Shown here piece by piece: positions 1-33,040 of a DNA stretch of 33,040 bases (positions within the stretch are counted from its first letter, which is position 1; each line of letters begins with the position of its first letter). This DNA is from a virus, in the IMG/VR virus record IMGVR_UViG_3300028008_000059, positions 1 through 33,040 of that record; one strand, written 5' to 3'. The notes beneath the pieces are model-generated. The model was not told the DNA's origin. It worked only from the letters and a program-made list of their open reading frames with translations, and ran no database searches. The translations under genes were made by a program, and so were the position numbers.

Positions 1-696
1 AGATTATTTGCAAGTGCATTATTTGCTGAAGGATTTACAGAAGAGCAAGTATATGCGGCTATTGCAACAGCAGAAACTGAATCAGGACTTAAACTATCAG
101 TTGAAAACTCTTATGGTGGAACTAGTAATGAGCGCATACGTTCAATTTTTAGTAATGCTAGAACAGTTAGTGATGCAGAACTTACAGAAATCAAAAAAGA
201 TAAAGCAACATTCTTTGAATTAGTATATGGTTACACAAGTAAAATTGGACCAGGTATGGGTAATACAACAGCAGGTGATGGCGGTAAGTTTATTGGTCGT
301 GGATTAATTCAGTTAACAGGTAAAGCAAATTATCAGCGTTACGGAAAACTTGCAGGATTGACAAGTGCGCCAGTCACAGACTATAACCCATTTGGTGTTG
401 ACATTGTAGATGATCCTACTATTTTAATTACAGATGTTGCTAAGTCAGTTGCAGTTACAGCGGCATATTTAAAAGAGCGTTACAAAGATTTTGGTAGAGG
501 AACACTTGGTAACTTTAGATTTGCTATTGCAGGAACTGAAAGAGGATACGAATTAGGACGTCCTAAAGATACAGGTTACTTACAAGCAAAATTACTACCA
601 AACGGAAAATATGATCCAGACTGGATTAGAGATCCAAACAAAAGAAATGTCGTAGCAGGCGTTGATCAAAATGATCCAAGAAATGGAGTAGTATAA
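1..696 (+). CDS. GH19-type endolysin / tail-associated chitinase-like glycosidase (5' partial)
   Basis: The reading frame is open from base 1 to the TAA at 694-696, so the gene starts upstream of the window; 231 residues are visible. GH19 hallmarks are present. AETESG (visible residues 24-29) sits where the family has its catalytic HE[ST]G glutamate, followed by YGGTSNERIRSIF and then GGKFIGRGLIQLTGKANYQRYG (about 94-115), the substrate-cleft signature of phage GH19 muramidase/chitinase-like enzymes. The family cleaves beta-1,4 glycosidic bonds in peptidoglycan or chitin-like polymers. Its place at the head of a tail-tip gene run (peptidase, PAAR, gp25) suggests a virion-associated wall hydrolase acting during DNA entry, comparable in role to the lysozyme domain of T4 gp5; a holin-partnered endolysin is less likely here. 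It could be the C-terminal domain of a longer hub protein, which cannot be seen. The stop overlaps the next ATG (TAATG). Confidence 0.85.
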   Translation, partial: RLFASALFAEGFTEEQVYAAIATAETESGLKLSVENSYGGTSNERIRSIFSNARTVSDAELTEIKKDKATFFELVYGYTSKIGPGMGNTTAGDGGKFIGRGLIQLTGKANYQRYGKLAGLTSAPVTDYNPFGVDIVDDPTILITDVAKSVAVTAAYLKERYKDFGRGTLGNFRFAIAGTERGYELGRPKDTGYLQAKLLPNGKYDPDWIRDPNKRNVVAGVDQNDPRNGVV

Positions 697-1463
697 TGGG
701 GCAAGTAGTTATTCCAGGAACACCAATTGTTAATCCTGCAGAAGTTGCTGATAATTCAGATTGGAATGAAGCACTTGAAGCAGGCAGATTTCCAAATGGA
801 CAATTTGATTTAGAAGGTGACTATCCTAGATCAGGACCAGGACAACAATCAGGCAATGGAGGATATGTAAATAGTTCAAACCTACCTGCAATGGATCCAA
901 ATATTACTCCAGGACCATTACCTGAAGGCCCGGGTTGGGAAAAGTTAGATGCAGTGTTAACCAATGTTCTTACTCAAGATTGGAGAGAACGTGGAAATCC
1001 TGGTAATCCAAGAATATTAGAAACTTACAAAGTATGCGGAAACGCATATACAAAAGATGGCGGTGCAATGTCTCATGCTTGGTGTGCGGCATTTGTAAGT
1101 TGGGCACTATTTACTGCTGGAATTCCGACACTACAAACAATGAGTAGTCAAGGTTGGTACAGTTGGGGTAGTGAAGTAGATTGGAGAGACACATCAGCAA
1201 TACGCAAATGGGACGTTATAATTTTTAAATCAAAAACACGTTCAGGCGGACATATTGGTTTTGTACAAGAAATTACTTCAAACGGTGTTATTAAAGTATT
1301 AGGTGGAAACCAAGGAAATAATGCTAAAGTTTCTAATTATCAATTTAACAGTAAAAGTCAGTACGTAAAAAGCATAAAAAGAAATTGGAGCATACCTGAC
1401 GAGTACAATGTACCACTTGACGGTACTGCTCCAGCAACACCAGGATCGGATAGTACAGTATAA
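696..1463 (+). CDS. TIGR02594/CHAP-type peptidoglycan peptidase or amidase
   Basis: 255 residues. The first 80 or so are Gly/Pro/Asn-rich and look like a flexible linker or virion-docking segment, with no signal peptide. From about residue 83 the sequence matches the TIGR02594/NlpC-P60-like cysteine peptidase pattern: HAWCAAFVSWAL puts the nucleophile at Cys130, GGHIGFV puts the catalytic His at 186, and VLGGNQGNN (201-209) is the family's strongly conserved C-terminal motif. Enzymes of this fold cut peptide or amide bonds in peptidoglycan. ATG 696-698 overlaps the stop of the upstream glycosidase and the stop overlaps the PAAR start (TAATG at both ends), so the three genes are probably translationally coupled. 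Together with the GH19 enzyme it would give the tail both a glycan-cutting and a peptide-cutting activity. The bond cleaved cannot be read from sequence. Confidence 0.85.
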   Translation: MGQVVIPGTPIVNPAEVADNSDWNEALEAGRFPNGQFDLEGDYPRSGPGQQSGNGGYVNSSNLPAMDPNITPGPLPEGPGWEKLDAVLTNVLTQDWRERGNPGNPRILETYKVCGNAYTKDGGAMSHAWCAAFVSWALFTAGIPTLQTMSSQGWYSWGSEVDWRDTSAIRKWDVIIFKSKTRSGGHIGFVQEITSNGVIKVLGGNQGNNAKVSNYQFNSKSQYVKSIKRNWSIPDEYNVPLDGTAPATPGSDSTV

Positions 1464-1765
1464 TGCCATTAATAGCAAGAAAAGGTGATTCAGTAGCAAC
1501 AGGACACGGATGTGATGGTAGTACAACATTGGATACTCCTAGTCAGAGTTTTGTTAAAATACAAGGACAACTTGTTTGCAGACTTGGCGATTTAACAGTG
1601 TCACATGACATACCGTCAGGTGATAATTGTGTACCACATACTGCTCCTATTTCAGGATCAAGTTCTGTGGTCAAGATAGCAGGACAGTTTGTAGGTAGAG
1701 TTGGTGATGGATGTGATGCTGGGACAATAACTAGTGGCGCATCCTTTGTAAACGTAGGAGCATAA
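1463..1765 (+). CDS. PAAR-domain tail-spike tip protein
   Basis: 100 residues, the usual size of a free-standing PAAR protein. It opens with PLIARKGDSVATGHGCDGST and has repeated short beta-strand units with G-D turns (RLGDLTVSH, GRVGDGCDAG), typical of the PAAR pyramid. His15, Cys17, His48, Cys56 and His59 are candidate ligands for the tip metal ion; which are used is not determined. PAAR proteins cap the trimeric spike (T4 gp5.4, type VI VgrG) and help puncture the outer membrane. It directly follows two wall hydrolases and precedes gp25, as expected for a central-spike module. The start is fixed by the TAATG overlap with the upstream gene. Confidence 0.9.
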   Translation: MPLIARKGDSVATGHGCDGSTTLDTPSQSFVKIQGQLVCRLGDLTVSHDIPSGDNCVPHTAPISGSSSVVKIAGQFVGRVGDGCDAGTITSGASFVNVGA

Positions 1766-1773
1766 ATATTAAC

Positions 1774-2223
1774 ATGAGTACTTTAGAAAAAAATCTATAT
1801 GATAGGATTGCAGTTAAGCCATCCAGTACAAAACAAAAGCCTGTTGTTACAAGCAAGGCATATAGAGGATTGTCTTCAGTTAACCCTGATAACAACTCAT
1901 CTACGTTATACGACTTAGCATTAATCAAGCAAGACTTACTTAATCATTTCCATATTAGACAGGGCGAAAAATTAATGAATCCTGAGTTTGGGACAATCAT
2001 TTGGGATGCAATATTTGAACCATTTACAGATGAATTAAAACAATCTATTGCAGACAATGTTACTTCTATTGTAAATTACGATCCACGTATACAAGCAAAT
2101 GAAATTATTGTTAGTACTTATGAAAGTGGTATACAAATTGAACTAGACTTAACCTATGTGCCGTATAATATATCAGAAAAACTAAGACTAGACTTTGATG
2201 AAAATGCAGGTCTTACAGCCTAA
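1774..2223 (+). CDS. 25: Baseplate wedge protein, gp25/W25 family
   Basis: 149 residues, against about 130 in T4 gp25. The family core is clear: DLALIKQDLLNHFHIRQGEKLMNPEFGTIIWDAIFEP (residues 47-83) matches the gp25/GPW pattern of a helix, then GE+xMxPxFG and the conserved FEP. A C-terminal strand region (EIIVSTYESGIQIELDLTYVP) follows. gp25 forms the inner baseplate core with gp6 and gp53 and shares its fold with TssE of type VI systems. The first 45 residues are a variable extension. AGGAG at 1756-1760 is a likely but distant ribosome site. The gene is 8 nt downstream of PAAR, and its TAA overlaps the stop of the opposite-strand SGNH gene. Confidence 0.92.
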   Translation: MSTLEKNLYDRIAVKPSSTKQKPVVTSKAYRGLSSVNPDNNSSTLYDLALIKQDLLNHFHIRQGEKLMNPEFGTIIWDAIFEPFTDELKQSIADNVTSIVNYDPRIQANEIIVSTYESGIQIELDLTYVPYNISEKLRLDFDENAGLTA

Positions 2224-3074
2224 AAATAACGTTTATAAATGTGGTTAGCAAAATTGCTATGGTGTTCTACACTAGGGTGCATATCATTTTCTGCAGTCGG
2301 AATACTTGGATCTAAAATTACAAAAGCACTATCGTAATCTACATCTAAAGAATACCAATCATCTGGGTGAGGTATTTTGTAAGGATCTTGCAAAGTAACA
2401 TCTAATTCTTTTCTTGCTTCTTCTAATTGGTCCAAGACAGGTTGTGTCTCTACACTCAAATGACAAATTTTAGCACCACTTGCCGCAAGAAATCCGTGTG
2501 TCATTTGTTGTAATACTAGATTGTTGTAATATCTATCGTAAACACCCATTGGATTTAAGTAAGTATTTTTTGTAGATTTTTCTATGTAATCTTGTATTTT
2601 TTCATCTGTAGTTTTATTACTTTCTTTATGCCTGTCTAAACCTAGCAACTTGTTGAACCCTGTAATTACTGTTTGAAATCCCGAATTAGGATCAGCGATA
2701 TTACAAAAAGGAACAGAAGTTCTTGCAGGCCATTGTAATGATAGTCTACTTAGGTATGTCCACATAACAATTACAATATCATCAGGATAAATGTCTTGTG
2801 CGGCTACAGCACATTGTCTTGATATTTGATTAAAACATGCCCCTCTGCGAGCATGATTTATCACAGGTAAATTTAATTTATCTGCAAGAACCTTCGGCCA
2901 TGCATAATCACTAGGTTGATACAAATGAATTTCATTCCAATCAAATGAATCGCCTAATTCTAGCACTTGCTCTTCAGTAAGTTTATTACCATTTTCATCT
3001 AAAAGAGGTTGTACTACATCTGGTAAAGCATATCCCTGGGTAATAGAACAGCCAAATGTGTGCAGTGTTGTCAT
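2220..3074 (-). CDS. SGNH/GDSL-like hydrolase, inverted accessory (moron-like) gene
   Basis: 284 residues on the minus strand inside an otherwise plus-strand module. FGCSITQG (7-14) is block I of the SGNH superfamily with Ser10 as nucleophile, and NDMHPSVEHHSNFANHIYKRYF at the C-terminus is the Asp/His block (Asp264, His266). Between them are YAWPKVLADKLNLPVINHARRGACFNQISR, as in GSCFA/SGNH proteins with an N-x-x-RxG stretch, and the strand IVIVMWTYLSRLSL. Such enzymes are esterases or O-deacetylases acting on acylated sugars or lipids; the substrate here is unknown. No signal peptide is seen. It separates gp25 from gp6, is convergent with gp25 (stops overlap by 4 nt) and divergent from gp6. 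No good Shine-Dalgarno precedes its ATG; instead a long A/T inverted repeat abuts it. Confidence 0.75.
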   Translation of the reverse strand: MTTLHTFGCSITQGYALPDVVQPLLDENGNKLTEEQVLELGDSFDWNEIHLYQPSDYAWPKVLADKLNLPVINHARRGACFNQISRQCAVAAQDIYPDDIVIVMWTYLSRLSLQWPARTSVPFCNIADPNSGFQTVITGFNKLLGLDRHKESNKTTDEKIQDYIEKSTKNTYLNPMGVYDRYYNNLVLQQMTHGFLAASGAKICHLSVETQPVLDQLEEARKELDVTLQDPYKIPHPDDWYSLDVDYDSAFVILDPSIPTAENDMHPSVEHHSNFANHIYKRYF

Positions 3075-3077
3075 ATT

Positions 3078-3115
3078 AATATTTAATACATGTTTAAAGT
3101 TGTGTATTAAATATT
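3078..3115. repeat. Perfect 13-bp inverted repeat in the SGNH/gp6 divergent intergenic region
   Basis: Left arm AATATTTAATACA (3078-3090) is the exact reverse complement of the right arm TGTATTAAATATT (3103-3115), separated by 12 nt. It lies 3 nt upstream of the minus-strand ATG and 15 nt before the first late-promoter box of gp6. It could be a regulator-binding site, or an mRNA hairpin in the 5' leader of the SGNH transcript. There is no G+C-rich stem, so it is not a typical terminator. Confidence 0.7.
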
Positions 3116-3129
3116 GGCTTAATTTAACT

Positions 3130-3137
3130 TATAAATA
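3130..3137 (+). promoter_or_regulatory. T4-type late promoter box (TATAAATA) upstream of gp6
   Basis: An exact match to the T4 late promoter consensus TATAAATA in the 117-bp intergenic region, 54 nt before the gp6 ATG. T4-like late promoters consist essentially of this -10 element, read by host RNA polymerase carrying gp55 and the gp33/gp45 co-activators. Function is inferred from sequence and position. Confidence 0.6.
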
Positions 3138-3159
3138 AAATACGCACTTATCTATTCTT

Positions 3160-3167
3160 AATAAATA
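3160..3167 (+). promoter_or_regulatory. Second late promoter box (AATAAATA) upstream of gp6
   Basis: NATAAATA-type element (AATAAATA) 24 nt before the gp6 ATG. This spacing matches the boxes at 21471, 25951 and 27457 (21-30 nt), so it is the better-placed of the two candidates for gp6. The ribosome site AGGA (3181-3184) follows at a normal distance. Confidence 0.55.
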
Positions 3168-3191
3168 CATGTAACAAACGAGGAATGAAAT

Positions 3192-6100
3192 ATGTCATCT
3201 ACTGACCGACAAAATAGACTGCTAGTAGCAGAGGATTGGAAGCGTATCTATCAAAGTTATAGAAACGCCGACTTTCAAAGTTATGACTTTGATAATTTAA
3301 GACGCACAATGATTAGTTATCTAAGGACTAATTACCCTGAAGATTTTAACGATTACATTGAAAGTTCTGAATACCTCGCATTAATTGATCTTATTGCATT
3401 CCTAGGTCAAAATATTGCATTCCGTATTGATCTAAATGCTAGAGAAAACTTCCTAGAACTAGCAGAGCGTAGAGAATCAGTTCTCCGTTTAGCACGGTTG
3501 CTTTCATACAATCCTAAACGTAACCAAGCCGCAGAAGGTTTATTAAAAATTAGTTCTGTCTCTACTACTGAAGATGTAGTAGATTCAAATAACTTTAATC
3601 TAGCAGGTCAGCAAATACAATGGAATGATCCGAGTAATACACAATGGTACGAGCAGTTTGTTAAAGTAATGAATGCCGCTTTGCCACAAAATGGCACTTT
3701 TGGCAAGCCAGCAAAAACAGCAACAATTAATAGTATACCGCATGAACAATATAGATTCAATGGTATTAACACAGATATACCTAAGTATTCTTTTACTAAA
3801 ACTATTCAAGGTTCAAGTTTACCATTTGAAGTAGTAAGTAGTGATATTGTTAACGGAGCATTAGAAGAAGAAATTCCACTCCAAGCAAACAGTTTTGCAA
3901 TGCTTTATAGAAATGATGGACAAGGACCAGCAAGTACAAATACTGGATTCTTTGCTTCTTTTAAACAGGGTTCTTTAGACTCGGGACAATTTAGTATTAA
4001 TAACCCTAGTAGTAATCAAAAGGTTGACATTGATGCAACTGATATCAATAACAAAGATGTTTGGTTGTATAAATTAGATGGACAAGGCCGCGAAACAGAA
4101 TATTGGACTAAAGTTGATGCTGTAGAAGGTAATAATGTTATCTATAATAGTTTAACTAAAGACGTTAGAAATTTATATTCAGTATTAACTAGAGTACAAG
4201 ATAGAATTAGTTTAGTGTTTAGTGATGGTGTATTTGGTAATTTACCACAAGGTAGATTTAAAGTAGTATATCGTACAAGTGCTAATAGTCGTTATACTAT
4301 TAAACCAAGTGAAATGTCAAATGTACAAATTCAAATACCTTATTTGAGTGCAGTCGGCGTACCAGAACAACTTACTTTAACACTACAATTAAAATACACA
4401 ATTTCAAATAGTACAACTAGTGAAAGTGACGAAAGTATTAAAGCAAACGCTCCGGCAACATACTACACACAAAACAGAATGGTTACAGCAGAAGATTATA
4501 ATGTTGCACCGTTAGCAGTAAGTCAAGAGATTGTAAAAGTAAAAACTGTTAATAGAAATGCAAGCGGAATTAGTAGATATTTTGATTTAATTGATTCTAC
4601 AGGAAAATACTCCAGCACTAATTTATTTGGTAACGATGGTGTAATTTACAAAGAAACAAATAATTTAAAAACTACTTTTAATTTTGTAACTACTACTGAT
4701 ATTGAACAAGCAATTACTAACACAATTGAACCTATTATAAAAGATAGAAAAGTATATAATTACTATCTACAAAATTTTACAAAAATCTTAACTGGAGATT
4801 TAGGCGTAGCATGGAATAGTTCAACTCAAGATACAAATAGAAGTACAGGGTATTTTACAGATGAAAATGATGTTACTTTTAAAGTAGGAACATTTACAGC
4901 AAATAATTTAAGATTTATTGAATCGGGTACATTACTTAAATTTACTGCACCAACAGGTATGCACTTTATGACAAGTAATAAAAATGTGTTAATGTCAGGT
5001 CCTGCAGATCATCCAGGAGCAGTTGAGTATCTTTGGACAAAGGTTATTAGTGTATCAGGAAACGGAACAACAGTTGGTTCAACTGGACTAGGACCAGTTG
5101 TACTGAATGATTTAATTCCAGGAGATGCAATACTACAAGAAGTAAAACCAAAACTTGCTAACATAATTACAGATTCAGTCAAAACACAAATTGTTGATCA
5201 AGCATTTGCAACAAATACATTTGGACTACGATATGACGTTGAAACACGACAGTGGAGAATTATCACTGAACAAAATATTGATAGTATTTCAGCATTTAGT
5301 ACAGGTAAAGCAGGCGACTCAAGTAACCAAAATTTAGATGCAAGTTGGATATTATATTTTAAAACTGACGGCGAACGGTATGATATTACATATCGTACAT
5401 TGCGATACATATTTGAAAGTGATGCAGAAATTAAATTCTATTACGATAGTTCAGATAAAATTTATGATAATAAAACAGGTAAAATTATTAAAGATAAGAT
5501 TGAAGTTTTAAATATTAATAATAAGCCTGATGTTTCAACACCATTTACATCAAATTATAATTGGGAAATTGTAAAAGAATATAGAGATGCAGACGGGTAT
5601 GTAGATAGTAAGCGTATTGAAGTAAGTTTCTTTGATGCAGATGATGATGGTGTTATTGATAATCCAGAAGGATTTATTGATATTGTTGATGAAACAACTA
5701 ATGTTACTACAAAATATATTTTCCAAAAGAAATATACAACATCAGATGGTATTGAAGATTATAGATTTGTAGATAACACAGTTGAAGGAATTCAAATCAA
5801 AGCAAGTGCAAGTGCAATTGGTGCTTATTCATCTTACTCAGTAGGACAAGTATTTTTTACAATTGATACTCAACTATTCCATAAACTAGATAGTACAAAG
5901 AAAAATTTACAAATTATAAAAGACTATAGAGGATTTTTAGGACGCTCTAATCTTAAATTTAGATATTTACATAGTGCTGATTATGATCAACGTATTGATC
6001 CAGCAGTAAGCAACATTATGGATTGCTATATGTTAACACGCACATACGATATTGCATACAGACAATTTTTAAACGGCGATCGTACAGTTGCACCGTTGCC

Positions 6101-6668
6101 GCCGAGCAGTGACGAAATGTACCGCACATATGGTACTGACTTAGATAAAATTAAATCTATTAGTGACGAAATAATTTATCATCCAGTTAGTTATAAACCA
6201 TTATTTGGTACATCAGCAGAGACTAGTTTACAAGCAACATTTAAAGTAGTTACAAATAAAGATGAAGTTGTAAACAACAACGATATTAAGTCACGTGTAA
6301 TTGAAGCAATTAATGTTTATTTTAATTTAGACAACTGGGAGTTTGGAGAGTCATTTTACTTCTCGGAACTATCAACCTATATTATGAATCAAATGACTCC
6401 AGATATAGTAAGTATAGTAATAGTTCCAAATGAACAAAGTCAGTCATTTGGTAGTTTATACGAAATTAAATCTGAGTCAAATGAGATTTTTATAAGTTCA
6501 GCAACAGTTGAAAATATAGAAATTATTGATGCTATTACAGCAAGCAGATTAAAAGCAACAGGAAATGTTATTACAACAAGTCAAGAAACAGTTAATACAG
6601 GAGTTACAAGTTCAACTCCATTGGCTGGATCTATTAGTAGTTCTAATAGCGGAGGATATAGTTACTAA
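3192..6668 (+). CDS. 6: Baseplate wedge protein, gp6-like (Baseplate_J family), enlarged
   Basis: 1,158 residues, well above the 660 of T4 gp6 but like the long gp6 proteins of marine T4-like phages. The N-terminus holds their signature: DNLRRTMISYLRTNYPEDFNDYIESSEYLALIDLIAFLGQ followed by FRIDLNARENFLELAERRESVLRLARLLSY (about 35-113). The Baseplate_J-type core with FSDGVFGNLPQGRFKVVYRTS is near residues 341-361, and a C-terminal wedge segment with VIEAINVYFNLDNWEFGESFYFSELSTYI is near 1036-1065. gp6 dimers form the ring that, with gp25 and gp53, joins the six wedges around the hub. Extra beta-rich sequence in the middle accounts for the length. AGGA (3181-3184) precedes ATG 3192, and two late boxes lie upstream. 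Its stop overlaps the ATG of the giant gene (TAATG), implying coupled synthesis of two neighbouring baseplate parts. Confidence 0.9.
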   Translation: MSSTDRQNRLLVAEDWKRIYQSYRNADFQSYDFDNLRRTMISYLRTNYPEDFNDYIESSEYLALIDLIAFLGQNIAFRIDLNARENFLELAERRESVLRLARLLSYNPKRNQAAEGLLKISSVSTTEDVVDSNNFNLAGQQIQWNDPSNTQWYEQFVKVMNAALPQNGTFGKPAKTATINSIPHEQYRFNGINTDIPKYSFTKTIQGSSLPFEVVSSDIVNGALEEEIPLQANSFAMLYRNDGQGPASTNTGFFASFKQGSLDSGQFSINNPSSNQKVDIDATDINNKDVWLYKLDGQGRETEYWTKVDAVEGNNVIYNSLTKDVRNLYSVLTRVQDRISLVFSDGVFGNLPQGRFKVVYRTSANSRYTIKPSEMSNVQIQIPYLSAVGVPEQLTLTLQLKYTISNSTTSESDESIKANAPATYYTQNRMVTAEDYNVAPLAVSQEIVKVKTVNRNASGISRYFDLIDSTGKYSSTNLFGNDGVIYKETNNLKTTFNFVTTTDIEQAITNTIEPIIKDRKVYNYYLQNFTKILTGDLGVAWNSSTQDTNRSTGYFTDENDVTFKVGTFTANNLRFIESGTLLKFTAPTGMHFMTSNKNVLMSGPADHPGAVEYLWTKVISVSGNGTTVGSTGLGPVVLNDLIPGDAILQEVKPKLANIITDSVKTQIVDQAFATNTFGLRYDVETRQWRIITEQNIDSISAFSTGKAGDSSNQNLDASWILYFKTDGERYDITYRTLRYIFESDAEIKFYYDSSDKIYDNKTGKIIKDKIEVLNINNKPDVSTPFTSNYNWEIVKEYRDADGYVDSKRIEVSFFDADDDGVIDNPEGFIDIVDETTNVTTKYIFQKKYTTSDGIEDYRFVDNTVEGIQIKASASAIGAYSSYSVGQVFFTIDTQLFHKLDSTKKNLQIIKDYRGFLGRSNLKFRYLHSADYDQRIDPAVSNIMDCYMLTRTYDIAYRQFLNGDRTVAPLPPSSDEMYRTYGTDLDKIKSISDEIIYHPVSYKPLFGTSAETSLQATFKVVTNKDEVVNNNDIKSRVIEAINVYFNLDNWEFGESFYFSELSTYIMNQMTPDIVSIVIVPNEQSQSFGSLYEIKSESNEIFISSATVENIEIIDAITASRLKATGNVITTSQETVNTGVTSSTPLAGSISSSNSGGYSY

Positions 6669-9600
6669 TGTCATACGACGATAATCAAAACGAGAACCCA
6701 CTACCAACAGGCGGTTCCAACGGCTACTCATCAAACTCGCTATTACCTAAGTATTTTAGATCATCTAAGAATAAAAAGTTTTTAGATGCAACTCTTGATC
6801 AAATATTACAACCAGGTACAGCACAAAAGTTAAACGGCTTTTATGGCAGACGTACAGCAAAGTCTTATAGAGGTAGCGACAACTATATTGGCGATGTTTC
6901 AGTTAATAGAGAAGCATATCAATTAGAGCCAGTAGTACTTGCAAAAGATACATATGACAATGTAACATTTTATAAAGACTATAACGATTATATTAACCAA
7001 ATTAAAGCGTTCGGCGGCAATGTTGATAATCATGACTTACTAAATGGTGCAGAATATTCAGCATGGAACCCAAATATTGATTGGGATAAGTTAACAAACT
7101 TCCGAGAGTACTATTGGTTACCAAATGGACCAACAGCAATTAGTATTGCAGGCCAAAGTACAGAAGTAACAAGTGCATTTAACATCACTAGTATTGACAA
7201 TGGTAATAATCTTTCTTATGTTGTTAACGGAAACTTAACACAAAATCCTACGATTGAATTATTCAAAGGACAAACGTATACCTTTGTTGTATCAGCAACA
7301 GATATGCCATTTACAATACGTACAGAGCGTAGTTTAGATGCTGACACTGTTTATGAACTAGGTATTACTAATCAAAATATTGAAGAAGGTACTGTTACAT
7401 TTACTGTTCCACTTAATGCACCAACTAGATTGTATTATCAAAATAGTAATAACATTAACTCCGGCGGAATTATTAGAATTGCTGAAGTTGACGAAGCAAC
7501 AGCAATTGATGTAGAACAAGAAATACTTGGCAAAGCATCGTACACATCTTCTAAAGGTGTAGAGTTATTAAACGGAATGAAGTTAAACTTCATAGGTGAT
7601 GTTACTCCAGCAAAGTATGCTGTAGGCAATTGGATAATTGAAGGCGTAGGAGATAGTATTTCGTTAGTTAATACTGACGATCTTGTTATACCGTTGTCGT
7701 ATGCAGTTGATATTCCTGTGCAATATGATCAAGAAGAATTTGATAGTTTACCTTTTGGTAATGCGGCATCATATAGTGCTACTAAAGACTACATTGTTAT
7801 TAATAGAAATTCACCTGATAAAAATGCATGGTCAAGAAACAATAACTGGTATCATAGAGCAGTTATTGAAAAAAGTGCAGAGATAAATGGACAAGTAGTT
7901 TCAATTGACCAAGCACAACGAGCAAAGCGTCCTATTATTGAATTCGACAGTGGTTTAAAATTATACAATTTTGGAACAGAAAAGAAAAACGATATTGACT
8001 TAGTTGATACAGTCACTAAAGATATCTTTTCGGTAATCGAAGGCTCAACTGGTTATAATATTGACAGCGTTGATGTTACAGATGGTATGCGTATTTTGTT
8101 TACTGCTGAAAAAGATATTAGAGCAAACGGCAAGATTTATAAAGTTAAATTTCTTAAACATAACAGTACAACACCACAAATTAGTTTAATAGAAGATACT
8201 GATGCAACTCCGTTAGAAAATGAAGTTGTATTAATACGTAAAGGTACAGTAAACGCAGGCCAGCATTATTATTATAATGGCACAGCATGGCTTGCTGGAC
8301 AAGTTAAATCTAAAGTTAATCAGTCACCAATGTTTGATATGTTTGATAAAAATGGTGTTAGTTATTCAAACGCAACAACATATGAAACAAGTACATTTAC
8401 TGGCAACAAAGTTTTTAGTTATAAAGAAGGTACTGGTACTGCTGATACAGAACTAGGATTTCCAATTACATATCGAGCGCTTACTAACGTAGGTGATATT
8501 ACATTTAATTTTGATTTATTAACTGAAACATTTACACACCAAAGAGTTCAAAACATTTTAACAGAAAAATGCGATCAAGGATTTGTAAAAAAATATACAT
8601 CATTGAATGCTTTCAAATATAAAAATGGTTGGACTAAAGCCAAGTCATTAAGTACACAACGAGTAATACGTCAGTATGATGTTGATGGTGAAATTAGTCA
8701 ATTAGAAATTGATGTTTATGACAAAGCAGGTGATTTAAATGATTTAGAAGTTAGCGTATTAGTAAACAATGCACACAACTTTGATTATACATTATCACGT
8801 CAAGACGGACTAGCATTTGTAGTATTTAATAAGCCATTGGATGCAGGCGACTCTGTTATTTTAAGAACAAAGTCTGCAACTAAGAAAAATTCAAATGGTT
8901 ATTATGACTTTCCAACTAACTTAGAACATAATCCAAACAATATTAATTTAACTACATTTACCTTAGGCGAAGTAAATGATCATGTGTTTAGTATGATTGA
9001 AGACTTACCAGGCTTTACAGGAATATTTCCAGGAAATACAAACTTAGGTAATTTAGGTGATATTAGCACAGTTGGTAAAAAGTTTGTCCAACACGCAGGA
9101 CCAATTAATAATGCATTATACCACATTACTACAAAAGAAGCAAACGTAGTAAAAGCACTTGATTTTGCAAAAAATGAATTTAGAACTTTCAAAAGATCAT
9201 TTTTACAAGTTGCTGAGAACTTAGGGTTCGACGGACCTATTAAAACACATGTTGATAATGTTCTTGTTGAAGTATTAAAAAACAAAACTTCAAGTGATCC
9301 GTTTTATTTTAGTGACATGGTTCCGTACTCAGGAAATAAGCGTTTAGAATTTACAGTTTATGATCCGGAAAATAATTTCTTTAGTTTAACAAAGGCATTT
9401 GATAAAACAACACTTAGTAATAAAGCAGTAACAATTTATCAAAATGGTGTACAGTTAGCACATGGTAGAGATTATACTTTTAATACTGATGGCTTTGCTG
9501 TAATTACAGCAACAAAAGCAGACAATGATTTAATTGAAATTTTTGAATATGAAAGTACTGACGGTTGTTTTATTCCTAGTACACCAACAAAATTAGGTTT

Positions 9601-12600
9601 ATATCCTGCATACGTTCCAGAAATAATTCTTGATGATTCGTATAGAACTCCAACAAATGTTATTATCGGACATGACGGAAGTAAAACTGTTGCATATAAT
9701 GATTATAGAGATGCATTACTACTTGATTTAGAAAGAAGAATCTATAATAACATTAAATCTAAGTATGATATTACTAAACTTGATATACATGATTTTATTC
9801 CAAGTTCGTACAGAGATACAAAAATTAATATCGACAATATCGATAATGTATTATTAAGTGATTTTATTAAATGGAGTGAAAGTTTAGGCGGTATTGATTA
9901 TACAACTAATAGTTTCTACGAGTTAACTGATGCTTTCACATATAATTATTCTTATATGTCTGGTCCACAGGGTCAACAGTTAAAAGGATTTTGGCGTGGC
10001 GTTTACAAAACGGCTTACGACACAGATCATCCACATACACATCCTTGGGAGATGCTAGGCTTTACAGTTAAACCAACTTGGTTTGATACTGTTTACGGTA
10101 CAGCACCATATACAAGTAATAACTTAATACTTTGGGAAGATCTTGAAGAAGGTAAAATTGCTGAGCCAGGCAAAACAGTACGTTATAATAAAAAATATAA
10201 AAGACCAGGGTTAACAAAACATATACCTGTTGACGAAAATGGTGACTTATTAAGTCCGTTACAAAGTAAGTATGCTAGAGAATATATTTCGGAATATACT
10301 AAATTAGGATTTAAATTTGGAGATCATTCACCTGCAGAGACTGCGTGGCGATCAACTAGTGATTATGCATTTAGTTTAATTAAATCTTGGTTACTAAACC
10401 AACCAGCCAAGTTTATGTCACTAGCATGGGATACTTCTCGTATTAGTAAAAACTTAGCAGAACAATTTGTATATACTGAAAGTAATCGTTCAATATCTTT
10501 AAAGGATTTAGTGTTTACTAATGTATTTGGAGATTCTAAAAGAGTGTATACATCAGGGTTAGTAGATTATATTGTTAACTATACTTTAACTAATACAGCA
10601 ATAACTACTCCTGATTACAAAGAACAATTAACAAGTCTAAAATATCAATTAGGTATGAAACTTGGTGCATTTACTGATAAAGATAAAATGAAATTTATCT
10701 TAGACAGTAGAACTCCGTATAACAAGGGTAATGTATTTTTACCTAAAGAAAATTATCAAATAACTTTAAACACAAGTTCACCTGTTGAAGTAGTTTCTTA
10801 TAGTGGTGTAATTATAGAAAAACAAAGTTATGGATATGTTATAAGAGGCTATGACAGAGAAAATCCAGTCTTTAAAATAAACAAAGCATTAGATCGTGCA
10901 AACGACCCAGCAGTAAATGTTGGAGGTATAAGTGAAGCATTTATTGAATGGGACGAAGATAAACAATATACTGTAGACAAGTATGTAAGATATAACTCAA
11001 GTTTTTATAGAGTAATAGAAGCACATACTTCTACTACTGCATTTGACCCAGATAAGTTTACAAAAATACCTGAGTTACCAAATAGAGGCGGTAGCACAGC
11101 AGTATTCCGTAAAAACTTTGAAACATCAATCACTGAAGTTCCATACGGAACAGTATTTGTTACTATACAGGACACGGTTGATTTTATCTTAGGATATGCG
11201 GCTCAACTTGAACAAACAGGATTTAACTTTGATTTTTATAATAGTGACACTCAAGTTGTTGAAGATTGGCGTTTCAGTACAAAAGAATTTTTATACTGGA
11301 CTACACAAAACTGGTCCGCTGGTACAGTTATTGCACTAAGTCCAAGTGCTAATCAACTTAAATTTACTAGACCATATACTGTAGTAGATGACTTATATGA
11401 TAATTTTTATGATTATTCTTTAATGGAAAGTACTGGTAAACCGCTACAAGGAGAATATACAAGATTAACTCGAGAGGCTAATACTTTTGCAATTAATTTA
11501 TCAAACACAACAGACGGAATTTACTATGTACAACTTCCGTTAGTACAAGTTGAACATGTTGCTATACTTGATAATACTTCGGATTTTAAAGATGTGATTT
11601 ATTCACCTGCATCAGGTTATAGACAAGATCGTATTAAGGTAGTAGGTTATAGAACTGCAAACTGGGATGGAACATTAAACATTCCAGGCTTTATATTTGA
11701 CCAAGCAGAAGTTACAGAATGGAAACAATATAACGATTACGCAATCGGCGACACAGTCCGTTATAAAGAATACTATTATGCCGCAAAGAATAAAATTGCT
11801 GGTACTGAAAAATTTGTTGCAAACGAATGGAACAGAATAGATAAGCGTCCAGAAACTAAATTATACACAAACTTTGATTATAGAATTAATCAGTTTACAG
11901 ATTTTTATGATCTTGATTCAGATAACTTTGATAATGAACAACAGCGTATGGCGCAACATTTAATTGGTTATCAGAAGCGACAGTATTTAGAAAATATTAT
12001 TAACGATGATGTTAGTCAGTATAAATTCTATCAAGGGTTTATACAAGATAAAGGTACTAGAAATAGTATTGATAAATTGTTTGATGCATTAGCAAGCGCC
12101 GATAAAGAGTCTGTAGACTTTTATGAAGAATGGGCTGTTAAAAATAGCCAGTATGGTGCAACGTCAAACTTTGACGAAATTGAATGGCAAATAGATGAAT
12201 CAAAGTTTCAACTAAGTCCGCAACCAATTTCTTTAGTTGAAACATTACCGCCAGCAACAACAGATTTAATTTATAGAATACCTAATTATGACGTATTCTT
12301 AAAACCAGATAATTACGATGTAAATAAAATTCCAACAAAATATACTAACGAAGAGTATGTTAAAACTGTAGGATATGTAACTGGTGAAGATGTTAGTCGT
12401 GCAGTGCTTACAAAAGATAGCATAGTTAACTTTGCAATTAGTGATATTAATAAAAATGATTATATTTGGGTTGCAACAAGTAATCAAACTTGGGACGTTA
12501 TTCAGCATACTGAAACAGATTTGCGTCTTGAAAATGCAGAACCAACAGGCCAAGATGTTGAACTTACATTAAACTATACAGCACGTGAAATTCTTGTAGG

Positions 12601-15600
12601 CGATATATTTGGCATCACAAACGCAAACACAGAAGCATTGACTACGTTAGATGGATTCTACAAAGCAACTAAAGTACAAGGCAATAAAGTAACATTTACA
12701 ACAACAAATTTTGATTGGACAGAAATTGACGACACTGTTGAACTTCCTAAAGCCACTATTACTATCTTTACAAGTCAACGTACAGCAACTATAAATGATG
12801 CTAATAAAAATGTAAGTGCAAATTTAAGTAAAGATGAATTAGTTTGGATTGATGACGATGATTATGGTAAATGGACTGTACTCAAAAATACTCCAACGTA
12901 TAGTGAAAATCAGCAAATTTTAAGTTCATTAGATTTAGATAGTACAATGCATGGCTTTGGACATTCGATTAGTGTTAATGAAAACAATACTAAAATGGCA
13001 GTTGGTATTCCCTACAAAGGAAACGGAGTTGTACATGTTTATGTGCGTCCAAGTGATAGTACAAACTATGTATTAGATCAAATTATTGAAGCACCAACAG
13101 ATGTTGCAGATGCATACGACGGTAGTACTCCTACAACATCAATGAATTTTGGTGAAAGTGTTGCCCTTAGTCCAAATGGAAATTATCTTGTAATTGGCTC
13201 GCCGCAAGCATCAAACATTTTTAGTTTTTACAGAGGCGACTTTAAACAAGGCGTTAAGTATACAAAAGCACAAATTGTTAAGTATGGACCAAATCTATAC
13301 AAAGCAATTCAAAACATTGATCCAGCAACCGGAGCAATTCAATTTAGTAGTTTTGATTCGTATTTAGAGTTAGTACCTGATAGTGACAGTTCACTTGTTA
13401 ATTTATTGCAAACAGGCAATTATAAAATTAATGACACTTCAGTTAGTCACATGCTTATTAGAGCACCATTAAATGCATACGAAGGCAGTGCTAACAATGA
13501 TGATATAGTATTAGAATGGAATAACTTTAGTAAACTTAACCTTCAAGGAAGTACAGTAGATGTACAACCATTTGATGGACAATTTGCAGGAATTACAGGA
13601 GCGTTTTTAACAGCAACGCATAATATTCGTTATAAAATTGATAATGTACTAGTAATTGAAAATTTTGTAAACTTACCACAAATTGGCAATACACTTTCAA
13701 GTAGCATTGCAAGTGGTGAAGTAATTTATGTAGCAAATAGTTTAACAACTTGTACAGTATATTTGGCAAATGTAAACGGTACATTTGCAACTACAGATTC
13801 TGTATTTGTAGGAACAACACGTATTGGTGATTACGTCGAAGATTATCGTGCAGGTACAGGCAACTTAGGCGGCTACTGGTGGATTGATACACCTTCATAT
13901 ACAACAAGTGCAGATAGTTCAAATGTATTTGTTGATCCAGGACATGGATTAGTATTCCGTGATTTACTTACAACTGCTAGTGGCAGAGTAACACCAAATA
14001 TGTATCATAATATTACAACTGCTAGACAGTTAGCAATACAAGATGCTACAAATTCAGGTTCAACATTAAGTTTAATGGATCAAGCAGAATTTATGCAAAC
14101 ACTTACTTATGAAGGTGATCCAGGTGAAGTATTTGCATTACAACCATCCGACTTATGGACAGTTAGAGCACCAACAGCATTATCATTATCGATTGGCGAT
14201 ACGTTTAAAATGGTTGTTGATAGTGTTAGTGGAAATACAGATTTTACAGACTCGACATTTAGCACATCACTAATTAATAAAGAACATACAGTATATCAAT
14301 TGTGGGATGGCTATCTTGACTTTACGTTTGATGAATTTAGCCAAGCAACACAGTTACCATTTGAACCAATTATAGGTGACACTGTTTCAGACGGTGCTAC
14401 TGGTGCAACTGCAACTATTACATTCTACAAACGCCAGTTTAACACAGTGCGAATTTATGTAACTAATGTATCGGGCACTTGGAGTAAAGGTGATGGCTAT
14501 AATGAAACAGCAAAAATAAATCGAGTAAGAGGTGCATCAGTACGTCCTATAGGAACTCTTAATGGCGCATCATTATCAGGTACACGAGTAGGTAAAATTG
14601 TTGTATTACAGGAAACTACAAACTTCCCTGATGCAACAGTAACAGAATTAAACAATTTTGAATATTGGTTCTTTAATGAAACAACATTATCAGGTATACC
14701 ACGTGAAGCAAACATTCCGGCTTCAAATAATAATGATTGGCAATTAGTAACTAATATTCCAGTGTCAAGTGACAATGGTACAATAGCAAGTGGATTAGAA
14801 CTAGAAGGTATGTTTAGTGTTTATGACCTAAACGAAAAGATACAATTTAAAGTTCAAAATCATTATACAGTACCAGAAAGAAAAGCACATGCACGTTTAG
14901 GTGATGAAGTAGATTTTACACTAGAAGGAAATCTATATAGACTTAGTATTGCTTCAAAAGGTGATGGAAAATTAAATAATGCGGGTAGTATACATTTTGT
15001 TAAACACGGATCGGTTACTAAAGAACTAGTAACTACAACGTATGATTGGCAATTAGATATTGATCCAAACTTTAGAGGCGAGTTCCATACAACAGTATTC
15101 TATAAACAAGGAGAGATTGTAGAATATGAAGATAGACTTTATAAAGCATTAAGAAATATTGCAAGTGGTAGTGCGTTTGTTACACCTGATTGGGAATTAG
15201 TAACCGACGGTACAGCACATGTTGGATTTATACCAACAGCAGGCACAAACAGAATTATTGGTGAAGAAGTGTTTGATCCAGAATTTGGTGTGAGAGACTT
15301 TGCAAGACAGTTTGATCAAGATAAAGATGGTGATGTATTAATAGTAAGTTCACGAATTCAAGGTAACGATAGTTCCGGCGAACGTGTTATAGTAGTTTAC
15401 AGGCGTTTACCAGAAGGTCAAATGACAGTATCACAAACTATTAAACCTCCATACGAAGATTTATCAACAGGGTCATTTACGGGCTTTGGTGATAGCATTA
15501 GTATTAGTAATGACGGCGAGTTAATTGCTATTGGCGAACCTTACAACGATGACTACAAACGAGATCAAGGTAAAGTATACATTTACAAATTAGTGAATGG

Positions 15601-18600
15601 ACAGTTTGTACTATCTCAAGAAATACAAAGTCCAAATAATGAACAAGCAGAACATTTTGGTGCTTACTTAAATTTTGATGGAAATCAGTTAGCAGTAACT
15701 TCATTGAACGGCGATATTGAAAAACCAACTACGTTTGACCTTAACACAACAGTATTTGATGACGAATTTACAAACTTTAAATCAGTTGAAATGGACAGCG
15801 GCATTATTTTCATGTATGAAAGAATTAATAATTCGATGCTATTTGCACAAGAATTTATTATAGACGAACCGTTAGCAATGAACTTTGGTAAAAACTTGTT
15901 AGTAAATAATAATCACATTTACACAGCAATACCTGAAGTAACAGACTTGTTAACATATCAAGGTATGATTGTTGACTTTAGAAAAACAATCGGCGCCAAG
16001 TCTTGGAACGTACATAGATCACCAATTGATCAAGTAGATATTAATAAAATTAAAAGTGCTTTCTTATATAATGTAAAAACAAACACACTTGTTGAAGATC
16101 TAGATTATATTGATCCAGTACAAGGTAAAGTAGCAGGCATAGCAGAACAAGAACTATCATATAAAACATATTATGACCCAGCAGTATTCAGTATTGGCGA
16201 CGACACAGTTGTAATTGATGAAAATAATTCTTGGGGTAGAGATTATGTAGGCCAATTATGGTGGGATATTAGTGCAGTTAAATTTTATAACTATCAACAA
16301 AATAATATTACATACCAAACAAACTATTGGGGAGAAGTATTCCCAGGTACTAGTGTAGAAGTTTATGAATGGGTAGAAAGTGATTTACTACCAAGTGAAT
16401 GGGATGCTTTATCAGATAGTGAAGAAGGTGTTGCACAAGGAATTAGTGGAACAACTAGATACGGAGATTTTGTATATTCACAAAAACTAACATGGGATCC
16501 TATTTCAAAAACTAGTAAACCTAAGTATTTTTACTGGGTAGCAAATAAGCGTGTTACACCACGTGTTGAAGGCAGACGTATTACAGCATACGATGTTAAA
16601 AGATTAATTGAAGATCCAGTTGGACAAGGATATAAGTTTGTTGGCTTAATGGCTAAAGACAGATTTGTATTGTTTAATTGTGAATCACTATTAAGTGGCG
16701 ACGATGTTGCATTTAATTTGCGTTATCATACACTTGATAATGTTGATCAAAATATCCATAATGAATATCAAATGCTCACACAAGGAGTTGGATCAAGTAA
16801 ACCAAACCGTGACATTGAGCAAAAATGGATTGATAGTTTAGTTGGTTATGACAAACAGTTTAGATTAGTACCAGATCCAAAACTTAGTGCAAAAATAAAA
16901 TATGGAATTAATAATAATCCAAGACAATCGATGTTTATTAACAAAGCAGAAGCACTTAAAGAAGTAGTTGACCGTGTTAATTCTATATTAATAAACAATA
17001 TTATTGTTGATGAGTTTGATATTAGTGATTTAACTAAAAGCGATCCGTTACCATTATCGACATCAAGACGGTATGATCTAAAAATTGACACTTTTGAAGA
17101 TTTACAATATGTTGGTGTAGCAAAACGCATCACTGCTTCTTTAACACCAACAATAGTTGATGGTAAAATTACAGGAGTTACTATTACAAACTCAGGTAGA
17201 GGATATATTGACCCAACATATACATCAACTGTTGGCGGTATAAGACTTGGACCGCAAGTAACTGTTACTGGTATTGGTAAAGACGCTGTTCTTGAAACAG
17301 AAATTAATGAACTAGGACAAATTACTACAGTTAATATTATTGACCCAGGTACAGGATACGATGAAAATACAGTAATTACTGCAAGAAACTTTACAGTTAT
17401 TGTTACAACAGATTCAACAGTATTAAATAAGTGGGCGTTATATAATTATAATGGTACAAAGTGGAATAGAACTATAAGTCAGCGTTTTGATACTAATTTA
17501 TATTGGGATTACCAAGACTGGTATGATATAGGTTATAATGAGTTCACAGAAATTAATTCATTAATAGACTTTAGTTACCAATTAACGTCGATTGAGAATG
17601 ACATTGGTGATACTGTTAAGATATCAAGTGTTGGCTCTGGTGGCTGGTTGCTATTAGAAAAGATTGCAAACTTACAAACAGAAGATTACACACAAAATTA
17701 TAAAGTTGTTGGTAAAGAAAATGCAACTATACAGTTTAGTCAAAACTTATATAACACAGTTATTAACAAAACTGGGTACGATACTGATACTTTTGACATA
17801 GCATTTTATGATAGCCAACCAGTTAAAGAAACTAGAATTATACTTGAAACAATTAGAGATAAAATATTTGTAGATAACTTAGATGTACATTATAATGAAT
17901 TGTTTATTGCTAGTATACGTTATGCATTTAGTGAACAGCCTAATATTGACTGGGCATTTAAAACATCTTTCATAAAAGCACAACATAACGTAGGTGATTT
18001 AACACAAAAAGTTACATTTAAGAACGACAACATTGAAAACTTCCAAGATTATATTAACGAAGTTAAACCATTCAAAACAAAAATTAGAGAATATGTCTCT
18101 AGTTATGAAAAAACAGATCCAACTAATAGTGTAGTAACAGATTTTGACTTACCGCCAAAGTATGATTTTGCTAAAAAGAAAATTAGTAGTTCTACTGCTA
18201 AACTTAAAGATAATACAATTACAAGTATGCCAAATAGTACTAGCACTTACCCAGATAAGCACTGGTTAGAAAATAGCGGATATGAAATATCAAGTATTAA
18301 CGTTGGTAATGCAGGTACTGGATACATTTTACCTCCGACAGTTAGTATAGAAGGCGGCGGAGGTTCGGGTGCAAAAGCAAAAGCGTTCCTTAATGCTGGC
18401 AAGGTTTCAAAAATTGAAGTTACAGCGCCAGGCACTGGATATTTAACAGCACCGGCAATAATACTAAATGGTACTACATCCGATGGCGGCACACTAGCAG
18501 TTGCTAGAGCAGTATTAGGAAATGGTAAAGTTCGTGGAACTCATGTTATATCACGTTTTGATAGAATTAGCGGACAACCTTACTATTTAGAAGTTGCTAG

Positions 18601-21475
18601 AACACAAACATTTACAGGTGATTCAAAAACTTCAGTATATAAACTAAAATGGCCAATGAACTTAAATGGTGCAAAGGTAAAAATTTACATTGATGGTGTT
18701 GAATTACTAAAAAGTGAATATACATATAACAACTTTGCAGACACTACCAAGTCTTACACTAGAAAAATTGGTCAAGTAATATTTACTACACCGCCTTTAT
18801 TAACTAAAGTTGTAAAAATTGATTATGAATTAGCACCAGACTTGTTAACAGCACAAGATAGAATTCAATCTTATTATAATCCAGTTGATGGTATGGTAGG
18901 TAAAGATATTTCACAGTTAATGACAGGTGTTGACTTTGGTGGAGTTGAAGTTAAGAGTTTTGATTTTGCAGGCAACGGTGGTTTTGAAACAAAAGGTTAC
19001 GGTATCGAAGCATACGACTTATATGATGCAACGTTTAACGATTTAATATTCTACTTAGACGGATCAACAGCAGTATTACAATGGGACACTCCGTTAGAAA
19101 ACGGAGTTGTGTATAATCTTTACAAAAATAATGTAAGACTTGATGATCCAAACTGGCCAAGTAGCCCTACTAATCCAAATGCTGTTCTAGCAAGTATTAC
19201 AGGCGATGATGCACTAGTAGAATTTAATATTCAAGATTACGGAATTACTAGTAGAGATGACGACATCTTTGTTATAAGAAAAACAACTAGTGATGGTAGT
19301 TTCCTTCCAGATCCTGCAAGTTACGATACACAGTTAGACGGTGGTGTATTAGCATATAGTAATGCTAAAGGTATTTCAGCAAGTGAAATTGTTGTTGACG
19401 GCGATGGATTTATTACGCCAATGACAACTACTGGTCCAGAAGAATTGATTCCAGGCAAAATTTCAGATACTGTTGACATTAAGGTATTCCATAGACCGGA
19501 TGCAGGTACAAGTAACGTACAAACACAGTTCTTTACAACAGATGGAACAACACAGACATACGATCTTGGAATACATCCTCATAATAGTGAAGCAGTATTT
19601 GTATCACTTGACAATGTTGTATCAACAGCATACACAATTAACTATGCTAATGATACAATTACTTTTACAACTGCTCCGGCAGCCGGCAAAGTACTAAGCA
19701 TAGTTACACTTGGTGTAAACGGACAGACAATTTTAGATATTAACAAGTTTATAGCAGACGGTAGTACAAATACATATACAACTAATATACAGTATCAAAC
19801 TGGAGTAAGCCATTTTGTTAATATAAACGGCCAAGCAATTACATCAACACTAAGTGAAGGTGTAGATGGATGGTTTGTAATTACATTTGATACAGCCCCG
19901 CAAACAGGACAAGTTGTTGATTACGGATTGTTCTACTCAACAGGAACTAACTTTAGTGCAACTAATGTACAAACTTTGATCGGTGACGGAAGTTCGACAA
20001 TATTTGATATGTCTCCTGCAATTATAGGCGGTTTGCCAACAGCACAGAACGCTATTGTAAGTATAAACGGCGCAATACAAGATGCTGGATATAATGTAGA
20101 TTTTACAATTACAGATTCTAATGTTAGAGAATATCAAGTCCAAGAATGGCAAGTTTTCTCAAACAGTGTTAGAGGTGAAGATATTGAAGTATACTTAAAC
20201 AATGAATTATTAAGAAGAAACATTCAATACAGATGGGATAGTGCAAACAACAGTGTTATATTATCAGCAGGTATTGGATCGCTTAATGATATAATTGATG
20301 TGTTCTTTAGTATTGATGGTCAATATGCATTTGGATATATCGGAGAAGATGACGATAGTAGTACTAAGTTTATTTCAGATAGAACTAAAATTTACTTTGA
20401 TACAGCACCAGCACTAGGCGATACAATTAAAATTACAGGCTTTAGTAATCATGACGTTCAAGATATTGAACGTATTAAATATGATTTAATAAGTCGTGTT
20501 CCGTTAGTACCAGGAACAACTAACTATCAAGAATATATTAATCTTAGTAGCGGACTTGTAAAACTTAGACATAAATCACAAGACTCAGAATATGTATGGG
20601 TTATAGTTAATGGAGTTAAACTAGCGCCAAACGTTGATTATTATGTAACTGAAGATCTTATGCATGTTAAAATTATCTCACAACTTAGTGCAAACGATAA
20701 AGTTGAGTACATACAGTTTGGTGAAGAACAATTAACACATAGATTTGGATTTAGACAGTTTAAAGACATATTGAACCGTGTTCACTACAAGCGGTTAGAC
20801 AATGCGAATAAGTATAAATTAGCACAAGACTTAAATTGGTGGGATACTAGAATCGAACTAGTTGATGCTTCCAACTTACCAGAACCTGGTAAGAAGAAAC
20901 AAATACCAGGAGTTGTGTTTATTAACGGTGAAAGAATTGAGTACTACGTGAAACAAGGAAATAGTTTACGCCAACTACGTAGAGGCACATTAGGCACTGG
21001 TGTAAGTACACTTCTTACAAGTGGTACTGAAGTAAGAGACCAAAGTCCAGGCGAAAATATTCCGTACAAAGATCAGACACTTACACAGTTGTTTACAGCA
21101 GACGGTACAACGGCTTCATATGAATTAGATTTTACACCTACACAAGGTATAAATGAATTTGAAGTATTTGTTGCAGGGCGCAGACTTCGTAAAAATACAA
21201 TTAGTAGTTACCAGGTAGATACTAAAGATATTAACGGAAACTTTGTAACTAGGTTTATTGCACAGGATAGTGTAGAAGGTGATACTACATTACCAGTAGA
21301 ATTTACATTAACTGGAAGTACATTAGACTTAACAGTAACACCTGAAGCAGAACAGAAGGTTGTAGTGGTTAGAAGAGTTGGCCAAACATGGACTAAGGCA
21401 GGAGAAAGCCTAGTTGATGCAAAAAATGACATAGCGGAGTTTCTTAAGGCGAGAACAACGGAACTACCTAAATAA
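6668..21475 (+). CDS. Giant (4,935-residue) modular baseplate/tail structural protein, positional candidate for the gp7 slot
   Basis: One uninterrupted frame of 14.8 kb directly coupled to gp6. The N-terminus (SLLPKYFRSSKNKKFLDATL, residues 24-43, then a W/Y-rich block to about 155) resembles the start of giant structural proteins of marine T4-like phages. Modules seen: a cupredoxin-like beta domain (about 190-275) without obvious metal ligands; four carbohydrate-binding-module-5/12-like hairpins (about 1425, 1682, 2192 and 2802); FG-GAP/beta-propeller blades at about 2094 and 2159 and again at about 2878, 2940, 2996 and 3071; two pairs of GxGY beta repeats (about 3510/3558 and 3880/3920); a C-terminal array of phage beta-sandwich units starting DGxTxxY (about 4288, 4361, 4437, 4810); and the INGERIEYY...RRGTLGTG motif (about 4751-4780). 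No signal peptide or membrane segment was seen. Its position after gp6 corresponds to T4 gp7, but homology to gp7 cannot be shown by eye. Likely role: peripheral baseplate scaffold with glycan-binding surfaces. Confidence 0.8.
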   Translation: MSYDDNQNENPLPTGGSNGYSSNSLLPKYFRSSKNKKFLDATLDQILQPGTAQKLNGFYGRRTAKSYRGSDNYIGDVSVNREAYQLEPVVLAKDTYDNVTFYKDYNDYINQIKAFGGNVDNHDLLNGAEYSAWNPNIDWDKLTNFREYYWLPNGPTAISIAGQSTEVTSAFNITSIDNGNNLSYVVNGNLTQNPTIELFKGQTYTFVVSATDMPFTIRTERSLDADTVYELGITNQNIEEGTVTFTVPLNAPTRLYYQNSNNINSGGIIRIAEVDEATAIDVEQEILGKASYTSSKGVELLNGMKLNFIGDVTPAKYAVGNWIIEGVGDSISLVNTDDLVIPLSYAVDIPVQYDQEEFDSLPFGNAASYSATKDYIVINRNSPDKNAWSRNNNWYHRAVIEKSAEINGQVVSIDQAQRAKRPIIEFDSGLKLYNFGTEKKNDIDLVDTVTKDIFSVIEGSTGYNIDSVDVTDGMRILFTAEKDIRANGKIYKVKFLKHNSTTPQISLIEDTDATPLENEVVLIRKGTVNAGQHYYYNGTAWLAGQVKSKVNQSPMFDMFDKNGVSYSNATTYETSTFTGNKVFSYKEGTGTADTELGFPITYRALTNVGDITFNFDLLTETFTHQRVQNILTEKCDQGFVKKYTSLNAFKYKNGWTKAKSLSTQRVIRQYDVDGEISQLEIDVYDKAGDLNDLEVSVLVNNAHNFDYTLSRQDGLAFVVFNKPLDAGDSVILRTKSATKKNSNGYYDFPTNLEHNPNNINLTTFTLGEVNDHVFSMIEDLPGFTGIFPGNTNLGNLGDISTVGKKFVQHAGPINNALYHITTKEANVVKALDFAKNEFRTFKRSFLQVAENLGFDGPIKTHVDNVLVEVLKNKTSSDPFYFSDMVPYSGNKRLEFTVYDPENNFFSLTKAFDKTTLSNKAVTIYQNGVQLAHGRDYTFNTDGFAVITATKADNDLIEIFEYESTDGCFIPSTPTKLGLYPAYVPEIILDDSYRTPTNVIIGHDGSKTVAYNDYRDALLLDLERRIYNNIKSKYDITKLDIHDFIPSSYRDTKINIDNIDNVLLSDFIKWSESLGGIDYTTNSFYELTDAFTYNYSYMSGPQGQQLKGFWRGVYKTAYDTDHPHTHPWEMLGFTVKPTWFDTVYGTAPYTSNNLILWEDLEEGKIAEPGKTVRYNKKYKRPGLTKHIPVDENGDLLSPLQSKYAREYISEYTKLGFKFGDHSPAETAWRSTSDYAFSLIKSWLLNQPAKFMSLAWDTSRISKNLAEQFVYTESNRSISLKDLVFTNVFGDSKRVYTSGLVDYIVNYTLTNTAITTPDYKEQLTSLKYQLGMKLGAFTDKDKMKFILDSRTPYNKGNVFLPKENYQITLNTSSPVEVVSYSGVIIEKQSYGYVIRGYDRENPVFKINKALDRANDPAVNVGGISEAFIEWDEDKQYTVDKYVRYNSSFYRVIEAHTSTTAFDPDKFTKIPELPNRGGSTAVFRKNFETSITEVPYGTVFVTIQDTVDFILGYAAQLEQTGFNFDFYNSDTQVVEDWRFSTKEFLYWTTQNWSAGTVIALSPSANQLKFTRPYTVVDDLYDNFYDYSLMESTGKPLQGEYTRLTREANTFAINLSNTTDGIYYVQLPLVQVEHVAILDNTSDFKDVIYSPASGYRQDRIKVVGYRTANWDGTLNIPGFIFDQAEVTEWKQYNDYAIGDTVRYKEYYYAAKNKIAGTEKFVANEWNRIDKRPETKLYTNFDYRINQFTDFYDLDSDNFDNEQQRMAQHLIGYQKRQYLENIINDDVSQYKFYQGFIQDKGTRNSIDKLFDALASADKESVDFYEEWAVKNSQYGATSNFDEIEWQIDESKFQLSPQPISLVETLPPATTDLIYRIPNYDVFLKPDNYDVNKIPTKYTNEEYVKTVGYVTGEDVSRAVLTKDSIVNFAISDINKNDYIWVATSNQTWDVIQHTETDLRLENAEPTGQDVELTLNYTAREILVGDIFGITNANTEALTTLDGFYKATKVQGNKVTFTTTNFDWTEIDDTVELPKATITIFTSQRTATINDANKNVSANLSKDELVWIDDDDYGKWTVLKNTPTYSENQQILSSLDLDSTMHGFGHSISVNENNTKMAVGIPYKGNGVVHVYVRPSDSTNYVLDQIIEAPTDVADAYDGSTPTTSMNFGESVALSPNGNYLVIGSPQASNIFSFYRGDFKQGVKYTKAQIVKYGPNLYKAIQNIDPATGAIQFSSFDSYLELVPDSDSSLVNLLQTGNYKINDTSVSHMLIRAPLNAYEGSANNDDIVLEWNNFSKLNLQGSTVDVQPFDGQFAGITGAFLTATHNIRYKIDNVLVIENFVNLPQIGNTLSSSIASGEVIYVANSLTTCTVYLANVNGTFATTDSVFVGTTRIGDYVEDYRAGTGNLGGYWWIDTPSYTTSADSSNVFVDPGHGLVFRDLLTTASGRVTPNMYHNITTARQLAIQDATNSGSTLSLMDQAEFMQTLTYEGDPGEVFALQPSDLWTVRAPTALSLSIGDTFKMVVDSVSGNTDFTDSTFSTSLINKEHTVYQLWDGYLDFTFDEFSQATQLPFEPIIGDTVSDGATGATATITFYKRQFNTVRIYVTNVSGTWSKGDGYNETAKINRVRGASVRPIGTLNGASLSGTRVGKIVVLQETTNFPDATVTELNNFEYWFFNETTLSGIPREANIPASNNNDWQLVTNIPVSSDNGTIASGLELEGMFSVYDLNEKIQFKVQNHYTVPERKAHARLGDEVDFTLEGNLYRLSIASKGDGKLNNAGSIHFVKHGSVTKELVTTTYDWQLDIDPNFRGEFHTTVFYKQGEIVEYEDRLYKALRNIASGSAFVTPDWELVTDGTAHVGFIPTAGTNRIIGEEVFDPEFGVRDFARQFDQDKDGDVLIVSSRIQGNDSSGERVIVVYRRLPEGQMTVSQTIKPPYEDLSTGSFTGFGDSISISNDGELIAIGEPYNDDYKRDQGKVYIYKLVNGQFVLSQEIQSPNNEQAEHFGAYLNFDGNQLAVTSLNGDIEKPTTFDLNTTVFDDEFTNFKSVEMDSGIIFMYERINNSMLFAQEFIIDEPLAMNFGKNLLVNNNHIYTAIPEVTDLLTYQGMIVDFRKTIGAKSWNVHRSPIDQVDINKIKSAFLYNVKTNTLVEDLDYIDPVQGKVAGIAEQELSYKTYYDPAVFSIGDDTVVIDENNSWGRDYVGQLWWDISAVKFYNYQQNNITYQTNYWGEVFPGTSVEVYEWVESDLLPSEWDALSDSEEGVAQGISGTTRYGDFVYSQKLTWDPISKTSKPKYFYWVANKRVTPRVEGRRITAYDVKRLIEDPVGQGYKFVGLMAKDRFVLFNCESLLSGDDVAFNLRYHTLDNVDQNIHNEYQMLTQGVGSSKPNRDIEQKWIDSLVGYDKQFRLVPDPKLSAKIKYGINNNPRQSMFINKAEALKEVVDRVNSILINNIIVDEFDISDLTKSDPLPLSTSRRYDLKIDTFEDLQYVGVAKRITASLTPTIVDGKITGVTITNSGRGYIDPTYTSTVGGIRLGPQVTVTGIGKDAVLETEINELGQITTVNIIDPGTGYDENTVITARNFTVIVTTDSTVLNKWALYNYNGTKWNRTISQRFDTNLYWDYQDWYDIGYNEFTEINSLIDFSYQLTSIENDIGDTVKISSVGSGGWLLLEKIANLQTEDYTQNYKVVGKENATIQFSQNLYNTVINKTGYDTDTFDIAFYDSQPVKETRIILETIRDKIFVDNLDVHYNELFIASIRYAFSEQPNIDWAFKTSFIKAQHNVGDLTQKVTFKNDNIENFQDYINEVKPFKTKIREYVSSYEKTDPTNSVVTDFDLPPKYDFAKKKISSSTAKLKDNTITSMPNSTSTYPDKHWLENSGYEISSINVGNAGTGYILPPTVSIEGGGGSGAKAKAFLNAGKVSKIEVTAPGTGYLTAPAIILNGTTSDGGTLAVARAVLGNGKVRGTHVISRFDRISGQPYYLEVARTQTFTGDSKTSVYKLKWPMNLNGAKVKIYIDGVELLKSEYTYNNFADTTKSYTRKIGQVIFTTPPLLTKVVKIDYELAPDLLTAQDRIQSYYNPVDGMVGKDISQLMTGVDFGGVEVKSFDFAGNGGFETKGYGIEAYDLYDATFNDLIFYLDGSTAVLQWDTPLENGVVYNLYKNNVRLDDPNWPSSPTNPNAVLASITGDDALVEFNIQDYGITSRDDDIFVIRKTTSDGSFLPDPASYDTQLDGGVLAYSNAKGISASEIVVDGDGFITPMTTTGPEELIPGKISDTVDIKVFHRPDAGTSNVQTQFFTTDGTTQTYDLGIHPHNSEAVFVSLDNVVSTAYTINYANDTITFTTAPAAGKVLSIVTLGVNGQTILDINKFIADGSTNTYTTNIQYQTGVSHFVNINGQAITSTLSEGVDGWFVITFDTAPQTGQVVDYGLFYSTGTNFSATNVQTLIGDGSSTIFDMSPAIIGGLPTAQNAIVSINGAIQDAGYNVDFTITDSNVREYQVQEWQVFSNSVRGEDIEVYLNNELLRRNIQYRWDSANNSVILSAGIGSLNDIIDVFFSIDGQYAFGYIGEDDDSSTKFISDRTKIYFDTAPALGDTIKITGFSNHDVQDIERIKYDLISRVPLVPGTTNYQEYINLSSGLVKLRHKSQDSEYVWVIVNGVKLAPNVDYYVTEDLMHVKIISQLSANDKVEYIQFGEEQLTHRFGFRQFKDILNRVHYKRLDNANKYKLAQDLNWWDTRIELVDASNLPEPGKKKQIPGVVFINGERIEYYVKQGNSLRQLRRGTLGTGVSTLLTSGTEVRDQSPGENIPYKDQTLTQLFTADGTTASYELDFTPTQGINEFEVFVAGRRLRKNTISSYQVDTKDINGNFVTRFIAQDSVEGDTTLPVEFTLTGSTLDLTVTPEAEQKVVVVRRVGQTWTKAGESLVDAKNDIAEFLKARTTELPK
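7235..7500 (+). other. Cupredoxin-like module within the giant protein
   Basis: Residues about 190-277 read NPTIELFKGQTYTFVV, then MPFTIRT, then GTVTFTVPLNAPTRLYYQNS and GGIIRI. This follows the marine phage/bacterial cupredoxin-like pattern of an N-terminal strand, a PF.I+T strand, and a TF.VP..AP..LYY strand. In related modules the last strand usually continues into C-x-x-H...M-x-G ligands; here it reads LYYQNSNNINSGG, so copper binding is not expected. Confidence 0.5.
12947..13240 (+). other. FG-GAP/beta-propeller-like blades 1-2 of the giant protein
   Basis: Residues 2094-2191 hold two repeats of the form FG.S.....G..L.IG.P.....G...VY: HGFGHSISVNENNTKMAVGI with GVVHVYVRP, and MNFGESVALSPNGNYLVIGS with IFSFYRG. 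They end directly at a carbohydrate-binding-module-like hairpin (from 13241). The matching blades resume at about 15296. Confidence 0.55.
15296..15990 (+). other. FG-GAP/beta-propeller-like blades 3-6 of the giant protein
   Basis: Residues about 2877-3108 hold four more repeats: RQFDQDKDGDVLIVSS, TGFGDSISISNDGELIAIGE with GKVYIYKL, EHFGAYLNFDGNQLAVTS with GIIFMYER, and MNFGKNLLVNNNHIYTAIPE. They follow a carbohydrate-binding-module-like hairpin (about 2802-2846). Together with the blades at 12947-13240 they may complete a single propeller. Confidence 0.55.
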
Positions 21476-21478
21476 ATA
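21471..21478 (+). promoter_or_regulatory. T4-type late promoter box (AATAAATA) before the 21500 gene
   Basis: AATAAATA overlaps the TAA stop of the giant gene (21473-21475) and lies 21 nt before the ATG at 21500, the same layout as the other late boxes in this window. It would restart late transcription after the 14.8-kb gene, for the small structural protein and the fibre genes. Confidence 0.55.
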
Positions 21479-21499
21479 CACATAGCAGTGAGAGAAAAC

Positions 21500-22105
21500 A
21501 TGACAGACAAATTAAATGATAAAAGCGGAGTAGTAGTTAAAGGGCACATCAAAATACATGATCCTAGTTCAGGCGAAGTGTATGTTGATAAGCGTAACGC
21601 TATTCACTATGAAAATATGAGTATTGCACTTGCCGAAAGTCTTGCAAACCAAGGCCAGGGTATGATATACGAAATGAGTTTTGGCAACGGCGGCACAAGT
21701 GTTGACCCAACAGGTATTATTACATACTTAACGCCAAACAGTACAGGAACAAATGCTAGTTTGTATAATCAAACATTTACTAAAGTAGTAGATGATAGAA
21801 GTACAAGTAACACAGATCCTGTAAGAAATAAAATTGAAACACGTCATGTTAGCGGAACAAATTACACAGATGTTGTAGTAACTTGTTTGTTAGATTATGG
21901 TGAACCAGAAGGTCAGGATGCATTTGATACTGCTACAGATACAGACAACCTTTATGTGTTTGACGAATTAGGTCTTAAAAGTTATAGCCCATCGGGCGCT
22001 GGTAGATTAATTACTCATGTTATTTTCCACCCTGTACAAAAAAGTTTAAACAGATTAGTTCAAATTGATTATACAGTTCGTGTACAAAGTTTGTCAGGAG
22101 TATAA
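21500..22105 (+). CDS. Conserved small structural protein of the tail-fibre region, function unknown
   Basis: 201 residues from ATG 21500. An in-frame GTG at 21488 would add MREN, but ATG with upstream GAGAGAA is preferred. Opening: a lysine/aspartate-rich stretch with VVVKGHIKIHDPSSGEVYVD, then NAIHYENMSIALAESLANQ and IYEMSFGNGGTSVDPTGIITYL. A beta-rich C-terminus ends in VQIDYTVRVQSLSGV. I recognise the KGHIKI.DP.SGEV and FGNGGTSVD.TGVITY style from T4-like marine phages, where these proteins sit between the large baseplate gene and the collar-domain fibre. No enzymatic motif is visible. It ends 3 nt before the first fibre gene, suggesting a baseplate-to-fibre connector, an inference from position only. 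Confidence 0.7.
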   Translation: MTDKLNDKSGVVVKGHIKIHDPSSGEVYVDKRNAIHYENMSIALAESLANQGQGMIYEMSFGNGGTSVDPTGIITYLTPNSTGTNASLYNQTFTKVVDDRSTSNTDPVRNKIETRHVSGTNYTDVVVTCLLDYGEPEGQDAFDTATDTDNLYVFDELGLKSYSPSGAGRLITHVIFHPVQKSLNRLVQIDYTVRVQSLSGV

Positions 22106-22108
22106 TAG

Positions 22109-24133
22109 ATGCCTTATACAATTAATTTTACAGATGTAACTAACAAAGGTAGTATTACAGTCGAAGACAACGACATAAATGCACAAACTAGTTTAAGTCT
22201 AGTTGGGCGTAACACTACTAGTTATGGAGTTGCATTTAATCAAAACTTTTTAAAATTATTAGAAAATTTTGCTAACACTAGTTCTCCGTCAAATCCAGTC
22301 GAAGGACAACTTTGGTACGATAGTACAGCAGGCAATGAGCAACTTAAAGTATACGATGGTACAACTTGGGTAGCAAGTGGCGGCCTTAAAAAAGCAACAA
22401 ACGAACCAGATGCGTCAAGCAGTTTAACTGGTGACCTCTGGGTTGATACTGATAACCAACAGTTGTATTTGTATACAGGTTCTGGTTGGACACTAATTGG
22501 TCCTGAATATGCCGGCGGATTAAATACCGGAATATCAGCGGCAACAATACTTGGTCAAGATAATATTGATTATACAGCAATACAAGTTGATGTAGATGCA
22601 AAGCCGGTTGCTATTATTAGTACAAATACATTTACGCCAAAAGCACAAATTAACGGATTTGGTCAAATTAATCCAGGCATTAATTTAAGTACAGCAGATA
22701 TTACTGGTAGTGGTGCCGCAAGATTTTATGGTCCTGCAGAACAAGCAGAAAATTTAGTTGTAGGCGGAGAAAAAATTGCCGCGGCAAACTTCTTACGTGG
22801 AGATGTTGTAAGTACAACAACAAACCAATTAAAAGTTAACACAGACGATGGTATTATTCTTGGTAGTGGTAACCAAGTAACACTTGGTGTTGAGGGACAA
22901 ATTGGCGTTATCAGTCACAATACAAGCGGCGCAAGTTTAGATATCCGTGTTAATGATCAAGGTACTACTAAAACAGTAATGCGTGTTGATTCAACAACAA
23001 ATATTGGTATTAATAATACAGCACCGAGCGAAGCATTAGATGTTACAGGCAATATCAAAGTAAGTAGTAATATTACAATTGACGGAACAACAGCAAGTAC
23101 TAATTTTGGCACAGGAAGTCTAGTTGTAAAAGGCGGCGCAGGCGTTGCAGGCGATATGAATATCGGCGGAACAATTAATATTCAAGGCGACACTGAAACT
23201 AGAAATATTATTCCAGATGTAACTAATACTAGAAGTATTGGCTCACAAGCAAACAAATTTACAGGTATATATGCAACAACATTTGTAGGTAACTTAACAG
23301 GTAATGTTACAGGACAAGTTAGCGGTAGAGCAGGTAGTGCAGATAAACTATCAAGTTCAACAAACTTTTCATTACAAGGCGAAGTTAGTGCGCCAACAAT
23401 TATATTTGATGGCCAAGCAGGCGGAACAACTAAAACATTCCAAACAACTATTGCAAACAGTTTTATTAGTAATAAAACATATACTAACAGTGCTGATGCA
23501 AGTGACGAATTCCTACTTAACAGAGTACAAGGACAAGTTGGATTATATAGAATTAGTAGACGAGATTTCTTATCAACAGTTCCAGTTAATCCTCCGGGCG
23601 TAATGATGCCTTATGCAGGCACAACAGCACCAAATTATTGGTTATTGTGTTATGGACAAGAAGTATTACAAGCCGACTATCCAGAACTATTTGAAGTAAT
23701 TGGATTTACATACAAGCAAAAAGGATTATTGACAGATAACGGTGTAGCAAGATTTGCACTACCAGATATGCGTGGTAGAAGTGCTGTGGGTCTAGACGAC
23801 ATGGGCGGCACAGGTGCAAGTAGAGTTTCCGGACTACAAGGTAGTGAACTTGGCAACTCAGGCGGTGCTGAAAGTGTTACTATTCAAAGTACAAACTTAC
23901 CAGAACACGAACACGATCTAGTTGTTGAAGGAACACAGTTTTACGCAATTTTAGATGCGGCAAAAGGTGCTAATAGTCCAGTATCATCAATTACATTTGA
24001 TGCACCGACAGGACAAAATGCAGGGCAGGCTGTAACAACAAGTGGTGGAGTTGCAGGAACAACTGGACAAGCAATGGATAATTTAAGTCCGTTTATGTCC
24101 TTAAATTACATAATTTATAGTGGGAAAGTTTAA
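22109..24133 (+). CDS. Tail fibre 1 with C-terminal Tail Collar domain
   Basis: 674 residues. Residues 1-135 are the N-terminal module shared with the next two genes (YTINFTDVTNKGSITV..., LVGRNTTSYG, FNQNFLKLLENFAN, EGQLWYDS, GDLWVDTDNQQLYLY, W.LIGP). The middle holds fibre-type beta repeats (LDVTGNIKVSSNITI; NTRSIGSQANKFTGIYATTF; FVGNLTGNVTG). From about residue 488 a phage Tail Collar domain follows: PPGVMMPYAGTTAPNYWLLCYGQ, then FALPDMRGRSAVGLD and TNLPEHEHD, ending LSPFMSLNYIIYSGKV. Collar domains occur in T4 gp12-type short fibres and in many host-recognition fibres; the HEH cluster resembles the metal-binding histidines of gp12, which is inference. It is the only one of the three fibres with a collar domain. 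The stop overlaps the next ATG by 1 nt. Confidence 0.88.
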   Translation: MPYTINFTDVTNKGSITVEDNDINAQTSLSLVGRNTTSYGVAFNQNFLKLLENFANTSSPSNPVEGQLWYDSTAGNEQLKVYDGTTWVASGGLKKATNEPDASSSLTGDLWVDTDNQQLYLYTGSGWTLIGPEYAGGLNTGISAATILGQDNIDYTAIQVDVDAKPVAIISTNTFTPKAQINGFGQINPGINLSTADITGSGAARFYGPAEQAENLVVGGEKIAAANFLRGDVVSTTTNQLKVNTDDGIILGSGNQVTLGVEGQIGVISHNTSGASLDIRVNDQGTTKTVMRVDSTTNIGINNTAPSEALDVTGNIKVSSNITIDGTTASTNFGTGSLVVKGGAGVAGDMNIGGTINIQGDTETRNIIPDVTNTRSIGSQANKFTGIYATTFVGNLTGNVTGQVSGRAGSADKLSSSTNFSLQGEVSAPTIIFDGQAGGTTKTFQTTIANSFISNKTYTNSADASDEFLLNRVQGQVGLYRISRRDFLSTVPVNPPGVMMPYAGTTAPNYWLLCYGQEVLQADYPELFEVIGFTYKQKGLLTDNGVARFALPDMRGRSAVGLDDMGGTGASRVSGLQGSELGNSGGAESVTIQSTNLPEHEHDLVVEGTQFYAILDAAKGANSPVSSITFDAPTGQNAGQAVTTSGGVAGTTGQAMDNLSPFMSLNYIIYSGKV

Positions 24134-25950
24134 TGGCATATAAACTCAATAAAACGGATGGTACGTTACTAGTAGATCTAATTGATGGTACTATTGATAC
24201 AAATAGCACATCGCTTACTTTAGTTGGACGCAACTATTCCGGATACGGTGAAGCATTTAACGAAAACTTTATTAGTTTACTAGAAAGTTTTTCAAATACA
24301 AATGCTCCATTAAATCCGATCAACGGACAACTTTGGTTTGATACTAGTGAAGCACGTTTAAAAGTTTATGACACAACACAGTTTAAAGCAGTAGGTGGAC
24401 CATTTGTACAGAAGACACAGCCAGTAATGGTTGCAGGCGACTTGTGGATGGACAATGTTAATAACCAACTTTACTTTTATGATGGAACAGATTTATCATT
24501 AGCAGGTCCAATATACCAATCAAGTCAAGGTGAAACAGGTTTTAGAATTGAATCAATTCGAGATACACAAGATAGAAGTAGAACACTTGCTAGTTTATAT
24601 TTAGGTAATGGCACTGACGGGTCAACAGATAGAGTAGCAGTAATTAGTAATGTAGAATTTACTCCAGCGATTGGATACACTATTGCAGGTATTACAGGTA
24701 ATGTTAAAAAGGGTATTAACATTATTGATAAAACTAATTTTATATATGAAGGTACTGCTGATGCGGCACGGGCTTTAATTAAAGCAGACGGAACAAAAGT
24801 TGGAGCAGATAACTTTGTAAGTTCAACTACAGATAATACTGTTACAGGGTCACTTACAGTAAGTAACTCAGCAGGCATTACAATTGGTCCAAACGCTAAC
24901 CAAGTATTAAGTATAATTGGTAATTCGTTTGTTACTGCTAACCAGCAGTTAGATGAAAATTATATTATTAAAGTTACAAGTACAGCCGCAGGATCACAGC
25001 AAGTAGACGCAGTGTTTGTTGATGCGGCAAACAAACGTGTTGGTATTTTTGATAACACTCCAGAATACACACTCGATGTTGCAGGTGATATTCGTGTTAC
25101 GGGTAACTTATTAGTTGAAGGTGCAACAGCAAGTATTGATGTTAGTACGCTAAGAGTTGAAGATAAACAAATCGAACTTGCTATCACAAGTGACAGTACA
25201 TTATTAACTGACTCGGGTGTAGACGATGCTGGTATAGTTGTAAGAGTAACAGGTGCAGATAAAAAATGGACTTGGCTACAAGCAACAAACAGTTGGACAA
25301 CAACAGAAAATATTGATGCAACAACAGGTAATGAATATAAAGTTGCAGGTTCATCAGTGCTTAATGCTACAACACTAGGAACTGGAGTTGTTAATTCAAG
25401 TCTTACAAATGTAGGAACATTAACAGAATTAGATGTTGATAACATTAATTTAAACGGTAGTACTATTAGCGGAGCAAGCGGCTTAACAATAGCGGCTGGC
25501 GGTGATGTTAATTTCTCAAATAGTAAAATTGCAGGTATAGCACAACCAACACAAGACACAGATGCGGCATCAAAAGTTTATGTTGATGAATCATTAGCGG
25601 CAGCGGCGATTTCATTTAGTATGGACTCTACTGGCTTAAATGATACACAAATTGGTTTAGTATTGAATGACTTAGTTCCAGGCGCAAGTGTTGCTAACGG
25701 AACAACAGCACGTATTCACTGTACTACACTAGGTGGCGCAAGTGTTACAGGTATTGACGTTGCGGCAGTAGCAACTAAATCATTCATAGCAGTAGACGCC
25801 GCAGGTGTACAAAACGAATCAGTATTACAAGATATTGGGTTTTCTGCGGCAACAGGTAGTGTTACAGTTAGTGTAACAAGAGCATTAAAAGAGTATGTCA
25901 CATCAGGCGGAAGTTGGGCATTTAGCCAAAACTTAACATCTAGTGTGTAA
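24133..25950 (+). CDS. Tail fibre 2, paralogous N-terminal module, unique C-terminus
   Basis: 605 residues. Residues 1-130 repeat the module of fibre 1: YKLNKTDGTLLVDLIDG, LVGRNYSGYGEAFNENFISLLESFSN, INGQLWFDT, LKVYD, AGDLWMDNVNNQLYFYDG and LAGP. The middle carries LDVAGDIRVTGNLLVEGATASIDV and LRVEDKQIELA...DAGIVVRV, a fibre repeat style common in marine T4-like phages, then KIAGIAQPTQDTDAASKVYVDE, resembling the strand that precedes a coiled-coil or knob. The last ~110 residues (about 495-605: SFSMDSTGLNDTQIGLVLND... to SWAFSQNLTSSV) match nothing I recognise and are a candidate receptor-binding tip. It is coupled to fibre 1 by the TTTAATG overlap. The Thr/Ser/Ala-rich codons here produce long antisense frames that are not genes. 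Confidence 0.85.
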   Translation: MAYKLNKTDGTLLVDLIDGTIDTNSTSLTLVGRNYSGYGEAFNENFISLLESFSNTNAPLNPINGQLWFDTSEARLKVYDTTQFKAVGGPFVQKTQPVMVAGDLWMDNVNNQLYFYDGTDLSLAGPIYQSSQGETGFRIESIRDTQDRSRTLASLYLGNGTDGSTDRVAVISNVEFTPAIGYTIAGITGNVKKGINIIDKTNFIYEGTADAARALIKADGTKVGADNFVSSTTDNTVTGSLTVSNSAGITIGPNANQVLSIIGNSFVTANQQLDENYIIKVTSTAAGSQQVDAVFVDAANKRVGIFDNTPEYTLDVAGDIRVTGNLLVEGATASIDVSTLRVEDKQIELAITSDSTLLTDSGVDDAGIVVRVTGADKKWTWLQATNSWTTTENIDATTGNEYKVAGSSVLNATTLGTGVVNSSLTNVGTLTELDVDNINLNGSTISGASGLTIAAGGDVNFSNSKIAGIAQPTQDTDAASKVYVDESLAAAAISFSMDSTGLNDTQIGLVLNDLVPGASVANGTTARIHCTTLGGASVTGIDVAAVATKSFIAVDAAGVQNESVLQDIGFSAATGSVTVSVTRALKEYVTSGGSWAFSQNLTSSV

Positions 25951-25958
25951 GATAAATA
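25951..25958 (+). promoter_or_regulatory. T4-type late promoter box (GATAAATA) before fibre 3
   Basis: GATAAATA begins right after the fibre 2 stop and lies 24 nt before ATG 25983. A TATAAT follows at 25963-25968 but has no -35 at a usual distance, so the late box is the better candidate. AAAGGG just before the ATG is the ribosome site. Confidence 0.5.
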
Positions 25959-25982
25959 TAGTTATAATTAAAGGGTTGAAAC

Positions 25983-27461
25983 ATGGCTTATACGATTAAT
26001 AGATACAGCGGAGCAACACTTGTAGTAGTACAAGATGGTACTGTTGATGTAACCACAGACATTACGTTTGTTGGTAAGAACTACGCTGGATACGGCGAAA
26101 TACAAAACGAGAACATGCTGTTTTTGTTAGAAAACTTTAGCGGTTCATCACAACCGCCAAAACCAGTCAGCGGCCAAATATGGCATGATAGTACAAACGG
26201 TAAAATTAAATTCTACGATGGTACAAAATTTAAAACTACAGGCGGCGCAGAAGTTTCAACCACACAGCCAGTAGGATTAACAGCAGGCGACTTTTGGTGG
26301 GATTCAGGCAACAGCCAACTATACACATATAACGGCACATCTTTTGTATTAGTAGGACCGCAAGGCGCAGGCTCCGGACTTACACAAATGCAAAGTAAGA
26401 CAGTGCGTGATACAACAAATGTTAATCATAGTGTAATTGCCGCAACGATTAATGATGAAATTATCTTTATTATTAGTGGCGCTCAGTTTACTATTGATTC
26501 AACTGACCCAGCAAATGCTATTACAGGGTTTGATGTAATCAGGCAAGGTACTACAATGATTAATACTACTGATGCAACTAATGGTGTTACATCAACTAAT
26601 CATCGTTATTGGGGAACAGCATCAAACGCACTAAAATTAGCCGGCTTAGATGCAAGCAGTTTTGTTCAAAGTACGCCAGGCTCAGCAACTACGTTTAGTG
26701 AAATTGTTAGATTTCCAGATGCAGGTATTACAATTGGTGATCAAAACGATTTACACGTTTACATTGAAAACGGTAACCAAGGCGTTATTGCAAACGAAGT
26801 TGGAACAAACAACGTTATTAGATTTAAAACAAGTAATGCAAATAGTGTACAAACAAATAGTGCTATTATTCAATCAACAGGTATTAACCCAGGTTCGACT
26901 AGTACATATACATTAGGATCAAGTATTGCTAAATGGTCAAATGTTTGGGCAGATAACTTCCAAGGTAATGCGTCAAGTGCAAGTGCAATTAAATTTAACA
27001 GTGCAGACTATGCAGGTGATACAAGTGCTATTGCAAGTACAACAGCATTGCGTGATGGACAAGGTGATTTATATGCTAACTTCTTTAGAGGAACAGCAAC
27101 ACAAGCACAATATGCTGACTTAGCAGAAGTATATGCAACTACAGAAGAATGGCCAGTTGGCACAGTAATGGCAGTAGGCGGAGAAGCAGAAGTTAAACCA
27201 GCAAGCGTAAGTCATCACGCAGTTGGTGTTATATCAGCAGAACCAGCATACTTAATGAATAGTACAGCAGAAGGTCAAGCAGTTGGTCTTAAAGGGCGTG
27301 TTCCTGTAAGAGTATCTGGACCAGTTTCAAAAGGACAACCTGTGTATTCTTGGAAAGATGGCGTTGCTTCGACTATCGCAAGTACAGGTTTAGTAGGAAT
27401 TGCATTAGAGTCAAGCACGTCTGATGAAGAAAAATTAATTGAGTGTGTTTTAAAAGTATAA
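25983..27461 (+). CDS. Tail fibre 3, paralogous N-terminal module, beta-rich C-terminal domain
   Basis: 492 residues. Residues 1-128 are the third copy of the shared module: YTINRYSGATLVVVQDG, FVGKNYAGYGEIQNENMLFLLENFSG, VSGQIWHDS, IKFYDGTKF, AGDFWWDSGNSQLYTYNG and LVGP. The middle includes the fibre motif STYTLGSSIAKWSNVWADNF, related to the NTRSIGSQANKFTGIYATTF segment of fibre 1, then GTATQAQYADLAEVY. The C-terminal domain (about 380-492) runs PVGTVMAVGGEAEVKPAS, HHAVGVISAEPAYLMNS, KGRVPVRVSGPVSKGQPVY and GLVGIALESS, a compact beta domain that I know from marine phage fibres but cannot assign to a named family with confidence. It has its own late-promoter box and is the last of the three fibres. 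Confidence 0.85.
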   Translation: MAYTINRYSGATLVVVQDGTVDVTTDITFVGKNYAGYGEIQNENMLFLLENFSGSSQPPKPVSGQIWHDSTNGKIKFYDGTKFKTTGGAEVSTTQPVGLTAGDFWWDSGNSQLYTYNGTSFVLVGPQGAGSGLTQMQSKTVRDTTNVNHSVIAATINDEIIFIISGAQFTIDSTDPANAITGFDVIRQGTTMINTTDATNGVTSTNHRYWGTASNALKLAGLDASSFVQSTPGSATTFSEIVRFPDAGITIGDQNDLHVYIENGNQGVIANEVGTNNVIRFKTSNANSVQTNSAIIQSTGINPGSTSTYTLGSSIAKWSNVWADNFQGNASSASAIKFNSADYAGDTSAIASTTALRDGQGDLYANFFRGTATQAQYADLAEVYATTEEWPVGTVMAVGGEAEVKPASVSHHAVGVISAEPAYLMNSTAEGQAVGLKGRVPVRVSGPVSKGQPVYSWKDGVASTIASTGLVGIALESSTSDEEKLIECVLKV

Positions 27462-27464
27462 ATA
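27457..27464 (+). promoter_or_regulatory. T4-type late promoter box (TATAAATA) before the first tandem paralog
   Basis: An exact TATAAATA overlapping the fibre 3 stop (TAA 27459-27461), 30 nt before ATG 27495. AGAGGA (27480-27485) is the ribosome site. This is one of two perfect consensus late boxes in the window. Confidence 0.6.
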
Positions 27465-27494
27465 TAAAACACGTATTTAAAGAGGACAGAAGGC

Positions 27495-28403
27495 ATGGCA
27501 GTTGGCGATTTAATTACAGCCGCAAGATATAATAACGCACAAGGCCGCGTAAGTGCCATCTTAGGTAACGGATCGTCGAATGAAGGATACGGGCAAGCAG
27601 TAACAAGTTCGCAAGTTTCAAGCAACGTTATAATTAATTCAACACATGTTAACGCATTATTCACAGACTTAAACAAAATTTATATACACCAAACTGGTAG
27701 TATTCCAAACTCCATTGCAGAAGTAGAAGTAGGCGATACTGTTGCTGAAGATACTAGTGGCGGAGACACTAAAGAAGGATTCAAAGACTACGAAGACTTT
27801 ATTAGTATAATTGAAACAGTTGGTAATAGATTTAGATTAGCGGCGGCACAAAGTAGTACACTTAATAATGCTAAAGTTATACAAAGACGCAACCAGTGGA
27901 CAGCACCGATTGATTGTGAATTTAATGTAAGTTTTGCAAATGCTGATGCACGTAGACATTTTTTTAATGCAGGCGGCACACTTACATTTATTAGTTCATT
28001 AAGTAGTACACCAGTATCGGGCGATAGTGTTGCTAAGAGTCAAGACTGGGCGGCGATATTTTCTAATGCAGGCGTTGTAAGTTTAAGTCATAATGAAAGT
28101 ACAGTAACAGGAACAGGAGTTGTGCAATCAATTGGTAACTTTGACTTAACAACTTCATATCAAGAAATTTATAGAAAATCAGCAACTGGTGTTTATGGCA
28201 ACAATAATTATATCTTATATGTAAAAGCATCTAATAGTTCAACAATACAAGTAAAATATGAATTTTATGATGCTAACCCAGGCGGATATAAAATTGACGA
28301 ACCAGTACAGGGCTTATTAGAAGCCAAGATTGGATTTGTTAGAGCAAGTGGCTCGTATGTTGATGTTGATGCACCGGCATTTGCGGCTATAAATTCTCTT
28401 TGA
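27495..28403 (+). CDS. Putative virion structural protein, tandem paralog A
   Basis: 302 residues, clearly paralogous to the next gene along its whole length: MAVGDLITAARYNNAQGRVS against MAVGDIITATRYNALQTRVE, then G.G...GYGQ, HVN.L..D....Y.HQT, the unit NADARRHFFNAGGTLTFIS against SANARRNYFNAGGTITFVS, SIGNFDLT, Y+K..TGVY..NNY, and GF.RASGSYV. Proteins of this style occur beside fibre genes in marine T4-like phages and are annotated only as structural or hypothetical; no catalytic motif is seen. A perfect T4-type late box upstream suggests late, virion-associated expression. Its TGA stop (28401-28403) lies inside the -35 hexamer of the promoter for paralog B. Confidence 0.72.
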   Translation: MAVGDLITAARYNNAQGRVSAILGNGSSNEGYGQAVTSSQVSSNVIINSTHVNALFTDLNKIYIHQTGSIPNSIAEVEVGDTVAEDTSGGDTKEGFKDYEDFISIIETVGNRFRLAAAQSSTLNNAKVIQRRNQWTAPIDCEFNVSFANADARRHFFNAGGTLTFISSLSSTPVSGDSVAKSQDWAAIFSNAGVVSLSHNESTVTGTGVVQSIGNFDLTTSYQEIYRKSATGVYGNNNYILYVKASNSSTIQVKYEFYDANPGGYKIDEPVQGLLEAKIGFVRASGSYVDVDAPAFAAINSL

Positions 28404-28428
28404 CAAAAAGTAAAATGTGTAGTATACT
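28400..28428 (+). promoter_or_regulatory. Strong sigma70-type promoter before paralog B
   Basis: TTGACA (28400-28405), a 17-bp spacer, then TATACT (28423-28428): a perfect -35 and a 5/6 -10. The -35 overlaps the stop codon of paralog A. Downstream the -10 is repeated (TATACTATATACTATAC, 28423-28439), which may give a second start register or a protein site. The start codon is at 28457 with GGAG at 28444-28447. Confidence 0.75.
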
Positions 28429-28456
28429 ATATACTATACGAATTGGAGAAAAGTAA

Positions 28457-29401
28457 ATGGCCGTTGGTGATATCATCACAGCAACTAGATATAACGCTTT
28501 ACAGACTCGAGTCGAGAGTATTCTTGGCACTGGATCTGGTACAGAGGGTTATGGTCAATCTACAGCCAGCGGGCAAGTTGTTATCGGAAATACTGTTACA
28601 GCATCGCATGTTAATCAACTGCAAACAGATATTGATAGAATAAGTCGTCACCAAACTAATCAAGCAGTAGGTGGCATTGCTAGTATTGTTATCGGTGACC
28701 AAATTGCAGATGAAACTAGTGATGATCCTGACGGAACACTTAAAGGTTTTGCAGATTATGAAACTTCGATGATTAATCTTGAATCATCACCTAATAGATT
28801 TAGATTATCAGCATTACAAAGTACAAGTGGATCAGATCCTGACACATTAACATTTGGACCCACAGCATGGCGTAACAATTTAAATGGTTACTTTAGAGTT
28901 GTATTTACAAGTGCTAATGCACGTAGAAATTATTTTAATGCTGGTGGTACGATTACGTTTGTAAGCGGACTAGTAAGTACTGCAACCGGAGGAAATGTTG
29001 CAAAAACTAATGATTGGTCGACAATGTTATCCAATGCAGGTACTGTGTCGTTTGGATACAACTACACTACTACAAGTAATAGTGGTACAGGCAGTGCAAT
29101 TGGAAACTTCCAATTAACATCAAGCGAACAGCAAGTATTTAGAAAAACTGGTACTGGGGTTTACGCTGACAACAATTACTATATTAGAGCAAAAGAAGTC
29201 GATAACACAACTATTGAATTCCGTATTAATATGAATGAAGCAGACACAGGTAGTACATCCGGAGCAAAGGGTGTTCAACCAATCGACGAATATGTGGTAG
29301 GCAATCTTACTACTACAATGGGGTTTAAGAGAGCAAGTGGATCGTATGTAAATACTCCGCTACCAGCACTTAACAGACAATCAAACTTCGCAGGTAATTA
29401 A
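28457..29401 (+). CDS. Putative virion structural protein, tandem paralog B
   Basis: 314 residues, paralogous to the preceding gene from end to end (shared MAVGD.ITA.RYN, ANAR+.YFNAGGT.TFVSGL, SIGNF/AIGNF, TGVYADNNYYIRAK, MGFKRASGSYV). Differences are a longer Gly/Thr/Ser region near SFGYNYTTTSNSGTGSAIGN and a distinct C-terminus (LPALNRQSNFAGN). The function is not recognised; it is likely a fibre- or tail-associated structural protein by context. Unlike paralog A it is preceded by a host-type sigma70 promoter (28400-28428), so the two copies may be made at different times. It is separated from its neighbours by 53 and 51 nt, each gap holding a promoter. Confidence 0.7.
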   Translation: MAVGDIITATRYNALQTRVESILGTGSGTEGYGQSTASGQVVIGNTVTASHVNQLQTDIDRISRHQTNQAVGGIASIVIGDQIADETSDDPDGTLKGFADYETSMINLESSPNRFRLSALQSTSGSDPDTLTFGPTAWRNNLNGYFRVVFTSANARRNYFNAGGTITFVSGLVSTATGGNVAKTNDWSTMLSNAGTVSFGYNYTTTSNSGTGSAIGNFQLTSSEQQVFRKTGTGVYADNNYYIRAKEVDNTTIEFRINMNEADTGSTSGAKGVQPIDEYVVGNLTTTMGFKRASGSYVNTPLPALNRQSNFAGN

Positions 29402-29404
29402 TTG

Positions 29405-29433
29405 TTGACAAACTGATAGATCTATCATATAAT
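29405..29433 (+). promoter_or_regulatory. Consensus sigma70 promoter for the glycosyltransferase cassette
   Basis: TTGACA (29405-29410), a 17-bp spacer and TATAAT (29428-29433): perfect consensus at both hexamers with ideal spacing, 4 nt after the stop of paralog B. It is followed by a strong ribosome site GGAGGG (29444-29449) and ATG 29453. It should be read by unmodified host RNA polymerase, fitting early expression. Confidence 0.85.
29414..29427. promoter_or_regulatory. 14-bp palindrome filling the promoter spacer (candidate operator)
   Basis: TGATAGATCTATCA is a perfect 14-bp palindrome lying exactly between the -35 and -10 of the 29405-29433 promoter, ending one base before the -10. A dimeric repressor bound here would block polymerase. 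No regulator gene is visible in the window, so function is inferred from symmetry and position. Confidence 0.5.
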
Positions 29434-29452
29434 ATAACTATATGGAGGGTTT

Positions 29453-29788
29453 ATGGATCAACGATTAAAAACAGCATTAGAACATGCTAACTATGTAACT
29501 ACTTTTAAAAATCAAAAACGTGTTTTACTAGAAAAATTTAGTAAAGAATGCACAGTATATTTTGCAGGCGGACAGTTTACTACCTCGCGTGACATGCTTC
29601 GATCTCTAATGACGTGTGAAACTGATATTTTTGTTGATAATAACAACACTCCTATTGAGATACTTGAAAAAGGCAAATTTTATAACAGATTAGAAGAAGC
29701 ATTTATAAAAGCCTCTGACAACTACTATTCAGAATATCAAAAGATTGTAAAAAGTGAAAGAACTGTACAAGGTATTGTTGATGTCTAA
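29453..29788 (+). CDS. Small conserved phage protein of unknown function, first gene of the glycosyltransferase cassette
   Basis: 111 residues, mostly alpha/beta with no signal peptide or membrane segment. Features: basic N-terminal half (LKTALEHANYVTTFKNQKRVLLEKFSKE), then TVYFAGGQFTTSRDMLRSLM, IFVDNNNTPIEI, and a helical C-terminus (FYNRLEEAFIKASDNYYSEYQKIV). I do not recognise a named family. The strong GGAGGG ribosome site and the consensus promoter imply high expression under host polymerase. Its last 8 nt (29781-29788) overlap the start of the next gene, pointing to coupled translation with the glycosyltransferase-like proteins; it could be an accessory or regulatory partner, but nothing in the sequence proves that. 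Confidence 0.7.
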   Translation: MDQRLKTALEHANYVTTFKNQKRVLLEKFSKECTVYFAGGQFTTSRDMLRSLMTCETDIFVDNNNTPIEILEKGKFYNRLEEAFIKASDNYYSEYQKIVKSERTVQGIVDV

Positions 29789-30572
29789 AGGCATACTAGT
29801 ACATGCGTTTAATAACGAAGCAATAGATTATGTAAAACAGGCTTCTATGGTTGCTAAACGTGCGGACAAATATCTTGATCTTCCTACAAGTGTTATTACT
29901 GATTGTGAAATAGAAGACGATGGAACATTTGAACACATAATTAGTATTAATGATCCTCATCGCTATACACAAAAAATGTATAATAACGGTCCGTCTGGTA
30001 TGCATTTAACATTTAAAAATAATGCAAGAGTACAAAGTTATGATCTATCTCCTTATGATCAAACATTAATGATAGACAGTGATATTATTATTTGCGATGA
30101 TGTTTATAAACATTGCTTTACACAAGATAATCCGTTATTGATGTACAAAGATGCATATCACTTAGGACAGAATCTTGACTATAAAGAATTTGAACATATA
30201 AGCGATACGGCTTGTGATTTTTATTGGGCTACATGTGTATATTTTGTAAAATGTAAACAAAATAAAATATTATTTGACTTAATAAAACACATTGAAGAAA
30301 ACTGGAAACATTATAGACTAATATATCAAATTACACAGCAAACATATCGAAACGATTTTGCATTTAGTATAGCAGTACATATTTTAAATGGACATACTAA
30401 TGGTACATTAGCCGGACCGATGCCGGGTAAGTTGTTTTATACACTTGACAAAGATATAATACTTGACATTAATGATGATACTCTTACATTTTTAATCGAA
30501 AACAATCCAATAAAAACAAAAGGGTTAACTGTCCATACAATGAATAAGTTTAATCTAGAGGAATTACTATGA
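29781..30572 (+). CDS. GT-A-like glycosyltransferase, paralog 1
   Basis: 263 residues from ATG 29781. A longer frame begins at 29754, but MSKGILVHAFNNEAIDYVKQ aligns with the start of the next gene (MTQGVLIFAQNNSTDNYVKQ), fixing this start. SPYDQTLMIDSDIIICDD (90-107) carries a DxD-type motif, Asp99-Ser-Asp101, after a hydrophobic strand, as in metal-dependent nucleotide-sugar transferases. Around it are an N-terminal strand plus helix resembling the nucleotide-binding half of a GT-A fold, and conserved aromatic residues downstream (CDFYWATCVYFVK; ENWKHYRLIY). Donor and acceptor are unknown. It overlaps its upstream neighbour by 8 nt and the downstream one by ATGA, so it is part of one operon. 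No signal or membrane segment is seen, so it would act in the host cytoplasm. Confidence 0.68.
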   Translation: MSKGILVHAFNNEAIDYVKQASMVAKRADKYLDLPTSVITDCEIEDDGTFEHIISINDPHRYTQKMYNNGPSGMHLTFKNNARVQSYDLSPYDQTLMIDSDIIICDDVYKHCFTQDNPLLMYKDAYHLGQNLDYKEFEHISDTACDFYWATCVYFVKCKQNKILFDLIKHIEENWKHYRLIYQITQQTYRNDFAFSIAVHILNGHTNGTLAGPMPGKLFYTLDKDIILDINDDTLTFLIENNPIKTKGLTVHTMNKFNLEELL

Positions 30573-31375
30573 CCCAAGGCGTATTAATTTTTGCACAAAA
30601 TAATTCTACAGACAATTATGTAAAACAAGCATTTCTGTGTGCATTAAGTGGAATAAACAGCGGCAATAATAATTTTACATTAGTAACTGATTCGCCAGTT
30701 GATGCAAAAGTAGAAATGGCGTTTGATAAAGTAATTATATTAAAGCGAGATGACGCTAAAGAGAGTGAATGGAAAGTAGAGAATCGATGGAAGGCTATGA
30801 GCCTAAGTCCTTACAATGAAACTATTGTTGTTGATAGCGATGTATTATTTCTAAATAAAATAGACTGGTCAGTGTTTAACGGTCAAGATTTATATTTTAC
30901 ACAAAATCCTACTACATACAGACACGAACCAATTATTGATTCATATTATCGAAAAACATTTTATAAAAACGATTTGTTTGATATATATACCGGCTTATAT
31001 TATTTTAAAAAGACAAAACGTGCATCATTATTTTTTGAACTACTGCAAACTGTTATTGAAAATTGGGAAGAATTCTACGAAGTATTTTGTGCAGAACATA
31101 AACCGAGTCACGTAAGTATTGATGTGTGTGCAAGTATTGTTCTTGAATTAATGCATTATCAAGAGTTTCGCGAAACAGACTTAATTAATTTTGTACATAT
31201 GAAAATGCATGCACAGGGTTGGATATCTAGTAATGAAAAATGGCAAGAAAAGGTTGATTGGTATTTTAATGATGAATTAAAAATTGGAAACTTTACTCAA
31301 CATGGAGTATTCCACTATACCGAAAAAGACTTTTGCGATAAAATTTTAGCAAGGTATGAAGAATGTACTGGGTAA
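30569..31375 (+). CDS. GT-A-like glycosyltransferase, paralog 2
   Basis: 268 residues, ATGA overlap with the preceding gene and paralogous to it: matching N-terminus (GVLIFAQNN, DNYVKQA), LVTDSPV against VITDCEI, and LSPYNETIVVDSDVLFLNKIDW with the DxD motif at Asp89-Ser-Asp91. Further shared style: IYTGLYYFKKTKRASLFFELLQTVIENWEEFYEVF against the ATCVYFVK...IEENWKHYRLIY block of paralog 1, and a late histidine-containing segment (FVHMKMHAQGW). Likely a nucleotide-sugar transferase of the same family with a different specificity after duplication. Its last 13 nt overlap the next gene. Substrate not predictable. Confidence 0.68.
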   Translation: MTQGVLIFAQNNSTDNYVKQAFLCALSGINSGNNNFTLVTDSPVDAKVEMAFDKVIILKRDDAKESEWKVENRWKAMSLSPYNETIVVDSDVLFLNKIDWSVFNGQDLYFTQNPTTYRHEPIIDSYYRKTFYKNDLFDIYTGLYYFKKTKRASLFFELLQTVIENWEEFYEVFCAEHKPSHVSIDVCASIVLELMHYQEFRETDLINFVHMKMHAQGWISSNEKWQEKVDWYFNDELKIGNFTQHGVFHYTEKDFCDKILARYEECTG

Positions 31376-31881
31376 TATTTGATAAAGATTCAACATTAAT
31401 TACAGGACTGCAAAACTACCAACCTGAAACAGAATTTTGTTTGGAAGTTAACGAAGATGATTATGTTGACTTTATGAACAATCCTGAAAAGAAAGATGAA
31501 TATGCTGTAAAGTATGACGTTGGCAAAAAAGAATACTTATTACTAGCATATCAAAAACCTAAATTCAATTACGATATTAAAGATGTAATATATCATGTAC
31601 CTAAACAAGATACAGGTATATGTGTTATAACTAGAACAACTGAATGGAATGTTAATATTAATATTACTGAACAACTGCTATTAGATCCGAGGCAATTATG
31701 TAGATTTAGTATAACAAAAGAAAATGATCCGCATCTGCTTATACGCACATTTGAAGCAACTGTTGAAGAAATTACACAAGGTTTAACAGTTCAGTTTGAG
31801 TACAATGAAGAGCAAGGAAACGTAAGTATATACACACCCAAAGTCTTTGAAACATATGGATACATTGATGAAACAGTTTAA
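31363..31881 (+). CDS. Hypothetical protein between glycosyltransferase-like genes
   Basis: 172 residues, acidic, starting MYWVIFDKDSTLITGLQNYQ. It has a mostly beta pattern (KKEYLLLAYQKPKFNYDI, DVIYHVPKQDTGICVITR, TEWNVNINITEQLLLDPRQ, GLTVQFEYNEEQGNVSIYTP). IFDKDSTLITG superficially recalls the DxDxT motif of HAD phosphatases (D-K-D-S-T), but the later HAD motifs are not evident, so a HAD call is not supported. It overlaps the previous gene by 13 nt and the next by 14 nt, tying it tightly to the glycosyltransferase cassette. Its repeated-strand character would suit a small structural or adaptor protein. Function not recognised. Confidence 0.65.
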   Translation: MYWVIFDKDSTLITGLQNYQPETEFCLEVNEDDYVDFMNNPEKKDEYAVKYDVGKKEYLLLAYQKPKFNYDIKDVIYHVPKQDTGICVITRTTEWNVNINITEQLLLDPRQLCRFSITKENDPHLLIRTFEATVEEITQGLTVQFEYNEEQGNVSIYTPKVFETYGYIDETV

Positions 31882-33040
31882 AGTAATCGATTACGATATA
31901 ATCTATCTAAGTTACGACGAGCCTAATGCTGAAGAAAATTACGCAAATCTTTTAACTAAAGTACCTTGGGCTAAACGTGTACACGGTGTAGAAGGCAGTG
32001 ATGCCGCACACAAAGCATGTGCTAATTTAAGTGAAACAGATCGATTTATTACTATTGACGGTGATAATCAAATTGACGAACAGTTCTTAAATCAAACTAT
32101 TAACTTTCAAGATGGAGTAGATTTATCAAAGCATGTAATTAGTTGGACTGCTGATAATAGTATTAACGGATTACGTTATGGCAACGGCGGCATTAAGTGT
32201 TGGGATAAACAAACTGTACTTAAAATGCGGACACATGAAAATGCTGATCCAGACAACCCGCAAGCACAAGTAGACTTTTGTTGGGACTTAGAATATATTC
32301 AAATTAATAGTTTAATGAGTACAGTGCATAATAATAGTACTGCCCAACAAGCATGGCGTGCTGGTTTTCGTGAAGGTGTGAAGATGGCATTAATCGACGG
32401 TGTGCGTCCTCCAAAAGATGAACTAAGAGGCGCACATTGGAAAAACTTAGAACGTTTATATGTATGGTGTATGGCTGGAGCAGATTCAGAAAACGGTCTA
32501 TGGGCAATTTACGGAGCAAGAGAAGGCCTGTACAAAACAATGTGTACAGATTGGGATTATATACAAGTACGTGACTTTGAGTATCTCAACACACTTTGGA
32601 ACGATAAAGTACAAGACGATAGTGACTTAATAGAAGCAATTGAAGACTTTGGCACACGAATACTAGAACAGTTAGATATTCCTATTGCTGTAACGCCCTT
32701 AGACGCTCAACAAAGCACGTTCTTTAAAAGTACATACCGCAACCCACCTAGACCAGAACACCCGTATGTAAGAACGTCTACAACACAATTTAACAACTTC
32801 TCATCACAGTTTAAAACTTATAAACCTAAACTAGATACTAAAGAGTATGATATTGTAATGATATCGTATGACGAAGTTAATGCAGATGATAATTTTGAAT
32901 TACTTAAAGGACGCTTCCCAAGAGCGCAACGTATACATGGTGTTAAGGGAATACATCAAGCACACATTGCGGCAGCAAATATCTGCTCGACCGATATGTT
33001 TTGGATTGTAGATGGTGATGCAATTATTTCAGACGAATTT
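31868..33040 (+). CDS. Two-domain glycosyltransferase-like protein with tandem DGD motifs (3' partial)
   Basis: The frame is open from ATG 31868 to the window end; 391 codons are visible. An in-frame ATG at 31856 would add MDTL. Two homologous units are seen: residues 9-66, YDIIYLSYDEPNAEENYANL ... RVHGVEG...AHKACAN ... FITIDGDNQI, and residues 327-384, YDIVMISYDEVNADDNFELL ... RIHGVKG...AHIAAAN ... FWIVDGDAII. The DGD motif lies at the same offset in both (64-66 and 382-384), giving a repeat period of 318 residues. This pattern, HG+.G...AH..AA followed by DGD, is known from GT-like proteins of marine T4-like phages. It starts within the end of the preceding gene (14-nt overlap), so it belongs to the cassette. 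The second unit, and possibly more, is cut by the window edge. Confidence 0.75.
   Translation, partial: MKQFKVIDYDIIYLSYDEPNAEENYANLLTKVPWAKRVHGVEGSDAAHKACANLSETDRFITIDGDNQIDEQFLNQTINFQDGVDLSKHVISWTADNSINGLRYGNGGIKCWDKQTVLKMRTHENADPDNPQAQVDFCWDLEYIQINSLMSTVHNNSTAQQAWRAGFREGVKMALIDGVRPPKDELRGAHWKNLERLYVWCMAGADSENGLWAIYGAREGLYKTMCTDWDYIQVRDFEYLNTLWNDKVQDDSDLIEAIEDFGTRILEQLDIPIAVTPLDAQQSTFFKSTYRNPPRPEHPYVRTSTTQFNNFSSQFKTYKPKLDTKEYDIVMISYDEVNADDNFELLKGRFPRAQRIHGVKGIHQAHIAAANICSTDMFWIVDGDAIISDEF

Follow-up and report, generated by a model that had tools for sequence, protein, structure and literature searches.

A single open reading frame of the window (the whole 33,040-base virus sequence that was analyzed, probably a fragment) encodes a giant protein of 4,935 residues and 553 kDa directly downstream of a gp6-type baseplate gene. 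We consider this giant very likely to be a baseplate wedge protein, because it belongs to the phrog_10938 family, lies in a gp25–gp6–giant slot and has homologues that are found in virions. It is probably the wedge component that takes the position of T4 gp7 in a contractile phage of the RaK2/PA5oct/Atu_ph07 type. The original prediction had placed the protein in the T4 gp7 slot and given it a role in the virion and baseplate; the gene order directly after gp6 bears out the former, and homologues together with gene order bear out the latter.

In the architecture that we propose, six copies of the giant per virion would most likely each pair with two gp6 chains. The protein, positioned in the baseplate on the evidence of its gene order, would link the hub, the sheath initiator and the periphery, like (gp6)2–gp7 in T4 and (gp16)2–gp17 in Vibrio phage XM1. 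The scaffold would be built from the conserved blocks at residues 1–170, 360–1900 and 3100–3870, with a helical block (residues 1735–1865) as the top candidate for the gp6-binding core. The large insertions, which comprise a cupredoxin-fold domain, CBM5/12 domains, FG-GAP repeats and glycine-rich repeats, may act as spacers, as fibre-docking sites or as surface-contact modules.

An uninterrupted giant frame within a baseplate locus

The unbroken 14.8-kb frame described in the original prediction is present as a single forward-strand ORF of 4,935 codons without internal stop, and its ATG overlaps the stop codon of the gp6-type ORF as TAATG, with a GGAGG upstream (Table 1). Its extreme length is the sole point in favour of an artefact in which separate genes were joined through sequencing or assembly error, a possibility that the prediction itself had named as one that would overturn it. 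A scan of IMG/VR with residues 1–1333 of the giant as query retrieved at least 599 relatives. The frame was open across the tested 1,040 residues in 49 of 49 related records, 42 of which carry a giant frame of 4,506–5,618 codons, and we therefore exclude both chance and sequencing error. One giant ORF is also found in ten cultured phages, and the virion product of phAPEC6 is reported as one 382-kDa protein, so that the artefact is vanishingly improbable. Most of the shorter frames among the IMG/VR relatives reach the end of the stored sequence. One frame (L055:10001-21040) closes early at 3,680 codons, near the end of the stored sequence, and another (L089:9974-18499) closes at 2,842 codons and may represent a split or frameshifted giant gene.

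The giant is preceded by genes for lysozyme-type hub proteins and a PAAR protein and by gp25 and gp6, the last of which also matches TIGR02243 weakly, below the cut-off. Between gp25 and gp6, a reverse-strand gene (2220–3074) has only weak GDSL-lipase or glucosyltransferase-like matches. The giant is followed by a gene for a 205-residue protein of phrog_11259, a family of unknown function, and by consecutive fibre genes; the order gp6–giant–205-residue protein–fibres is maintained in six related records. In PA5oct, SCTP-2, Vibrio 2.275.O and Phosso, too, the giant is succeeded by a gene of about this size, and the 205-residue protein is possibly a connector between the giant and the fibres. 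The products of the three fibre genes are paralogous across their first 270–340 residues (34–36% identity), which suggests a common attachment domain. Genes from 27495 onward had no match in PHROGs; a mannosyltransferase-like gene (30569–31372) after the fibres was recognized through a weak match below the cut-off.

Table 1. Features of the baseplate locus and of the giant protein (coordinates in the window; residues refer to the giant)
Feature	Coordinates	Strand	Basis
gp25-type baseplate wedge gene	1774–2223	+	PHROG/profile match
gp6-type baseplate wedge gene, 1,158 aa	3192–6668	+	phrog_10646 (E=0), phrog_219 (3e-21)
Giant gp7-slot virion protein	6668–21475	+	ORF, PHROG match, open in relatives, TAATG overlap
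Conserved N-terminal block, residues 1–170	6668–7177	+	matches 9/9 jumbo homologues compared
Cupredoxin-fold domain without Cys or His, residues 164–277	7157–7498	+	model fold match; profile match to cyanophage gp9 C-terminus
Conserved blocks (putative scaffold), residues 360–1420	7745–10927	+	homologue comparison
CBM5/12 domain, residues 1423–1469	10934–11074	+	Pfam and fold
Conserved block, residues 1480–1690	11105–11737	+	homologue comparison
Second CBM5/12-like domain, residues 1680–1728	11705–11851	+	weak fold match, Z 3–4, at model 481–538
Helical block with gp7-like motif, candidate gp6-binding core, residues 1735–1865	11870–12262	+	conservation, motif score, model
Fast-diverging module region, residues 1901–3080	12368–15907	+	identities to relatives
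FG-GAP-like repeat, residues 2157–2183	13136–13216	+	weak; alone below cut-off
FG-GAP repeat, residues 2939–2973	15482–15586	+	Pfam
Conserved block, residues 3101–3470	15968–17077	+	homologue comparison
Glycine-rich repeat common to cyanophage giant, residues 3488–3564	17129–17359	+	profile comparison
Conserved block, residues 3601–3870	17468–18277	+	homologue comparison
Glycine-rich repeat common to cyanophage giant, residues 3873–3961	18284–18550	+	profile comparison; phrog_460
C-terminal domain common to PA5oct, residues 4693–4768	20744–20971	+	42% identity
Conserved 205-aa protein, phrog_11259	21488–22105	+	PHROG match; conservation in relatives
Three fibre-type genes with common N-terminal region	22109–27461	+	profile matches; relatives

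Relatives in cultured jumbo phages

The giant matches phrog_10938 ('virion structural protein') with E=0 and 1,021 bits over four stretches, and is thus, at the level of sequence, a larger member of an already known but functionally uncharacterized family. With tblastn, the family turned up in records of some 60 cultured phages, almost exclusively jumbo phages. The gp25–gp6–giant slot recurs in PA5oct (3,857 aa), Atu_ph07 (4,449), RaK2 (3,326), Vibrio 2.275.O (3,771), PBECO4 (3,333), CBB (3,340), Phosso (4,555), XbC2 (3,339), XacN1 (3,313) and RAS14 (3,138), where the gp25 and gp6 neighbours in RaK2, RAS14 and Vibrio 2.275.O, unnamed in the records, were assigned from size and order. Salicola phage SCTP-2 encodes a homologue of 3,807 residues. 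The unannotated gene adjacent to it, in the place expected for gp6 (L006:24272-33562), is itself very long at about 3,100 codons, and the gp6 of this phage may also have turned giant.

Members of the family are present in virions. PA5oct gp355 was seen in particles by mass spectrometry according to its record note, and CBB_236 was detected with 21 peptides in virion mass spectrometry (PMC5259590). Virion mass spectrometry of phAPEC6 yielded 17 unique peptides for the 381.88-kDa gp245 (PMC7247149), which we place in the family by its size and its position beside the 131-kDa wedge protein gp244 rather than by sequence.

Modules, conserved blocks and a candidate gp6-binding core

Comparison of the jumbo homologues delineates conserved blocks at residues ~25–170, 360–1900, 3100–3470 and 3600–3870. 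The modular make-up anticipated by the original prediction is in part confirmed: the CBM5/12 Pfam model matches with 46 bits (cut-off 26.2) over two stretches and the integrin-type propeller repeat FG-GAP_2 with 34.8 bits (cut-off 23), also over two stretches, but a search for the predicted fibre-like module within the giant detected none, recognizable fibre domains being found in the following genes. In total, the giant carries two CBM5/12 domains and two weak ones, with fold matches reaching a Z of 6.9 (r.m.s.d. 1.2–1.5 over 45 residues). An AlphaFold2 model of residues 164–277 adopts a cupredoxin fold (Z 10–11, r.m.s.d. about 2.3 over 100). Residues 161–285 contain neither of the sought copper ligands Cys and His, and this domain therefore has no blue-copper site. 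Sequence searches of the PDB returned chitin-binding modules for residues 1200–2000, one chance match and a weak similarity to a tail-spike repeat (28lx, 7e-4) for residues 3080–4279, and only a chance match for residues 1–1200. Cupredoxin and CBM domains filled the lists from fold searches with models of the giant, and a wedge protein was absent among the listed matches. The glycine-rich repeats also occur in many copies in a cyanophage giant.

Relationship to gp7 was assessed at the sequence level. Profiles of giant segments rose above noise against none of T4 gp6, gp7, gp8, gp9, gp10, gp11, gp12 and gp53, including the comparison with gp7, gp8 and gp10 that had been suggested as a check, and no segment matched the profiles of seven T4-type gp7 proteins. 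Ordinary profile searches and PDB sequence searches gave no link between the giant and T4 gp7 either. The baseplate-type N-terminus put forward in the original prediction found no support in this comparison, as controls scored equally high against the gp7 N-terminus.

T4-type gp7 proteins and the cyanophage giants have in common a core motif, FYxxKGTxxSxxxLF, which appears in the variant form FYLSRGT in the 498-residue gp7-slot protein of Xanthomonas phage X1; PHROG wedge models back the motif assignment for X1 and for the cyanophage ACG-2014d. In the giant's family, the helical block reads FYQGFIQDKGTRNSIDKLFDAL, and residues 1762–1823 of the giant hold a weak but correctly phased copy of the motif. 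This block is found in all homologues compared, XacN1 and RAS14 included. No other 30-residue stretch of the entire giant is as conserved as its residues 1762–1791, the next in rank being 126–155, 1120–1149 and 1794–1823. Against the gp7 core profile, the helical block ranked top of 37 segments (nominal P 0.0045, over 23 columns only), and its score was equalled by 0 of 200 column shuffles; when a smaller set was used, 1 of 200 did so. The profile–profile score was 21.7 over these 23 columns, compared with 73 for the T4–cyanophage positive control, and only 15 against T4 gp7 alone. A PHROG scan of the block gave phrog_10938 as the only clear match, the remaining weak matches being to unnamed families. 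AlphaFold2 modeled it as helices of low confidence, with gp7 absent among the listed fold matches; such helices would fit a part that folds on gp6, and equally a poor model. Homology of the giant to gp7 is thus no more than possible, because the alignment covers 23 columns and lies far below the positive control. The position after gp6 favours gp7; the sequence signal is weak.

A more specific, tentative reading, to which we give less than even weight, is that the giant is a true gp7 with a split core, in which residues about 20–170 and the helical block would bind gp6 together, separated by an insertion of ~1,600 residues. By analogy, the split would be of the type seen in cyanophage giants and would correspond in XM1 gp17 to the spike-docking loop. 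Should this reading be true, two distant phage groups would have made gp7 into a multi-domain outer platform via the same loop.

Alternative roles and comparison with known systems

The absence of detectable full-length similarity to gp7 would also suit a protein of the baseplate periphery or fibre network that is unrelated to gp7 and follows gp6 by chance, the job of gp7 being done by gp6 or another gene. The gp6 of the window is nearly double the size of its T4 counterpart (660 aa), and the giant's size and module-rich make-up would befit an outer structure. However, a search for another gp7 candidate within the window found none, the slot is identical in every relative checked whose neighbours can be told, and the most conserved block bears the weak gp7-core motif; we regard this alternative as rather unlikely.

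Host recognition, which the original prediction had proposed, is a possible function of the modules. The giant might then be mainly a recognition protein that determines host range by binding glycans on the host surface through its modules, as the CBM5/12 and FG-GAP modules could indicate and as XM1, where recognition parts attach to a gp7-type protein, sets a precedent for. When the window was compared with its relatives L015, L016, L018, L019, L041 and L088, identities were, in that order, 85, 72, 70, 70, 62 and 58% for gp6; 88, 70, 68, 68, 44 and 48% for fibre 1; 86, 67, 65, 65, 42 and 45% for fibre 2; and 75, 60, 53, 53, 34 and 32% for the best pieces of giant residues 1901–3080. These relatives do not amount to six independent points, because the L018 and L019 values are identical. 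The module region diverges fastest among the baseplate-locus pieces compared, outpacing both fibres tested, which fits an exposed, outward-facing surface but likewise weak constraint. By contrast, the 205-residue protein ranks first in conservation among the five locus pieces tested (76–98%; 98, 87, 86, 86, 76 and 79% in the same order). Recent module swapping was considered and rejected, as identity to L015 and L016 declines smoothly in the module region without the abrupt replacement expected of it. CBM5/12 folds moreover serve as structural parts of phage particles, with fold-search matches in the Milano baseplate complex, the 7-7-1 fibres, T4 gp23/gp24 and phage adaptors, and three dedicated fibre genes come next to the giant. 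A protein devoted mainly to host recognition accordingly appears improbable, and a wedge component in the gp7 position remains our preferred reading.

Genes of this family are among the largest of the entire jumbo-phage group and are annotated merely as 'structural protein'. Placing them at gp7, with a named candidate core and variable modules, makes their role testable in PA5oct, phAPEC6 and CBB, and suggests that the baseplate scaffold itself, besides the fibres, is a site of outer-surface diversification in these phages. The giant shares slot, conserved blocks and helical block with the phrog_10938 proteins PA5oct gp355, Atu_ph07 gp180, RaK2 gp70, PBECO4 gp538, CBB gp236, Phosso and XacN1 ORF325, but is longer (4,935 versus 3,138–4,555 residues), and its residues 1901–3080 have weak or no matches in them. 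It follows gp6 as does T4 gp7 (1,032 aa), whose (gp6)2–gp7 role we presume for it, although T4 gp7 has about one fifth of its size and full-length similarity is undetected.

Giants of 2,845–6,817 residues also follow gp6 in Kyanoviridae, a group of T4-like cyanophages, where several records annotate them as gp7 or baseplate wedge and where they bear the T4 gp7 motif. The present protein resembles these 'baseplate wedge initiator' giants (for instance that of ACG-2014d, 6,817 aa) in following gp6, in its glycine-rich repeats and, weakly, in FYxxKGT, whereas only the repeat modules match the ACG-2014d giant, most of the length shows no detectable similarity and the module order differs. What is new here is the occurrence of gp7-slot giants in two phage groups and a candidate, testable location for the gp6-binding core. 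In XM1, loops of the 242-residue gp7 homologue gp17 dock the tail spikes (PMC10457771), and this minimal form provides our working model for the giant, that of a wedge protein with loops docking host-recognition spikes.

Follow-up and report, generated by a model that had tools for sequence, protein, structure and literature searches.

How two blocks of FG-GAP-like blades, set far apart in one giant phage protein, relate to each other and to the long β-rich stretch between them is the question raised by this locus. The window, i.e., the whole 33,040-nucleotide stretch analysed here, is a 33-kb virus fragment, and the blades fall within residues 2094-3108 of a 4,935-residue protein, at window positions 12947-15990. 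A first-pass annotation had suggested a single propeller of six blades carrying a large, possibly exchangeable, receptor-binding insertion of ~680 residues in an inter-blade loop, bounded by matching carbohydrate-binding-module-like hairpins. We find it highly probable, from a structural model and sequence comparisons, that the region is a single FG-GAP propeller in a variable slot of a gp7-position wedge protein, and that its insert is nested and vertically inherited; this estimate covers anatomy and inheritance.

A giant virion protein in the gp7 position

The giant protein and the gene preceding it are encoded as follows.

3192..6668, + strand: gp6-like baseplate wedge protein, 1158 aa (PHROG 10646 and 219, baseplate wedge subunit)
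6668..21475, + strand: giant virion protein, 4,935 aa, a single open frame in the T4 gene 7 position (PHROG 10938, virion structural protein)
6668..12502, + strand: conserved N-terminal part of the giant protein, approximately residues 1-1945, common to PA5oct and Atu_ph07
16025..21472, + strand: C-terminal part of the giant protein, approximately residues 3120-4935, partly common to PA5oct and Atu_ph07

The stop of the gp6-like gene overlaps the start of the giant gene (6668), and genes for tail collar/fibre-like proteins lie 3′ of it (fibre proteins at 22109-27461). The giant frame recurs in three other contigs (L001, L004 and L061) with 100% identity over the compared parts, 721 to 2,091 aa, and is therefore not an assembly error; the contigs that carry relatives reach 357-365 kb, which assigns the group to jumbo phages. 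The same gene order is found in PA5oct, whose homologue gp355 is annotated ESI-MS/MS, i.e., seen by mass spectrometry, and the matching position in T4, after gp6 and before the fibre genes, is that of gene 7. The phage is thus a jumbo phage, of marine type, and the placement of the giant as a predicted baseplate protein rests on gene order and the PA5oct homologue. Since profile comparison by hhalign or hmmsearch finds no similarity to T4 gp7, "gp7 position" denotes gene order and PA5oct homology, not proven homology to gp7; profile comparison with T4 gp6-gp11 likewise finds nothing. Two database matches were set aside: a Gp7_5th match in 1 of 30 inserts (E 0.0089) is rejected as chance, not being significant over 30 tests, and matches to PHROG 460 "head closure" at residues 3866-3938 trace to a Gly-rich repeat that recurs in the Atu_ph07 slot and are not evidence of family membership.

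A predicted single closed seven-bladed propeller

An AF2 model of residues 2030-3150, built from an alignment of 39 sequences (pLDDT 87.1, pTM 0.74), places seven four-stranded blades in one closed ring, with the large insert in a single loop.

12839..12922, + strand: strands before blade 1, residues 2058-2085 (model strands 29-34, 41-45 and 51-56)
12953..13090, + strand: blade 1 (W1), residues 2096-2141 (model strands 71-112; blade profile)
13145..13201, + strand: blade 2 strands a-b, residues 2160-2178 (model; 15 aa, SD 0, in 39 relatives)
14807..14869, + strand: blade 2 strands c-d, residues 2714-2734 (model)
14897..15055, + strand: blade 3 (W3), residues 2744-2796 (model strands 715-767, pLDDT mostly 90 or more)
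15290..15442, + strand: blade 4 (W4), residues 2875-2925 (model; holds the sole DxDxDG motif, residue 2883)
15494..15625, + strand: blade 5 (W5), residues 2943-2986 (model; blade profile; FG-GAP_2 Pfam match)
15656..15856, + strand: blade 6 (W6), residues 2997-3063 (model)
15890..16018, + strand: blade 7 (W7), residues 3075-3117 (model)

The strands that precede blade 1 probably supply a closing strand to the ring. Because the insert inflates the rmsd of Foldseek matches to the whole model, VIA-align was used instead. A single alignment to integrin αM (7usl) spans model residues 47-1078 (Z 28.1, rmsd 3.2, 352 residues), the seven-bladed WDR61 (3ow8) aligns over 289 of 293 residues between model residues 49 and 1078 (Z 27.2, rmsd 2.7), and G-protein β subunits follow with Z ~27 over ~300 residues. 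These matches are closed seven-bladed propellers spanning both blocks, which excludes two separate sheets at the level of the model. T4 gp7 is not among the VIA-align matches listed, but propellers take up that list, which makes its absence uninformative.

In sequence searches, FG-GAP_2 (PF14312) scores 34.8 bits in the giant protein against a Pfam cut-off of 23, the window piece 15275-16027 giving E 1e-6, and 47.6 and 58.8 bits in the insert-free relatives L069 and L095, in which all blades are consecutive in sequence. A blade profile from L069 finds blades in the window protein at residues 2096-2142, 2160-2203 and 2939-2988 (i-E 3e-3, 1e-4 and 6e-8), and 20 shuffles of the protein gave 1 match below 0.1 in total. 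We conclude from the model that residues 2030-3150 form one seven-bladed FG-GAP (integrin-type) propeller, a claim of fold and FG-GAP motif and not of an integrin domain; only one calcium-type DxDxDG motif is present, at residue 2883 in blade 4, short of the multi-blade pattern of integrins. The alternative, two incomplete sheets or two separate propellers, as the ~700 residues between the blocks might suggest, is exceedingly improbable, given that one structural alignment draws residues from both blocks and that insert-free relatives carry their blades in succession.

The proposal of one propeller built from two blocks of genuine FG-GAP-like blades, with a large insert in one loop, is thus borne out by the closed ring of the model; the count of six is not, blade 3 and strands c-d of blade 2 having been assigned to the insert.

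A domain probably nested in a split hairpin within blade 2

The insert site lies inside blade 2, after strand b and before strand c, and not in an inter-blade loop as first suggested. Of the ~680 residues originally attributed to the insertion, only ~535 (residues 2179-2713, 535 aa) break blade 2, and ~455 of these make up a new domain.

13220..13357, + strand: left half of a CBM5/12-like hairpin, residues 2185-2230, in the blade 2 b-c loop (blade-2 profile positions 1-70, i-E 6e-13)
13358..14722, + strand: β-rich domain within the hairpin, ~455 aa, approximately residues 2231-2685, edges within ~10 aa (model, relatives, blade-2 profile)
14723..14764, + strand: right half of the same hairpin, last strand NDWQLVTNIPV (profile resumes at position 65, i-E 0.0057)
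15056..15289, + strand: second CBM5/12-like hairpin, residues 2797-2874, a distinct insertion at the junction of blades 3 and 4 (model, loop lengths, Pfam score below cut-off)

A profile of blade 2 and its hairpin, built from eight relatives without the large domain, matches the window protein in two pieces, positions 1-70 at residues 2161-2230 and positions 65-121 at residues 2685-2743. The right-hand piece is weak here and strong in L009 (1.7e-10), L042 (2.5e-10) and L068 (9e-10), and the break falls at approximately positions 58-77 in the window and in each of the 12 further insert-bearing proteins that were compared. Where relatives lack the large domain (for example L203, L190 and L191), the b-c loop of blade 2 contains a whole CBM5/12-like hairpin, which ends in QDWxxV ~23 aa before strand c, and in one more, L202, the profile runs unbroken over positions 1-100. 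Because the profile breaks within the hairpin in insert-bearing proteins and is unbroken in L202, we place the 455-residue domain in the last loop of the hairpin, and the hairpin in blade 2; the profile indicates that the two halves would pair as one split hairpin. Pfam, PHROG and PDB sequence searches return no usable match for the insert family.

The hairpin motif, Y..GD.V.y...LY.A......W..v, resembles CBM5/12 (PF02839). Hairpins had been called at residue 2192 and at 2802-2846, and one does start near 2192 and another occupies ~2800-2846, but they score only 13.7 and 19.0 bits, below the Pfam cut-off of 26.2; the sole copy above it is at residues 1427-1460. Nor do these two hairpins form matching edges of the insert: the second sits between blades 3 and 4, in a loop that is short in L069, L041, L036 and L044, and what actually borders the insert on either side is a single hairpin, cut into two halves. 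A cassette flanked by two hairpins is accordingly replaced by a domain nested in a split hairpin.

Relatives retain successive states of the loop

Among the 39 aligned sequences, the b-c loop of blade 2 can be as short as 10 or as long as 792 aa, whereas segment length is constant for a-b in blades 1, 2 and 5 and for c-d in blade 6. In a propeller, the b-c and d-a loops lie on one face and the a-b and c-d loops on the other. Loops at least 25 aa longer than their shortest form are strongly skewed to the first of these faces, with 115 of 507 b-c or d-a loops as compared to 10 of 546 a-b or c-d loops.

An insert homologue is present in 71 of 96 proteins and absent in 25, and the distance from strand 2b to strand 5a is bimodal, 745-1040 residues with the insert and 124-481 without. 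Three states are found in extant relatives: a bare loop (L069, L095), a loop with a complete hairpin (L203, L190, L202) and a split hairpin holding the domain. Insert presence requires two changes on the tree. L202 is nested in the insert clade with strong support and its blades resemble those of that clade, which identifies it as a natural, clean loss that left the hairpin whole; recombinational replacement is rejected as the origin of its missing insert, its blades being nearest to those of insert-bearing relatives. Model and comparison together show that, in the lineage of the window, the 455-residue domain has entered the last loop of a CBM5/12-like hairpin held in the b-c loop of blade 2, leaving the propeller intact.

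The propeller itself varies on a larger scale. The alignment to PA5oct gp355 runs to residue 1945 of the giant and resumes at residue 3113, with ~95 aa between, and the Atu_ph07 slot is filled by ~1,500 aa of different sequence that includes Gly-rich repeats. Pfam detects no FG-GAP in either homologue, and the whole propeller is therefore optional among phage groups.

The insert is inherited with the gene

Across 528 pairs, insert identity follows that of the blades (r 0.93) and of the N-terminal part (r 0.88). Trees of the N-terminal part, C-terminal part, blades and insert from 30 lineages have most strong splits in common and none in strong conflict. Among 80 loci found by the insert itself, W1-W2b is directly upstream in 79 and W2c-W3 directly downstream in 78, at nearly fixed distances (51-70 aa on the upstream side, 22-26 aa on the downstream side, the exceptions being locus ends); locus-end truncations aside, none of the 80 has the domain at another site. 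The insert diverges somewhat faster than the flanking conserved parts, and in the relative L002 it is 73% identical compared to 82-88% for downstream tail proteins.

These comparisons indicate that the insert is a lasting component that descends together with the gene, with no sign of a swapped cassette among the sampled lineages, whose loci were collected by similarity to this group, such that rare swaps with distant phages could escape. The competing reading, a receptor-binding cassette exchanged among phages and setting host range, draws on the surrounding slot, which is less conserved than any other long stretch of the giant, on the variation of insert presence between clades and on the gathering of large loops on one face. 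We regard it as very unlikely, given the absence of strongly supported tree conflict with the blades or with the N- or C-terminal parts, the close tracking of the blades by the insert, the finding of the domain at no other site, and an only moderate excess of divergence over downstream tail proteins. Of the earlier proposal, the single ring and single-loop insert hold in the model, and the relatives do not support hypervariability or exchange.

Possible roles of the decorated face

We envisage that the propeller may sit at the baseplate rim and present its decorated face, that of the b-c and d-a loops, with the opposite face and the chain ends tying it to the wedge; the insert and hairpins would then offer a contact surface to either docking fibre proteins or the envelope of the host. 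In myophages, the T4 gp7-type wedge protein is the attachment point of receptor-binding proteins (PMC10811340), and the decorated face may therefore hold fibres or touch the host.

The first of these roles, a structural platform that uses its hairpins and insert to anchor tail-fibre proteins or further proteins of the baseplate, has a chance that we put close to even. It is in keeping with the attachment just described, with vertical inheritance, which fits a structural role, and with the second hairpin, whose best sequence matches among solved proteins are N-terminal modules of tail fibres, including Milano gp124, a protein wedged between two baseplate proteins; the insert is, however, absent in 25 of the 96 relatives and so dispensable for assembly in general. 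A vertically inherited domain that touches the cell surface directly, much as integrin αI takes over ligand binding, is a real but lesser prospect. The propeller is of integrin type, has a domain inserted at blade 2 and bears its large loops on one face, features that recall integrin αI, the ligand-binding part located between blades 2 and 3 (PMC3192720), and the somewhat faster divergence of the insert points the same way, but Pfam, PHROG and PDB searches link the insert sequence to no known binding domain, and downstream genes encode separate tail collar/fibre-like proteins that could do the binding. The hairpins do not decide between these roles because a similar pair in Milano gp124 belongs to a tail-binding module; by this analogy, the name "carbohydrate-binding" is no evidence for receptor binding. 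A more ambitious proposal, that stepwise nesting at one exposed loop (bare, hairpin, domain) made the propeller into an adhesin holder whose innermost domain is a host-contact surface and an independent counterpart of integrin αI, we consider speculative and rather unlikely.

Inserted domains in propellers are already known from integrin αI; what is new here, so far as we could establish, is the site inside a blade, the nesting within a split hairpin and the existence of relatives in which the steps are preserved. A literature search that left subscription papers mostly outside its reach found no such architecture in jumbo phages, and integrin is the only close parallel among the domain-insertion papers that the search listed; both are weak evidence of absence. 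Since each state of a three-level nesting of domains survives in present-day relatives, the assembly of this nesting is traceable and each layer can be tested for folding and function. The content of the gp7-position slot differs by over a thousand residues between jumbo-phage groups (95 aa to ~1,500), making it a natural place to seek group-specific attachment parts.

Comparison with known systems

Like T4 gp7 and BW3 proteins, and as in PA5oct, the giant directly follows a gp6-like gene with a stop/start overlap and precedes tail collar/fibre genes, but it is approximately five times longer than T4 gp7 or BW3, carries a propeller and has no profile similarity that we could find. PA5oct gp355 and gp180 of Agrobacterium phage Atu_ph07 share homology with the giant along its N-terminal 1,900 residues and in parts of its C-terminal region, with no propeller detected in the slot. 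The N-terminal module of the Milano tail spike gp124 repeats the motif of the second hairpin, in a weak sequence match, but as stand-alone tail-attachment domains of a trimeric spike, whereas here the hairpins are propeller loops. With CBM5/12 chitin-binding domains the short hairpin motif is held in common, at scores that for the two propeller copies stay below the Pfam cut-off.

The closest parallel is the integrin α propeller with its αI (vWA) domain. Both propellers are seven-bladed and of FG-GAP type, for both, some lineages have a domain inserted at blade 2 and others lack it, and in both, by general propeller topology, the insert is on the face away from the a-b and c-d (calcium) loops. 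The phage propeller differs in having a single DxDxDG site, as opposed to several blades with such sites in human integrins. Integrin αI domains lie between blades 2 and 3, on the same class of face as the large phage loops (PMC3192720; PMC12422189), whereas the phage insert lies within blade 2, in the b-c loop, and, unlike αI, is a β-rich domain housed inside a hairpin, with no sequence link to vWA.

Repeats and length variation in the giant protein

We find that PHROG 460, annotated as "head closure", matches the giant 4,935-aa virion protein at window positions 18263-18481 (residues 3866-3938) through a Gly-rich motif (GTGYILPPTVSIEGGGGSGAKAKA), and that several copies of this motif are also present in the Agrobacterium phage Atu_ph07, in the variable slot that is occupied here by an FG-GAP propeller. 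Because the motif is repeated there, we reject the head-closure label for residues 3866-3938 as misleading. Relatives of the giant protein carry extra residues (mean 25-40 aa) at three further sites, residues ~181-240, 4141-4200 and 4801-4860.

Flanking genes

The giant gene is followed by these regions:
22109-27461, three consecutive tail genes with a common, homologous N-terminal part
27495-29401, adjacent genes of 302 and 314 aa
29754-33040, beyond the tail genes, a series of glycosyltransferase-like frames (by eye)

The N-terminal parts of the three tail genes cross-match at 32-42% over ~250-390 aa in relatives, and their common sequence points to duplication. The 302- and 314-aa genes look paralogous, with second matches of 46-48% in relatives. 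Upstream, positions 1-1463 and 2220-3074 (reverse strand) hold what we take by eye to be two lysis-like or cell-wall-like frames, GH19-like and CHAP-like, and one reverse-strand SGNH-hydrolase-like frame.

Relatives and stand-alone propellers

The giant phage protein is also encoded on 153-kb and 335-kb contigs of the Red Sea Neomarinimicrobiota MAG RS350 (L298, PBPT01000082.1; L299, PBPT01000016.1), which are probably phage contigs binned with the MAG; alternatively, the phage may infect this bacterium. A fold similar to that of the predicted propeller is found in short stand-alone phage proteins, BFVD entries A0A2L0UZX4 of Atu_ph07 and H6WG31 of cyanophage S-TIM5.
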